Positions 1 to 64,000 of a DNA stretch of 64,000 nucleotides are shown piece after piece (the stretch's first letter is position 1; each line of letters starts with the position of its first letter). A program made the position numbers and the translations under genes. Under the pieces are notes generated by a model, which saw only the letters and a list, made by a program, of their open reading frames with translations, was not told the DNA's origin and ran no database searches. The DNA comes from an uncultured Fibrobacter sp. (lineage in GTDB: Bacteria > Fibrobacterota > Fibrobacteria > Fibrobacterales > Fibrobacteraceae): assembly GCA_946413655.1 (NCBI GenBank), contig CAMKLO010000002.1, positions 78,744 through 142,743 on the forward strand, written 5' to 3'.

Positions 1-4
1 TCTT

Positions 5-727
5 ATGAATCGTCTTTTCTTATCTATTCTCTTCTTTGCTGCTTTGGCTTACTCCCATAAGACGGACAGTTTGTTCGTGCCGCCGAAGCCGGAGAAGCCT
101 TTGCGTTATTGCGAATCAGCGGAAAAGTGGATTGAATACGCTACGCACAATTCCAAGCTTGTCGAAATAACGGATATGGAAGGAATTCGCATGGACTTGC
201 GTTATGCGACGTTTAACAACGTAACGGGTCACGACATGTATTGCGGAAACCAGCGTGCGTTTATTCATAAAGATGCTTTGCCGAAGTTGAAACGCGCTCT
301 TGCAATTATCGCAAAAGAGTTGCCGGGGTATTCGCTTGTGATTTTTGATGCGGCGCGTCCGTTGTATGCGCAATCGGTTCTGAAGAGTTCTGTTGCAGGG
401 ACGCCTTATAGCCACTTCGTTTCTTCGGGCAAAACGGGAGGTCTCCACAATTACGGTTTAGCGCTGGATTTAGGGCTCGCCGATAGCACGGGCAATTTGC
501 TGGACATGGGCGCCGATTTCGATTCGTTCGAACGTTGTGCGGGAATCGTGGGTGAGGCGGATGCTTTGAAATCTGGTCGCCTCACGCAAGAACAAATTAA
601 CAACCGCAATCTGCTTCGCAAAATCATGAAACGTGCGGGCTGGGTGATGTTGCCTAGCGAATGGTGGCATTTTAACGCTTTCACGCGCACTTACACTAGG
701 GAACACTATCCGCTGTTCCCGATGTAG
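5..727 (+). CDS. D-Ala-D-Ala dipeptidase, VanX/DdpX-like (M15D)
   Basis: ORF with hydrophobic N-terminus; motifs MDLRYATFNN, DAARPL, SSGKTGGLHNYGLALDL, EWWHFN typical of VanX-type metallopeptidases. Confidence 0.88.
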   Translation: MNRLFLSILFFAALAYSHKTDSLFVPPKPEKPLRYCESAEKWIEYATHNSKLVEITDMEGIRMDLRYATFNNVTGHDMYCGNQRAFIHKDALPKLKRALAIIAKELPGYSLVIFDAARPLYAQSVLKSSVAGTPYSHFVSSGKTGGLHNYGLALDLGLADSTGNLLDMGADFDSFERCAGIVGEADALKSGRLTQEQINNRNLLRKIMKRAGWVMLPSEWWHFNAFTRTYTREHYPLFPM

Positions 728-736
728 TTGTGCTAA

Positions 737-819
737 GTTTTAGGTTACAGGGGTTAGGTTATAATAATCAAACTCTGATGCCTATTTTTTTCTAATACCT
801 ACAACCTATTACCTAAAGC
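737..819. repeat. 7-bp-period array with inverted arms (locus A)
   Basis: GTTTTAG|GTTACAG|GGGTTAG|GTTATAA (737-764) and opposing CTAATAC|CTACAAC|CTATTAC|CTAAAGC (792-819) between two convergent genes; overlaps the Sua5 stop codon. Confidence 0.75.
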
Positions 820-1775
820 CTCTTAATGCTTGCGCGTTTCAGACGGTCATTGAGCGCCATGCCAACGCCTGTATTCGGAATCGGATCGACGAGAATCAAG
901 TCGTATTCAGTTTTGTCGAGGTCGTGCATGAAGGCGTAAAGTTTGGATGTGGCTTCGACCATGTCGCCTGTAGCAGACAAGTTTACTGTGGCGGGAATAG
1001 GGCCTGCTTGAGTGCCGAATGCGATGCGGACGGTATGCTCGGGTAGCGTATAGCCGACCGGAATTTCGCCGTAGTAAAGCGGGACTTGCGGGCGGTAATG
1101 CGTATCGCACTGGCCGGGGGCGAGCATCGGCTGGCCTGGCTTGGATGTGGATTCCTTGATGGCGACATCACCGAGAACTTTCGCGAACATTTCGGGCGTT
1201 ATTGCGCCTGGGCGGAGGACTGTGGGCTTTTCTCCTGTAAGCGAGATGATTGAACTTTCGACTCCAACGGAACAGGGGCCGCCATCGACAATGCCTGCGA
1301 TGCGGTCGGCGAGCTGTGCTGCAACGTGTTCGGCGGTTGTCGGACTCACGTGCTTAAAGAGGTTTGCGCTTGGCGCTGCGAGCGGAAGTCCCGATTCCTT
1401 GATGATTGCCTGTGCAATCGGATGGCTCGGGAAGCGTACAGCGACGGAGGGGAGGGCGCTTGTGCAAAGGTCGGGGATGCAGTCCTTCTTGGGGAGGATT
1501 ATGGTCATCGGGCCAGGCCAATAAGCTTCGGCGAGCCTGTAGGCGCTATCGGGAATGTCTTTTGCGATGTCTGTGAGTTGCGCGATATCTGCGATGTGGA
1601 CAATCAACGGGTCGAACGTCGGGCGTTCTTTGGCTGCGAAAATTTTTGCGAGCGCCTTGGGCTCGAACGCGTTACCGGCGAGTCCGTAAACGGTTTCTGT
1701 CGGGATGGCGACGACTTCGCCTGCTTTAAGGAGACGGGCTGCTTCGCTTACACTTGTCCATGGTGGAAATTTCAT
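813..1775 (-). CDS. tsaC: L-threonylcarbamoyladenylate synthase (Sua5/YwlC/TsaC family)
   Basis: GEVVAIPTETVYGLAGNAF, LPLAAPSANLFKHVSPTTAEHV, STVLRPGAI-type motifs. Confidence 0.93.
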   Translation of the reverse strand: MKFPPWTSVSEAARLLKAGEVVAIPTETVYGLAGNAFEPKALAKIFAAKERPTFDPLIVHIADIAQLTDIAKDIPDSAYRLAEAYWPGPMTIILPKKDCIPDLCTSALPSVAVRFPSHPIAQAIIKESGLPLAAPSANLFKHVSPTTAEHVAAQLADRIAGIVDGGPCSVGVESSIISLTGEKPTVLRPGAITPEMFAKVLGDVAIKESTSKPGQPMLAPGQCDTHYRPQVPLYYGEIPVGYTLPEHTVRIAFGTQAGPIPATVNLSATGDMVEATSKLYAFMHDLDKTEYDLILVDPIPNTGVGMALNDRLKRASIKRL

Positions 1776-1902
1776 TGTAAATTCGGATTTTGGAAGTCGA
1801 AATTATGAATTTTTGTAAAAAATAGAAAATGTAAAGGAATTTAATCTCTTTGTTCTTCTCGGCTTGATTGTAAATCTCCATTTTTTATGGTATAAAAAGA
1901 AA

Positions 1903-1922
1903 ATGCCCGCATACGCGGGCAT
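1903..1922 (-). terminator. intrinsic terminator of the DUF349 gene
   Basis: ATGCCCGC-ATAC-GCGGGCAT stem with a T-rich tract on the minus strand, just past the stop. Confidence 0.75.
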
Positions 1923-1952
1923 GATAAGGTTGTTGTGCTTTCGCTATTTTGC

Positions 1953-4868
1953 TTAGGCTTCGCTGACAGCGGCTGCTGCCGGAACTTCTTCCTTCTTTTC
2001 GTCTTTGCGGCCGAAGGCAAATACTTGGTCGCAAGCCGTGTTGAAGCGCTTCCAGATCTTTTCGGAATGTTCACGAGGAACGGCACCGACTTCTTTCCAT
2101 AAGCGGCGGAAGTGCTTGACCTTGTTCATCGAGGCAACAACAGTCTGATCGTTCAAGTCGGTGAGCAGGTCTTCGGCCTGTTCGCAGAGGAGAATCTTCT
2201 TCTGGAGGTTGTTCTGGCGTGCCTGTTCCTGAATGTCCAGCTGGTCGCGACGGCGAGTGAAGAAGTCATCGCAAGCGTCACGGAAAGCGTTCTGGAGTTC
2301 GGCATCGTCATCACCGCAAGAACCGAGCGTTACCCATTCCTTTTGGAGGTCGCGGACGGCATCGGCGAGCTGGTTGGAGCCTGCGCTTTCGGCAAACTGA
2401 CGAACCTTTTCGATGGTGTCTTGCTTCTTCTTCTTGATATCTGCGATTTTCGCCTGGAGTTCCGGATCGGATTCAGCCATCTTGGCGACAATCTTGTTGA
2501 CGATGGCGTTGTAGCGGTCGTTGATGTTTTCAACGGCGTCCTTCGGAACCATGCCGATGGTTTTCCATTCGGCTTCGATAGCCTTGTAAGCTTCGATGAT
2601 TTCGGGCGTGATGTTCTCGATATCGAATGCTTCGAGCTTTTCGCAAAGAGCCTGCTTCTGTTCTAGGTTCTTCTGCTTGGCAGCATCCATTTCTTCGAAG
2701 TGGCTGCGCTTCTTTTCGAAGAACGAATCGCATGCGGTACGGAAGCGCGTCCAAATTTCGTCGGACTTGCTCTTGGGTACCGGACCTGTAGATTTCCAGG
2801 CGTCTTGCAACTGTTTGAGTTTGGTCGATGTGGCGTTCCAATCGGTCGAATCCTTGATGGCTTCGGCTTCGATGCAGAGTGCGACCTTCTTTTCGTAGTT
2901 CGCTTCGCGGCTATCGTCTTCGCGCTTGACGTTTTCCTTGTGCTGAGCGTAGAAGGCGTTTACGGCGTCTTTGAAACGCTTGTTCAAGTCTGCAAAATTC
3001 TCTTTCGGAACCATGCCGATGTTTTTCCAGTTTTCCTGGATTTCCTGCACGGCCTTAAACTTGTCTTTCCAGAAAATTTCGGTGCTTGCAACCAAGTCTT
3101 CGACTTTTTTGCAGAGGCCTTCCTTTTCGGCTAGGTTCTTCAAGCGTTCGGCGTTCTGTTCTTCGATGAACGGAGCGCAATTTTCCTTAATCTTATCGAC
3201 GAGTGCCTGGAAACGGTCCCTGTAATCTTGGAACTTGGCTGCGGAAATAGGGCCGATTTCACGCCACTTGCCGCAGAGTTCACGGAGCTTCGAAAGAACG
3301 GCCTGGCTCGGGGCTTCCTTGGAGAGGGCGTCCATTTCTTCGATGATGGTGTCGCGATCTTTTTCGTTGTGCCAGTTCTCCCACTGCTGCATTTCCTGGA
3401 AGCGGGATGTTGCAATCTTGTATTCCTGCCAGAGATCGTGATACTTGAATTTGTTTTCGCCAACGATTTCCTTCCATTCCTGGTAGGTGTCACGGAGAAT
3501 CTTATGAATTTCGCGGAATTCCTGGTTCTCGTCGATGTTCTGGATGCGTTCGATGAGACCGCGGAGTTTTTTGGAATTTTCTTCGATGACTTTCTGGGAT
3601 TTTTCGTTGAACGCGCTGATGAGTTCGTTCAACTTGGTGCGAAGCGCATTATAGGATTGGAGAATCGGGTCATCCCCTTCGAGGAGCGGCAACTTTTCCC
3701 ATTCACGGACGATGGCGTGCAGGTGTTTGCCTGTATTTTCGTCGATTTCCGTTTCGGAAAGAGCCTGGAGGCGTTCGAGAAGACTCTTGCGGATGGCAAT
3801 TTCTTCTTCGCTGGCGTTCTCGGTTTCGGCTGATGGAATGACTATTTTTTTTGCTTCTTCCGTCTTGAAATAGGCGTTGTTGAAACGCTTGGTCGAGGCA
3901 GAGTCCATGATGGACTTGTTGGCTGTCCATTCTTCGACGATGGCGTTCACGCGTTCGGCGTTTTCTTCTGTTGAGCCGGCTTCAAGCATAGATTCAAGTT
4001 CTGCAAGCGTTTCGGTCAAGTGCTGGATCTTGGCTTGCTTTTCGGCTTCGGCATTCTCGGCGGCCTTCTTTTCGGCGTTGGCTTCGTCGTAGAATTTGTT
4101 GAAGCTAGAATAAATCTCGTCAAGTTCGGCGGCACAGTCACCCATGCCAAGAGCGCTTGCTTCTTTCATCAAGTCATCGAATTGCGGCTTCGTGGCTATG
4201 GCGTCTTTCTGGGCGGCAAGGTAGTGTGCTTGCTTAATGAGGGCCTCGCGCTTGCTCTGCAAAAGTTCAGCTGCTTTTTTGCCGTTGTCTTCAGCTTCCT
4301 TCTTGATACGAACTTTGTCTGAAATTTTTTTGCGGACGGAGCTATGCTTGGAGTTCTTGATGAGATCTGTTTGCAGCGATTCGGATGTGACGCGGTCTGC
4401 GGCATCCAGTGCGATTTCTTCGCTTGTGTCGCGCGTTGCAATCTGTGCGAGGAGCGATTGCTTGCTGCACTGCTTGACAAGTTCCTTTTTGAGCGTTATG
4501 TTGTTCGTTGCCTTGAGAACATCTTCGGTATAGCGGGTATCCTTGATCGTGGCGATGAATCCACGAATCTCGTCGCTCAAATTCGATTCGCTAAAGTTTT
4601 TCAGTTTTTTGACGATTTCCTCGAAAGCTCTAGTTTCTGCCAAACGGCGAACGCCGGCATCGCTGTCTTTCGTAGAAATATCCTGAAGTGTCTTAATAAT
4701 TGCAAGTTTCTTGATTGCAGCCATTCTCACTTCGACATTATCATCGGAAAGGGCGACTCGTTCGACAATGTCTTGACTACTGAGTTCATCCAATTCGGCA
4801 ACCGCTTCGATGCGCTTTGCAGGGTTGGAATTTTGCCATTTCGGTTTAAATGCGTCAAAAAAGCTCAT
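1953..4868 (-). CDS. large DUF349 multi-repeat protein
   Basis: Repeated W..IG.VP/..F....ACD.FF units (EIWTRFRTACDSFFEKK, EIWKRFNTACDQVF, AKFQDYRDRFQALVDKI) typical of DUF349. Confidence 0.85.
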   Translation of the reverse strand: MSFFDAFKPKWQNSNPAKRIEAVAELDELSSQDIVERVALSDDNVEVRMAAIKKLAIIKTLQDISTKDSDAGVRRLAETRAFEEIVKKLKNFSESNLSDEIRGFIATIKDTRYTEDVLKATNNITLKKELVKQCSKQSLLAQIATRDTSEEIALDAADRVTSESLQTDLIKNSKHSSVRKKISDKVRIKKEAEDNGKKAAELLQSKREALIKQAHYLAAQKDAIATKPQFDDLMKEASALGMGDCAAELDEIYSSFNKFYDEANAEKKAAENAEAEKQAKIQHLTETLAELESMLEAGSTEENAERVNAIVEEWTANKSIMDSASTKRFNNAYFKTEEAKKIVIPSAETENASEEEIAIRKSLLERLQALSETEIDENTGKHLHAIVREWEKLPLLEGDDPILQSYNALRTKLNELISAFNEKSQKVIEENSKKLRGLIERIQNIDENQEFREIHKILRDTYQEWKEIVGENKFKYHDLWQEYKIATSRFQEMQQWENWHNEKDRDTIIEEMDALSKEAPSQAVLSKLRELCGKWREIGPISAAKFQDYRDRFQALVDKIKENCAPFIEEQNAERLKNLAEKEGLCKKVEDLVASTEIFWKDKFKAVQEIQENWKNIGMVPKENFADLNKRFKDAVNAFYAQHKENVKREDDSREANYEKKVALCIEAEAIKDSTDWNATSTKLKQLQDAWKSTGPVPKSKSDEIWTRFRTACDSFFEKKRSHFEEMDAAKQKNLEQKQALCEKLEAFDIENITPEIIEAYKAIEAEWKTIGMVPKDAVENINDRYNAIVNKIVAKMAESDPELQAKIADIKKKKQDTIEKVRQFAESAGSNQLADAVRDLQKEWVTLGSCGDDDAELQNAFRDACDDFFTRRRDQLDIQEQARQNNLQKKILLCEQAEDLLTDLNDQTVVASMNKVKHFRRLWKEVGAVPREHSEKIWKRFNTACDQVFAFGRKDEKKEEVPAAAAVSEA

Positions 4869-4999
4869 AATATCTCCAATAGGTAGGCGGGGCTTTCACT
4901 GCTCCGTATAGCATAATCTAACTAAAAAAAACTTGTAGTCAGGAAATTTTACACGAATTTAGGCCCATTTAAGGTTGTATCAATAACTATCTTTGCCCC

Positions 5000-7057
5000 G
5001 TGGCAAAAAGAATTCCAAAGACGACGGCTCCAGAGATGGTCAAGGAACGCTGTGATTCGGCGCTTATTTCTCGTTTTTGTGAAGTTTATATCCCTTTGGC
5101 TCCTTCGGTTTTCACTTATGGAGTGCCTGAAGGTGCAAAAATTGTCCGTGGGAGCGTCGTCTGGGTTCAGCTCGCCCGCCGCAAGCCGACTTTGGCCTTA
5201 GTGAGCCGAGTTCACGGAGAAAAACCGGATTTCGATGTCCGCTATGCATGTCCGCACGAGTCGGGTTACGTTTTTTCCGAACGTTATATGGAATCGCTGG
5301 AGTGGGTCGCTAAATATTATGTAAGTACGCCCATGCGCACTTTGAATGTGTTTTGGCCTGCCGATTTTGACAAGTACCTCGATGCGTTGTTTGTCGAAAA
5401 AAACGCTGAACCTCGGGGCGAGGCTTTGCCGGATGGACCCGAAATGGCGGTTGGTTCGGACTTGCCCCCCTTGACAGACGAACAGGGGACGGCGCTTGCC
5501 AGTCTTGTGGATGATTTGGACAAGGATGGTTTTCGGGCAACGCTCTTGCATGGTGTAACCGGTAGCGGAAAGACTCGCGTTTATCAGGAACTTGTACGGG
5601 AAGCATTGTCACGGAACAAGCGTGTATTGATTCTTGTGCCGGAAATCGGGCTTACTCCTCAGACGGCGGCTCGGTTTGCGGATTACCTAAAGATTCCCGT
5701 GGTCGTGCTGCATTCGGCTTTGTCGGCGCCCAAAAAACGCGAAGGTTATTTGTCTGTACTGGATGGTTCTGCCAAGGTTGTGCTCGGAACGCGCAGTGCG
5801 ATTCTTTCGCCGTTCGAATTCGATGTCGTTATTCTAGATGAAGAACACGACTCCTCGTTTAAACAACAGGACCCGGCTCCGCGTTACCATACACGCGACC
5901 TGGCGTTCCACTTGGCGCAAAAGTACGGGGCGCTTGTCGTGCTTGGCAGTGCGACGCCTTGCCTTGAAACATACCGCAATGCGAAGGCCGGGAACCTCAA
6001 GCTCTTGACGCTCAAGAAACGTGCAACGGCGGCTCCGCTTCCTGAGGTGACGGTTGTCGATATGGGAAAGGTGCGCCAACAGAAAGACGTACTCATGTCG
6101 CCGGCTTTGCGCGATGCTCTTTCGGAATGTATCGCGAGTGGAAACCAGGCGGTTATTCTCATGAACCGCCGCGGGTACTCCAAGATAAGAGTTTGTTCTA
6201 AATGCGGCGAGACGCTTTATTGCAAACATTGCCACATTCCGCTGGTGTATCATAAACAGTATCATGCGTTGCTGTGTCATTATTGCGCAACGCTGTATCC
6301 TGTTGATACGCCGTGCCCGTCATGCGGTGCGGATACGTATGAGTTTGTCGGTGGAGCCATTGAAAAACTCGAAGAAGAAATTCAAGAGTGGATTGCCGAT
6401 GCCAAAGTGATTCGCATGGACCGCGATACGACGCAGAACGTGGGGGCTGTCGAAAAAATCTTGACATCGTTCAGAAATCGCGAATACAATATTTTGCTTG
6501 GAACGCAGATGGTCGCGAAAGGACATGATTTTCCAGGGGTAAAGCTGGTCGGAATTGTCGGTGCCGATTCTGGGCTTGGCGTTCCTGATTTTCGCTCAAC
6601 TGAAAAATTGTTTCAATTGTTGAGCCAGACGGCAGGCCGTGCGGGACGTGCAGGGGGAGGCGGTCGCGTGTTCATCCAGACGCTCAATCCGGCAGAACCT
6701 GTGATGCAGTATGCCATACGCCATGACTTTGATGGATTTGCCGACTTGGAATCTTCAAATAGGCAAATGGCGTTTTATCCGCCGTTCTGCAAGCTTGTCG
6801 AAATCAGTTGCGGTTCGCGAGATGAATCGCTTCTTCGCAATACGGTGAAACGCCTTGAAGGCATTTTGCGCAAGGAATCTGCCTTGACAGTCCTTGGACC
6901 TGTCGATGCTTTTGTCCCGAAAGTGCAGAATGTTTATTGGGCCAAACTTTACGTCAAAACTCAAAATCTTTCGGCTGTGCGTAAGGTTCTTGCTCCGATT
7001 CTCAATGCCGCAAAGCCGTGGGTCGCCGGTGTCGAAATCAAAGTTGAATTTGAATAA
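5000..7057 (+). CDS. priA: primosomal protein N' (PriA helicase)
   Basis: GTG start; Walker A GVTGSGKT, DEEHD, zinc-binding CSKCGETLYCKHCHIPL...CHYC...CPSCG, LLSQTAGRAGRAG. Confidence 0.95.
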   Translation: MAKRIPKTTAPEMVKERCDSALISRFCEVYIPLAPSVFTYGVPEGAKIVRGSVVWVQLARRKPTLALVSRVHGEKPDFDVRYACPHESGYVFSERYMESLEWVAKYYVSTPMRTLNVFWPADFDKYLDALFVEKNAEPRGEALPDGPEMAVGSDLPPLTDEQGTALASLVDDLDKDGFRATLLHGVTGSGKTRVYQELVREALSRNKRVLILVPEIGLTPQTAARFADYLKIPVVVLHSALSAPKKREGYLSVLDGSAKVVLGTRSAILSPFEFDVVILDEEHDSSFKQQDPAPRYHTRDLAFHLAQKYGALVVLGSATPCLETYRNAKAGNLKLLTLKKRATAAPLPEVTVVDMGKVRQQKDVLMSPALRDALSECIASGNQAVILMNRRGYSKIRVCSKCGETLYCKHCHIPLVYHKQYHALLCHYCATLYPVDTPCPSCGADTYEFVGGAIEKLEEEIQEWIADAKVIRMDRDTTQNVGAVEKILTSFRNREYNILLGTQMVAKGHDFPGVKLVGIVGADSGLGVPDFRSTEKLFQLLSQTAGRAGRAGGGGRVFIQTLNPAEPVMQYAIRHDFDGFADLESSNRQMAFYPPFCKLVEISCGSRDESLLRNTVKRLEGILRKESALTVLGPVDAFVPKVQNVYWAKLYVKTQNLSAVRKVLAPILNAAKPWVAGVEIKVEFE

Positions 7058-7141
7058 GGAGTACTCATCTTTTTTTTACACGGCGTTACTTTGTATGCAA
7101 GTTAAACAAGCTGACCGATTGCGTTAGCGACAATAATCCGC

Positions 7142-8074
7142 TCAAAAAGAGGCGCAATAGGGCTTAATACTGTCAGGTAATGATTTCATATCGATGCCGG
7201 TACCGTTGAGGACTATTTTTTTGAGTTTCGTGAGCTTGCTTAAATCTGGAAGACTGGTAACGTGTTTAAGATCCTCTAGTCTTATGATCTCAAGGTTTGT
7301 CATATCTTCAAGGAATGAAATGTCGTCCAGCTTATTTATTCGCCAAAGTTCTATCTCATGAAGATTCTTAAGTTTTGCCAATTCATGCAAGTCGTTATTT
7401 GAATTCCAAAGAAGCGCCAGTTTTTCCAGATTCATCTTCTGAAGAAACGAGAAGTCGGTAATTTTAATTCCTCTTAATGATAGTTCCTTGAGCTTAGGAA
7501 GTTGACTCAACAATTCAATATTCTTTTTCGCTTTCTTGCCTAGCCACAAACTTTTCAAGTTTACATATTTCAGAATCCATGCACAGTCAAATACGACTCC
7601 CGGTCCCATCGTATCAGCTGTAATGAGCAAATCTTCCAAATCGTCTGAAAGATATTTAATAAATTCGTAGTTTCTCAGATCAAAACATTCAATATAAAAT
7701 TGTTTTAATCGCAATCGGGCCAGCACATCAAAATTAATCTTTTGTTGATCATTTCTGAAATCTATACGGTCGATACAAAGGTTTTTCAGATGAGGCATTT
7801 TCAAAAGGAACGAAATATCTACTTTATCTTCATCATAAAAACCAAAAAGCCTGAAAGTGATGTCTTGTCGTAAAGAAAGAATCTCGTCTATTTTCTGGTA
7901 AGCTTTGTCTGGCAAGGGCTTTGATATCTGAATACGTTCAATTTTCTTGTTGTCAACGATTGCACGGATTACCTGGTCATCAATGTCCTTATACCCGAGC
8001 AACTCGAAACAACCGTCAGTCCGAGTCTCGTTCGTTACATGAACCAAGTTTGTATGATTTATATAAGCTCCCAT
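7142..8074 (-). CDS. leucine-rich-repeat protein
   Basis: Repeated LxxLxxLxLxxxxI units (LSQLPKLKELSLRGIKI, LAKLKNLHEIELWRINKL, LSKLTKLKKIVLNGTGI). Confidence 0.8.
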   Translation of the reverse strand: MGAYINHTNLVHVTNETRTDGCFELLGYKDIDDQVIRAIVDNKKIERIQISKPLPDKAYQKIDEILSLRQDITFRLFGFYDEDKVDISFLLKMPHLKNLCIDRIDFRNDQQKINFDVLARLRLKQFYIECFDLRNYEFIKYLSDDLEDLLITADTMGPGVVFDCAWILKYVNLKSLWLGKKAKKNIELLSQLPKLKELSLRGIKITDFSFLQKMNLEKLALLWNSNNDLHELAKLKNLHEIELWRINKLDDISFLEDMTNLEIIRLEDLKHVTSLPDLSKLTKLKKIVLNGTGIDMKSLPDSIKPYCASF

Positions 8075-8198
8075 TATAGTTTTCCTTCTCTAATATAAGC
8101 CTCTAGTTAAACTTACTCATAATATATACTTTTGGCAATTTGCCGTGGGAGTTTAGGTGGGGTAAAACATTATTGCTGAAAAAAGTCCCTATAAAATG

Positions 8199-9107
8199 TT
8201 AATGACTGATGGCTCCGTTCACTTTGCTAATTTTCCCATCGAAATAGACGAAGTCGCCGTTCTTGTTTTTCCACACGGCGCGGAAAACGGTCGGGCGCTT
8301 GATACCGTCCGAGTATTCCTTGTAATTTTCGCATTGCGCTTCCCAGGGGGTGTATTCAATTGTTCCGTCGGGTGAAATTTGACCGCGATCATTTGTTGTA
8401 AACGAGGTCATTTCGTAAGCGTCGTTGAAGTGGAAAATGCCGGTTGCAGTTACGCCTTTGTTTGTAATCGTGGCTTCTACGGCGTGCTCGTTAATTTGCT
8501 TGAACGTGATGAAATCTTTCAAGAGTGTTTCTGGCAAAAAGAGAGCTTCAGCGAGATAGGTGATGAGACTTGCCTTGTCCATTGCAGAGCCAGTCTGGTC
8601 GAATAGCGTGATGAGTTTCGCGAGGACGCCCTTCATGCCGCCTTTGCCGTTCATGTAATAATCGTAGCCTTGGAACGGGATGCCGAACATTTTGCTGTCG
8701 ATAAAAGCGAGCCTGTCCGGCGAATCGGCAAAGTCCACATGCGTATAATCGATTTTGAGTCGCGGCTTGTTTACGCCCATCCCGAAATCGACATTTTTGT
8801 ATTCCATGATTAAGTGCGTGCGCCTTTCGCTGTCGATGTAGCCGCACGTTTCTAGATATTTTTGAATGAGGGGCGGGAGGCTTGCGATACTCGCAGAATC
8901 TAGCGTTCCGGTGATTGCTGCGGAACTTTTCAACCTTGCTTCAACATCGTTCTGAAACTGCGTTTTGACGGACGAATAGGGAATGTTGAACCAAATTGCC
9001 AAAAGCAAAATGATGGCGGCGATGATAATCAAGATAGCCATGAAAATTCTCTTTGCGGGTTTCATTTTTTGCATGATTTTTTTAATGCTTGAAATTAATT
9101 GGAACAA
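8199..9107 (-). CDS. membrane-anchored protein, DUF6544-like
   Basis: N-terminal TM helix, then LPPLIQKYLETCGYID...YKNVDFGM...FGIPFQGYDYYMNGKGGMKGVL. Confidence 0.6.
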   Translation of the reverse strand: MFQLISSIKKIMQKMKPAKRIFMAILIIIAAIILLLAIWFNIPYSSVKTQFQNDVEARLKSSAAITGTLDSASIASLPPLIQKYLETCGYIDSERRTHLIMEYKNVDFGMGVNKPRLKIDYTHVDFADSPDRLAFIDSKMFGIPFQGYDYYMNGKGGMKGVLAKLITLFDQTGSAMDKASLITYLAEALFLPETLLKDFITFKQINEHAVEATITNKGVTATGIFHFNDAYEMTSFTTNDRGQISPDGTIEYTPWEAQCENYKEYSDGIKRPTVFRAVWKNKNGDFVYFDGKISKVNGAISH

Positions 9108-9988
9108 CCTTTTGTCGGATTTATTTTTGAATCTTTTGTAAGGCTTTTGATTTTTTTTACTAAACGTTGTGCGTTGGGATGATATTCATCAATGTCAGGA
9201 AGGTCTAATTTTATCGTTGTTGCGTTTTTGTTATTAGCAAGCTCAATAGATGCGTGTGGATGAAGGCACGCATCTGCAAAAGGGCTATAATCGGTCTCTT
9301 GTTGATAATAAGTGATTTCTTCAATGATGTCTTGAGTCAAGTCTGGAGGCAAATCATTGCGATAACATGAATCAATTTCCGATTTGCCGTCGCCAATATA
9401 ATTGCTTTCTATTGTCTTTAGTATGATGGAATCTTTATATACGGAGATATTCACGGTAAGCCATTCAATGCCTGCACTAAGTGATGCGAATACGTTGATG
9501 TCACTGTTTTTATCGGCTTCTGGGTGGTCTGTATAAAATTCATTTATGGATTGTTCTTCTCGTTCCGTTTGAAAAACGAATCCAAAAGCACGATTGTATA
9601 GAAATTCAAAACCTGAAAGGATTACAAAAAATGCAATAAACGAGAGGGCGAGATAACATGTTCTTTGCTTTTTTGTTTTTTTGCATGTGGTAAAGTAAAA
9701 TGTAGATAAAGGAATAAATGCTGTGATCAGCCCGCAAAAGTAGCATGCGTAAATGTAGGATGGTCGCGCTTCGAATGCATTTTCAGTGACAAAAACTATT
9801 CCGACAGAAAGACCTGCCGCAATAGAAATGGCTAGCAGAATAGAAATGATTCTTCCGGCAATAAAAAATACTTTGTGGAACTTGGTGGAAATGTTGGAAA
9901 ATACACCAAATAAAAATGGAATTATTGCAAAAATGATAATAAGTACAAGTTTTGCAATAGTCATGAATAGTGCGTATGTCGGTTCCAT
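9095..9988 (-). CDS. hypothetical multispanning membrane protein
   Basis: Complete ORF with about four N-terminal hydrophobic helices; 13-nt overlap with the next gene. Confidence 0.6.
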   Translation of the reverse strand: MEPTYALFMTIAKLVLIIIFAIIPFLFGVFSNISTKFHKVFFIAGRIISILLAISIAAGLSVGIVFVTENAFEARPSYIYACYFCGLITAFIPLSTFYFTTCKKTKKQRTCYLALSFIAFFVILSGFEFLYNRAFGFVFQTEREEQSINEFYTDHPEADKNSDINVFASLSAGIEWLTVNISVYKDSIILKTIESNYIGDGKSEIDSCYRNDLPPDLTQDIIEEITYYQQETDYSPFADACLHPHASIELANNKNATTIKLDLPDIDEYHPNAQRLVKKIKSLTKDSKINPTKGCSN

Positions 9989-9999
9989 AATTTTTCCGT

Positions 10000-10974
10000 T
10001 TAGAATAAATCCAACGTGCTATCCAGATAAATTTCTTCGCGAACTTTAAGCTGGTGCTCGGGTTTGGTCATGTAATAAAGTAGAAATTCCAAAATGAGGG
10101 CACTGCCGAGGCTGCGGCCTTCAATTTTGAAATGTCGGAACCCTGCGGGTGCGTACACGTTCCGGATGTCGTCAATTCCGATGAAGCCTGGATTCTTCAT
10201 GGCATCGGAGAAACGGTAGCCCCTTTGGGATGTGGGCGAGACGCATTCGTGGTCTTCGCAGTTTTCGCCGAGGCTTTTCTGGCTTACGTTCTCATAGCAT
10301 TTTTTGCGGTCGGGGCATCCGAACCAGCAGCATTCATTGCACAGAAATTCGACCTTTTGCTTTTGCGCATCTGTGAGAGCATTCAATTTGTCGAATTGCT
10401 TGTTCAGGCGGAAGTCCGGCACCACATAGCGGAATTCTTCGCGGTTCAGCTCTGCTTTGAACTGCTCGAAGTTTGTGATGACTTTTGTTGTCGAGGAGAC
10501 AAAGTAATAATTGGGGTACTTGATTTTGATGTAATTCAGCAATAAGTCGGAATGAATGATGATGCCATTTTGAACCGCGCACGTTTCTTTTGCATCGGGA
10601 TTCTCGCTTTTGCCTTGGCCTGCGCGGCCTCCATCGGACGTTGCTCCGTCCATAAATGCATTGCCAATTTCAAACATTTCGCACAACTTGTTGCACTTTC
10701 TATCGGCGAGGTGTTCTTCGCGAATTAATGAATTGCTGAAAGTGAGCCGTGCAGAAATTCCGTATTCCTTCATGAGTTTCGCGACTTTTTGTGGCTCTGC
10801 ATCTCCGAAACCGACGCGTCCGCCTCCCCAAATGCAGTCGATTGGCGCGCCGTAAATAGAACCGATTTCGCACCAATCGTAAAAATATTCCCGGTGCTCG
10901 CGGAATAGCGGCAGAAACGCCTTGTACAAGTCGTAAAATTCAAAAAGTCCGGGGAGGTGGTAGTAGATGTTCAT
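10000..10974 (-). CDS. hypothetical Cys-rich protein, possibly peptidase-U32-like TIM barrel
   Basis: CNECCWFGCPDRKKCYENVS...CEDHEC cluster followed by GFRHFKIEGRSL (KIEGR motif as in U32 proteins). Confidence 0.55.
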   Translation of the reverse strand: MNIYYHLPGLFEFYDLYKAFLPLFREHREYFYDWCEIGSIYGAPIDCIWGGGRVGFGDAEPQKVAKLMKEYGISARLTFSNSLIREEHLADRKCNKLCEMFEIGNAFMDGATSDGGRAGQGKSENPDAKETCAVQNGIIIHSDLLLNYIKIKYPNYYFVSSTTKVITNFEQFKAELNREEFRYVVPDFRLNKQFDKLNALTDAQKQKVEFLCNECCWFGCPDRKKCYENVSQKSLGENCEDHECVSPTSQRGYRFSDAMKNPGFIGIDDIRNVYAPAGFRHFKIEGRSLGSALILEFLLYYMTKPEHQLKVREEIYLDSTLDLF

Positions 10975-11228
10975 GTAATCGCTCGTTTTACAGAAAGTAT
11001 AGTATAATTATCCCTTTGGAATCGTTTGAAAATAAAGCTGTGGTGGCTGGTCCCGTAAAGTAGTGTAGAACTTTGATGTTTAAAGAATGTAATTTGGCTT
11101 TTTTTTTGTTTTTGTATGATATTATGTATGCTTGTAATTGGTTTGTAATATTTTGCGCTGAAATATATAATATTAATTTGTGTAAATGAAGTGTAGATTA
11201 AGTTATTATCAAAAATTGGAGTATTACT

Positions 11229-11795
11229 ATGAAAAGAAATGAACTTATGGATGTTATCACTACTATAAAAGTGGAGTGCCAATGTCAAGTGGAACCGCCT
11301 CTTGAGGGTAAAAAATCTAATATAGTGAACGATTCAGGGTGTAATATCGGTGAAATTGATGCGGTTGGTAATGTAACATTATTCTATAATCCTGATAAAA
11401 CGGCAGTTGACTTTAGTGATCAGGATTTGATGCTAAATGGTCAACTAGGTCAGCGCTGGAATGAATTCAGGGAAAAAATAAAATCATTGTGTGCTAATGC
11501 GCAAAAAAGAGATTATTATCTTAAAGGTCTTTTATATTATCTTCCAAATGAATTGAAAGATCCAAGTTATGGATTGAAGGTATCGCTTTGCCAAGATGCG
11601 GATAAAATGTGGTTTGTTCACGCTGAAGTCAACTATGTATTGAAGAATTTTGAGGAATTTGATGGAAAAAGGCAAATTGATATTTATACTGATTGGAACA
11701 GTGGAACAGCTGATCGCCAAAAAATAGCAGATCTTGTTAAAAGTGTAGAACGGGCTGTGGATGAATTTCTAAAGAAACGTTGTCAACGTCATTAG
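11229..11795 (+). CDS. hypothetical protein
   Basis: Complete 188-aa ORF in AT-rich DNA with AAAATTGGAGTATT upstream; followed by a terminator. Confidence 0.6.
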   Translation: MKRNELMDVITTIKVECQCQVEPPLEGKKSNIVNDSGCNIGEIDAVGNVTLFYNPDKTAVDFSDQDLMLNGQLGQRWNEFREKIKSLCANAQKRDYYLKGLLYYLPNELKDPSYGLKVSLCQDADKMWFVHAEVNYVLKNFEEFDGKRQIDIYTDWNSGTADRQKIADLVKSVERAVDEFLKKRCQRH

Positions 11796-11816
11796 AATAT
11801 TGTTAGCATTTTTTTT

Positions 11817-11843
11817 GAGGTGCAATTATGTAAATTGCGCCTC
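11817..11843 (+). terminator. intrinsic terminator
   Basis: GAGGTGCAATT-ATGTA-AATTGCGCCTC followed by TTTTTC. Confidence 0.85.
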
Positions 11844-11951
11844 TTTTTCGTTGTGAAAAAAAGAAATTTTTTTTGCAAAATTCTAAAATGTCATTATATG
11901 ACACTGTTAAAATCTAAGTTTACATTGTAACCTTCAGAAAGGAGGCCTGCA

Positions 11952-12959
11952 ATGGCAAATGAAATGTTTTACGTGAAAATTGAAACGTCCCGGAACATAA
12001 CGGTTTACGGGTTCTCGCGAAGCGCAACCGGGATTCTTGATTATGTTGATGGCGCATCGGCAAAGGATGAGGATCTTTCGCAGATGCAGTGCGTTGACGG
12101 GAGTGCTTATTTCACGCCTTCTTGGTACATGTTCCTGCCCAAAGATCTGCAAGCGACGATCAATGTCTATTTGTCTAGCGATGTCAAGAATCTGGATGTC
12201 GGGCAGTATTCGTTCTTGCTGCATATAGGCGCGCTGTTGCTTGCTGTCGATGAACGTGATGGCTTGCTTGTCGCCGAACTTTTACGCCGCCGCGTGACTG
12301 TGTTTTCGAGCTTTTTACCGCTTGTGCTTCACCTTATAAAGCCTGTGGCGGCGGAAGCTTTGTTTGCATATGTTTATGGCGGTTTCCGTGGCGATTCTAA
12401 CTTTTCGCAGATTTACAAGGCTAATGTTCCGATTGCAACGGGCGAAACGGATGTTTCTGCGATTCTCCTAGAGGCTGCAAAGGATGCTCTCAAGCCGAAT
12501 CCCGAAAAGGAATCTCCAGAAGAAATGTTCATCCGCTATTTCCGCGAAAAGGAATCGTTTGACTTTACGATCGGGCTTGTGGGCGCAACGAACCACCCCT
12601 GGATTGCTGGTATCGAAAAGTATGAATCCGTTGTAAAGGCGGCAACGGCATTTCGTTTCTTTGATGATGCTGCGGTTTGCATCAAAAGTCAGGAGTTCTT
12701 CGCATCGCTTGCGACCAAGGTGCAGGCGGAACCGTACAATCCGCATGACCACAATGCGATTAGCGTGAGCATTGATGACTTGGGGGCAAAGCTCAAGGGT
12801 TTTGTGTCTAAGAGCAAGGCGGGGTATCTGCGCGCGACGGGGGCTGCGATTTTGCGCAAAGCGCGCCCGAACGTGTTTGCGTACGGCTCTAAGCTGTGGC
12901 GCTTGGGTGCGGATCCGAGCTTCTTTGAAAATTCCATTGTCGTAAGAATTCACACATAA
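11952..12959 (+). CDS. protein with C-terminal HIRAN-like domain
   Basis: AAAGGAGG RBS; AEPYNPHDHNAISVSIDDLGAKLKGFVSKSKAGYLRATGAAILRKA fits the HIRAN pattern EP.NP.D.NAI.V...G.L. Confidence 0.6.
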   Translation: MANEMFYVKIETSRNITVYGFSRSATGILDYVDGASAKDEDLSQMQCVDGSAYFTPSWYMFLPKDLQATINVYLSSDVKNLDVGQYSFLLHIGALLLAVDERDGLLVAELLRRRVTVFSSFLPLVLHLIKPVAAEALFAYVYGGFRGDSNFSQIYKANVPIATGETDVSAILLEAAKDALKPNPEKESPEEMFIRYFREKESFDFTIGLVGATNHPWIAGIEKYESVVKAATAFRFFDDAAVCIKSQEFFASLATKVQAEPYNPHDHNAISVSIDDLGAKLKGFVSKSKAGYLRATGAAILRKARPNVFAYGSKLWRLGADPSFFENSIVVRIHT

Positions 12960-12970
12960 CACCTCACACA

Positions 12971-13011
12971 AAAATTCCCGCCTCTCGTTGAACGTGTGAG
13001 GCGGGAATTTT
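12971..13011 (+). terminator. intrinsic terminator
   Basis: AAAATTCCCGCCTC ... GAGGCGGGAATTTT perfect 14-bp stem after the stop at 12959. Confidence 0.85.
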
Positions 13012-13035
13012 ATCAAATGCGAATTCGATGTAGGA

Positions 13036-13070
13036 TCATGGCCAATGACTAATGGCCAATGACCAGCAAC
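13036..13070. repeat. 7-bp-period array (locus B)
   Basis: TCATGGC|CAATGAC|TAATGGC|CAATGAC|CAGCAAC adjacent to the gmk stop codon. Confidence 0.7.
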
Positions 13071-13074
13071 CAAT

Positions 13075-13635
13075 TTACTTCTGGTTCAAAATAGCACGGA
13101 GCTCGTCTGCTGCTTTTTGCAAGTCGTCATTGATAATCGTGTATTCGTACTTGCCCTTGGTCTTTGCAAATTCGATTTCTTTCTTGGCATTTTCGAGGCG
13201 AAGCTGGATAACTTCTTCGCTGTCGGTGCCGCGGCCGCGGAGACGGCGTTCCAGTTCTTCGTCGCTTGGAGGCATGATGAAAATACCGGTGGCGTCAGGA
13301 TAGACCTTGTCGAAGTTTATTTTTCCGAAAACATCGATGTCAAACAGCACACGGTTCCCTTCGGCGAGCGTTTTCTCGACAAAGCTCTTGGGCGTTCCGT
13401 AGTAGTTGCCGTGAACCAAATTGTATTCGACCAGGGCGTTGTCCTTGATCATCTGCTCGAATTCTTCTTTGGTCTTGAAGAAGTAGTGGACTCCGTCGAT
13501 TTCGCCTTCGCGCGGTTTGCGCGTTGTTGCGGAGATGGAATACTTGATGTCCGGAAAGTCCTTGATGACAAGATCCTTGAGAGTGGTCTTGCCTGCGCCG
13601 CTGGCGGCACTCATAACGAAAAGCTTGTTTTTCAT
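13075..13635 (-). CDS. gmk: guanylate kinase
   Basis: SAASGAGKTTL P-loop, TTRKPREGEIDGVHYFF, VLFDIDVFG. Confidence 0.96.
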   Translation of the reverse strand: MKNKLFVMSAASGAGKTTLKDLVIKDFPDIKYSISATTRKPREGEIDGVHYFFKTKEEFEQMIKDNALVEYNLVHGNYYGTPKSFVEKTLAEGNRVLFDIDVFGKINFDKVYPDATGIFIMPPSDEELERRLRGRGTDSEEVIQLRLENAKKEIEFAKTKGKYEYTIINDDLQKAADELRAILNQK

Positions 13636-13748
13636 TTTTTAGTTGATTGTCAATAGTTTTTTCGAAAACTTAAAAAAATCAAAGCACGGAGATTCCCGAT
13701 TAAATCGGGAATGACAATCCTAAATGCCTTAATTCTGAATTGTTCAGA

Positions 13749-14660
13749 TTATTTCTTGTCTTCGATGTACAGCGGTCGCTGCTTGACTTCGTCGTAGATT
13801 CTGCCGATGTATTCACCGAGGATGCCGATAGTCAAAAGCTGCACGCCGGCAAAGAACACGATGGCGGTCATGAGCGATGCCCAGCCGGGAACCGTTGTCG
13901 CAGGGGAGAGGAACTTTTCGAGGATGGACCAGACGAACACGCCGAATCCGACAATCGTTGCTATAAGTCCCAGATAAAAACTGATTTTAAGCGGAGCGGA
14001 ACTGAATCCCGTGATGCCGTCGAATGCTAGCCGCATCATTTTCTTGAGCGGATACTTCGACGTGCCTGCGGTGCGTTCGGCGCGGTCGTACTTGACGCCA
14101 ATCTTCTTGAAGCCGACCCAGCAAACGAGTCCGCGCAAGAATCTGCTGCGTTCCGGCAGGTTCTTGAGCTGATCGACAACGCAACGGTCCATGAGTCTAA
14201 AGTCACCGGTGTCAGGCGGGATGTCGATACTTGTGAGCCTGCCAATCAATCGGTAGAAGCAGAACGCCGTAAATCGTTTGAAGAGTGTTTCGCCTTTGCG
14301 CTTGTTGCGTTGGGCATAGACGACTTGGTAGCCTTCACGCCATTTTTCCATCATCACAGGGATGAGGCTTGGCGGATCTTGCAAATCTCCGTCAATAATC
14401 ACGACGGCATCGCCTTGCGCGTGGTCGAGACCGGCGCTGAACGCCGCCTGGTGCCCGAAGTTACGGCTGAAGTTAATGACCTTGTTGTTCGGCGTTGTCG
14501 GGAGCAATTCTTCTAGGATTTCGCGAGTGCGGTCTTTGGAACCGTCGTTCACGAAAATGAGCTCATGCTCAATGTCCTTGAGTTCGTCTTCCAAGACGCG
14601 AAATGTCTCTGCGACAATTTCTTCTTCGTTAAAAACAGGTATGATTACAGATAAAAGCAT
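13749..14660 (-). CDS. family 2 glycosyltransferase (dolichyl-/polyprenyl-phosphate hexosyltransferase-like)
   Basis: LLSVIIPVFNEEE, FVNDGSKDRT, IDGDLQDPP, RDxR-like region and two C-terminal TM helices. Confidence 0.92.
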   Translation of the reverse strand: MLLSVIIPVFNEEEIVAETFRVLEDELKDIEHELIFVNDGSKDRTREILEELLPTTPNNKVINFSRNFGHQAAFSAGLDHAQGDAVVIIDGDLQDPPSLIPVMMEKWREGYQVVYAQRNKRKGETLFKRFTAFCFYRLIGRLTSIDIPPDTGDFRLMDRCVVDQLKNLPERSRFLRGLVCWVGFKKIGVKYDRAERTAGTSKYPLKKMMRLAFDGITGFSSAPLKISFYLGLIATIVGFGVFVWSILEKFLSPATTVPGWASLMTAIVFFAGVQLLTIGILGEYIGRIYDEVKQRPLYIEDKK

Positions 14661-14686
14661 AGTTTAATTATAGCAATTTGAAATAC

Positions 14687-14826
14687 AGTTACTAGTTACT
14701 AGTTAATAGTTACTAGGGATTTTTTATATAAATTCTTCTAGTAAGTTGGTCATTAGTCATTAGCAATATAATCATAGCTTTGCCATCATACATAAAACTA
14801 ATGACCAATGACTATTGACAAATGAC
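14687..14826. repeat. 7-bp-period arrays (locus D)
   Basis: AGTTACT|AGTTACT|AGTTAAT|AGTTACT (14687-14714); (GTCATTA)x2 (14749-14762) opposing TAATGAC|CAATGAC|TATTGAC|AAATGAC (14799-14826). Confidence 0.8.
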
Positions 14827-17381
14827 TAAGGTATAAGTACCGGGTTCACGATATCCACATGGCTGCAGTTGATGCTCTCCTTGGGGATGGTTTTGATTGT
14901 CAGTTTTTGTACTCCGGTAACGTTTGCCTCGACTTTTTGCAATTCGCCGTTTTTGAAATAAGGCGTTTTGAACAAAGTCTTGCTGTCGCCAAGAATTTCT
15001 ACGGCAACGCCTTCGCTGCACAGGGATTCGTCGTCGAGCCCTGTCGAGAACTTGATTGTCGAGAACTTTTTCCCGATGTCGAACACAGTTGTTGACGATG
15101 CATGGATTCCGAGACCGTTTTCATAGAGCTGCCCGTTTACGTTGAATTTATGGCCTTCGATGCTTTCGTTCTTGTGCATCTTGCCCCATTCCTGCGTGTG
15201 GCTTTCGAACGGATAATCGACGAGAGGAACGGCTCCATTGGCTTTTTCAAAGTAGAATTTCGAAATGTCGGCAAGTTTGCTCTTGGTCGCAGCGTCATGT
15301 ACGACGTAACGCACGTGGTTGAATCCGGGCTGGAGCTTTTCGACCTCGATTTCTTTGCTGTATGAATTGGGAAGATATGGGGTCAAGGCGATTTTCTCTC
15401 CGTTCAAGAATAGCATGAATACCCAGTTGGTGGCTGCGTCTCCTTTTTCCTTGAGTTCGTATTTAATTCTCAGAGAGTTTACTTTGGTTTCTGCGGAATC
15501 TGCAGGAATGATATCCAAAGAACTTGTTGATATGATTTTCTCGGGGTTGTAATTCTTGCGTCCGTTGAACTTTGCGATTTGCACCCAGTAATTGTTTGTA
15601 ATCAGGATGTTCTTGACTCCGGTCAAGTTCATTTCGCGTTCAAAGACGTCGCATGTCGTTGCGATGCGGTGCTCCACGGCCTTTTTGTGGTAGGTTTGGC
15701 TGTCCCAGCAGTCTAGTCCACGGATGTAATAGACTTCACCCTTGTACTTTTCGATGAGGTCATTCATCTGGGAATCGCTCATTTGGCGGGCGTTGTCGTA
15801 ATGGATGGACGAGATACCGTAACCGACAAAGTGCCATGGACGGCCGTAAATAAAGAAGCGGTCCGCCTTCGGTTGTTCCTTGAGCCATCCGAGAATTTCG
15901 TGTTCTTCGATGGTCAGGTGATTGCGGTTGTACATGATGTTGTTGTTAAAATCGTTCTTGTAATGGAACGTCCAACCTGTAAAGGCGAGTGCAACAATCA
16001 GCATGGCGATAATGGCGTTTTTACCGTTCTGTTCCGTGCTCCCGGTCGGGGTCACAAAATACTGGACCATGTGCGTGATGGGAAGGGCTGCGACAAAGGC
16101 CATCGATGGGAGCATCACGAGGCTGTAGCGCTGGTTGATTTCGATGCTGAAATCGCCAGAAACGTTTTCGAGGATGACATACGTCTGGAGATGGTACAAA
16201 AGCAGGAATGCGAGAATCTTGAGGTAGTAGAAATCCTTTTTCCTAGCGTCATTGATGGCGCGGAAAATCAGATAAATGGCTCCGAGGACGAACAGATAGT
16301 TAAAGTAACTGAGGAACGGGTTCTCGAGTTCGCCATTGTTCTTGAGTGGCTTGGTCATCACTTCCCAGTTCTTCGCAAGGTCTTCAAAGAAGTGCCCGTG
16401 CGCTTGGAACTCACCACCTTGGAATCCGAACCCTTGGAAGTAGCTTATGGTGAGAAGTGCCGGAACCGAGAAAAGCGAAAGTGTGACAAAGAAAACAGGA
16501 GCCTTGGCGCTTTTATTGTCGAAAAGTTTCGGGAGCGCAAAGAGAATGAATGCAAAAAGGCAGAAAATTGTCTCTTGACGGGTCTGCGCAAAGAAGGCGA
16601 GAATGAGGGCTAGGAGCGCCCAGTGCATGACGGTGTTCCTGTCGTAGGCCCACTTGAACACGAGGAGCGAAAGCGCGGAGAGGAAAATGTAAAGCGGTTC
16701 GACGGACATCGAACGGAACTGGAATAAGATAGTTGGCTGGATAGCCATGAGGAGCGATGCGAAAAATGCCAAGAGCGGCTGCCGTGTCCAGGCGACTATG
16801 GCAAGGAACATGAGCAGGAACGAGAGCGGCAACAACAAGAACTCTGCCGTGAAAATCCAACGGAGGTTTGTTCCGAATAGCGGCATGCCAAGGTAGTAGA
16901 GGAACGAAAGTCCCTTGGTCTTGAAACTGTTGGATGTCGAGTTGCATTTGAGGGTGCCATTTTCGAATTCACCTTGGTTGCATGTGCCGGATTCATGGTT
17001 GTAGTACATGCTCTGTGCGACCGACATAAAGACGCTTTCGTCGCTTTGGACTCGGTGGCGAGCCTCGATTTGCGTCCCCGCGAAGATGGATACTGCGACC
17101 GCAAATACGAGCACCATGATGCTTATGGACTTTTCGGGGAGAATACCTTTGATCCATTCCCTGAAGTCTTTGTTCAAGAAGGCGAAAAGTATAATTCCTG
17201 CAATCAGCTGCGCTCCGAAAAGCGGAAGGGGGAGGTCCAAGTCCAGTTGCCGGATTGTCTCCCTGTGCTTCATGTTCGGAGCTAGGTAAATGAGGAATGG
17301 AATGGCGATTGAAACAACAAGGCCCACGAATGTTCCGGGGTGGGCCAAATTTTTGAGAATGTTATTAATAAAGGATTTCAT
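14826..17381 (-). CDS. multispanning GT39/ArnT-like glycosyltransferase with C-terminal NPCBM/NEW2 domain
   Basis: About ten hydrophobic helices with EARHRVQSDESVFMSVAQSMYY in the first loop; C-terminus PLVDYPFESHTQEWGKMHKNESIEG...ENGLGIHASSTTVFDIG...TGLDDES resembles NPCBM. Confidence 0.75.
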   Translation of the reverse strand: MKSFINNILKNLAHPGTFVGLVVSIAIPFLIYLAPNMKHRETIRQLDLDLPLPLFGAQLIAGIILFAFLNKDFREWIKGILPEKSISIMVLVFAVAVSIFAGTQIEARHRVQSDESVFMSVAQSMYYNHESGTCNQGEFENGTLKCNSTSNSFKTKGLSFLYYLGMPLFGTNLRWIFTAEFLLLPLSFLLMFLAIVAWTRQPLLAFFASLLMAIQPTILFQFRSMSVEPLYIFLSALSLLVFKWAYDRNTVMHWALLALILAFFAQTRQETIFCLFAFILFALPKLFDNKSAKAPVFFVTLSLFSVPALLTISYFQGFGFQGGEFQAHGHFFEDLAKNWEVMTKPLKNNGELENPFLSYFNYLFVLGAIYLIFRAINDARKKDFYYLKILAFLLLYHLQTYVILENVSGDFSIEINQRYSLVMLPSMAFVAALPITHMVQYFVTPTGSTEQNGKNAIIAMLIVALAFTGWTFHYKNDFNNNIMYNRNHLTIEEHEILGWLKEQPKADRFFIYGRPWHFVGYGISSIHYDNARQMSDSQMNDLIEKYKGEVYYIRGLDCWDSQTYHKKAVEHRIATTCDVFEREMNLTGVKNILITNNYWVQIAKFNGRKNYNPEKIISTSSLDIIPADSAETKVNSLRIKYELKEKGDAATNWVFMLFLNGEKIALTPYLPNSYSKEIEVEKLQPGFNHVRYVVHDAATKSKLADISKFYFEKANGAVPLVDYPFESHTQEWGKMHKNESIEGHKFNVNGQLYENGLGIHASSTTVFDIGKKFSTIKFSTGLDDESLCSEGVAVEILGDSKTLFKTPYFKNGELQKVEANVTGVQKLTIKTIPKESINCSHVDIVNPVLIP

Positions 17382-17410
17382 AGACTAAAATATAAATAAA
17401 GCAAAATATT

Positions 17411-18031
17411 TTATTCAATCTTGTTTTTTCTTTCGTGTGTCAGTTCGAATCCAATCGAGAGTTGGAGACCCAGTCGGCCTGCTGAAACGCGGAACATGGT
17501 ATCGCGATCGCTAAACGATTTGCGAACGGAGGAATAGTTGTAGTTCACTTCGAGACCGAAATTGTATGGTAAAAGAAGTCCGACGCCGACATCGGCGAAG
17601 TAATTAAATGGACGTTCCCACCAGCTACCGTCGGTAGTCAGAGGTTCCATTGTCCCCACCCTTGCGACCAAGAATGGGGTGACTGGCCATTCCTTATGGT
17701 AGGCCCCGAAAGAAATTTTTCCCCAAATTGGTAAAAATGCGGGGGTTATCGTTTGGTCGCCGTTTTTCTGGGCGCTCTTGTAACCGATGCCGAAACCATA
17801 ACGAATTGCCGAAAATTCCGCCAAAAAGAGCATTTCCGCACCCCCGATAATAACATAATCGGAGTTCCATTCTTTTTCTTCCTTAACGTCTTCGACATTT
17901 TTTTTGACGGTGACGTCAGTAGGAAATTCAAACTGAACTAGGGGACGAAATTCCAAGGCGTTTGCCGTGCTTATGAAACAAAGGGATAGCAATGCTGCTT
18001 TTATAATTTTCTTTGTAAATAAAAAGTTCAT
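17411..18031 (-). CDS. outer-membrane beta-barrel-like protein
   Basis: Signal peptide; alternating amphipathic strands; ends in ...GRLGLQLSIGFELTHE. Confidence 0.6.
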   Translation of the reverse strand: MNFLFTKKIIKAALLSLCFISTANALEFRPLVQFEFPTDVTVKKNVEDVKEEKEWNSDYVIIGGAEMLFLAEFSAIRYGFGIGYKSAQKNGDQTITPAFLPIWGKISFGAYHKEWPVTPFLVARVGTMEPLTTDGSWWERPFNYFADVGVGLLLPYNFGLEVNYNYSSVRKSFSDRDTMFRVSAGRLGLQLSIGFELTHERKNKIE

Positions 18032-18142
18032 GTTTTATTCTCTGCTGTTTTGAGGAATAAATTAGAAATTTTTTATAAATAAGTTGTATAAAGTTATTTT
18101 ATTTTTGTAAATTTGGATAAAATTAGTTTGGAAGAGGTTTAT

Positions 18143-21100
18143 ATGCTAAGATGGACAACTTTGTGTGTCGTTTTTTTTACATGTCTAGCAAATGCGGTCG
18201 TTGAACACGGAACTGTATTCCCGATAACAGAAACTGCGCAAACATACAGCGCCGAAGACAATTATTACGATTCGACATATACCAATAGAGTTCGTTTCAG
18301 CTATACACCGGCAAAATCGGGACTGTGCACGGTATCTTCTTCGTATAAAGACTATTCGTTCTATAGATACCTCTACTACTATGAAACGGACGATACATTC
18401 TCCAATTACAAGAAATACGGATCTAGCTATTATACTCCGAGTCTGTCGTTTAAATGCGATGAAGGTGAAACCTATTATTTTGCTGTTGTCGTAAGTTCTT
18501 CCAGCGATTACGACGAATATTTTGACATTAAAATGGTTCGGCGAGACATTGCTATTGTCTCTGTTCAAGGCCGGACTTATCCAGATACGGTTGCTCAGGA
18601 CACCAGCTTGTCTATAACGGCCTCGTTGAATACCGGGGAACGTTTTGCTGGTTGGAAAATTGATGAAGGAACGGGTTCTTTTGTCGATGCGAAATCCAGG
18701 AGTACGTATTTTACGCCGACATCGGAAAAAGTCACGCTTTCGTATAATGTCGAGAAGGGTGAAGTGTATGAGATTACAAAGACAGAGAAAAAATACAACC
18801 TGTACGACAACTATTATTCGATATCTACGAGCAGCGGCGTCCGATTCTTTTTCGTAGCACCAGCAGATGGTGGCTATGTCTTTAATTTAAAAAAAGATAG
18901 TACGGAATACGCTTATTTTAGGCGCTATCCGACAGGGACGTTCTCGAGTTATGAATGGTATAAATATACATACAATGTTGCTTCGGATTCCCTTGCGCTT
19001 GCGGCCGGAGACTCCGTCTTTTATACAGTGACGAGCGGTAATTCAAGAGACTCGTTGATGTCTTTTAGCATCAGTTATGATACATTGCCGACAGTGAAGC
19101 TTACTGTTGAAAGTTCGTCCCCGGAATGTTCTACAACGGTGAAATCAAAAAAAGTTCTTGAAAATACGATTGTCTTTATTGAAGCTATTGGCAATAAGGG
19201 GTACCGCCCTGATGGATGGACTTTAGTGAGTGGCTCGCATAAGTTTAGAGATTCAACAGCATATAGCATTCGCGATACGATTGAGTCGGATACGAGAATT
19301 AGATTGAATTGCCGAGAAGCGAAGCTTATTGATGTTACCGATAAACCGCAGACTTATACTCCCAGTAAGGATTTCTATGAAATATCGCCGAGTAACGGTA
19401 TGAAATTCCGCTACGAAGCTCCGACACCGGGAATATACGTATTGCGCTACCAATCGAATGGTTTTAGTGGCACGTATCGTTATCATGGGAACGATTCTAC
19501 GTTTATGTCAACAAAAAAATCTGCTAGTGGTTCTTCGACATATTTTTCATTTAATCTCGGGGCGTCTTCTGGCGGCGAAAGGTTATATTCAAGTGTAGTT
19601 CCATATTCGGAATATTATTGGCCTTACTCCGTTTCTGTTGTGGCGCTACCGGCCGGAACAGTGAATATAGATGGACAGACGAAAGTCGATACGCTCGCAA
19701 TTGGCGATTTTTTGGATGTGACAGCTCCTTTGGATTACGGTGCTCACTTTGAACATTGGACGGTTGTGTCCGGGAAGGGCTCTTTCTCAGATAGTTCGCT
19801 TCGTACGTCGAACTTTACTCTTAAAGAGTCGGCTGTGATTAAACCGGTGACCTCGACGTTGCCGTTATATGAATTGACCGATCAGTTCAAGGGTTATACT
19901 TTTAAAAACAATGGCTCTCAATCTCGAAGCAATAAATATGGTATCCGAGCATATTTTAACCCTCCGGAAGACGGGATGTATGGCATACAGATGAAAACTT
20001 CGAGAGGGGCGTACATATACAATTATACGACAGATTCGTCTTTCTTCTCTTATTCCAGTATGTTATGCTCTATGGGCGGATGCAGGATGATGCGAACTCT
20101 CACTGCCGACAATAAGCAGTATTATCAGTTTGTACAGTCGACAGAAACTTACATGGGTGATAGTGTCTGGATCAGAGCCGTAAAAACGCTGAAATTGAGG
20201 TCAGATACATCGGGTGCGGGGTATGTGTATGTCGGATTGGATTATCGAAACTATGACTCAACATATGTTGTTGGGGATTCTGTTCCTATAAAGGCTTTTA
20301 CAGATGAGGATGACCAAAAGTTTAGCAAGTGGACCGTATCTTCAGGGTCTTGCAAAATCATTGATCCGACAAAATCCAGCACCTACGCTGTTCTTAATGG
20401 CGATTGTACGGTCAAGGCCCATTTTGTTACGGGTACGATGTATAAAATTACGGATGTCGCCACGAAATATACGCTTGTTGACAATTTCTATTCCAGGGCG
20501 CCATCCTATGGCGTAAGGTATTTCTTTGTCGCTCCGACGGATGGCTCCTATACGTTCGCTTTCCGTAGCATAGATATGTACATGACTATTGAACGCTATT
20601 CGGACGGCTCGTTTAGTTCTTCGGTGAACAGGTATAACGGTACTTATTCCCGATATGAAACATATAATCTTACGGCAGGAGATTCCATTTTCTACATAGT
20701 GAAAAATTACTATACAGCAGATACGTTAAAGCCATTCTGGGTGAACTATTCTCAATCCAAAATCAATATCGAAGTGACTGCTGGCGACAATGGTTCTGTT
20801 TCTCCGTCTCGTTATACGGATGCTTGGAGCGGAGCGGCTTATCCCATTACGGCCACAGCAAATTCTGGGTACCGTTTTGACAAGTGGGTCTTTGAATCGG
20901 GTACTGGAACCTTTGATGATCCGGACTATTATAGTACGGTTGTCTTTGCTGCCGAATCCGTGACGGTAAAAGCCTTGTTTAGACGGGGCGATATCTATCC
21001 GCTTACAACGACTGCGGAAACCTACAACTTCCAGAAACACTATTTCTCTGATAAGCAAAGGGGAACGGTGATGTTCAGCTGGACTCCTGCTGATACGAAT

Positions 21101-24100
21101 CACTATTTGCTGAAACTGGATTCTGTCAAGGGAACTTGTGCGTATTACGAAACAGATTCGCTTCTCACTACGGTGGCTAAGACGCATATTCTCGATGGTG
21201 GTGCGAGCTATATCCATCTCCAGGGAACGCCTGGCAAGACTTATTATTTTGCAGTGACCGATTCTTTGCAAAACACTTCGCGTAACAAGAATTTTGTGGC
21301 GCAAGTCATTGTTCCTTACGTTTTGTTTGTTGAATCGACTCGTGGGCGAGCCGTTCCGTCGGGAAATGTCTACGTTGCTCCGGGCGCCGATACGGCTGTG
21401 TATGCGATTCCCTATGGTGGTTATAACTTTGATTCTTGGAAAGTTGTTTCGGGGGCTGCAAAAATCGACAGCTCGACGAATTTCAGGACTAGGGTTGAAC
21501 CGCAAACGAGCTATTGCCATATAAAGGCCGAATTTGAACTGGATTCTGCGACTGTTCCTGAAGTGAAAATTACCGATCTTGATTTGAGCAACCATCCGGG
21601 TATTTGTGCCCAGGTGTCCGTTGTCGACCAGAATAACGGAAAGCCTATTGCAGGGCTTGATTCATCGGATTTTGTCCTGTTCCAGGATAATGTGTCCTTG
21701 CCTGCCCAGACGATGACGATTCAAGATTTTAGCGGCGTTTCCGTGGCGCTTGTTGTCGATGAAAGTGCTTCAATGTCCAATAACAGCCGAATGGTCAATG
21801 CCAAAAAAGCCATTCGCCAGTTTATCGAAGAAATGGGGCCCTACGACAGGACCGCGATTGTCGGCTTTACGGGTGATGCTAGGGCAGATGTGCATCAGAC
21901 GATGACTTCTGATAAAAAACTGTTGCTGGAGGCTGTTGACCGCCTGAATGCCGATGGTAATTGGACTAACATCAACACGGGCGCAAAGGTTGGCGTGCAG
22001 CAAGTTGTGGGGGAAACGAACCCGACGGCTGTGATTGTATTCTCGGACGGTATAAACAACCATGATTCCACAACTACGGCAGAAGCATTGAGCGCCGCTC
22101 ATAGCGTGAATACGACATTCTATACGATTGCCGTGGAAACGAATACGAACACCGTTTTGAAGGATTTGGCCGATGGAACCGGTGGAACTTACACGGACGC
22201 CCCGAGTGCAACGCAGTTGGCCGAAATTTATGCGACTATTCGCGGTTCCGTGCAGTCGCGTTATGTCCTTTGCTACCAGAGTCCGGATGCTGTCTTTGAC
22301 GGCGATTCGCACATGGTGGAAATCAAGACGAAGTTCATGAACAAGAATGCTGCCGATACGGCGTATTGGGACGAAGGCTCCAAGCCGCCTGTTGTCGATT
22401 TGACTCCCGATACTTGGAAATTGGTGGGTGTCGATCAGCCGGAAAACACGAGCCTTACAATTGATGTCTATGTGCGTTCCAAGGCCGGGATTACGGATGT
22501 AACGCTCCATGCTAGGGATGTGAGTTTGACGAATGACGCATACAAGTCGTATACAATGACTCAAGTTAACGATAGCCTTTGGCGCTACGTGATTCCTGGT
22601 AGTTCGGTAAAATACCCTGGCATTGATTTTTATGTCGTGGCAACGGATTCTAACAGCCTTATCGGTAAGACTCCGGCGGTGGCAAATCCGTCAAAGGAAC
22701 CTTATACGATTCCGGTGAAAACTGATGTGCCCGTGGTCAAGATGGATACCCTTGCTTGTGTTGATATCATTGGAAACTATGGTACGATGCGCTTTAAGGT
22801 CACGGATGGCGATTCGATTAGTCAAGTGACGTTGTTTTACAAGGACACCTTGGCGGTTCTCTTTGATGAACTGTCGATGGCTGAGGTGAACGGATATTGG
22901 GTTGCTTCAATCCCGTCCAGTGCATTTGACCGCAATATCATTGAATTCTATGTCCGTGCCATTGATGGCGTCGGTGCATCGTCGCGCTGGCCTTTGAAGC
23001 AGAATAGCAGGATTCCTGCTTGTGAACGGAAACAAATTGCAGATGTTCCGGATGTCATCGAAATTGTGAATGCGGATGATGCTCGTGCGACGATTGGACG
23101 CGAAACGCAAAAAGTGGGTCTGACTCTTGTGACGGAGGATTTCACGAACTCGGTCGATGTTGTTCAAGCGAAGCTTTCTTGCCTTGCTTCGGGCGATGTC
23201 GAAAAAAATATTGAACTCGTTGAAAAGAGTTCCGGTTACTTTGAAACCCTTAATCCGATTTTGAAAAATGAAGATCCTGCCGATAGAGGTGATGGGAAGA
23301 TTTCGTGCAGTCCGAGCGATACGCTTGTCGCCGAATACATGGATCCTCTTTACGGCACTTATGCGCGCGATACTGTAATTATCAACTATTCCGTTATCGA
23401 TCTCCCGGATACCATCAGGATTGTAAATGCTGATTCTGCCAATGCAAAGATTGTGAGCGAAACGAAGAAGTTGAATCTGACTCTTGTGACGGAGGATTTC
23501 ACAAACGCCGTTGATACGGTTCAGGTGAAACTTTCTTGCCTTTCTTCGGGCGATATCGAAAGGAAAATTGAACTCGTTGAAAAGAGTTCCGGTTACTTTG
23601 AAACTCTTAACCCTGTTCTGAAAAATATTGACGTAGCTATTAGAGGCGATGGCGAGATCTCGTGTGACGGCCACGATACGCTAGTCGCCGAATACATGGA
23701 CCCGCTTTTTGGCACTTATGCGCGCGATACGGTGTTCCTTGACTATTCTATTGAGGATGTGCCGGACACCATCAAGATTATGAATGCGGACGAGGCTCAA
23801 ATATCGATTGAACGCGAAACGGACAAACTCAATCTGAGCTTGGTGACGGAAGATTTCACGAAGTCGGTAGATACGTTAAGGGTGAAACTTTCTTGCCTTG
23901 CTTCGGGCGATGTCGAAAACAACATTGAACTCGTTGAAAAGGAATCCGGCTATTACGAAACACGCAAATCTATTTCGAAGAACGAATATGCGGCAAAGGT
24001 AGACGACGGTGCGATTTCGTGCACGGGACGCGATACTCTTGTCGCTGAATACAAGGATCCGCTTTTCGGCACATATGCGTACGACACTGTGGCGATAATT

Positions 24101-25600
24101 AGGGATTCCGTGGATTTCGGTTACAAGTTCTTGGATCAGGCTGGTAAAAAGGATCTCGATTCTGTTGAAACGGGCGATTCGGCTAAGTTCCGCATCCGCT
24201 TGACTGCGTACAGCAACTCCATTCATGTCAAGGACACTTTGAATGTGCTCTTGCTGACCAACAAGGGCGATTCTCTGTGGGTCAAGGCTATAGAAACTGA
24301 TGTTTATTCTTCGACTTTTGAATATAAAGGAACGTTCAACTTTGTTTACGACAAGAGCGATCTTGAAAGAACAAGACTGGATGCCTTGTTTGATTTGGAT
24401 ACTTCCTATAATCGTGTCATCATTACGGCTAAGGTCAAAAATGACAATTTGGGCAAGAAACGGGATTCGCTGGTTGTGTTCTCGAATTACATTCCGGCGG
24501 ATTATGCCGAAATTTACGATGCCAATAAAGATGGCAAGGCCGATTCCATCCGTGTTCATTTTGTCGCTAAGAACAAAGATGGTATCGAAGGTATAGATAC
24601 CCTGTATTGGAACAAGGCGGGTGGCACATGGCGCAGCATCGCTAAGAAAAAGTTCCGAATGGTAAGCAAGGATTCTTGGGCCGAGGCTTCGTTGAAAGAA
24701 CCGTTTGATTACGGCGCCACGGCTCTTGATGTGGACGAACCGTATCTTAGGTTGGCCAAGCCCAAGGGCGGTTTCTCGCAAAAGGTGAAAATCAAGGATA
24801 AGATTGGAGCGGTCCCCGTGAAAGCTGTTAAGCGTCCTGGTATGATTTCCATTGAGGAATATATGGAATGCTCGAACGATGTACCTCCCGATACGCTAGA
24901 AATCACTTTGTCTGAACCGATCAAGAATAACGGCAAGGAAGGAAGTGGGAAAAAGGCCGCCTGGAGAAAATTGTTTACCTATTCGGCAGACTGCAAGGAT
25001 ACAAATGATTATTCGCTGAATATTACGGAAATGCTCAAAAAGGATTCGGCAGGTCTTGTTTGGTCGTTTGTTCTTGGCGACCACAATATCATGACGGATA
25101 ATTGCATTCGGACAAATCCCAAATCGACTTATGTGGATGGCCAAAAGAATTCCATGGGACGTGGTGGGGTGAAGATTGAAGGCAATAACGGAAACTTGTA
25201 TCTGTACGAGGTTGTCGCTACGCCTGCGGTGAGCGGTATTGAATCGAAGGCTGAATGGATTGCTCCAAAGAAGCATGAATGGAGCCGTGTCCCGGATACG
25301 CTTTCTGTGATTCGAGTCGCCAGTATCATGCCCTATAAGGCTTATGTGAATATCTATGACGGGTACTCGAACGTGGTTGCGTCGTTCACGAGGGAATTCG
25401 GCGAAAAGGGTGAAATGAAGGAAGAAATCCGTGGCAATGATGAAAATCATGCCAAGGTAGGGTTCCTGCACTGGAATAACCGTTCCGATGAAGGTCGTAA
25501 GGTGGGTACCGGAGTTTATATCTGGCGTATCGAATTCAAGTTCAAGGACGGCCATTCCGAGTCCCGTTTGGTAAAAACTGGCGTGAAAAGAAAGAAATAA
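18143..25600 (+). CDS. giant secreted repeat protein with VWA domain
   Basis: Signal peptide MLRWTTLCVVFFTCLANA at the second ATG (18143); repeated GVRFFFVAPxDGxYxF and GYRFDKWxxxSGxGTF modules; VWA MIDAS VVDESASMS; C-terminal FlgD-like GTGVYIWRIEFKF and basic tail KRKK. Confidence 0.88.
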   Translation: MLRWTTLCVVFFTCLANAVVEHGTVFPITETAQTYSAEDNYYDSTYTNRVRFSYTPAKSGLCTVSSSYKDYSFYRYLYYYETDDTFSNYKKYGSSYYTPSLSFKCDEGETYYFAVVVSSSSDYDEYFDIKMVRRDIAIVSVQGRTYPDTVAQDTSLSITASLNTGERFAGWKIDEGTGSFVDAKSRSTYFTPTSEKVTLSYNVEKGEVYEITKTEKKYNLYDNYYSISTSSGVRFFFVAPADGGYVFNLKKDSTEYAYFRRYPTGTFSSYEWYKYTYNVASDSLALAAGDSVFYTVTSGNSRDSLMSFSISYDTLPTVKLTVESSSPECSTTVKSKKVLENTIVFIEAIGNKGYRPDGWTLVSGSHKFRDSTAYSIRDTIESDTRIRLNCREAKLIDVTDKPQTYTPSKDFYEISPSNGMKFRYEAPTPGIYVLRYQSNGFSGTYRYHGNDSTFMSTKKSASGSSTYFSFNLGASSGGERLYSSVVPYSEYYWPYSVSVVALPAGTVNIDGQTKVDTLAIGDFLDVTAPLDYGAHFEHWTVVSGKGSFSDSSLRTSNFTLKESAVIKPVTSTLPLYELTDQFKGYTFKNNGSQSRSNKYGIRAYFNPPEDGMYGIQMKTSRGAYIYNYTTDSSFFSYSSMLCSMGGCRMMRTLTADNKQYYQFVQSTETYMGDSVWIRAVKTLKLRSDTSGAGYVYVGLDYRNYDSTYVVGDSVPIKAFTDEDDQKFSKWTVSSGSCKIIDPTKSSTYAVLNGDCTVKAHFVTGTMYKITDVATKYTLVDNFYSRAPSYGVRYFFVAPTDGSYTFAFRSIDMYMTIERYSDGSFSSSVNRYNGTYSRYETYNLTAGDSIFYIVKNYYTADTLKPFWVNYSQSKINIEVTAGDNGSVSPSRYTDAWSGAAYPITATANSGYRFDKWVFESGTGTFDDPDYYSTVVFAAESVTVKALFRRGDIYPLTTTAETYNFQKHYFSDKQRGTVMFSWTPADTNHYLLKLDSVKGTCAYYETDSLLTTVAKTHILDGGASYIHLQGTPGKTYYFAVTDSLQNTSRNKNFVAQVIVPYVLFVESTRGRAVPSGNVYVAPGADTAVYAIPYGGYNFDSWKVVSGAAKIDSSTNFRTRVEPQTSYCHIKAEFELDSATVPEVKITDLDLSNHPGICAQVSVVDQNNGKPIAGLDSSDFVLFQDNVSLPAQTMTIQDFSGVSVALVVDESASMSNNSRMVNAKKAIRQFIEEMGPYDRTAIVGFTGDARADVHQTMTSDKKLLLEAVDRLNADGNWTNINTGAKVGVQQVVGETNPTAVIVFSDGINNHDSTTTAEALSAAHSVNTTFYTIAVETNTNTVLKDLADGTGGTYTDAPSATQLAEIYATIRGSVQSRYVLCYQSPDAVFDGDSHMVEIKTKFMNKNAADTAYWDEGSKPPVVDLTPDTWKLVGVDQPENTSLTIDVYVRSKAGITDVTLHARDVSLTNDAYKSYTMTQVNDSLWRYVIPGSSVKYPGIDFYVVATDSNSLIGKTPAVANPSKEPYTIPVKTDVPVVKMDTLACVDIIGNYGTMRFKVTDGDSISQVTLFYKDTLAVLFDELSMAEVNGYWVASIPSSAFDRNIIEFYVRAIDGVGASSRWPLKQNSRIPACERKQIADVPDVIEIVNADDARATIGRETQKVGLTLVTEDFTNSVDVVQAKLSCLASGDVEKNIELVEKSSGYFETLNPILKNEDPADRGDGKISCSPSDTLVAEYMDPLYGTYARDTVIINYSVIDLPDTIRIVNADSANAKIVSETKKLNLTLVTEDFTNAVDTVQVKLSCLSSGDIERKIELVEKSSGYFETLNPVLKNIDVAIRGDGEISCDGHDTLVAEYMDPLFGTYARDTVFLDYSIEDVPDTIKIMNADEAQISIERETDKLNLSLVTEDFTKSVDTLRVKLSCLASGDVENNIELVEKESGYYETRKSISKNEYAAKVDDGAISCTGRDTLVAEYKDPLFGTYAYDTVAIIRDSVDFGYKFLDQAGKKDLDSVETGDSAKFRIRLTAYSNSIHVKDTLNVLLLTNKGDSLWVKAIETDVYSSTFEYKGTFNFVYDKSDLERTRLDALFDLDTSYNRVIITAKVKNDNLGKKRDSLVVFSNYIPADYAEIYDANKDGKADSIRVHFVAKNKDGIEGIDTLYWNKAGGTWRSIAKKKFRMVSKDSWAEASLKEPFDYGATALDVDEPYLRLAKPKGGFSQKVKIKDKIGAVPVKAVKRPGMISIEEYMECSNDVPPDTLEITLSEPIKNNGKEGSGKKAAWRKLFTYSADCKDTNDYSLNITEMLKKDSAGLVWSFVLGDHNIMTDNCIRTNPKSTYVDGQKNSMGRGGVKIEGNNGNLYLYEVVATPAVSGIESKAEWIAPKKHEWSRVPDTLSVIRVASIMPYKAYVNIYDGYSNVVASFTREFGEKGEMKEEIRGNDENHAKVGFLHWNNRSDEGRKVGTGVYIWRIEFKFKDGHSESRLVKTGVKRKK
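23042..24112 (+). repeat. three 357-bp in-frame tandem repeats inside the giant VWA gene
   Basis: Unit starts at 23042, 23399 and 23756 (period 357 bp = 119 aa); each encodes ..NAD....ET.KL.L.LVTEDFT..VD... Confidence 0.9.
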
Positions 25601-25709
25601 GCTAGTTTTATAATTATAACCTTGAGAGGGGTTCATAAAAAAACTAAATTTGGGTCGCTTATTTCATGGGCGGCCCTTCGCCCTTTCATTCGAAAGTGAG
25701 GTTAAAAAA

Positions 25710-27785
25710 GTGGAAGACAGGTTAGTTACAAAAGCAGCTGACAACGTCCGTATTCTTTCTGCCGCGATGGTGCAGAAGGCCAAGTCTGGGCATCCGGGTG
25801 GAGCTATGGGCGCCGCCGATGCCATTACGCTTTTGTTTGCCGAATTTTTGCGCTTCGATCCGGACGATGCCAACTGGATGGCTCGTGATCGTTTCTTCAT
25901 GGATCCGGGGCACATGAGTCCGCTTCTTTATTCCGAACTCGTCCTTACCAACCGCCTCACGCTTGATGACGTGAAGAACTTCCGCCAGCTCGGCAGCCGC
26001 ACACCAGGCCACCCTGAACTCGATGTCGCTCTCGGTATCGAAAACTCCTCGGGCCCCCTCGGTATCGGTCATGGTATTGCTCTCGGTTCTGCTATCGCCG
26101 AACGCTTCATGGTCGAACGCTTCGGTTCGATTCTCGAACACAAGACGGTTTGCCTCGTTTCTGACGGCGGTCTCGAAGAAGAAATCGCCTACGGCGTGGG
26201 CCGTATCGCCGGCCACCTCAAGCTTTCGAATCTCATTTTCTTTTATGATGCAAACCAGGTGCAGTTGAGCTGCAAGACCGAAGACGTGATGAGCCACGAC
26301 TTCATTGGTCAGTATGAATCCTGGGGCTTCCGCGTTATCGAGTGCGACGGTTCCAATATCGCCGAACTCCGCAAGGCTTTCAAGGCCGCCTGGGCCGAGA
26401 AGGAAAAGCCGACGCTCGTGTTCGGCCACACCACGATGGCGAAGGGCGCTGTCGCCGAAGACGGCAAGAGCTACGAAGGTGCTGTCTCTACGCATGGACA
26501 GCCGCTCAATGCTGCCGGTGCTTCTACCTCTGCAACAGTCAAGAACCTTGGTGGTAATCCGGATGATCCGTTCCTGGTGTTCGATGATGTGAAGGCTGGC
26601 TTTGAAGCCCGCGCCGAAGAACTCCGTAAGGAAGTTGCCGAATGGAAGAAGGCTAAGGCTGCATGGGACAAGGAAAACGCCGAAAAGTCCGCAACACTCA
26701 ACGAATGGCTCTCTGGCAAGGGAGTCAAGCTCAACCTCTCGAATCTCCCGATTAAGGAAGGCGTTGCCACCCGCGTCACTAGCGGTACGGTCCTCGGTTA
26801 CCTCGCCGAAAATTACCACAACATCATTTGCAGTTCCGCTGACCTTTCGAACTCCGACAATACGCAGGCTTTCCTCGACAGAACGGGTATCTTCCGTGCT
26901 GGTGATTTCAAGGGTGCTTTCGTTCAGGTCGGTGTTGCTGAACTCACGATGGGCGCAATTGCGAACGGTATCGCCCTCCAGGACGGTCTCTATCCGATTT
27001 GCGCAACGTTCTTCGTGTTCAGCGACTTCATGAAGCCCGCTATCCGCATGGCCGCTCTCATGGGTCTTCCGGTCAAGTACGTGTTTACGCACGACAGCTT
27101 CCGCGTGGGCGAAGACGGCCCGACGCACCAGCCCATCGAACACGAAACGCAGATTCGCTTGCTCGAAAGCCTCACGAAGGAAAACGGCAAGGCTGAAATG
27201 CTCGTCCTCCGCCCGGCTGATGCTTACGAAACTCTTGCCGCCTGGGAAATGGCTTTTGAAAACAACGACAGCCCGACAGCGCTTATCCTTACACGCCAGG
27301 TGGTGAACACGCTCCCCGGCGAAAACCGCTACGAAGCCGCCAAGGCTTGCCGCAAGGGCGCCTACATCGTCAGCGACAATACCGCCACAGGCAAGAACCC
27401 GGATCTTACTTTGGTTGCAAACGGAAGTGACGTTCTCCTTGAGCATCAGGCTGCTGAACTCCTCCGCGCCGAAGGCAAGGCCGTTCGCGTAGTCTCCATG
27501 ATCAGCCCAGCACTCTTCCTCAAGCAGGACAAGGCATATCGCGACAGCATTATTGCTCCGTGGACTCCTGTGTTCGCAAAGTCCAGCGGTCTTCCGCTCT
27601 TGTTTGCCCAGGTCGTAGGCGGCTTTGGCAAGGTCTCCGGTCTCGAACGCTTTGGCGCATCTGCTCCGGCTGGCGTCCTCGAGAAGGAATTTGGCTATAC
27701 TCCGGAAGCCGTTGCGGCAGCCGCGAAGGAATACCTCGCTGAATTCAAGGCAAACGTCGAAGCCTTCAAGAAAGCGAACGCATAA
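25710..27785 (+). CDS. tkt: transketolase
   Basis: SAAMVQKAKSGHPGGAMGAADA, VCLVSDGGLEEEIAYG, FVFSDFMKPAIRMAALMGLPVKYVFTHDSFRVGEDGPTHQPIE; GTG start inferred at 25710. Confidence 0.95.
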   Translation: MEDRLVTKAADNVRILSAAMVQKAKSGHPGGAMGAADAITLLFAEFLRFDPDDANWMARDRFFMDPGHMSPLLYSELVLTNRLTLDDVKNFRQLGSRTPGHPELDVALGIENSSGPLGIGHGIALGSAIAERFMVERFGSILEHKTVCLVSDGGLEEEIAYGVGRIAGHLKLSNLIFFYDANQVQLSCKTEDVMSHDFIGQYESWGFRVIECDGSNIAELRKAFKAAWAEKEKPTLVFGHTTMAKGAVAEDGKSYEGAVSTHGQPLNAAGASTSATVKNLGGNPDDPFLVFDDVKAGFEARAEELRKEVAEWKKAKAAWDKENAEKSATLNEWLSGKGVKLNLSNLPIKEGVATRVTSGTVLGYLAENYHNIICSSADLSNSDNTQAFLDRTGIFRAGDFKGAFVQVGVAELTMGAIANGIALQDGLYPICATFFVFSDFMKPAIRMAALMGLPVKYVFTHDSFRVGEDGPTHQPIEHETQIRLLESLTKENGKAEMLVLRPADAYETLAAWEMAFENNDSPTALILTRQVVNTLPGENRYEAAKACRKGAYIVSDNTATGKNPDLTLVANGSDVLLEHQAAELLRAEGKAVRVVSMISPALFLKQDKAYRDSIIAPWTPVFAKSSGLPLLFAQVVGGFGKVSGLERFGASAPAGVLEKEFGYTPEAVAAAAKEYLAEFKANVEAFKKANA

Positions 27786-27806
27786 TCGCAAAAGAAAAAA
27801 CGTTTT

Positions 27807-27834
27807 AAAAACGGTGCCTGACGGTGCCGTTTTT
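27807..27834 (+). terminator. intrinsic terminator of transketolase
   Basis: AAAAACGGTGCC-TGAC-GGTGCCGTTTTT followed by TTTATTT. Confidence 0.9.
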
Positions 27835-27865
27835 TTATTTCCCCAAATCATTCGCCAACCGTCAT

Positions 27866-27907
27866 TAACTACTACAGACCATTGACTAACTACTATTGAC
27901 CGACTAT
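27866..27907. repeat. 7-bp-period array (locus E)
   Basis: TAACTAC|TACAGAC|CATTGAC|TAACTAC|TATTGAC|CGACTAT. Confidence 0.65.
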
Positions 27908-27961
27908 GTAATTTTATGGTGATATTTGTCGTATTTCGTTAAAAAAAACTATATTCAAGCC

Positions 27962-28408
27962 ATGATTTGCCCGTTTTGCAAGAAAGACAACGACAAGGTC
28001 GTCGATAGCCGCGTGAGCGGTTCTTCGATTCGCCGCCGTCGCGAATGTTGCGAGTGCGGTCGTCGCTTTACGACCCGTGAGTATATTGAACTTCAGCCGT
28101 TGACTGTTATTAAGCGCAGTGGTGAACGTGAACCGTTCCAGCGTGAAAAACTTTTGCGCGGTATCATGAACTCCTGCAAAAAACGTCCGGTATCCATCGA
28201 CGATATTGAACAGCTTGTGACGCGTGTCGAGAATTCGCTTCAGACATCCGAAAGCTTTGAAGTCAGTTATGACCAAATTGGCAATCTCGTGATGCAGGAA
28301 CTCAAGAAACTCGACGCTGTTGCTTATGTGCGCTTTGCTTCGATTTACCGCGAATTCAAGGAAGTGGGCGAGTTTGTCGATCAAATCAAGACGTTAGATA
28401 AATCCTAG
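27962..28408 (+). CDS. nrdR: transcriptional repressor NrdR
   Basis: MICPFCKKDNDKVVDSRVSGSSIRRRRECCECGRRFTTRE: zinc ribbon plus ATP cone. Confidence 0.96.
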   Translation: MICPFCKKDNDKVVDSRVSGSSIRRRRECCECGRRFTTREYIELQPLTVIKRSGEREPFQREKLLRGIMNSCKKRPVSIDDIEQLVTRVENSLQTSESFEVSYDQIGNLVMQELKKLDAVAYVRFASIYREFKEVGEFVDQIKTLDKS

Positions 28409-28509
28409 ACGAAAGAACGCTCGCCATGCTCGCTATAGACGACAAATGCATACGGCGAATGAAGCAGGATTGCTTGCAAGCCTATTTCTGAGCCGAGCAT
28501 TTGGCACTT

Positions 28510-28620
28510 GTGCAGAGACGAAAGTGTTGTCATCCTGGAGGGCGTGAAACGTCCGACGGAATCCAGTGAATTTTCTATTTTTGCTGCGTCATCCTGAACA
28601 ACGTGAAGGATCCAGTCAAT
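28510..28620. repeat. dispersed REP-like repeat remnants
   Basis: GTCATCCTGGAGGGCGTGAAACGTCCGACGGAATCCAGTG and GTCATCCTGAACAACGTGAAGGATCCAGTC. Confidence 0.5.
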
Positions 28621-28624
28621 TTCA

Positions 28625-29599
28625 ATGAAAAATCTTCTCCAATCCGCTTTTGAAAAACGTGCGCCGCTGTTCGATGTGACGGATGCGTATCGTGTCGTGA
28701 ATGGGGTTGCGGACGGTTTCCCGGGCCTTACGATAGACAAGTTCGGTAATCGTTACCAAATGCAGTTTTTTGGACCGGAGCTCCTCACGAATAAAAGTGA
28801 AATTGTCGAAGCTGTTGTGGCGCAGTTCAATCCCGTTTGCATTGTCGTGAAAGAACGCCTCTCGAGTTCTGGACGCTCGTTGGAAAACGCTCCGATGGAA
28901 GTCGTGGTGGGTACTCGCGAAGATGCTGTAGGCGTTGTGAGTGAAGGCAAGGCGAAGTTTCATGTGGATTTGATGGATACTGTCAACCCGGGGCTTTTCC
29001 TGGACATGCGCCATGTGCGCCTTGAGGTAGAAAATCGGTTCCGTGAAATGTCCGGCGCATTCCCGGCGCATCCCGGCCTTCGGTTCCTCAATCTTTTCAG
29101 CTATACTTGCAGTTTTTCTGTGCATGCTCGGTTGGGCGGTGCTGCTGTGGCAACTAACGCCGACATCAGCGGAAAAATTCTCGACAAGGGTCGTGAAAAT
29201 TATGCACTCAATGGTCTCGATTTGCGTCCAGGAGAGTTTTTCCGTGGTAACGCTATCGAGTATGTGCGCTGGGCGAAAAAGAAGGGACTCCGTTTTGACG
29301 GTATCGTTCTCGACCCGCCAAGCTTTGCACGTTTCAAGGGCTTTAACTTTAACGTTCGTGAGCATTTGATGCCGCTTGTTGCGGAATGTGCGGAACTCCT
29401 CAATTTGAACGGATTCTTTATGGTGAGTTCCAATTACAGTGAATTTAACTTGTCTGCTTTTTCGCGAAATGTTCTTGCCGCTGTCGCATCTGTTCATCCG
29501 CAGGCGCGAACAGCGTGGCAAAAATCTCAGGACATTGACTTTGTCGGGAGCGGTTCGACGAAGGATTCTTGCCTTGTCGCTACAATGGTTGAAGTGTAA
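28625..29599 (+). CDS. class I SAM-dependent rRNA methyltransferase (RlmI-like)
   Basis: VADGFPGLTIDKFGN, GLFLDMRHVR, LNLFSYTCSFSVHA, FDGIVLDPPSFAR. Confidence 0.9.
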   Translation: MKNLLQSAFEKRAPLFDVTDAYRVVNGVADGFPGLTIDKFGNRYQMQFFGPELLTNKSEIVEAVVAQFNPVCIVVKERLSSSGRSLENAPMEVVVGTREDAVGVVSEGKAKFHVDLMDTVNPGLFLDMRHVRLEVENRFREMSGAFPAHPGLRFLNLFSYTCSFSVHARLGGAAVATNADISGKILDKGRENYALNGLDLRPGEFFRGNAIEYVRWAKKKGLRFDGIVLDPPSFARFKGFNFNVREHLMPLVAECAELLNLNGFFMVSSNYSEFNLSAFSRNVLAAVASVHPQARTAWQKSQDIDFVGSGSTKDSCLVATMVEV

Positions 29600-29607
29600 T
29601 ATTAGAG

Positions 29608-29687
29608 AGTTACTAGTTACTAGATTTTTTCAGCAAGATTCTTTCTAGTAACTTCTAACTATTAACTAGTAACTGCGCCAAAGGCGC
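29608..29687. repeat. 7-bp-period array with inverted arms plus terminal hairpin (locus F)
   Basis: (AGTTACT)x2 at 29608-29621; AGTAACT|TCTAACT|ATTAACT|AGTAACT at 29647-29674; then GCGCC-AAA-GGCGC at 29675-29687. Confidence 0.85.
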
Positions 29688-31226
29688 TTACTCTTCTCCG
29701 CCGTCCATTTCAATCTTCAGCTCTTTCAATTTACGCCAAAGCGTTGCACGGCTGATGCCGAGTTTTTTGCAGACTTCGGTCTTGTTCCCCTTACAAATAC
29801 TCAATGCGTGCAGAATGTGCCTGCGCTCCATTTCGTCGAGCGAGAGAATTTCTTCTTCGGCTGGTTCCTGTGCGTGCGTCAAGTACTTTGTCGGGTTATG
29901 CGTCAAAAGTCCTGCGCTGTCCGTTTTTCCCGTAATAGGAACAAAGTTGATTGGCTTTCCGATAGGATTCTCAGCCGACTTTTCGATGTCTTCAACTTCT
30001 TCAATTTCTTCACGAACTACGTTGTCCTTGCTGTCTTTCAAGTGCGGAATAGCCACCGTCTTTTCGCGGGCTTCTATCTGAACCTCTTCAGGAAGGTCCT
30101 CAAGCTTGATTATGCCGCCTTCCGAAAGTACGATGGCATGTTCCACGATGTTTTCGAGTTCGCGGATGTTGCCGGGGTAGGGGTACTTCGTGAGTGCATA
30201 AAGAGCCGCAGGTTCCAAGTCGTGGATTTCCTTGCCTTGCGCTTCCTTGTTCTTTAATATAAAGTAACGTATTAAGTTCGGAATAACCGGCTTTCTATCT
30301 CGGAGAGGCGGAAGTTCCAAGTGGAACGTGTTCAAGCGGTAGTAAAGATCTTCGCGGAATCGTCCTTCTCGCATGGATTGTTGCAGGTCGCGGTTCGTTG
30401 CTGCAATAATACGGATATCCAGATAACGGGCTTCAGTTTCACCGACTCGTCGGATTTCGTGACTTTGTAGAAAACGTAAAAGTTTGACCTGCGTTGCTAG
30501 AGAGAGCTCGCCGACTTCATCGAGAAATAGCGTTCCGCCATTGGCGGATTCGAACAAGCCTTTCTTGTCTGCTGTCGAACCGGTGTATGAACCTTTCTTG
30601 CTTCCGAAGAGTTCGCTTTCGACGAGGTTCTCGGGAATGGCTCCGCAGTTGACCGGCACAAATGGCTCGTTCGCTCGTTTACTGTAACGGTGAACTACGT
30701 TTGCAAGGAATTCCTTGCCCGAACCGGACTCGCCAGTTATGAGTAATGTGCTGTTTGTCGGAGCTACTTTATATACAGTCTTTAAAATTTTTCGCATCTC
30801 GGGCGTGTCGCCGAGAAGACTGTCCAACACCTGCGACTCCATGAGTTGCGTGTTGGATTTGTTTTGCTGTTGCGCTTGTATTTTGCTTGCTGTTTTTTCG
30901 AGAAGCGACAAAGTAATAGGCTTCTTGAGAAAACTGCTTGCACCGCGAGTGATGGCGCTGGCTGCTCCTTGCCAGTTGCGGTCATCGCAAAGAACGAATA
31001 TTTCAATATTGGGTTGACGTTCTTTGAGGTAGCTGATCATGTCCATGTTGTCGAGCATTAAAAAAGGGACCTCGATAAACGCAAGGTCTATCGACGTCTT
31101 TTTTACTAGCGGCATCAAGGTCTTTTCATCGGAGCAGACTAGGAGGTTCGTCCCGGCAACCGACCAATTGCGCTGTAATTCATCGACAAATTTCCGATCA
31201 AAATCAGCGATCAGGATATTCATCAT
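29688..31226 (-). CDS. NtrC-family sigma54-dependent regulator with atypical receiver domain
   Basis: REC-like N-terminus, AAA+ (GESGSGKE, GGTLFLDEVGEL), Fis-type HTH (GNKTEVCKKLGISRATLWRKLKEL). Confidence 0.92.
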   Translation of the reverse strand: MMNILIADFDRKFVDELQRNWSVAGTNLLVCSDEKTLMPLVKKTSIDLAFIEVPFLMLDNMDMISYLKERQPNIEIFVLCDDRNWQGAASAITRGASSFLKKPITLSLLEKTASKIQAQQQNKSNTQLMESQVLDSLLGDTPEMRKILKTVYKVAPTNSTLLITGESGSGKEFLANVVHRYSKRANEPFVPVNCGAIPENLVESELFGSKKGSYTGSTADKKGLFESANGGTLFLDEVGELSLATQVKLLRFLQSHEIRRVGETEARYLDIRIIAATNRDLQQSMREGRFREDLYYRLNTFHLELPPLRDRKPVIPNLIRYFILKNKEAQGKEIHDLEPAALYALTKYPYPGNIRELENIVEHAIVLSEGGIIKLEDLPEEVQIEAREKTVAIPHLKDSKDNVVREEIEEVEDIEKSAENPIGKPINFVPITGKTDSAGLLTHNPTKYLTHAQEPAEEEILSLDEMERRHILHALSICKGNKTEVCKKLGISRATLWRKLKELKIEMDGGEE

Positions 31227-31234
31227 TTATGCGA

Positions 31235-31609
31235 TTACGAATGGCTCTTGATAATCTCGTCCACTTTGCTGCGCAGTTGCTGGAGATCTAGCGGCTTACT
31301 GAAAATGGCCGCTACATCGAAATGCTGTGCTGTAGCCAAATAGTCTTCGGCAGATGTTCGTCCACCACCGCTAATCGCAATAATGCGATCGCTTAAACCC
31401 ATGCGGCGGAGATCAAGAATAACTTCAAATCCATCACCTTCCGGCATGATGATGTCGGTGATGATTACATCGTACGTGTTCTTCTGGTAGAGCGACTTAG
31501 CTTTCTTGCCATTGCATGCGGTATCAACAGAGTAACCCTTCAATTCAAGAGCGGACTTCAACATGAGGTTCAGTTGAGCGTCATCGTCAATAATAAGTAT
31601 TGTAGACAT
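31235..31609 (-). CDS. stand-alone CheY-like response regulator
   Basis: MSTILIIDDD...YDVIITDIIMPEGDG...FSKP: canonical REC residues; ATG at 31609 overlaps the kinase stop. Confidence 0.92.
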   Translation of the reverse strand: MSTILIIDDDAQLNLMLKSALELKGYSVDTACNGKKAKSLYQKNTYDVIITDIIMPEGDGFEVILDLRRMGLSDRIIAISGGGRTSAEDYLATAQHFDVAAIFSKPLDLQQLRSKVDEIIKSHS

Positions 31610-33987
31610 CAAGCCTCCATTTTCTCGATTCTTATAGGCCAATATAGATTAAAAATAGTACCTTCGCCCAAAGTTGTCTGTACCGTATAGCCTGCTTTAC
31701 CTTCTTTTAGCAGTCTAAGTGCCGATGAAAGGCCCAAACCGAGGCCTTCACCTGGTGCTTTAGTGGTAAAGAAGGGCGAAAAAATGCGTTCCAGCGTCGC
31801 CGTGTCCATTCCGGTGCCCGTATCTCCGACGGTGATTTTGGCGTAAACTCCGGCGTCGATTTGCGGGGCGAACGGCGTGATGAGGGGTTCCGTGAGCACT
31901 TCTCTTTTCAATGCTATCGTGAGAACGCCTCCGTTTTCCTTCATGGCGAATATGGCGTTGTTTGCAAGGTTGCTGATGATGCGGTCTAGTGCCGCCACGT
32001 TTCCGACAATGCGGATGTCCTTGTCTATGTTGTCTGCTTTGACCTTCACGTTCGGCGGAAGCGTAATCCACAGCTTCTTCACTACGTCGTCGATAATCAT
32101 GTAGGGGGCAAATTCGGTGGCTGCTTCGTTTTCGGATGTCTTTCCGCGGATGGTATTCAAAAGCTCTTCGAGCGATTCCTTGCCACGCTTAGCCGCCTTG
32201 CCTGCCTCCTGGATGAACATGTATGCCTGGCTATCTTTGTCGAGCACTTCGAGGGCCAAATCGCAGAATCCAATTTGCGAACCGAGAATGTTGTTGTAGT
32301 CGTGGGCGAAGCCTCCACAGATGGTTCCCAATTCTTCGAGCCTAGAGTGAATGTGCTTTTGCTCCTGCAACATGTCTCGTTCTTTTTCAAGTCGCATTTC
32401 TTTGGTGATGTCGATTTTGATACCGATTATTTTATATGGTTTTTGCTGAGCGATAATCGGAATGAACATGTTGTTAAAAATCGAAATATCCTTGGCTTTT
32501 CCTTCGCGAACAGCCTTGTTGTAGTCATCTTGCTTCAAAATTTCGACGGATTCCACTTCATCTAGAGAATTTTTGCTTTGTTTTGTGATTTGTTCGTAAG
32601 AAATGAAACTCTGCGGCTCACCGGTGTTCCTCGCCAAGAGCTCTTGTGGAAGAATCTTGTCGTCGGGCTCCGATGTCTGCAATAGGTTTCCGCGTTCCTT
32701 GATGTCGTTTTGGTTCTGCGTCATGAATACGCCCTGTTCGTTCTTGGACCAGAAACGGAAGGGAAGGGTGCTGATGAGCGTATCCAGGAAGCTTTTGCTT
32801 TCATCGACTTTCTTTTTCCAGATGTTGAGGCGTTCCTGATAGCGAATCTGGTCTAGCTGGTATTCCTTGAACTGCTCGTCGCGGCTTTTTATTATCTGTT
32901 GATAATGCAGTGTGTTGGAAACATCGCTAAAAAACAAGACGTTGTAGTTTGTCGTTAATGATTGACGGACTTGGAATATCGTGGCGTTGAAAATATGGTC
33001 TTCGTTGTCGATGTTGACTTTTATTTTATTGTAAGTAGCTTCGCGTATGGGGTCTGAAATTTGTGAGAATATCGAGGATACTTTTTTATTGAATATGCTT
33101 TCTTGTGTCGTGTGAAGAATACTCAATGCCGCTGCGTTCGCGTATGTAATGTTTCCTTTGGAATTGAAATAGAGCATGCCGTCTGTCATTTTTTCCCTAA
33201 GTTTTTCCATAAACCACGACGTGCTTTTGTTCTTGAACGAGACGGATGTGAAATATTGACCGCAAAGAATCGCCTGGAATATGGCGATAAATGAGGACCA
33301 TTTCATAAACTGATCGTATTCAGTGAATTTAGATGCAATAGGAATGACAATGTCGAAGAGAATGGCCGTTAATGAGAAAAATGAAAATGACCCCAACATG
33401 TAGGTGCTGACTTGGTGTGGAAGAGAAGTGTCGCTGGATTGTACGATGCTGCGGAGAAGATTATATCCGGTAACAATCAGGCAAGGGATGACAAATATGC
33501 CGAAGAGTAATGTGTAAAAGAAAAAAATGGGCCTTTGCACAAAGGGCTTGTAACCCAAAATATCGAAGTTTGCGATGTAAGACGGGTCTTTGATGAAGAT
33601 GATGGTCGATATTATGACGGCTAGAGCTCCGAATATATTCATGAGTTTCCAGCCGCCTTTCCGCTTGATATTAAGGCTTATTTCTGCGGTATGGTGGATG
33701 GCGTTCCCTAGCTGAATCCAACTGAGCGCCGCAACACAGAAGATGATTTGTCTTGCGGTATAAGCTCTTGTGCCGACGACAAAGTTGTCTCCGCTAAAGA
33801 ATATATTGCCAATAAGGTTGCTCGCTTGCCAGTAGATGCTGATAATGACCAACTGGTGTATAGAGCGCGGAAGTTGCTTGATGGAGGATTTTTGACCAAG
33901 CATGATAGGAAAATAGCATACGATAATCAACGCGATAACAGAAAGCGCGATAACGTAAGGCGAGTTTGTAAAAAGACTCTCTTGCAT
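31609..33987 (-). CDS. membrane-bound PAS sensor histidine kinase
   Basis: About seven N-terminal TM helices; PAS; H-box GGFAHDYNNILG; N-box IISNLANNAIFAM; G-box VGDTGTGMD, GEGLGLGLSSALRLL. Confidence 0.92.
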   Translation of the reverse strand: MQESLFTNSPYVIALSVIALIIVCYFPIMLGQKSSIKQLPRSIHQLVIISIYWQASNLIGNIFFSGDNFVVGTRAYTARQIIFCVAALSWIQLGNAIHHTAEISLNIKRKGGWKLMNIFGALAVIISTIIFIKDPSYIANFDILGYKPFVQRPIFFFYTLLFGIFVIPCLIVTGYNLLRSIVQSSDTSLPHQVSTYMLGSFSFFSLTAILFDIVIPIASKFTEYDQFMKWSSFIAIFQAILCGQYFTSVSFKNKSTSWFMEKLREKMTDGMLYFNSKGNITYANAAALSILHTTQESIFNKKVSSIFSQISDPIREATYNKIKVNIDNEDHIFNATIFQVRQSLTTNYNVLFFSDVSNTLHYQQIIKSRDEQFKEYQLDQIRYQERLNIWKKKVDESKSFLDTLISTLPFRFWSKNEQGVFMTQNQNDIKERGNLLQTSEPDDKILPQELLARNTGEPQSFISYEQITKQSKNSLDEVESVEILKQDDYNKAVREGKAKDISIFNNMFIPIIAQQKPYKIIGIKIDITKEMRLEKERDMLQEQKHIHSRLEELGTICGGFAHDYNNILGSQIGFCDLALEVLDKDSQAYMFIQEAGKAAKRGKESLEELLNTIRGKTSENEAATEFAPYMIIDDVVKKLWITLPPNVKVKADNIDKDIRIVGNVAALDRIISNLANNAIFAMKENGGVLTIALKREVLTEPLITPFAPQIDAGVYAKITVGDTGTGMDTATLERIFSPFFTTKAPGEGLGLGLSSALRLLKEGKAGYTVQTTLGEGTIFNLYWPIRIEKMEA

Positions 33988-34013
33988 GTTTTCCTATCTC
34001 GTGGCCATCCTCT

Positions 34014-37000
34014 TTATTTTGTTCTCTTGATACCGAAGGTCCGTTTTTGTTCGAACGAAGCTTTCGAAGAGAAGTTCTTGGCAATCTTCGGATCGTTTTT
34101 CACTTCGGGGTTATTCATGTTGGGCGAGAATGTCGCTTCGATTTCGGCCTTGTATATGTAGGCGCCTGTTCCAACGGCTCTGTCTTCCTTGGAACGCAGT
34201 CCAGAAGGCGACTTGTTAGCCCATTCGATGATGAATTCGATATTGTTGTTGGACATGAGGTGAATCTTTGGATCTACATAGAAAGACTGGTGGAAGCGAT
34301 TGACGAAATTGCCGAGGTTCGAGTAAATTGGAATATTGAACTTGACAAGGAGTTTTTCCCAAGCGCATTCTTCGCCGAAAGAGGCTCCGCGAGGTACTGT
34401 CAATTTGACATCGAAAATCGCTCCGTTGATATCGGTGGAATCGATACCGGCCAAAGTCACGTTGCCGTTTTGTATAAGGTCGAACTTGTTGCTTGTCTGA
34501 TTTTTGACATAGAGACGCATTGTTTCTGGGACGTTGACCATTGTGCGGTTGTTCGAATTTGCATCGGTAATGTTGTTGCGGAGATCCATGTCGAATTTGA
34601 TTTTGGGAGCTCCGTTTCCGTCAATAGGAATCCACGGCACATCAAATTCCGGATAGTTGCCGTTGGCGTCCTTGAACGAACTCGTCATCATGGAACCCAT
34701 TCTTACAAAGTCGCCCTCCATGACTGCTCCTACGAAGTCTCCCATATAGAGAATGGAAAGGCCGGAATTGTTTTGCGAATAGCTCCAGTTCGAGAAATTG
34801 CTGCTGAACGCGTTGGACTGCTTGTCCGCACGCATGTGCCTGTAGAATTGCTGCGAAGAATCCGCTAAGACAAGGGGCTCGCTTGCGGTGATGTTCAAAA
34901 TGTCGGCGGTTGCTGTCTGGCTGATGATTGCTGAAACATAGACCGGACCGACCTTGTCCTCGGCGAGTACGGTGCTTGTTTCGGTGGCAGCTCCTGTACC
35001 AAGGTACTGTGTGACAAGGCCTGCATGGCTGAGCATCTTGCCTCCAGGCAGCATCCCGTCGAATGGACCGGCGGTATTGCCGAATTGGAACGGCTTAACA
35101 AGATCGATAGAGAGATTTGCTCCGTTGAAGGCTAGCAGGTTCTTTTCGACTGTAAGCGTTTCGGGCTTTGCCAAGCCAAAGATAATCTCCAGTTTTTCCG
35201 GGATGTGCTTTGCATCGGGGGCGCGTTCGAAAACCACATCGACATGGCTTGCGTAGCCGTTTTGGTTTTTATCGGTAATGACGGCGTATATCATCGGGAT
35301 AGGTAAAATCTTGAGGAGAATTTCGACTTTTTCCGGTGTGCAGACGCCTGCAACCCCGTTCCCGTTCAAGTCGGTGATAGAGCCTGCCGGGTCGAGTTGT
35401 CCCCACATGCCTGCGTTGACGAGAGAATTGTTCGCTGCATCAAAGGCAATTTCGAAGTCCCAGATGTTCTTCGCTTCGTTGTAGAGCTTAGCCGATGTGA
35501 CGATTGGCGTTGCAGCCTTGGTCGTCTTGTCGGTACCGTAGAGAACGAGCGGGAAGTTCGTACCCGGTGCAGAAATCGGTTCGCTGAATTGCAGATAAAG
35601 GTGATCTGCCGTTGCGGTATCCTGGCGTTCGAGAATCGTTGCCGAAATGAGTGCCGGCGGCATGCCGTCGGAATAGGAATCGTCGACGGTCTTTACTTGT
35701 CCTTGAATGTCGCTGGTGAGCGTAATCTTTCCGGTGGCGTTCGTCACGACTTCTTTTGGAACATCGATGTTCACAACGAGGGATCTGCCACTTAACGATT
35801 TGACAGTGCTCGAAGTGTATTCCTTGTTTTCGTAGGTGAACGTAATCGATGTGAACCTCTGTTTTTCCAGGTATTCCGACGAAAGAGTGATGTCCATGGC
35901 GTCAGGAATGTGGTCGCAGTCCAAATCGACAATCTTTGCTTTGTCGATAATTGGCCAGGGCGGAAGATCTTCGATGTTCAACTCGGCTGTGGCCGGCGTG
36001 TAGGCGTAATCCTTGTTGCTGACGTGCGTTGCGGAAATGGTTGTCTTCACGGCGATCTTGGAACTGACGTAAATCGTTGCGACACCGTCATAAAGCGTTA
36101 CGGACGTTACAGGAATTGTTGCTGTCGGGTCGGTGTAGAAGAGAACGTTCGGATCTTCGGTTACCAAATCGACGTTCAAGTTCTTCTCGTCCTTAAGCAG
36201 TTCTAGATTGCTGTCGAGGAGCGAAATTTGAACTTCGATGAATTTGTTCTTGTAACCCACGACGTTATTTTTGTCGAATACGAGGTAGCGTTTTTCAGGC
36301 GGGATGGTGATACTGTCGATTTCGACGTTGGAACGGACATAGGCGCATGCGCAATCATACTTGTTTTCGCTCTTCTGGTTTGCGTTTCTGTTGTGCCAGC
36401 TGACCCATTCGATATAATTGTTGCCATAGGCGAGTACCGTATCTTGTTTTCCGAAGGTAATGGCATCGGTGCGCTTGGGGTTCACGTATTCGAACGGATA
36501 TGGATTGCTATTCATTTCTACGGCGTCGAGGAGACCTGTCGGCGAAACTTTGCTTGTTGCCGAGTAAGTCGTGAGCGTGTCCTCCTTTTCGACGGAGTAG
36601 TGTGGGGTCACGAACGGGCTAGTGAAGGTGATTTCTACGTTGCGGTTCACTTGCGGGCCTGTTTCCGGTGTGTCGTCCGGAGCGTAGCCGTATATGTGCT
36701 TGCCGTGGTAATAGACGGGGACGTAGGGGTCGCGAACCATGGCGATAACTTTTTCTCCGCGAGAGTTCCTTTCGAGCTGTGCGGTTTCGGAGCCGGTATA
36801 GTATGGGGCCTGCGTTAGGTCGATGCCTTCGAACTGTTCTGGGGCGTCGTCTCCCGTATGGGCGATAAGCGACCAGCCGTCATTGAAGTTCGCATATGTT
36901 GCGTTGAGCCATTTGATTTGGAAGATGATTCGTCCGGAAACGTAGAGCTTGTCATTGACTGTTATGGGGAGATAGTATTGTCCTGCCTTGTCTTGTGTTT

Positions 37001-39881
37001 GCGGGCCGAAGGTGACTAGGGGCTTGCTTGGATCGACGCGGGGGACGACGAGGCCTGTTCCGCCAAACACCTGTCCGATGTAGCTTACAGGTGTTTCAAG
37101 ACTTGCGTCTGCACCGAGGTAAAGGCGAAGTTCGAAATCCTGGAAATCCGTCGTGTCGTTGTTGTCGATTTCGACGATAAAGTCGCCGCAATTTTTCCAA
37201 TTGTTGCCGGAACACTTGGACGTATTCTGGTAGGCGCTCGGCTTGATGTAAATGTCTAGGTCCGCATAAGCCGCGTGGGATTCCGTCTTGAACGAGAATT
37301 CTTCGGATGTCGTTGTGCCGGAGGAAACTGTAAAGAAGTATTCCGTGCCTGCTTCAAGTCCTGTGAGTATGGCTTCGTGGAAAAGTACGGCGCCACCGCT
37401 TGCTGCTGTTGATTGCGTATAGTTGCCTCTGGTCTTGCCGAAATTGACAATACCGTTCAAGCGGTCGGTTGACCACCAGTAAATCTTTGCACTGCGGTGA
37501 TCGACCTGGCAAATCGTAACGCCCTTGATTTGAGTGCCAACCGGAGTCATGGTGAACTTGTACCAATAACCGTGGTTGTCATCCGTGGTGAGGTTCCTCT
37601 TGGTGTCCATGCCTTCGAGGAAGAAGTAGTATGTTTGCCCCGGGGTAAGTCCGGTAAGCGTTACGGAACCGCCCTTGGATGCCTTTTCCTGCTGTACGGA
37701 TTTGGCCGTATTGGCATTTGTGGTAACGTCGTAGAATACGGTCACGATGGCGACTTCGTTAGCGTCCCAGCTCACGATGGCGGTGGAATCCGAAATAGGA
37801 GTTCCGACGATGTTGCTGAAAATCGGGCCTTCGTTATCGGGCGGGAGCGTTTCGGCGAGGCTCTGTGCCGGGAAGAGGAACTGTGCGGAGAAGTCGATGC
37901 AAGTTTCGGTGGAGGTGTATTTGCTCCAGTCTTCAATAAGCGTCTTTTCGGGGTCGCGTCCACCCATGAGGGCGCCTTTCGGGCATTTGTACTTGTATGG
38001 CATGCCGCCTGCGTTGTAGCCGTCAGGGTTTGCAGAACGGTTATGCGGATGTTGCGGGTTCTTGTCGCCTGCACCCATCAAAAGGGAAATATCCCACGGG
38101 TTTGCGCCGAGAGCGTAATACATGTTGTCCAAAGCCACTTTCAGGTAGCGTTCGTCCTTTGTGAGTTCGTACATCAAGAAAATGGAAACGGCGGTACCCA
38201 AGTTGTAGCGGATAACGCCCCAGTCAAAACTCGTCCAGACAAGGTTGTATGGAGTAATGACCTTGAGGTCGGTGCGGCCTTCATGCGGGTCGCCTGTGCC
38301 TACGCCCGGATTCACGAGAACCGTAGAGTCGCCCTGGTTCGTGGCATCATTCAGAATCTTGCGGAATGTGGCCATGGTACGCATCGAAAGCGAGTCGCGT
38401 TCGATTTCGCTAAGTCCGTATTCCGCGGCCGTTTCCTGGTTCTTCAGAATCAAGTTCTGGAATGCGAAAAGAACGTAGGTGTGGATGTTCTGGTAGTCCG
38501 TTGCCCAGCCTCCGGGCGAAAAACCGCTTTCATTGCCGAGGAATCCAGCCCTGAAGTAGTCTAGGTTGAACCGGTAGTTGGTGGGATTGTTGAAAATATT
38601 GGTGTTCTTGTAAAGGTCGTAACGGTAAGTCGTGTCCTTGGTGGCATACCACAAGGCGAGAGCCGCCGCTGCACCGTCGTCATAGCGTGGGCCGCCACCG
38701 GTGTAGAAACCAGGGAACGATGTTGTCTTTCCTGATTCATTACCGCTGCCGTAGTCAAAAAGCGGCATCATCACGTTCTTGTAGATGTCCTTTGCGGCTT
38801 CAAGGAGCGTGTCTGCGTAGGCTGCGTCATAGACGCGGTAACCAGCGGCAACGTTTGCAAGCGCTGCAACGAACATGCCGGAGGTGTTTGCGCCGATACC
38901 GGTCAATACGACGCGATCCGGCCCGCCTTTGGATTCCGGTTGCGCATCCTGGCGTTCCGGCAAATCCCAGAACTGGTGGTCCTTTTCGTCAACGCCCACG
39001 GAGTGGTACATGTCGTTTTTGGCAATCAAACCGTCTGCTTTGGATGCCCTGTAGAGTTTCAGAATAAAGTCTGCACCGATTTTGGCTTCGTGGAGAATGT
39101 CCGGAATACCATCTGTAAAGACTGTGTCGGCGTAAGATTCACCATAGCGGTCTTCAGCCTTGTTGGGGTAGGTGAGGTAAACCATTGAAAGTACATAAGC
39201 TGTATAACCGAGAGTTTCGGATACCTTGAAATGGTCACCGCAGTCGTGCCAGCCTCCTGTCAAGTCATGCCCGATTTTGGAGCCGTCCTTCAAGTGGCAA
39301 GGAGCATGGAAGTGCGATTTTGTGTTTCCGCAACGTTGGATGCCGAAGAACTGTAACGAGTTCTCGAGAATGGCATTGTAAATGGAGGGGTGAACATGGA
39401 AAGTTGCCGAGGTATCGTTCCCGACGACGAGGAAGTATTCGCCCGTTGTTGAAAGGGATGTGAAGTCGGCTCGGTACAAGTCTTCTTTCTGGGTGCTGAT
39501 GGAGTCCTGTTTGCCGAATTCGTAGATGCTTTCCAGGGAGTTGAACGAACCGTTAATCCAGATGTTGGGCTTTGTTGCGCCTTTCTTGATAAGCGTCAGG
39601 TTTCCGCCACCTGGCACTTCTTTACCACTGTTCGCGTCAATGACCTTGAAAGTTCTTTCCTTCGGGTCTGCCACGTAGGCGTACTTGTAATCCTGAGGTC
39701 TGAACCCGCTTTGGTTTATACGGATGGGGCGTCTGTCATAGACGTTGAGGGAGTCCAGGTATCGACGGCTGCAATCTGTACAAGTCCTGTCGATATTGGG
39801 AAGACTTGCTCGTTCTGCGGCAACTACTTGGTCTACGCAGAATAAAGCCAATAATGAAATTACGCTAATCAATTTTTTCAT
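34014..39881 (-). CDS. GH9 cellulase, multidomain secreted
   Basis: Signal peptide; N-terminal RINQSGFRP Ig-like domain; GGWHDCGDHFKVSE; LLMGAGDKNPQHPHNRSANPDG; TSTETCIDFSA; Fn3-like repeats; basic tail GIKRTK. Confidence 0.93.
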   Translation of the reverse strand: MKKLISVISLLALFCVDQVVAAERASLPNIDRTCTDCSRRYLDSLNVYDRRPIRINQSGFRPQDYKYAYVADPKERTFKVIDANSGKEVPGGGNLTLIKKGATKPNIWINGSFNSLESIYEFGKQDSISTQKEDLYRADFTSLSTTGEYFLVVGNDTSATFHVHPSIYNAILENSLQFFGIQRCGNTKSHFHAPCHLKDGSKIGHDLTGGWHDCGDHFKVSETLGYTAYVLSMVYLTYPNKAEDRYGESYADTVFTDGIPDILHEAKIGADFILKLYRASKADGLIAKNDMYHSVGVDEKDHQFWDLPERQDAQPESKGGPDRVVLTGIGANTSGMFVAALANVAAGYRVYDAAYADTLLEAAKDIYKNVMMPLFDYGSGNESGKTTSFPGFYTGGGPRYDDGAAAALALWYATKDTTYRYDLYKNTNIFNNPTNYRFNLDYFRAGFLGNESGFSPGGWATDYQNIHTYVLFAFQNLILKNQETAAEYGLSEIERDSLSMRTMATFRKILNDATNQGDSTVLVNPGVGTGDPHEGRTDLKVITPYNLVWTSFDWGVIRYNLGTAVSIFLMYELTKDERYLKVALDNMYYALGANPWDISLLMGAGDKNPQHPHNRSANPDGYNAGGMPYKYKCPKGALMGGRDPEKTLIEDWSKYTSTETCIDFSAQFLFPAQSLAETLPPDNEGPIFSNIVGTPISDSTAIVSWDANEVAIVTVFYDVTTNANTAKSVQQEKASKGGSVTLTGLTPGQTYYFFLEGMDTKRNLTTDDNHGYWYKFTMTPVGTQIKGVTICQVDHRSAKIYWWSTDRLNGIVNFGKTRGNYTQSTAASGGAVLFHEAILTGLEAGTEYFFTVSSGTTTSEEFSFKTESHAAYADLDIYIKPSAYQNTSKCSGNNWKNCGDFIVEIDNNDTTDFQDFELRLYLGADASLETPVSYIGQVFGGTGLVVPRVDPSKPLVTFGPQTQDKAGQYYLPITVNDKLYVSGRIIFQIKWLNATYANFNDGWSLIAHTGDDAPEQFEGIDLTQAPYYTGSETAQLERNSRGEKVIAMVRDPYVPVYYHGKHIYGYAPDDTPETGPQVNRNVEITFTSPFVTPHYSVEKEDTLTTYSATSKVSPTGLLDAVEMNSNPYPFEYVNPKRTDAITFGKQDTVLAYGNNYIEWVSWHNRNANQKSENKYDCACAYVRSNVEIDSITIPPEKRYLVFDKNNVVGYKNKFIEVQISLLDSNLELLKDEKNLNVDLVTEDPNVLFYTDPTATIPVTSVTLYDGVATIYVSSKIAVKTTISATHVSNKDYAYTPATAELNIEDLPPWPIIDKAKIVDLDCDHIPDAMDITLSSEYLEKQRFTSITFTYENKEYTSSTVKSLSGRSLVVNIDVPKEVVTNATGKITLTSDIQGQVKTVDDSYSDGMPPALISATILERQDTATADHLYLQFSEPISAPGTNFPLVLYGTDKTTKAATPIVTSAKLYNEAKNIWDFEIAFDAANNSLVNAGMWGQLDPAGSITDLNGNGVAGVCTPEKVEILLKILPIPMIYAVITDKNQNGYASHVDVVFERAPDAKHIPEKLEIIFGLAKPETLTVEKNLLAFNGANLSIDLVKPFQFGNTAGPFDGMLPGGKMLSHAGLVTQYLGTGAATETSTVLAEDKVGPVYVSAIISQTATADILNITASEPLVLADSSQQFYRHMRADKQSNAFSSNFSNWSYSQNNSGLSILYMGDFVGAVMEGDFVRMGSMMTSSFKDANGNYPEFDVPWIPIDGNGAPKIKFDMDLRNNITDANSNNRTMVNVPETMRLYVKNQTSNKFDLIQNGNVTLAGIDSTDINGAIFDVKLTVPRGASFGEECAWEKLLVKFNIPIYSNLGNFVNRFHQSFYVDPKIHLMSNNNIEFIIEWANKSPSGLRSKEDRAVGTGAYIYKAEIEATFSPNMNNPEVKNDPKIAKNFSSKASFEQKRTFGIKRTK

Positions 39882-39916
39882 GTTTGTGCAATCTCCTAAA
39901 ACCCAATCAAAAATAA

Positions 39917-39949
39917 AGAGCTGCCAGGACGCTTAAATCCTGGAGCTCT
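39917..39949 (-). terminator. intrinsic terminator after GH9 (39958-46431)
   Basis: Minus strand AGAGCTCCAGGA-loop-TCCTGGCAGCTCT followed by TTATTTTT. Confidence 0.8.
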
Positions 39950-39957
39950 CCGGTTCA

Positions 39958-42900
39958 CTATTTCCTCCTCTTGAAGCCAAGAGTCTTTGTTGTGTTGTCG
40001 CTTGTTTTTTCGACCCTGTCGCCGGCAGCTTTGCAAGATGCCTTGTAGTCGTTGCTTGTTTCTTCGAAAGCTATTGCGCAGAAGGATTCCGCTCTGAAAT
40101 CGAATTTAGCAATGTAGGCGCCAGTTCCAATCTTGTGCCCCTTCTTTGCAACAGGGGCTTCGTTGTCTTTGGCCGCCCATTCCAAATTGAGCTTGAGGCT
40201 ACCGTTATCGATAAAGTTCCTCATCGGGGCAAATTTTTCTTTCGGGATGTCTAGCTTATATGTGTTGATATACTGCCCGAGGTTGTCGTAGAGATCCATG
40301 ACAATCTTCAAGCTGTAATCGTACATATACTGTCCGCCATGAGTCATGAAACTTGCGGAAGGCATCGAAATCTCGATTTTGAAGGTCGGACCCGAACCAA
40401 TGTAGACAGCCGTATCGATTTGACCGAGGCTTGTTCCGTCTGTGCTGATGAAGTTATGCTTACCGTCGATTGTCGCTGTCATGACGAACGCATCGTTATT
40501 TGTTGCTTCTGGGCGTCCGACATAGGCGTTATTTCCCGGCGTGGCAACTGGTTTGGAAAGCGTAGTCGTGAAACGGACGTTGTCGTCACCAGTGATACGG
40601 ACATAAGGATTCTGCACAGTCGGGACGTTGTTGTTCTTGTCGATGTAGGCGGCTCCGAGGACGTCAGGAACAAGACGGATGCGGTCACCGGCATGGACTA
40701 TGTTGTCATTCTCTTTATAGGTGAAGAGATACGTTTTTCCGGATCCTTGAGGCTTTTCTGGCGGGATTAATTCACCGCGTTCACGCTGGATGTATTTGCC
40801 AACATCGAGCATATTAACAGGTTCGGATATATTGACAGAGAGGAGGTCGTTGATCATGCGGGCGCTGGAAATGACCGGAGAGCACTTGTCGTACAATGTG
40901 AATGTCGATTCGAAGAATCCGTTTGCAACACCCTTGTGCGGGGATATCGTGCCGTTACCGTCCTTCTCACCGCTTGTAGAACCGTAAGGATAGGCGAGGT
41001 TTGCCGGAATTTTGATCTCGATAATGCTGTAGGTGTTGACGGAATCCTTCGACGTCACCGAGTCAATCATGACTTTGAAAGATGCGGAGACTGAGTCACG
41101 GATGGTCCAGTAACTTTCCTTGGGCTTGATGGTACCGCCGGTGGTATCGGCCGTGGTCCTGAACGAACGCGTAATGCCCGGATTTCCCCAGACAGTCACA
41201 ATGCTATCGAACATGTCCTTTGTCTTGAGCTTTTGTTCGAACATGATGTAGACCTTGTCCGGGATGCCGTCGCCTTCCAAGTCAATCATTTCGGCATGAT
41301 AGACGCCGACTGGTCTGGAAATGAGCGTTACCGTGACGGTCTTGCAACCGGCAGCGTTGATTCCGTTGAAACTCTGGTCGGTGATGGTGAAATCGTTTGT
41401 TGTTCTTGGAGTGACTTGTGCTCCAACCGGTACTAGAGCGTTGTTCGTATTACCGCTGATGATAAATGTCCAGCTCTTTCCGTTGTTCGTCGTAGTTCCC
41501 TTTCCGACAACTGTAGGTACGCCTACAGCTCCGGCGATGGCGAGCGGCCATTCGCTTTCGGGCGAGAGAATTACCGGTTCCGAGAATGCCACCATGACGG
41601 TATCGAGACCGCTGTTGTCGCTGTCGGATTTTTCAAGGATGGATACGCTTTCGAGTGTGGGAAGGATACCGTCCGTAATCCTTACCGTTTCCGGGCTCGC
41701 ATTGCCGTGGTCGTTTACGTAAGTCGTTATCGTTCCGGACGGATTTGCGTTTGTTTGGACAAGGCTCGTGTCGATCGGGATGATGACGTCGTTCTTGTCG
41801 GCGTACTTGGAGGCGTCGAGCGCTACCTTCACGGAATCGGCCATGCCTTCGATAAAGTACTTGATGCTGTCGAGCTTGTAGTCCTCGTTGAGCTTGTTCG
41901 AGAAGACGATTCTCAGCTGGTCAGTCTTGTTGTCGCAGTCAGTATCTTCAGCAAGCACTTTCTGCGGTACGGGCACCTTGGATTCGGCGAAGAACGTGTA
42001 CTTGGAAATATCGTCTTCGTCATCCGGGTCGATATAGACGATTTGGATGGTGTCACCGGGGAAGAACGAAATTTCGGAAGACTGGTTCCTTGTTTCCTTG
42101 GAGTGGCTCACTGCCGTAATCGGGCCTCCGACAAAGTGTCCGGGGTTCGCCGGGTCGGCGTTCAAGGTCACGGTGAGTTCGTCGTCCTTCTTGCTGTTGA
42201 TAATCTTGATATCGACGCTCTTGGCATTGCTCTTGATCTTGTCCTTGTCCATCAAGTCGATGTAGAACGTCGTACCTTCAGGATTGGCGGGGCTGATCAC
42301 CGGGTTCCCCTGGGCGTCCTTGATGACAAACTGGGAGGCCGTGGCGTCGCCCTTGGTGAAGTTTATGTAGTAGGTCCTGTTCTCGAATGCGCAACCGCCG
42401 CCTTCGACACAAGTTTCGCAAGTGGGGTTCGGACCAGCAAATATGGTGAGGTCTACTTTCTTGCTGCCAAGAGTCATCTTGACCGGGATATCGAGATCCC
42501 ACATGTCGGTCGGGATGTCGTACTTGGCGATAATCTTTGTTCCGGATTCGTCGAGGATCCATTTGTCGAGTCCGTCGAAGAATGCCATGCCGCTAATCTT
42601 CACGCCGTTGGCCCAAATCTTCGTGATGAAGCCGCCTTCGGTAATGTGGGCCTTTCCGGTGACATGGACGGTGCTGCTGGTCTGGTCAATATCGATATGG
42701 GAGCCGTTGGAAACGTTGAACGGAGGATCGAGTGTTACCGTCATCCTGTATTTGGCTCTCTTGGTTTCCATTTCTTTCTTGGACGGGCTGTATCCCCAAA
42801 TGAATTCGTCTTTACGATAGACGGAAACGTAGGGATTGTCTGGTGCTACGTCAAAGTTGTCGTCTCCTTCATTCTTAGGTATGCACGGCATGCCAGGGTA

Positions 42901-45900
42901 GTCTTTTTCTTCGTTGTTTGTACGGGAATGTGGCATCCAGCTCCAGTCGCCCGGATTCTCGTTCAGAGTGAGCGCCGCGGCATATTCATAGGACGGGGCG
43001 TACCACTTGTTATTTTCCAAGCAGTAAAGCTTTTTCTTCGGGGCTTCGTTCATTAAGTCCTTATATGGTGGGTATGGGCTTCGGTGGTCGAATCTTACGT
43101 CAAAGCGTAAGCGGCTCGCGCTCTGGATGACTGTGGAACCGAGGTTTAGCGGGAAGTACCATTGCCAGGTTCCCGTCGCTTCGTCGTAGGTGTCCTCAAT
43201 TTTGATCGGGTGGGCGTCGCGGAGGTTCCTTTCTAGTTCATCCTTCGTTTCCGGGGAACAATTTCCGCTGAAGCCTGCGGAGGAGTATGCGTTACAGATG
43301 TCCGTGCCCATGCCGATATCGTTTTCGATTTCATCGGTTCCGCGCATGTAGATTCTAATCGTCAAGCTGTCGAATGGTCTTGATTCGTTGTTGAAGACGT
43401 TTATGTTCACCATGGCCATGTCGCCTTGCCACGGATACTGGTAGGTCTTCACGCTGAAGTCGTACCACATTACAGGAGTCGTGAACTTGAGCAGGTTATT
43501 GTCGTCGTCAACGGTGGTTTGTACGCCATTGCTTTCGACCATGAAGTAGTAGGTCGTCTTTTCCTTGAGTCCGCCGATTTTCACGTAGTGGAACTGTGTT
43601 GGGATACCGGAGACGTCGGCGTTGCCGGCACCGGAATTGAACGCAAAATCGCTGGCGTTGGTGTGCGGCTTTGTATCCCAGTAAATTTTGGACTCGTATT
43701 CGCCGTTCGGGGTGTACCACATGATTTCGGCACTGTCGGCAGTAACGTTACAGACGGTGACGTTTGCGATGTTTGCGGGGTCGGCTGTGGGGCGCGTCGT
43801 GAACGTGAACGGTGTCAGCGGGTCTTCCCTGGCGTACTTCGTCTTTGTGTTTGCCGGGTTGTAGGCGTTTGCACCTGTGACGTAGAAGTAATAGGTAGTA
43901 CCCGGTTTCAGGTCGCGCAAGACGATATCGTGCTTTACTCCAGAGTTTTCGCTTGATGCGGTCTTGTCGTACTGGCCTTCTGTTGTGCCATAGTGGATGG
44001 TGGCCGTGCCACGTACGGAGAGCTTGATGGTCACGATGGCGGAGTCCACGCTCACATGGCGGATTTCGACATCGATATCCGGGGCGGTAGTCTTGTCGAT
44101 TTGCTTGGAGGCGAGGGTTACTGTACTTACTAAAGTTGCGGCAGCGTCGATACAGATTTCGGACATTTCATAGTCTTCCCAGCTCAGCTTGCCTGCTTTT
44201 CCCATATTTCCGTCTCCGTCAGGACCGCCTGTCGGGGGAACTGCGCCATAAAGACCGCCGACAGGGGGTCTGTAGTAGTATTTCGTCTTTCCGCCAGGCA
44301 CGTTTGTACCTTCGGGGTTTGCTCCACGGTGGTGCGGGTGGGCGTCGTTCTTGTCGCCGATGCCCATGATAAAGGAAATATCCCAGGGGTTCACACCGAG
44401 CAGGTAGTTCAGTTGGTTGATGCCTAGCTGTTTGGCTTCAGCGGCTTTCCAGTTCGGAGTTCCCATGTTGGGGAGTGAAAGGCCCTTCTTTTCGATGTCG
44501 TTGGCGACATCGGCGTAGGCCAGAACTTCAAAGATATCACCAGCACGGTAACGGTTGTAGATCCAGTTCTGGTCGGTGTGCATGGTGTACCAAATCTTGT
44601 CATAGGTGAATTGGCTTTGTTTCCAAATATTGGGAACTTGCGGCATGATAAAGGTTTCTGGAGTTCCGTCGTAGCTGCCCATATCGCCTAGGTTCGCAAT
44701 CATGTTGGCAACGCAGTCTTCGATAGCGTTCAGCCATTCCGTTTCGGAGAGTCCGTATTTTTGGATGGCCGTGTCCTTGTCGGCAAGGATAAGCTTGTAC
44801 AATCCGTAAAGCGCGTAAGAATAGGAGTTTGCCCAGCTGGTGTTCTTTACATTCTTGAGGAAGGCTTTGTCGGCTGTGACGAACCAGCCACCGTCAAAAA
44901 ATCCTGCACCTTGACCATATTGCTGGTTTGCACCTAGCAGATTCTTAGTACGGAGGGCGTAGTCGGCGTATTCCTTTTTGCCAGTTGCATAGAGGAGCGC
45001 AACAGATGCCAACGCCATATCATCAACAAATTCGTTGTTTCCTTGGTAAGCGGGGGAAGAAATTGCCAAAGCCTTGTTATGGGTGATTGTCTTTCCACCA
45101 TCATAGTTTCTCTTGCCTTGTGCCACGGCGTTGGCGAAGTCGAACATTTTTTCGGCGACCATGATGCAGCTGTCGGCGAAAGCCTTATGTTCGGGGTATT
45201 CGGAATACAGCTTGCCTACGAGAGCGAGACCCGCGGCCGTTTCGCCACCGACGTTGGCTCCGATTTCGCCAAGACGGACAGTTCTTGTTCCTGGACCGCC
45301 ACGGTCTGTCGCTTCTGCGGAATTACCGATAGGGAGATCGTCCTGGTTCTCAGGAGGGCCCCACCATCCGTGGTCCGAACCGAAGTTACCAACGGAGAGA
45401 GCCATGTCGTCGATGACTCCCTTGGCGCGAATGAAGGAACGCAGGACGAAGTCGGCCCCATGCTTTGCTTCGCGGAGCATGTCCGGAATGCCGTCCTTGT
45501 TGATGGTTTCGTTCTGGTTGAATGCGTAGTTGTCTTCGTCGGCGTTCGGGTTCGTTGCCGCCATCAACGCTACGACCATGAAGGCGTACATTTGGGTCTG
45601 GGATTCCTTCAGGTGGTCACCGCAGTCGTAGTAGCCGCCCTGGAGAGTTCCTGCCGTGGCGGCGTTATAAGGTCCGCGAACATCCTCGGGTCCTTCTGTA
45701 ACCGGACCTGCACCATCCAGGGCATGGCTAGAACCGCCATTACGGAACCAGGATTCCGCGATACCGCTACGGTTGACTCCATAGAACTTGAGGGCTGCGG
45801 CTTTCACCATGGAATAGAGTCTGTCGCTTACAATGAATGTGCTCGAAATATCTTTGCCAACTTTAATGCGTAGACGCGTCTCAAGAGGGACGTTCTGGGG

Positions 45901-46431
45901 AACGTGGCCCATTTTCAAGTCTCCGGAGGGGCCGGTGGCCCTTACTGTATAACGCTGCTGGTCGTTGGTGGCTGCATTCGTGCCTGCGGTAATCCGCCAT
46001 GTGGAAGAAGCCTTTTTATTAAGTGGGGTTAGTGATCCGGTTATGGCTGGGGATAAAGATTTGCCGTTGACATCGACGATTTCGAAAGAAGATTCGCTAC
46101 CCACGTAATAGAACATACGTTCCGGGTCGTCTTCCAGATATCCGGCCTGGTTCACGCGGATAGGGGATATCTTGACGTTCATTGCATCTAGGTACGCTTG
46201 GTTCAGCGAGTCGGGAATAAATACGTTTGGAGCATAAGACGCCGGTGTCAGGTTTTTTGGCAACATGTTCCTTTTCTTGGTAACCGATGTGTCAAAATTC
46301 TTGAAAACAGTGCTGTCCCAGGTAAGTGGGTATATCGGTCTAAGCAAGTCATAAGGAGTGGGCTGCTCCTGCTGCGCGGCCACGAAACTGGCTGCGGCGC
46401 ATAATGCTAACAGGTACTTCTTAATAGACAC
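39958..46431 (-). CDS. GH9 cellulase, multidomain secreted (tandem paralog 1)
   Basis: GTG start at 46431 preceded by AAAGGAGACAAC; signal peptide SIKKYLLALCAAASFVAAQ; GGYYDCGDHLKESQTQMYAFM; IMGIGDKNDAHPHHRGANPEGTN; SEICIDAAATL; tail GFKRRK. Confidence 0.93.
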   Translation of the reverse strand: MSIKKYLLALCAAASFVAAQQEQPTPYDLLRPIYPLTWDSTVFKNFDTSVTKKRNMLPKNLTPASYAPNVFIPDSLNQAYLDAMNVKISPIRVNQAGYLEDDPERMFYYVGSESSFEIVDVNGKSLSPAITGSLTPLNKKASSTWRITAGTNAATNDQQRYTVRATGPSGDLKMGHVPQNVPLETRLRIKVGKDISSTFIVSDRLYSMVKAAALKFYGVNRSGIAESWFRNGGSSHALDGAGPVTEGPEDVRGPYNAATAGTLQGGYYDCGDHLKESQTQMYAFMVVALMAATNPNADEDNYAFNQNETINKDGIPDMLREAKHGADFVLRSFIRAKGVIDDMALSVGNFGSDHGWWGPPENQDDLPIGNSAEATDRGGPGTRTVRLGEIGANVGGETAAGLALVGKLYSEYPEHKAFADSCIMVAEKMFDFANAVAQGKRNYDGGKTITHNKALAISSPAYQGNNEFVDDMALASVALLYATGKKEYADYALRTKNLLGANQQYGQGAGFFDGGWFVTADKAFLKNVKNTSWANSYSYALYGLYKLILADKDTAIQKYGLSETEWLNAIEDCVANMIANLGDMGSYDGTPETFIMPQVPNIWKQSQFTYDKIWYTMHTDQNWIYNRYRAGDIFEVLAYADVANDIEKKGLSLPNMGTPNWKAAEAKQLGINQLNYLLGVNPWDISFIMGIGDKNDAHPHHRGANPEGTNVPGGKTKYYYRPPVGGLYGAVPPTGGPDGDGNMGKAGKLSWEDYEMSEICIDAAATLVSTVTLASKQIDKTTAPDIDVEIRHVSVDSAIVTIKLSVRGTATIHYGTTEGQYDKTASSENSGVKHDIVLRDLKPGTTYYFYVTGANAYNPANTKTKYAREDPLTPFTFTTRPTADPANIANVTVCNVTADSAEIMWYTPNGEYESKIYWDTKPHTNASDFAFNSGAGNADVSGIPTQFHYVKIGGLKEKTTYYFMVESNGVQTTVDDDNNLLKFTTPVMWYDFSVKTYQYPWQGDMAMVNINVFNNESRPFDSLTIRIYMRGTDEIENDIGMGTDICNAYSSAGFSGNCSPETKDELERNLRDAHPIKIEDTYDEATGTWQWYFPLNLGSTVIQSASRLRFDVRFDHRSPYPPYKDLMNEAPKKKLYCLENNKWYAPSYEYAAALTLNENPGDWSWMPHSRTNNEEKDYPGMPCIPKNEGDDNFDVAPDNPYVSVYRKDEFIWGYSPSKKEMETKRAKYRMTVTLDPPFNVSNGSHIDIDQTSSTVHVTGKAHITEGGFITKIWANGVKISGMAFFDGLDKWILDESGTKIIAKYDIPTDMWDLDIPVKMTLGSKKVDLTIFAGPNPTCETCVEGGGCAFENRTYYINFTKGDATASQFVIKDAQGNPVISPANPEGTTFYIDLMDKDKIKSNAKSVDIKIINSKKDDELTVTLNADPANPGHFVGGPITAVSHSKETRNQSSEISFFPGDTIQIVYIDPDDEDDISKYTFFAESKVPVPQKVLAEDTDCDNKTDQLRIVFSNKLNEDYKLDSIKYFIEGMADSVKVALDASKYADKNDVIIPIDTSLVQTNANPSGTITTYVNDHGNASPETVRITDGILPTLESVSILEKSDSDNSGLDTVMVAFSEPVILSPESEWPLAIAGAVGVPTVVGKGTTTNNGKSWTFIISGNTNNALVPVGAQVTPRTTNDFTITDQSFNGINAAGCKTVTVTLISRPVGVYHAEMIDLEGDGIPDKVYIMFEQKLKTKDMFDSIVTVWGNPGITRSFRTTADTTGGTIKPKESYWTIRDSVSASFKVMIDSVTSKDSVNTYSIIEIKIPANLAYPYGSTSGEKDGNGTISPHKGVANGFFESTFTLYDKCSPVISSARMINDLLSVNISEPVNMLDVGKYIQRERGELIPPEKPQGSGKTYLFTYKENDNIVHAGDRIRLVPDVLGAAYIDKNNNVPTVQNPYVRITGDDNVRFTTTLSKPVATPGNNAYVGRPEATNNDAFVMTATIDGKHNFISTDGTSLGQIDTAVYIGSGPTFKIEISMPSASFMTHGGQYMYDYSLKIVMDLYDNLGQYINTYKLDIPKEKFAPMRNFIDNGSLKLNLEWAAKDNEAPVAKKGHKIGTGAYIAKFDFRAESFCAIAFEETSNDYKASCKAAGDRVEKTSDNTTKTLGFKRRK

Positions 46432-46458
46432 GTTGTCTCCTTTACATATGGAAAAATC

Positions 46459-46478
46459 GGGCAAAACGAGTCTTGCCC
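46459..46478 (-). promoter_or_regulatory. leader hairpin plus T-tract upstream of GH9 paralog 1
   Basis: Minus strand GGGCAAGACTCGTTTTGCCCGATTTTT about 28 nt before the start codon. Confidence 0.6.
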
Positions 46479-46697
46479 TCTGACTATATTCTATCAAAAG
46501 ATAAAATAGATTATTTATGTAAAAATGTATTGTGATATATTCCTTTTTTGTTCTCAAAATATTCTTCAGTTTGCTTTTTATTCCTTTAAATGTATCATAT
46601 GAATAAAGAACATGAAAAAATAAAGTAATTGAAAACTTCTGGCTTTCTTTTTAACTGAACAATGTATCTGAAATTTTACAAACAAGAAAGAAAAAGG

Positions 46698-46721
46698 CTC
46701 CTGAATCGTCAAATCCAGGAG
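46698..46721 (-). terminator. intrinsic terminator after GH9 paralog 2
   Basis: Minus strand CTCCTG-loop-CAGGAG followed by CCTTTTTCTTTCTTG. Confidence 0.75.
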
Positions 46722-46727
46722 ATTCTT

Positions 46728-49700
46728 TTAAATTTTTCTCTTGAAACCGAATGTCTTGGTTTTGCTACCAGTAGCTTTATCGGCCTTGATTCCGACATTT
46801 TCGCATGTTTGGTTGTAGTCATTGTCGGATTTTTCAAATTTCGCAGCGCAGAAGGATTCTGCCGTGAAGTCGAATTTCGCGATGTAGGCTCCTGTACCAA
46901 TTTTATTGCCCTTTTTGGCGACGGGGGCTTCGTTGTCCTTGGCTACCCATTCCAGGTTGAGCTTGAGTATTCCGTTATCGACAAGGCCTCGCATGGATGT
47001 GAATTTTTCCTTCGGGATGTCTAGCTTATAAGTATTGACGTATTGCCCGAGATTGTCGTAAAGATCCATGACGACTTTTAGGCGGTAATCGTACATTGGC
47101 ATACCCTCGTGGGTCATGAAATTTGCTGAGGGCATTGTAATTTCAACTTCGAAATTCGGACCGGAACAGGCGTAGATCAATGTGTCGGCTTGACCCAGTA
47201 GAGTTCCATTTTCGTCGATGAAATTGTTCTTGCCGTTGACTATGGCCGATGTCACAAATGCTTCGTCCTTTAAAGATTCCGGACGGCCCATGTAAGCGTT
47301 TGTCTTGGGCGTTGCGACTGGGTTTGAAAGTGTCACCGTGAAGCGGATGTCGTCGTCACCTGTGACGCGGACCCATGGGTTCTCCTGTTGCGGGATGTTG
47401 CTGTTCTTGTCGATATAGGCGGATCCGATATTCTCCGGGACGAGCTTGATCATGTCACCCGCATGGACCACGTTGTCCTTTTCGTTATAGGTGAAGAGAT
47501 ACGTTTTCCCTGCACCCTGCGGCCTTTCGGGCGGAATGTAGTTGTCGCGTTCGCGGACGATGTACTTGCCCGTTTCGAGCATGGTGACGTTTTCGGAGAT
47601 GTTGACCGTGAGCAGGTTCTTGATCATGCGTGCGGAGGTGATGATTGGCGGGCATTTATCATAAAGCGTGTATGTCGTTTCGAAAAATCCGTTTGCGGCG
47701 CCTTTGAGTGGAGATACCATTCCGTTCCCGTCTTTTTCGCCGCTTGTAGAACCTCTTGGGTATGCGAGGTTGTCTGGAATATTGATTTCGATGATGCTGT
47801 AGGTGTTGGTGGAATCCTTTGTCGTCGAATCGGCAAGCATCACCTTGAACGGAGCTGAAACGGAATCGCGGATGGTCCAGTAATTTTCCTTAGGCTTGAT
47901 TATGCCGCCGGTGGTATCTGCCGTGGTCACGAACGTGCGCGTGATGCCCGGATCGCCCCAGACCGTCACGATGCTGTCGAAGATGTCCTTGGGCTTGAGC
48001 TTGCGTTCGAACATGATATAGACCTTGTCCGGAATGCCGTCGCCCTGAACGTCTATCATTTCTGCATGATATACGGGGACTGGGCGGCTGATGAGCGTTA
48101 TGGGCACGCTGGGCTTGCAACCGGTTGGGCTAATCGGATTGAAACTTTGATCGGTAATGGAAGTGCCTCCCGTTGATCTTGCACTAGCTTGTGCTCCTAT
48201 TGGGACGAGTGCGTTATTTGTATTACCGCTGATAACAAATGTCCAACTCTTTCCGTTGTTTGCTGTTGTTCCCTTCCCGACGACGGACGGTATGTCTGCA
48301 ACACCGGCAATGGCAAGTGGCCATTCACTTTGGGACGAGAGAATTACCGGTTCCGAGAAGGCTATCATGACGGTGTCGAGATCGCTGTTGTCGTTGTCGG
48401 ACTTTTCAAGAATGGAAACGCTTACGAGCGTGGGTGGGATTCCGTCTGTAATCTTCGTAGTTTCTGCATTGGGAGTCCCTTGGTCGGCAACGTATGTCGT
48501 AATCTTTCCAGAGGGGTTTGCGCTTGTCGGGACGAGGCTTGAGTCTATCGGGATGATGACCTCGTTCATGTCCGCGTACTTGGAGGCGACAAGCGGAACC
48601 TTGACGGTATCGCTCATGCCGTCAATAAAGAACTTGATACTGTCCAGCGTGTATCCGTCGGAGAGTTTGTTCGAGAAGGTTATCTTCAACTGGTCCACTT
48701 TGTTGTCGCAGTTGGTGTCTTCGGCGAGTACCGTCTGCGGCGATGGTATTTTGGATTCCGCATAGAAGGAGTACGTGGAAATATCGTCCTCGTCATCCGG
48801 GTCAGTATAAGTTATCTGGATAGTATCGCCTGCAAAGAACGAAATTTCTGAAGTCTGGTTCCTCGTTTCCTTGGAGTGGCTGATGGCTGTAATTGGACCC
48901 CCGATAAAGTGTCCCGGGTTGGTGGGGTCGGCTTTCAGGGTGACCTTGAGGACGTCGTTCTTTTTGTTGTTCGTGACAAGAATATCGAGATTTTGGGTTT
49001 GCGTTTTACCTTCTACTTTGTCCTTGTCCATCAAGTCGATGTAGAACGCCGTACCTTCGGGATTGGCAGGGCTTACAATCGGTTTGCCGTTGGCGTCCTT
49101 GACGACAAGTTGAGATTCTGTCGCTTTTTCTTTCGAGAAGTTCACGTAATAGTTCCTGTTTTCGAAAGCGCATCCGCCATTTTCGACACAGGTTTCACAG
49201 GTGGGATTCGGTCCTGCGAATACCGTGATATCCACTTTCTTGGAGCCGATGCTCATCTTGACCGGAATGTCGAGATTCCACATGTCCGTCGGGATGTCGT
49301 ACTTGGCGATGATGTTCTGTCCGTCCGCGTCCAGAATCCATTTGTCGAGACCGTCAAAGAACGCCATGCCGGTGATTTTTACGCCGTTCGCCCAGATTTT
49401 CGTGATGAATCCGCCTTCGCTGATGTGAGCCTTGCCGGTGACGTGGACGGTGCTGCTTTTCTGGTCGATATCGATATGGGAACCGTTGGAAACGTTGAAC
49501 GGGGGGTCGAGTACCATGTTGATTTTGTAGTTGGCTCTCTTGGTTTCCATTTCCTTTTTAGAAGGACTGTAACCCCAGATAAATTGGTCCTTGCGGTACA
49601 CAGATACGTAAGGATTCACGGGAGCTGCATCGAAGTCGCTGTCTCCTTCATCCTTGCTTATGCACGGCATGCCCGGATAATCCAATTCTTCGCCGTTTGC

Positions 49701-52700
49701 GCGGGAATGCGGCATCCAGCTCCAGTCGCCCGGATTTTCGGCCAAAGAGGTGGCTCCCGCAATATTGGTAGGAGAGTACCATTTGTTGCCTTCTTTGCAA
49801 TAAAGTTTCTTCTTTGGCGCTTCGTTCATCAAGTCCTTGTAAGGTGGATATGGACTGCGGTGGTCGAATCTCACGTCAAAGCGCAGGCGGCTCGAACTCT
49901 TGATGACTGTAGAACCCAAATTCAGCGGGAAGTACCATTGCCATGTTCCCGTCGCTTCGTCGTAGGTGTCTTCGATTTTGATGGGGTGGGCGTCGCGGAG
50001 GTTTCTTTCCAGTTCCTGTTTCGTAGCCTCTGTACATTCGCCACTGAAACCGGATTCGTCGTATGCGTTGCAGATGTCCGTACCCATTCCGATATCGGTG
50101 TCTATTTCGTCGGTTCCGCGCATGTAGAGGCGGATGGTCAGGCTGTCGAATGGTCGTCCTTCGTTGTTGAACACGTTGATGTTCAGCATGGACATGTCAG
50201 ACCAGTTGTATTGATATGTCTTTACGCTAAAGTTGTACCACGCTACAGGTGTCGTGAACTTGAGACGGTTGTTTTCGTCATCGACTGTAGTTTGCGCGCC
50301 GTTGCTCTCGACCATGAAATAGTACGTTGTCTTTTCCTTGAGACCGCCAATTTTCACGTAGTGGAACTGGGTGGGAATGCCGGAAATGTCTGCGTTGCCG
50401 GCTCCGGTATTGTACGCAAATTCGGTAGCGGTGGAGTGCGGTACGGTATCCCAATAGACTTTGGATTCGTATTCTCCGTTCGGGGTGTACCACATGATTT
50501 CGGCGCTATCCGCAGAAACGTTACAGACGGTGACGTTTGCGATTTCCGCGCTTTCGACGTTGCTTCTTGTCGTGAAAAAGTAAGGGGCTTGGGTGCTATC
50601 AACGCGGAACTTGGTCGTCACGTTTTCCGGCTTGTAGGCGTTTGCGCCCGTGACATAGAAGTAGTAGGTTGTGCCGGGTGTCAAGTCACGGAGTATTATG
50701 TCGTGTTGGATTCCGAGGGCTCCATCTGTTGCTGTCTGGTTGTACTCGCCTTCGGTTGTGCCGAAATGGATGACGGCCGTGCCGCGCTGGGTGAGGTTGA
50801 CGGTCACGATTGCCGAGTCCGCGCTTTTGTGGCGGATTTCTACGCTAATCTCTGGAGCAATCGTCTTGTCGAATTTGTGGGCGAGAATGCTCACTGTGCT
50901 TAAGAATGTAGCCGAAGCGTCAATGCAGACTTCGGATTTTTCGTAATCTTCCCAGCTTATGGATTTGGGTACCAGGGAGTTGCCCATACCGGGCTTTATT
51001 CCGCCAAGGAATGCGCCTGCAGGGACTTTGTACGGATAGGGGCTGCCAGCGACGTTTGTGCCTTCGGGGTTTGATGCGCGGTGGTGCGGGTGGGCGTCGT
51101 TCTTGTCGCCTACGCCATAGATAAACGAAATGTCCCACGGGTTAACGCCTAGCATGTAGTTTATTTGGTTGATGGCCAGCTGGTACATTTCGTCGGATTT
51201 CCAGTTCGGGGTCCCCATGATAGGGAGCGAAATTCCCTGTGCTTCGATGCTTTTTGCGACATCGACGTATGCCAACACATCGAACATGTTGCCGGCCTGG
51301 TAGCGGTTGTAAATCCATTCGCCTTGGGGGGAACCCATGTTGTACCAGTCTGCGTCATACCTGACGGTAGTCGGTTTCCACATGATACTTCCTGCGGGCA
51401 GCTCAATGGATGCGTTACCGCTTCCTTCCGACATGTCGCTGACATTGTAGATCAAGTTTGCTATACAGTCTTCGACGGCGTTTAACCATTCTTCTTCGGT
51501 TAGGCCATATTGGTTCATGGCCTTGCTCTTGTCGGCAAGGATGAGCTTGTATAAGGCATAAAGCGCAAACGTGTAGCTATTCGCCCAGCTTGTTGTCTTT
51601 ACGTTTTTCAAAAAGCCTTTGTCGTTGGTGACGAACCAACCGCCCTGGAAACAACCGGCGCAGTTTTCCATGTATTCCTGCGTAGGGGCGGTTTGTCCTT
51701 CATTGCCGATTTTTGCACCTGCTGTTACTAAATTCCTGGTGCGGATCATATCGTCGGCGTATTGCTTTTTGCCTGTCGCGTAGAGGAGTGCAACAGAAGC
51801 TAGCGCCAAGTCGTCGTAAAATTCGTTGTTCCCGTTGTACGCCTTGCTGGACCAGCCCGCGGCTTTGGTGTTGTTCTTGATATTTTTTCCGCCATCGTAG
51901 GTAGTTTTGCCTTGCGCCAAGGCTTTCGCCATGTCGTACATTTTTTCGGCGACCATCAAGCAGCTGTCGGCGAAGGCATCGAAGTCGGAGCCCAATTCCC
52001 TGTACATCTTGCTGAGAATGGCGAGGCCTGCAGCCGTTTCACCGCCGATGTTCGCCCCGATTTCGCCGAGGCGAACCATTCTAGAGGCTGGGCCTCCGCG
52101 GTCTTTCGCCGATGGGGAACCGTCTACAGGAAGATCGTCTTGATATTCCGGGCGTCCCCACCAACCGTGATCGGAGTCCTTGGTGCCGATAGAAAGGGCC
52201 ATGTCGTCGATAACGCCCTTTGCGCGGATAAAAGAACGGAGAATAAAGTCGGCTCCGTGCTTTGCTTCGCGGAGAACGTCCGGAATACCGTCGATGCCGC
52301 CTGCCGCGTGGTTGAATTTGTAATGGTCCACGTCTGCATCCGGATTTGTCGCGGCCATGACAGCGGCGGCCATGAATGCATACATCTGGGTTTGCGATTC
52401 TTTTAGGTGGTCGCCACAGTCGTAGTATCCGCCTTGGAGTGTTCCTGCGAGGGCGGCGTTGTAGGAATTTCTAATTTCTACTGCGTCTGTGACTGCGACT
52501 CCGCCGGCGCCATCTTTTGTGTGGCTGGCCGGGTGGAACCACGAATCGCCATAGCCGCTGCGGTTGATTCCGTAGAACTTGATGGCGGCGTCCTTTACCA
52601 TGGTATAAACCAGGTCGGATACAATGAATGTGCTTGAAATGTCGTTGCCTACCTTGATGCGGAGACGGGTATCGGTAGGGACTCCTTGCGGAACGTTACC

Positions 52701-53219
52701 GATCATGATATTACCGGATTGGCCGGTGATATCGACTCGATAGCGTTTCTGGTCGTTCGTGGCGGCGTTTGTGCCCGCGATAATGGTCCAGTCGGAGGAG
52801 GTCGTGCGGCCGGAAGGCTTGAGATTCCCTGTGATGGCCGGGGTAAATGACTTTCCGTTGACATCTACGATTTCAAAAGTCGTCGCATTACCGATAAAAT
52901 AGAATTGGCGTTCCTTGTCGCTTTCCAGATAGCCGGCCTGGTTCAAACGGATTGGCGACATGTGGTAATTGATGGCGTCTAGATAAGCTTGCTTCAGTGT
53001 ATCGACGATAAATGCGTTCGGGGCGTAAAAAGGAGTCGTCTTCTCGGGCAGCATGTTCTTTTTTTTAGTGACCGAGGTATCAAAGAAATTAAATACAGTC
53101 GTATCCCACGTTAACGGGAATGTAGGTCTAATCAAATCATAAGGAGTCGGTTGTTCTTGCTGCGCTACAGTTATTCCTACGGCAGCGCATAAAGCCCACA
53201 GATAGCTCTTGATTTTCAC
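46728..53219 (-). CDS. GH9 cellulase, multidomain secreted (tandem paralog 2)
   Basis: Signal peptide MKIKSYLWALCAAVGITVAQ; GGYYDCGDHLKESQTQMYAFM; GVGDKNDAHPHHRASNPEGTN; SEVCIDASATFL; extensive identity with the adjacent GH9 along the full length; tail GFKRKI. Confidence 0.93.
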   Translation of the reverse strand: MKIKSYLWALCAAVGITVAQQEQPTPYDLIRPTFPLTWDTTVFNFFDTSVTKKKNMLPEKTTPFYAPNAFIVDTLKQAYLDAINYHMSPIRLNQAGYLESDKERQFYFIGNATTFEIVDVNGKSFTPAITGNLKPSGRTTSSDWTIIAGTNAATNDQKRYRVDITGQSGNIMIGNVPQGVPTDTRLRIKVGNDISSTFIVSDLVYTMVKDAAIKFYGINRSGYGDSWFHPASHTKDGAGGVAVTDAVEIRNSYNAALAGTLQGGYYDCGDHLKESQTQMYAFMAAAVMAATNPDADVDHYKFNHAAGGIDGIPDVLREAKHGADFILRSFIRAKGVIDDMALSIGTKDSDHGWWGRPEYQDDLPVDGSPSAKDRGGPASRMVRLGEIGANIGGETAAGLAILSKMYRELGSDFDAFADSCLMVAEKMYDMAKALAQGKTTYDGGKNIKNNTKAAGWSSKAYNGNNEFYDDLALASVALLYATGKKQYADDMIRTRNLVTAGAKIGNEGQTAPTQEYMENCAGCFQGGWFVTNDKGFLKNVKTTSWANSYTFALYALYKLILADKSKAMNQYGLTEEEWLNAVEDCIANLIYNVSDMSEGSGNASIELPAGSIMWKPTTVRYDADWYNMGSPQGEWIYNRYQAGNMFDVLAYVDVAKSIEAQGISLPIMGTPNWKSDEMYQLAINQINYMLGVNPWDISFIYGVGDKNDAHPHHRASNPEGTNVAGSPYPYKVPAGAFLGGIKPGMGNSLVPKSISWEDYEKSEVCIDASATFLSTVSILAHKFDKTIAPEISVEIRHKSADSAIVTVNLTQRGTAVIHFGTTEGEYNQTATDGALGIQHDIILRDLTPGTTYYFYVTGANAYKPENVTTKFRVDSTQAPYFFTTRSNVESAEIANVTVCNVSADSAEIMWYTPNGEYESKVYWDTVPHSTATEFAYNTGAGNADISGIPTQFHYVKIGGLKEKTTYYFMVESNGAQTTVDDENNRLKFTTPVAWYNFSVKTYQYNWSDMSMLNINVFNNEGRPFDSLTIRLYMRGTDEIDTDIGMGTDICNAYDESGFSGECTEATKQELERNLRDAHPIKIEDTYDEATGTWQWYFPLNLGSTVIKSSSRLRFDVRFDHRSPYPPYKDLMNEAPKKKLYCKEGNKWYSPTNIAGATSLAENPGDWSWMPHSRANGEELDYPGMPCISKDEGDSDFDAAPVNPYVSVYRKDQFIWGYSPSKKEMETKRANYKINMVLDPPFNVSNGSHIDIDQKSSTVHVTGKAHISEGGFITKIWANGVKITGMAFFDGLDKWILDADGQNIIAKYDIPTDMWNLDIPVKMSIGSKKVDITVFAGPNPTCETCVENGGCAFENRNYYVNFSKEKATESQLVVKDANGKPIVSPANPEGTAFYIDLMDKDKVEGKTQTQNLDILVTNNKKNDVLKVTLKADPTNPGHFIGGPITAISHSKETRNQTSEISFFAGDTIQITYTDPDDEDDISTYSFYAESKIPSPQTVLAEDTNCDNKVDQLKITFSNKLSDGYTLDSIKFFIDGMSDTVKVPLVASKYADMNEVIIPIDSSLVPTSANPSGKITTYVADQGTPNAETTKITDGIPPTLVSVSILEKSDNDNSDLDTVMIAFSEPVILSSQSEWPLAIAGVADIPSVVGKGTTANNGKSWTFVISGNTNNALVPIGAQASARSTGGTSITDQSFNPISPTGCKPSVPITLISRPVPVYHAEMIDVQGDGIPDKVYIMFERKLKPKDIFDSIVTVWGDPGITRTFVTTADTTGGIIKPKENYWTIRDSVSAPFKVMLADSTTKDSTNTYSIIEINIPDNLAYPRGSTSGEKDGNGMVSPLKGAANGFFETTYTLYDKCPPIITSARMIKNLLTVNISENVTMLETGKYIVRERDNYIPPERPQGAGKTYLFTYNEKDNVVHAGDMIKLVPENIGSAYIDKNSNIPQQENPWVRVTGDDDIRFTVTLSNPVATPKTNAYMGRPESLKDEAFVTSAIVNGKNNFIDENGTLLGQADTLIYACSGPNFEVEITMPSANFMTHEGMPMYDYRLKVVMDLYDNLGQYVNTYKLDIPKEKFTSMRGLVDNGILKLNLEWVAKDNEAPVAKKGNKIGTGAYIAKFDFTAESFCAAKFEKSDNDYNQTCENVGIKADKATGSKTKTFGFKRKI

Positions 53220-53241
53220 GATTCCTCCTTAATGTAAAAAC

Positions 53242-53261
53242 GGGCAAAACATGTTTTGCCC
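53242..53261 (-). promoter_or_regulatory. perfect 20-bp palindromic leader hairpin plus T-tract upstream of GH9 paralog 2
   Basis: GGGCAAAACATGTTTTGCCC followed on the minus strand by GTTTTTAC; AAGGAGG RBS just downstream. Confidence 0.7.
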
Positions 53262-53437
53262 TCTAACAGTATTGTCTTGATTATGAAAATAAGTTATTTA
53301 ATGCTGAAATGCATTAGAATAATTTTATTTCTGTTCTCAAGTCGTTCCCTGATTTATGCAAATTTTTCCCCTTGTGACTATTTGTGCGAAATACTGGATA
53401 CTTTGTTGTAATACATGCTAAATTAGTTTTTTTGACT

Positions 53438-53648
53438 TTTAGTATGTAAAAATCGAAGAAAAAACATCAAAAAAATGCCGAAATCATTCTTTATAAGCAT
53501 TTTTTTGAAAAAAATACCCTAAAACCTCTCATTTTTAGGATAAATTTACATACTAAACTTTATAAAACGTCTTTTAAATATGTAACATACAAAATAACAA
53601 ATGGCTGATTACATATCAAAATGCCCCAAAAGAGCCTTTAGTATGTAA
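53438..53648. promoter_or_regulatory. three perfect copies of TTTAGTATGTAA
   Basis: 53438-53449 (+), 53546-53557 (inverted), 53637-53648 (+), in a roughly 550-bp AT-rich non-coding region. Confidence 0.6.
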
Positions 53649-53710
53649 GGAAATTCGTAGCGAATTTATTTGTTGTTACTTTGTTTAAACTGTAAGGACT
53701 GTGCAAAATA

Positions 53711-53735
53711 AAAGACCGTCGCATGGACGGTCTTT
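53711..53735 (-). terminator. intrinsic terminator of the Ala-rich repeat gene
   Basis: AAAGACCGTC-GCATG-GACGGTCTTT with TTTTATTTT on the minus strand. Confidence 0.85.
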
Positions 53736-53766
53736 AAATTTTCAATGAAGCGTTCAATAGCGCTTA

Positions 53767-55011
53767 TTAGTCCCCAGTGAAGATGATCACGAGAACAGAG
53801 GCAATGAATGCTGCGGAAACTGCGATGAATTCCCACGGATTGTCCATGACGGCGGACTTGGCGGTGCCAGCGGTTTCGTCTTCGACTCTCTTCTGTTCTT
53901 CTTCGGCCTTGGCCTTGGCTTCAGCTTCGGCAGCCTTCTTTTCTTCTTCGGCCTTGGCGAGAGCGGCGGTATCTACCGGGGCTTCGGTCTTGGCTTCGAG
54001 AACTTCAGTGGCTTCAGCGGCTTGAGCCTGGGCTTCGGCTGCCTGAGTCTGGACTGTGGCCTTTGTGGAATCGACTACGCCCTGAGCTTGAGCCTGAGCG
54101 GCGTCAACAGTGGCTGTTGCCTGATTCTGTGCAGCAGCGGCTTGGGCCTGTGCATTTTCGACAGTCTGAGTTGCGGTGGCAGATGCCTGAATGGCCTGAA
54201 CCTTGGCGCCATCGACGGTTGCGGTGGCTTGAGCCTGAGCGTTAGCGGCAGCATCAGTAGCTTGGGCCTTAGCGGCGTCAGCTGTGGCGACAGCGTCAGA
54301 AGCCTGAGCCTTGGCGGCATCGACAGCTCCAGTAGCTTGGGCCTGAGCGTTAGCCGCGGCGTCCGTTGCTTGGGTCTTGGCGGCGGTTGCTGCGTCTGTA
54401 GCCTGAGTCTTGGCAGCGGCTGCGGCGCTTACGGCCTTAGTCTTTGCAGCAGTGGCCTTGGATTTAGCAGCAGTAGCCTTGCCCTTGGCGGCGGTTGCTG
54501 CGCCAGTGGCCTTGCCCTTTGCGGCAGCGGCGGCGTCAGTGGCCTGGGTCTTAGCAGCGGCAGCAGCGTCTGTTGCCTGCGTTGCTTGAGCCTTAGCGGC
54601 AGAAGCGGCATCGGTTGCCTGAGTCTTTGCGGCAGCGGCGGCGTCAGTAGCCTGGGTCTTAGCAGCGGCAGCAGCGTCTGTTGCCTGCGTTGCTTGAGCC
54701 TTAGCGGCAGAAGCGGCATCGGTTGCCTGAGTCTTTGCGGCAGCGGCGGCGTCAGTAGCTTGGGTCTTTGCAGCGGCAGCGGCGTCCGTGGCCTTTGTTG
54801 CCTGAGCCTTCGCTGCAGCTGTGGCGTCCGTTGCCTGAGTCTTTGCGGCGTTCTTGGCTTCTGCGGCCTTTGCTTCTGCAGCAGCCGGAGCGTCAGCAGC
54901 TTTTTCTACCTTGGCGGTAGCTGTTTTCGTAGCTTCTGTGGCGCTTTTAAGGGATGGAAAAGCAAAAACCATCGATGCCGAAATCATCGTGGCAAGCAGA
55001 ATTTTTTTCAT
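53767..55011 (-). CDS. secreted Ala/Thr/Lys/Gln-rich helical repeat protein with C-terminal TM segment
   Basis: Signal peptide MKKILLATMISASMVFA; repeated AKTQATDAAAA-type hendecads; C-terminal hydrophobic EFIAVSAAFIASVLVIIF. Confidence 0.85.
   Translation of the reverse strand: MKKILLATMISASMVFAFPSLKSATEATKTATAKVEKAADAPAAAEAKAAEAKNAAKTQATDATAAAKAQATKATDAAAAAKTQATDAAAAAKTQATDAASAAKAQATQATDAAAAAKTQATDAAAAAKTQATDAASAAKAQATQATDAAAAAKTQATDAAAAAKGKATGAATAAKGKATAAKSKATAAKTKAVSAAAAAKTQATDAATAAKTQATDAAANAQAQATGAVDAAKAQASDAVATADAAKAQATDAAANAQAQATATVDGAKVQAIQASATATQTVENAQAQAAAAQNQATATVDAAQAQAQGVVDSTKATVQTQAAEAQAQAAEATEVLEAKTEAPVDTAALAKAEEEKKAAEAEAKAKAEEEQKRVEDETAGTAKSAVMDNPWEFIAVSAAFIASVLVIIFTGD
54543..54758. 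repeat. two apparently identical 108-bp tandem units in the Ala-rich gene
   Basis: Unit CCTGGGTCTTAGCAGCGGCAGCAGCG... starts at 54543 and 54651; 36 aa = 11+11+14. Confidence 0.85.
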
Positions 55012-55159
55012 TATTCAATCCTCTTGGAAAAAGAAGTTTTTGTTTTTGTTATCAAAAATAATACATCTTGTGTGATTTTGGTCATAGAAAAAGGAAAAAG
55101 GTCAAAAAAAATGGCAAAAATGGGGGATGATGTGTAGAATTTTGGCGATAGATGGAACT

Positions 55160-55264
55160 TTTAGAGCTTTGAACTTAGATTTTAGAGCTTAGAATATTGC
55201 TTTCTGTCTAAGTCCTATCGGTTAAGTTCTACCAACTATATTTTACTAACTGCACCGAAGGTGC
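55160..55264. repeat. 7-bp-period array with degenerate opposing arm plus terminal hairpin (locus G)
   Basis: TTTAGAG|CTTTGAA|CTTAGAT|TTTAGAG|CTTAGAA (55160-55194); TCTAAGT...GTTAAGT... opposing; GCACC-GAA-GGTGC at 55252-55264. Confidence 0.65.
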
Positions 55265-55445
55265 CTTAATCACAAAATTAGACGAATGAACAAACTTTCG
55301 GCCCTACAGACGATAAGTGAAAGAATTATCTTTACCACTGTAGATAACGAAATCAATATGTCTTCCCCCGCGAAGGCGGAGACCTCCTTATTAAAGAAAA
55401 AAGAGATCGCCGAACAAGTCGGGGATGACTGCAGAGGCTCATGCT

Positions 55446-55550
55446 TCTAACTACTAACCACTAACCACAGGATTAGACGAAAGAAATAAGAATGGAAAGC
55501 GATGTTTTGCATGTGCAAACACTCTCGTCTTTTGTCTCTCGTCTCTCGTC
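55446..55550. repeat. two further 7-bp-period arrays (loci H, I)
   Basis: TCTAACT|ACTAACC|ACTAACC (55446-55466); TCTCGTC|TTTTGTC|TCTCGTC|TCTCGTC (55523-55550). Confidence 0.8.
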
Positions 55551-55565
55551 TAAAACAAGGATACT

Positions 55566-57203
55566 ATGGCATTCAAATACGAAGCTACCGTCCAGCACGG
55601 TGAAGATACTACCGAATACGTAAACCTCGGTAAAGACGGCGTTTCCGTCGCCGAATTCGAAGGCAAGAAAATCCTGAAAGTCGCCCCTGAAGCTCTCACC
55701 AAGATTGCCCAGGCCGCCTTTGAAGAAGTCGAATTCTGCCTGCGCCCGGCCCACACGGCCAAGGTCGCCAAGATTCTCCAGGACCCGGAAGCTTCGGACA
55801 ACGACAAGTTTGTCGCCCTCACCATGCTCAAGAACGCTTGCGTTGCCGCCAAAGGAATCCTCCCGTTCTGCCAGGACACCGGTACGGCCATCTGCGTAGC
55901 CCATAAGGGCCAGCAGGTTTGGACGGGCTTTGACGATGCCGAAGCTATTTCTGAAGGTATCTATAATGCTTATACCACAAAGAACCTTCGCTACAGCCAG
56001 ATTGCTCCCTTGACCATGTACGAAGAAAAGAACACCGGTTGCAACCTGCCTGCCCAGATCGACATCCACGCCGAAGAAGGCGCCGAGATGAAGTTCCTCT
56101 TTGTGGCGAAGGGCGGTGGCTCTGCCAACAAGACTTACTACTGGCCCATGACCAAGGCGCTCCTCAACCCGAAGTCCTTGGAAAAGTTCCTCGCCGAAAA
56201 GGTTAAAACGCTCGGTACTGCGGCTTGCCCTCCGTACCACCTTGCGATTGTGATTGGCGGTACCTCTGCCGAAATGAACACCCACATGGTGAAGCTCGCT
56301 AGCTGCGGCTACCTCGACGATATTCCGACCACGGGTTCCGAAGGCGGCCGTATTTTCCGCGACCTCGAAATGGAAGAAAAGGTTCTGCACATTTGCCAGA
56401 AGACAGGCATTGGCGCCCAGTTCGGCGGCAAGTACCTGGTGCACGATGTTCGCGTGATCCGCGCTCCGCGCCACGCTGCAAGCTGCCCGGTTTCTATCGG
56501 CGTGAGCTGCTCTGCCGACCGCAACATCAAGGCAAAGATTGACGAAAACGGCCTCTGGCTCGAAAAGATGGAACACCATCCGGAAAACTACATCCCGTCT
56601 GGCAATGCCGTGAACCTCGCTCCGGCTGTTGAAATTGACCTCGACCGCCCGATGAAGGATGTGCTCGCCGATCTCACCAAGTATCCGGTGAAGACTCGCC
56701 TCAGCCTCAAGGGCACCATGATTGTGGCCCGCGACATGGCTCACGCGAAGATTGCCGAAATCTTCGACAAGCAGGAACGCGGCGAAGAACTCACGGACGA
56801 AGAAAAGACCGTGCTCAAGGTCGTGTCCGACCACCCGATTTACTACGCCGGCCCGGCCAAGACTCCGGCAGGCATGCCCACCGGTAGCTTCGGCCCGACA
56901 ACGGCTAACCGCATGGACCCGTACGTGATGCGCTTCCAGAGCAAGGGTGCTTCGATGATCATGGTCGCTAAGGGCAACCGCAGCCAGGACGTGACCGACG
57001 CCTGCAAGAAGTACGGTGGATTCTTCCTCGGCTCTATCGGCGGTCCGGCAGCCATCCTCGCTGAACAGAACATCCTCAGCAACGATATCGTGGCATTCCC
57101 GGAACTCGGCATGGAAGCCATCCGCAAGATCACCATCAAGGACTTCCCCGCCTTCATCCTCGTGGATGACAAGGGCAACAATTTCTTTGAGGGACTAATC
57201 TAA
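55566..57203 (+). CDS. fumarate hydratase, class I (Fe-S)
   Basis: [76 protein letters not shown]. Confidence 0.95.
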
Positions 57204-57219
57204 AGATGTTGCCCTTGTG

Positions 57220-57516
57220 CCAAGCGGATGCGGCTCGTATTAACGAGCCGTAGAAGCGCGGAGTATTTGGCGTCGAAAGTTCTTTAATGCGATAGCCAAA
57301 TACGGAGTCTCTCAATCGCCAAGCGGATGCGGCTCGTATTAACGAGCCGTAGAAGCGCGGAGTATTTGGCGTCGAAAGTTCTTTAATGCGATAGCCAAAT
57401 ACGGAGTCTCTCAATCGCCAAGCGGATGCGGCTCGTATTAACGAGCCGTAGAAGCGCGGAGTATTTGGCGTCGTAAGTTCTTAGCTGCGGTAGCCAAATA
57501 CGGAGTCTCATTGGGG
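57220..57516. repeat. three tandem 99-bp units, each with two inverted repeats
   Basis: Units at 57220, 57319 and 57418; units 1 and 2 identical; CGGCTCGT-ATTA-ACGAGCCG and GTATTTGGC-N23-GCCAAATAC in each. Confidence 0.95.
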
Positions 57517-57544
57517 CAACAACTTCTTCGAAGGGTTAATCTAA
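57515..57544 (+). pseudogene. duplicated 3' end of the fumarase gene (GNNFFEGLI*)
   Basis: GGCAACAACTTCTTCGAAGGGTTAATCTAA versus the real end GGCAACAATTTCTTTGAGGGACTAATCTAA (57174-57203). Confidence 0.8.
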
Positions 57545-57551
57545 ACCCGAA

Positions 57552-57622
57552 TTGTCATCCTGAGCGGAGCCTGTCATTCTGGAGCGAAGCGATAGAATCC
57601 AGGCGAAGTCGAAGGATCCAGA
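57552..57622. repeat. dispersed REP-like repeats
   Basis: GTCATCCTGAGCGGAGCC, GTCATTCTGGAGCGAAGCGATAGAATCCAG, GCGAAGTCGAAGGATCCAG. Confidence 0.6.
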
Positions 57623-57635
57623 CCCGAGTCTAAAA

Positions 57636-57661
57636 CATCCCGTCGGTAAACCGGCGGGATG
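57636..57661. terminator. intrinsic terminator-like hairpin
   Basis: CATCCCGTCGG-TAAA-CCGGCGGGATG followed by TTCTTGT. Confidence 0.7.
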
Positions 57662-57701
57662 TTCTTGTATGTAAAAAATCGGGCTTTGATTTGAGGCTAA
57701 T

Positions 57702-58331
57702 CTATTCTTTGAATTCTACGCTTTCGATGGCATCCAAAAGCTCGTTTCTAACACTTGTGCCGAAAGCAATGCTTCGCATGATGACAAGGAGAATGTTTCC
57801 TTTTTTTGTTAGTCTAGATGCGAGGCAAACGTCTTCTGGCGTTCCGTCATCATGTGCTATTTTGTAGCATCTGTATGTGTACTTCTTTTCGGAATTATAG
57901 TCAGTATCGACTAGGTTTTCGTTTGTACAATCTTTGAAAAGTTCATCGTATGCGGAAAAAAGTCTAGTTGTCTTTAAAGAATCGCTTATATCGTTTTGAA
58001 AAACTTCAGGATTGTTTTGTGCAGCCTTGCTGTATGATGCGAGAATGAAACTCATTTCTAAATCTTCGTTATTTAATGTTACGGATGCTATTCCTTTAGT
58101 GGTGTCGTGAACGGCGTTTTTGTAATAGAATGGGAAGTTGACGTTGAATGGGGTATCAATTTCAAGTTTCTCTGGCATTTTTGTTGCAATGAATGCTTTG
58201 GCGGTTGTTGCGCGGAAGTAGATGAGCATTTGACCAAGAACGATTGGACGCATCTGTGTTCCCATCAGAAGGGCGCAGCCGGAAAGTACAAGTACTGCGA
58301 AAATAAGTGAAATAGATAAAATCTTTTTCAT
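57702..58331 (-). CDS. hypothetical lipoprotein
   Basis: Lipobox MKKILSISLIFAVLVLSGCALL. Confidence 0.7.
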   Translation of the reverse strand: MKKILSISLIFAVLVLSGCALLMGTQMRPIVLGQMLIYFRATTAKAFIATKMPEKLEIDTPFNVNFPFYYKNAVHDTTKGIASVTLNNEDLEMSFILASYSKAAQNNPEVFQNDISDSLKTTRLFSAYDELFKDCTNENLVDTDYNSEKKYTYRCYKIAHDDGTPEDVCLASRLTKKGNILLVIMRSIAFGTSVRNELLDAIESVEFKE

Positions 58332-58397
58332 AGAAACTCTTTTTTGTGAAAATGATAATAAAAACTGACGAAATAAAAATGCAAAAAAGTAGAAAAT

Positions 58398-58421
58398 GGC
58401 AGGTTTCGAAGGAAACCTGCC
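58398..58421 (-). terminator. intrinsic terminator of the GH54 gene
   Basis: GGCAGGTTTC-N4-GAAACCTGCC with a T-rich minus-strand tail. Confidence 0.85.
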
Positions 58422-58444
58422 GATGGATGTGTTATGAGGAGAGG

Positions 58445-60172
58445 TTATTTTCTCTTGCTCATTCGAACAATTTTATTGCGTGCTTTGACAACGTAAATGC
58501 CGTAGGGGAGGTTCGCCTGAAGCTTTTCCCATCCGCTATGGAAGTCGCTTGCTTTGAACGAAGTAATTTTGTTCCCTTGAATGTCGAATATGATGTAGTT
58601 TGTATGTACCTCTTGGAGCATGGGCGAAATGCGTATGGCATCAGTCAATTTAGGCTCGCTGAATTCAATCCAGTCGAGATTGAAGTACGGCTTGTCAATC
58701 TTTATTTTTAGCACGTGTGCGCCTTCCGCGATTGCAGGCACGGAAACTGTAACCGTTTCGAATTTTTTCCAGTCGCCGGTATTTGGGACGTTCACGGTGG
58801 CGATATTCTTTTCGTCAACGAGTACGGAGAAGAACGTGCTATCGCTTGGTGATGAAACTCGTGCTGTGAGCGTGAGGGAATCGTTCTTGGCGGCTTTTAC
58901 CGTATAACGTAACCAGTCATTGGCGTAGCCCCAGCCGTAAATGATGGCTCCATCGGCGCTGTCGAGGCCTGCGTTGTCTTCGCGGTAGAGGCTGTTTTCG
59001 TTTTCGATATCGCTGTCCAAAAATCCGCGACCGTTTCCGCCTTTGTCGTAGTTCTCGGCTTCGATTTTTCCGGGGATGGTAAGCGTGTCTTTGAACGGTT
59101 CAATTTCGACTTTTTTAGAAATGTCAATTTTACTTCCGTAACCGGCGGCGACAATATTTGCTTGTACCAAATCATCCACAGAATCGGGCGGGTTTCCGAT
59201 GGTCATCACGCCTTCAAAAAACGTTCCTGCGCCGCCGTCGCTGCCGTCACCGCCGTTGCCGAGTACGATGGCGCCTTGCAGCTTGCGCGGGCTGTAGCCT
59301 TTTTTGCGCGGGCCGTCCCACATGGTGTTGAGATTTCCTTTTTGGGCGCTGCCGCCTTTGAGCTTGAACGTCCCGTCGTTCGGGCCTTTCAGCATGGCGG
59401 TTACATAGTCTGCTTCAATAGAAAGTGCGTTCGGCCACGGTGTCGTATGGGTCTTGCCCCATTGCCAACCAGCATCGTTTCCCTTGAATACGCCGTCTTC
59501 CAAGTCGGCGGCAACCCACGGACCGTTTCCTTGTCCTGGACCGCCCCAGTCCTTGTCGCTTCCGAAGTAGATGCATTCCATAGTTCCCGGGCCGTCATCG
59601 TTACCGGTTGTTTCTGCGTTTCCGTAGTTGAAACAGCAAAGGTCGTTGTAATGCCTGCCGTCAACCACCATGTACATGGATTCTTCTTCATCGCCGGTGG
59701 CTACACCTTTGGTATTGTTATTGCGGTAACCGGTGGCAGACCAGGCGTCGCGATAGAATCCGTAAGCCTTGCGCCCGCTGATGTAAATCGGGGCTCTGTT
59801 TGCGTCTGCTTCTTTGGCTCCATCTTTAAGCCAATAGACTGGCGGCGATTTTTTCAGGTCGTTCTTGTAGCTGCTCTGGTCGTAAATGATGGAAATGGTG
59901 CATTTGGAGCCTGCACAAAAGTCGTCTTGCACGGAGGATTTGACAAAGCCTCCCGCCTCTTCGACTGGAATGTCCTTGGTTTGCCCATCGGATCTGCGGA
60001 CTTGATAGAGGTTCCCGCTATAACTGGAGTAGAGTGCGCGTGTCAAGCTGTGTGCCGCGACGCATGGCGTTTTTGCCCGTGCATAGATGTCGCAAGGGCC
60101 TTCAGCGATTGCCTGAGAAACTGCTGTAGCTACAACAAAAACTGCAACAGACGTGAGTGTGTTGTTTTTCAT
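58445..60172 (-). CDS. alpha-L-arabinofuranosidase (GH54-type catalytic domain) with CBM6-like module
   Basis: GPCDIYARAKTPCVAAHSLTRALYSSYSGNLYQVRRSDGQT...; later IPGKIEAENYDKGGNGRGF...WLRYTV...LDWIEFSEP (CBM6-like); C-terminal SKRK. Confidence 0.9.
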   Translation of the reverse strand: MKNNTLTSVAVFVVATAVSQAIAEGPCDIYARAKTPCVAAHSLTRALYSSYSGNLYQVRRSDGQTKDIPVEEAGGFVKSSVQDDFCAGSKCTISIIYDQSSYKNDLKKSPPVYWLKDGAKEADANRAPIYISGRKAYGFYRDAWSATGYRNNNTKGVATGDEEESMYMVVDGRHYNDLCCFNYGNAETTGNDDGPGTMECIYFGSDKDWGGPGQGNGPWVAADLEDGVFKGNDAGWQWGKTHTTPWPNALSIEADYVTAMLKGPNDGTFKLKGGSAQKGNLNTMWDGPRKKGYSPRKLQGAIVLGNGGDGSDGGAGTFFEGVMTIGNPPDSVDDLVQANIVAAGYGSKIDISKKVEIEPFKDTLTIPGKIEAENYDKGGNGRGFLDSDIENENSLYREDNAGLDSADGAIIYGWGYANDWLRYTVKAAKNDSLTLTARVSSPSDSTFFSVLVDEKNIATVNVPNTGDWKKFETVTVSVPAIAEGAHVLKIKIDKPYFNLDWIEFSEPKLTDAIRISPMLQEVHTNYIIFDIQGNKITSFKASDFHSGWEKLQANLPYGIYVVKARNKIVRMSKRK

Positions 60173-60347
60173 CCAAATATCCCCGTTTGGTGTATTGCTA
60201 TATGAAAAATATTTTCAGAAAAAACTGTATTTTTGCCTTTTTGCAAGTTTCCATTGTATTTTTTTCAATGGCGATTATCTTTTCTAGGGTGCTTTAGAGG
60301 AGTGAAAAGGTTATTTTCTTAAATGGATAAGTCTCTCTTTCAAGAAT

Positions 60348-61202
60348 TTGCCTATGCTGAACATTGCCGAAATTGGTGACTATAGGGATTTGCTCAAGAA
60401 TTACTATACCCAGCGCAAGCTGGATATGCCGCTGTATTCCTATAAAATGATGGGTCAAAAACTTGGACTAGAAACAAGTCAAATGTTTCGCGTATTGAAC
60501 AAGGAACTTCACTTGCCCAACCGTAGTATTCCGTTGGCGAAGAACTTGTTGGATTTGAAGGGACGCAATGCTGAAATTTTCGAAATTTTGGTCGCTGCAT
60601 CCAAGACGAAATCTCCTGCAAAAAAAGACAAGCTTTACAAGATGGCGCTTTCGCTCCAGGATGTAGATTTGCGCAACTTCAGTGCGAGTGAATACCTTTT
60701 CTTGAGCAAGTGGTGGATTCCCGTAGTGCGTGCCCTTATCGAGATGAACGGCGGCCATGCCGAAGTCTCGCGCCTCGTAAAGCAAATTTCGCCTGCGGTT
60801 TCGGAAGACCAAGTGCGCGAAGCTATTGCCGTGCTTAAGGACTTGAAACTTATAACGCCGCTCGCTTCGGAACGCTATGCGACGACGGTCGCTAACTTTA
60901 CGTCGGGTGGTTCGGCTACGAAAATAGCCGCTATCCGCAGTTATCAGAACCAGCTTTTGACTCTCGCACAGAACGCTCTTGTCGCCGTGGAACCTTCCAA
61001 ACGCAATATCTCGTCGCTCTTGGTAGGTGTCGATGACGACTGCTTTGAAGACTTGAACGAAATGACGCTTGAGTTCAGACGTCAAGTGCAAAAAAGAGCC
61101 GCAGAGGTAAAAGTGGTGAACCGGGCCATGCAATTTGTATTCGCTCTTTACCCGGTTGCCGAAATGTCCGATGAACAAGCTAAGAAAGTGAGGGCGAAAT
61201 GA
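60348..61202 (+). CDS. TIGR02147 family protein (Fibrobacter-expanded paralogous family)
   Basis: DYRDLLKNYYTQRK...SYKMMGQKLGL...FRVLNKELHLP...LFLSKWWIPVVRALIEM. Confidence 0.85.
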   Translation: MPMLNIAEIGDYRDLLKNYYTQRKLDMPLYSYKMMGQKLGLETSQMFRVLNKELHLPNRSIPLAKNLLDLKGRNAEIFEILVAASKTKSPAKKDKLYKMALSLQDVDLRNFSASEYLFLSKWWIPVVRALIEMNGGHAEVSRLVKQISPAVSEDQVREAIAVLKDLKLITPLASERYATTVANFTSGGSATKIAAIRSYQNQLLTLAQNALVAVEPSKRNISSLLVGVDDDCFEDLNEMTLEFRRQVQKRAAEVKVVNRAMQFVFALYPVAEMSDEQAKKVRAK

Positions 61203-62398
61203 TGAAAAAATTATTCTTGCTCTTTGTGCTTTCGGCATGTTTCTTCTTTTGTGCGTGCTCGGATAAAGATGTTGCAGGCATCAGTTCTGTCGAAACGCAA
61301 AACGCCTTTTTGATTCGCGTTGTTCATAACGATTCGTTGCCTGCGGTCAATGCGGTCGCCCGCGTTCGCTCTGCTGATTTTGTTCGCAATATCGCGGAAG
61401 ATTCCGCTGAAACTCCGTTTTTTATGGAGTACAAGACGGATTCCTTGGGCTGCATCCGCATCGATAGCCTCGCTATAGATACTGCGATGATTGAAATTAT
61501 AGATAAAGGAGATGGTGTCATTAGAAAGATTCACGCCGCTGAAGTGCAGGACGGCGACTCCGTGCAGTTTGTTCTCGAAAAAACGGGAAGCTTGCGTGGA
61601 AAGGTTTATTTGCCGGAAGGGGTGGATTACGCATGGGTCCAGGTTTACGGCATAGATCGCCTTGTCAAAACCGATAGCCGAGGATTCTACGAATTGGATT
61701 CGCTTGCCCCGTATGATGAATACAGCTTGCAGGTCGTTATCGGTGATACGGTAGTCCAACAGTCCGCAGAGGTCAAGGTTGGTGGTGAGACTTTGTCCAA
61801 TGTATTTGCTTTTGAACCGGATACGGTCAAGATTTTGGATTTTGAAATGGGGAAAGCGGATTTTATTTTGGAAGAATTTAATTTACATGCAACGGGATAC
61901 CTTATGGTTACGGATACTAGTGTGGTGACTGTCCCCTCAGTTGATGAGGATGTGTCTAAAGCGGTGGAAAATGCGGGTGCGGGCCGCGAGGGCAAATCTC
62001 TCCATTGGAAATCTTCTGCGGGATTTGGCGTTTGGTCCATCTTTGGAATTTGGATTTGCACTGAAAAATCGCCATGCGATTTGACGAAATTGGATTCTGT
62101 CGTTTACTATGTTCGCGGAACAGGGCATTATTCCTTTGCGTTCGAGGCTTTGGGAAAGACAAATGTTGAAGGCAAGGCTTTGAACCAAGATACACTTTTG
62201 ACAAAAGATGAATGGAAACGCGTTTGCGTAAAGCCTTCGGACTTTATCGGGCCGGATAGCAGCTGGGGCAACTTCGGATGGGATGCCGTGAAAAAGACGG
62301 TGACGACCATTTCGATATTGGCTTACGACGAAGCGGAAATTTGGATAGACGATATCACGCTTTACGGCATCAAGCCGAGCGACTTCGCGGTTAAATAA
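61199..62398 (+). CDS. secreted lipoprotein with carbohydrate-binding-like C-terminal domain
   Basis: Lipobox MMKKLFLLFVLSACFFFCACS; ATGA overlap with the upstream gene; C-terminus WICTEKSPCDLTKLDSVVYYVRGTGHYSFAFEA...IWIDDITLYG. Confidence 0.7.
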   Translation: MMKKLFLLFVLSACFFFCACSDKDVAGISSVETQNAFLIRVVHNDSLPAVNAVARVRSADFVRNIAEDSAETPFFMEYKTDSLGCIRIDSLAIDTAMIEIIDKGDGVIRKIHAAEVQDGDSVQFVLEKTGSLRGKVYLPEGVDYAWVQVYGIDRLVKTDSRGFYELDSLAPYDEYSLQVVIGDTVVQQSAEVKVGGETLSNVFAFEPDTVKILDFEMGKADFILEEFNLHATGYLMVTDTSVVTVPSVDEDVSKAVENAGAGREGKSLHWKSSAGFGVWSIFGIWICTEKSPCDLTKLDSVVYYVRGTGHYSFAFEALGKTNVEGKALNQDTLLTKDEWKRVCVKPSDFIGPDSSWGNFGWDAVKKTVTTISILAYDEAEIWIDDITLYGIKPSDFAVK

Positions 62399-62942
62399 CT
62401 TTATCGGAAACAACTCGCCATTCGCCGGGCTTTAAATCGCCGAGCGGAATGTTCCCGATTTGCACGCGGACAAGCCGGAGCGTGGGAAATCCCACTGCTG
62501 CGGTCATGTGGCGTACTTGGCGGTTTTTGCCTTCGATGAGCGTGAGCTTCACCCAACTTGTGGGAATGTTTGCGCGGAAACGCACGGGCGGGGTGCGCTC
62601 CCAAATCCATGCGGGTGCTTCGACGATTTCTGCCTTGCAGGGCTTGGTATGGTAACCCTTGATGTCAACGCCTTTAGCAAGTTTACGGACTGCATCTTCG
62701 GTGATTTGTCCGTCAACTTGTGCTAAGTAGGTTCGCGGATGCTCGTATTTCGGGTCCAAGAGTTTCTTGATGAGTTTTCCGTTGTCGGTCAGGAGCAAGG
62801 CGCCTTCGCTATCGTGGTCGAGGCGGCCTGCGGCATACACTCCAGGCGGAAATCCGAAGCTGTCTAGAGCGGGGTGGCCTGCTTCCGGTGTAAACTGGCT
62901 CAAGACACCATAGGGCTTATTGAAAATAATGACGGTTGACAT
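62391..62942 (-). CDS. 23S rRNA pseudouridine synthase (RluE/RsuA family)
   Basis: FNKPYGVLSQFT, YAAGRLDHDSEGALLLTDNG, LIEGKNRQVRHMTAAVGFPTLRLVRVQIG. Confidence 0.93.
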   Translation of the reverse strand: MSTVIIFNKPYGVLSQFTPEAGHPALDSFGFPPGVYAAGRLDHDSEGALLLTDNGKLIKKLLDPKYEHPRTYLAQVDGQITEDAVRKLAKGVDIKGYHTKPCKAEIVEAPAWIWERTPPVRFRANIPTSWVKLTLIEGKNRQVRHMTAAVGFPTLRLVRVQIGNIPLGDLKPGEWRVVSDKVI

Positions 62943-62976
62943 GCGCTAAAATGATAAAAAATTTTATATTAAAACC

Positions 62977-63732
62977 ATGATTGATATTTATGCTTTAGCG
63001 AAAAATCCGCTCGTGTTCCAAAAGCCGAGAACGATTACTTCGGCTTATATTGACGTGTCTGGAAAAATGGGACTTGCCCAAACGGTGCTCATGATTCAGG
63101 ACAATATTACTGAAAATTTTGGTGCCATGAAAATGGACAACTTTGTCGTGAAGGAAAAGGGCGGCTTCTGGGTTGTATATAAGGCCAAGTTCAAATTCTT
63201 AAAGCGTCCGTACTGGCGTGACAAGGTCGTGACAACGTCTTTCCCGGCGGATAACCAGCTAATTCGCTTGAACGAAAATACGGCGATTACGACGATAGAC
63301 GGCGAACCGATTATCTTTGCTAAGCAGGAAATGTGCTGCTTGAGCTTGGATCGTCATCGTCCGATGCGGCTTTCTGCAGTGGATTTTCCGACGGAAGGTT
63401 TCCCAGAACCGTTCATGACAGATGACTTTGATCGCTTCAATGTGAAGCCAGAAGAATATCAGGAAGTTTATCAACAAAAGATACTGCCGCAGCATATCGA
63501 CATGTCGCACCACATGAACAACATCGAGTATGTGAAGCTTGCGTTGAACGTTTTTAGCGCGTCCGACTTGGAACTTTGCATCCCGTCAGAACTTGAAGTT
63601 CATTACTTGGGCGAGTCCGAAGAAGGACAAATGCTGACCGTTTTCCGTGCCGACCACAACGGTGCTACGTACATGCGGATTCTCGATGAGACGAATCGCG
63701 CCGTCTTCGAAATGAAACTCCGAATGATGTAA
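62977..63732 (+). CDS. acyl-ACP thioesterase-like protein
   Basis: Double-hotdog pattern; HIDMSHHMNNIEYVKLALN and ELEVHYLGESEEGQ typical of FatA/B-like bacterial thioesterases. Confidence 0.85.
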   Translation: MIDIYALAKNPLVFQKPRTITSAYIDVSGKMGLAQTVLMIQDNITENFGAMKMDNFVVKEKGGFWVVYKAKFKFLKRPYWRDKVVTTSFPADNQLIRLNENTAITTIDGEPIIFAKQEMCCLSLDRHRPMRLSAVDFPTEGFPEPFMTDDFDRFNVKPEEYQEVYQQKILPQHIDMSHHMNNIEYVKLALNVFSASDLELCIPSELEVHYLGESEEGQMLTVFRADHNGATYMRILDETNRAVFEMKLRMM

Positions 63733-63881
63733 TTGTTGCGCTCTGTGTCATCCAGATGGCGGCGTCATGGCGGACCCCTGTGCTGAGCTGTGTCGAAGTA
63801 TGATCCGCCATCTGTCAGTCATGACGTTGTTCTGATGATGTCATTCCCGACTTGATCGGGAACCGCCTTTTTGTTTTATGA

Positions 63882-63934
63882 AAGGAGATGCCCGCTGAAG
63901 CCTGTCATGCCCGCCGCCGAGCGGGCATCTCCTT
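63882..63934. repeat. 15-bp perfect inverted repeat in REP-like cluster
   Basis: AAGGAGATGCCCGCT ... AGCGGGCATCTCCTT; nearby CATTCCCGACTTGATCGGGAA and GATGGCGG...CCGCCATC. Confidence 0.8.
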
Positions 63935-64000
63935 ATCCTAATTCTTCAAAGAACTCCGGACGGTGAAAGTCCGGTTTTTCTGTTTCTATGCGGAATGCGC

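Follow-up and report, generated by a model that had tools for sequence, protein, structure and literature searches.

A probable conserved RNA stem-loop in the leaders of tandem GH9 cellulase genes of Fibrobacter

Introduction

Stem-loops at the 5' end of bacterial transcripts are known to affect mRNA decay, and the ompA and papA cases of Escherichia coli are cited in a review of the subject (PMC3997798). The vacA mRNA of Helicobacter pylori carries a 5' stem-loop at positions +4 to +30, disruption of which lowers both the half-life and the level of the mRNA, while restored pairing restores both (PMC4843948). The two GH9 cellulase leaders described here resemble these three systems in having one short hairpin, predicted to lie in the first tens of nucleotides, on a long mRNA whose product is an abundant secreted or surface protein, and in keeping the structure while the sequence varies; vacA provides the precedent for pairing, rather than sequence, being what counts. 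They differ from ompA, papA and vacA in that as many as ~18 nt may separate the GH9 stem from the predicted 5' end, in that the lineage studied here adds a conserved T-run, and in that the element is known here from sequence comparison.

Hairpins have likewise been found to set cellulase transcript levels in the cip-cel cellulosome operon of Clostridium (Ruminiclostridium) cellulolyticum (PMC4423207). The cip-cel stems are intergenic and mainly protect the 3' ends of processed transcripts (PMC4423207), whereas the GH9 genes apparently have a promoter and a leader stem each. Leader hairpins also precede plant-cell-wall hydrolase genes in the xyl-doc system of C. papyrosolvens, where control by termination has been proposed (PMC5815224). 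The xyl-doc UTR is long, complex and switch-like, in contrast to the GH9 leader, which is one 20-nt stem-loop with no visible alternative fold.

The control of cellulases in F. succinogenes was called an unanswered question in the genome paper of this organism (PMC3079729), and our literature search found no report of RNA-level regulation of Fibrobacter cellulases. A conserved hairpin locked to a conserved promoter would offer a concrete cis-element candidate to explain why giant cellulases are expressed constitutively and at a high level, and may be of use as a part when expression is engineered in anaerobes. Should the stem only stabilize the mRNA, it would be a new example of a known principle.

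Results

The tandem GH9 genes and their neighborhood

The window analyzed is a stretch of 64,000 nucleotides from an uncultured Fibrobacter sp. (GenBank assembly GCA_946413655.1, contig CAMKLO010000002.1, positions 78,744 to 142,743), and its minus strand carries two large GH9 genes in tandem, gene 1 (46728-53219, 2,163 aa) and gene 2 (39958-46431, 2,157 aa). The true starts are the GTG codons at 53219 and 46431, with a Shine-Dalgarno site at each (AAGGAGG at 53224-53230 and AAAGGAGA at 46436-46443, minus strand); a TTG start at 46557, given in the open reading frame list, was rejected as an in-frame extension lacking a Shine-Dalgarno site. The GH9 domain was confirmed by Pfam in both proteins, which are 72% identical to each other, and the relatives all belong to Fibrobacter or Fibrobacterales.

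The gene order in the window is GH9, GH9, a 1,955-aa GH9-like gene, a histidine kinase and a sigma-54-type response regulator. In F. succinogenes S85, Fisuc_0393 and Fisuc_0394 are adjacent GH9 genes and Fisuc_0397, downstream, encodes a sigma-54-like response regulator (PMC3079729); the Fisuc_0393 protein has a mass of 233 kDa (PMC4619616). The order in the window probably matches Fisuc_0393 to Fisuc_0397, an assignment made by order and size. Gene 1 is thus the probable counterpart of Fisuc_0393 by size and gene order, and gene 2, the second of the pair, presumably occupies the Fisuc_0394 position. The third large GH9-like gene (34014-39957, minus strand) lies 76 bp from gene 2, with a terminator-like hairpin within the gap, and no leader hairpin of the kind found at the GH9 pair was seen before it. 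The histidine kinase and the response regulator (29688-33987, minus strand), directly downstream of the GH9 cluster, are candidate regulators of the cluster.

Two stem-loops precede the tandem genes

Stem-loop 1, before gene 1, is GGGCAAAACATGTTTTGCCC-GTTTTT on the minus strand (hairpin at 53261-53242, GGGCAAAA-CATG-TTTTGCCC), and was defined by sequence, fold and the orthologous leaders. Stem-loop 2, before gene 2, is GGGCAAGACTCGTTTTGCCC-GATTTTT on the same strand (hairpin at 46478-46459, GGGCAAGA-CTCG-TTTTGCCC), and was defined by sequence and fold. Each stem has eight pairs, including one G-U in stem-loop 2, and the predicted folding energies are -10.7 and -10.8 kcal/mol, respectively (z = -4.1 compared with shuffles); positions 53242-53261 form a perfect 20-bp palindrome. 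Directly after stem-loop 1, a G and a run of five T (53236-53241, minus strand) form a terminator-like tail that is conserved in the window's lineage, and GA and five T (46452-46458, minus strand) follow stem-loop 2.

A first-pass annotation of this DNA had described both hairpins, with their T-runs, on the coding strand 20-45 nt ahead of the start codons; both were found exactly there on the minus strand, and the distances measured from the end of the stem to the GTG start are 22 nt (stem-loop 1) and 27 nt (stem-loop 2). The -10-like sequences that it placed before the hairpins are also present, apart from the minor point that the two strings had been given in reverse order relative to the hairpins. 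It had further credited each upstream gene with a terminator of its own, and terminator scan and folding show that both are real, that of gene 1 at 46698-46721 and that of the gene preceding the pair at 53711-53735 (both minus strand).

The folding energy of the whole leader was not unusual, and a terminator-style scan taken alone found 13 hairpins compared with 15 expected, which is not significant; the significance of the hairpins comes from conservation, not from the scan. A known RNA family was rejected, as an Rfam search of the entire window gave no family match at the gathering threshold. The leader hairpins are not due to chance.

Pairing is conserved across orthologous leaders

Leaders of GH9 orthologues were gathered from ~80 genomes, and 56 were scored. 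The proposal in the first-pass annotation would have fallen had the leader been absent from orthologous GH9 loci; it was found there, with a stem at the same place in ~50 of the 56 leaders and 25 distinct stem sequences. A transcription start beyond the hairpin would likewise have told against that proposal, and none of the observations points to one. Over the 56 leaders, the highest-scoring stem of each leader zone had a median score of 18.8, compared with 10.9 for shuffles and 10-11 for upstream control zones. Leaders of the window's type (class A) carry GGGCAARAC-NN-GTTTTGCCC or close variants, and those of class B have other stems in that position (CGGGTAT/GTACCCG, CGGGCAT/GTGTCCG, GAGTGCA/TGTACTC, AGGACTC/GGGTCCT and GGGCC/GGCCC), while a more distant Fibrobacter (L022) has the stem ACTAAAACT/AGTTTTAGT. 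The stem is missing in some orthologues and in one distant lineage (L025), showing that it is not essential.

Since the stems had been picked for pairing, the share of cells that pair carries no weight as evidence by itself, and structure-blind alignments provide the fair tests. The structure-blind alignment of class B gave a covariation score of 0.408 compared with 0.290 when shuffled (reached in 0 of 500 shuffles), and among nine leaders with near-identical, unambiguous flanks 100% of the cells pair, as in 2 of 500 shuffles, both sets of shuffles being uncorrected for relatedness. The nine-leader alignment contains double changes as well as G-C/G-U/A-U series, and its pairing falls to 27-55% when the partner strand is slid by 1 to 3 columns. 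Class A alone shows A-U/G-U and G-C/G-U exchanges only, with no double change, and RNAalifold predicted no structure for the class B alignment, in which several rows are misaligned. Because every pair in the well-aligned leaders has survived, by way of double changes and G-U intermediates, the element would act as RNA. As shown by comparison of the leaders, the stem is under selection as an RNA structure, and in this evolutionary test it is pairing rather than sequence that appears to matter. Very probably, the palindromes encode an RNA stem-loop that is conserved in the short 5'-UTR of the tandem GH9 mRNAs, the stem falling in roughly the first 40 nt of the transcript as predicted.

The stem is confined to one orthologue group

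When the stem pattern was searched in the window's own genome with up to two mismatches, these two sites alone were found, with 0 control hits. Across 80 Fibrobacter genomes, GGGCAARAC-NN-GTTTTGCCC occurs almost solely before these GH9 genes; the few other matches all have one mismatch and are mostly asymmetric. In the own genome, a covariance model built on class A leaders found just the two leaders, besides the reverse strand of one of them and a weak match at E = 2.9. A second model, of class B, found one leader per genome where present, plus four weak matches (E = 0.003-0.007); those in three genomes were dismissed as ordinary terminators, and the fourth, in L224, was inspected and is not this element. 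With only two copies in its own genome, a genome-wide repeat element was rejected. A general feature of Fibrobacter genes was rejected as well, as both GH9 stems rank in the top six scores among 76 sampled upstream regions; several of the other top-six regions contain an apparent upstream terminator or belong to doubtful gene calls. Other GH9 groups in the genus, namely the ~2,200-aa MPFF-type and L168-L173, have no such hairpin, and the stem is therefore a feature of a single orthologue group rather than of GH9 genes generally. Elsewhere in the own genome, a TATTAT box before a secreted-protein gene (L179:10249) is directly followed by a stem of 9 bp, GCAAAAAATGATGATTTTTTGT, possibly a second case of a promoter-proximal leader stem.

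The stem keeps a fixed distance to conserved promoter blocks

Upstream of each stem-loop lies a conserved YTATTTT block (TTATTTT at 53286-53292 and CTATTTT at 46503-46509, minus strand), which would be the core-promoter block of a candidate promoter P1. Before gene 1, a GGGAAC-N5-GAGAACA direct repeat (53332-53349, minus strand), a candidate activator site, lies 46 nt upstream of this block, and before gene 2 an RRGAACA block (GAGAACA, 46549-46555, minus strand) lies 46 nt upstream of CTATTTT; the spacing between RRGAACA and YTATTTT is 45-47 nt in nearly all leaders having both blocks. In most class A leaders the hairpin center lies 41 nt from YTATTTT, whereas its distance to the start codon ranges from 31 to 41 nt. 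From the end of the stem to the start codon there are 21-32 nt in nearly all leaders and 41 in L066, which has ~10 extra nt between stem and start and the same promoter distance. Given the fixed promoter distance and the variable start-codon distance, the stem appears to be placed relative to the beginning of transcription, and the comparison shows a position that follows the promoter, not the start codon.

A -10 element directly after YTATTTT (P1, all classes) would give ~12-18 unpaired nucleotides before the stem. With the TATAnT that some class A leaders alone have 4-5 nt before the stem (candidate promoter P2), the stem would begin at +1. The P2 candidates of the window are the -10-like hexamers AATACT (53268-53273, minus strand), just upstream of stem-loop 1, and TATAGT (46483-46488, minus strand), before stem-loop 2. 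The two candidate promoters differ by ~15 nt. When promoter motifs were sought de novo in 73 upstream regions from the own genome, the result was weak, with TATATT enriched (15 compared with 5.3) and TATAAT not. A sigma-54 promoter inside the hairpin, an idea raised by the neighboring sigma-54-type regulator, was rejected by eye on the misfit of the GG to GC spacing.

Discussion

The first-pass annotation had left three roles open for the hairpins: attenuator, 5'-protective stem-loop, or operator. The comparative evidence favors the second of these, which we consider the most likely, with attenuation as its main rival; an operator is disfavored by the unrelated stems and their G-U pairs, and a general terminator by the class B leaders without a T-run. 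We put the chance that the leader stem-loop has a protective role at about even. The stem would slow 5'-end-dependent decay (by RppH, then RNase E or J) of the ~6.5-kb mRNA, would keep the AU-rich ribosome-binding region unpaired, and would support high constitutive expression of the GH9 genes; the T-run would most likely be an unstructured spacer and not a working terminator. Across samples spanning substrates and growth rates, Fisuc_0393 was expressed above the 90th percentile and its coefficient of variation stayed below 5% (PMC6204037), and in the cell-envelope proteome FSU_0809 was 1.2-fold lower on cellulose and FSU_0810 showed no significant regulation (PMC6851124). Given this steady expression and these protein levels, a constitutive stabilizing leader fits better than a cellulose-controlled switch. 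Several points count against protection. Classic 5'-terminal protection, as in E. coli ompA, tolerates fewer unpaired 5' nucleotides than the ~12-18 that a start from P1 would leave, so that such a start argues against this role; and class A conserves its T-run just as well as its stem, which shows no double changes there. The ordinary folding energy of the whole leader, the lack of an RNAalifold structure for class B and the orthologues without a stem also weigh on this side.

Attenuation would mean that the stem and T-run end part of the transcripts after ~30-50 nt, close to the promoter, and that a protein or condition relieves this block. The stem (~-10.7 kcal/mol) is followed one or two nucleotides on by T5-T7, and a run of at least four T follows it in 26 of 27 class A leaders; the xyl-doc 5'-UTR of Clostridium papyrosolvens, which blocks transcription of plant-polymer genes, is a precedent (PMC5815224). 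However, about half of the class B leaders that retain the stem (10 of 19) have no T-run, folding of the short leader shows no mutually exclusive antiterminator pairing, 1-2 nt separate the stem from the T-run, and the S85 counterpart is highly and steadily expressed. As class B stems are kept without a T-run, selection on the stem is separable from the T-run, and termination as a general function is disfavored. We therefore regard an attenuator as unlikely overall, and as possible in the lineage of the window with its conserved T-run. Slightly more doubtful is a Fibrobacter-specific cis-acting RNA regulator, in which a protein-controlled attenuator beside the fixed GAGAACA/CTATTTT promoter would make expression of the giant GH9 cellulases depend on growth or substrate.

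We consider it improbable that the stem acts in translation, exposing the ribosome site or forming a standby element while leaving decay unaffected. The distance of 21-32 nt from stem end to start codon in nearly all leaders, the weakly paired Shine-Dalgarno region and a U-rich spacer that could aid initiation are consistent with such a role, but the stem follows the promoter, not the start codon, and the ~10 extra nucleotides in L066 are tolerated. Finally, it is highly improbable that the palindromes are DNA operators to which a dimeric repressor or activator would bind where transcription starts, and this was rejected as the main reading: the perfect palindrome at 53242-53261, the strong conservation of GGGCAA...TTGCCC within class A and the fixed promoter distance would suit an operator, but the 25 stem sequences share no recognition sequence, the orthologue palindromes (CGGGTAT, AGGACTC, GAGTGCA, GGGCC and ACTAAAACT) being unrelated with pairing kept, G-U wobble pairs, which are meaningless in a DNA operator, are common, and the own genome has no further copies.

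Separately from the stem, most of these GH9 genes are preceded by GRGAAC(-N5-GRGAACA), sometimes as an 11-bp direct repeat, which looks like a candidate activator site. Exact tandem GRGAAC copies occur only twice in the own genome, the second on contig C44 (13038-13055), before a short open reading frame. The GH9 genes of L114 and L168-L173 have no leader hairpin, yet they carry an upstream GAGAAC-N5-GAGAAC direct repeat, and the candidate activator site is therefore more widespread than the stem.
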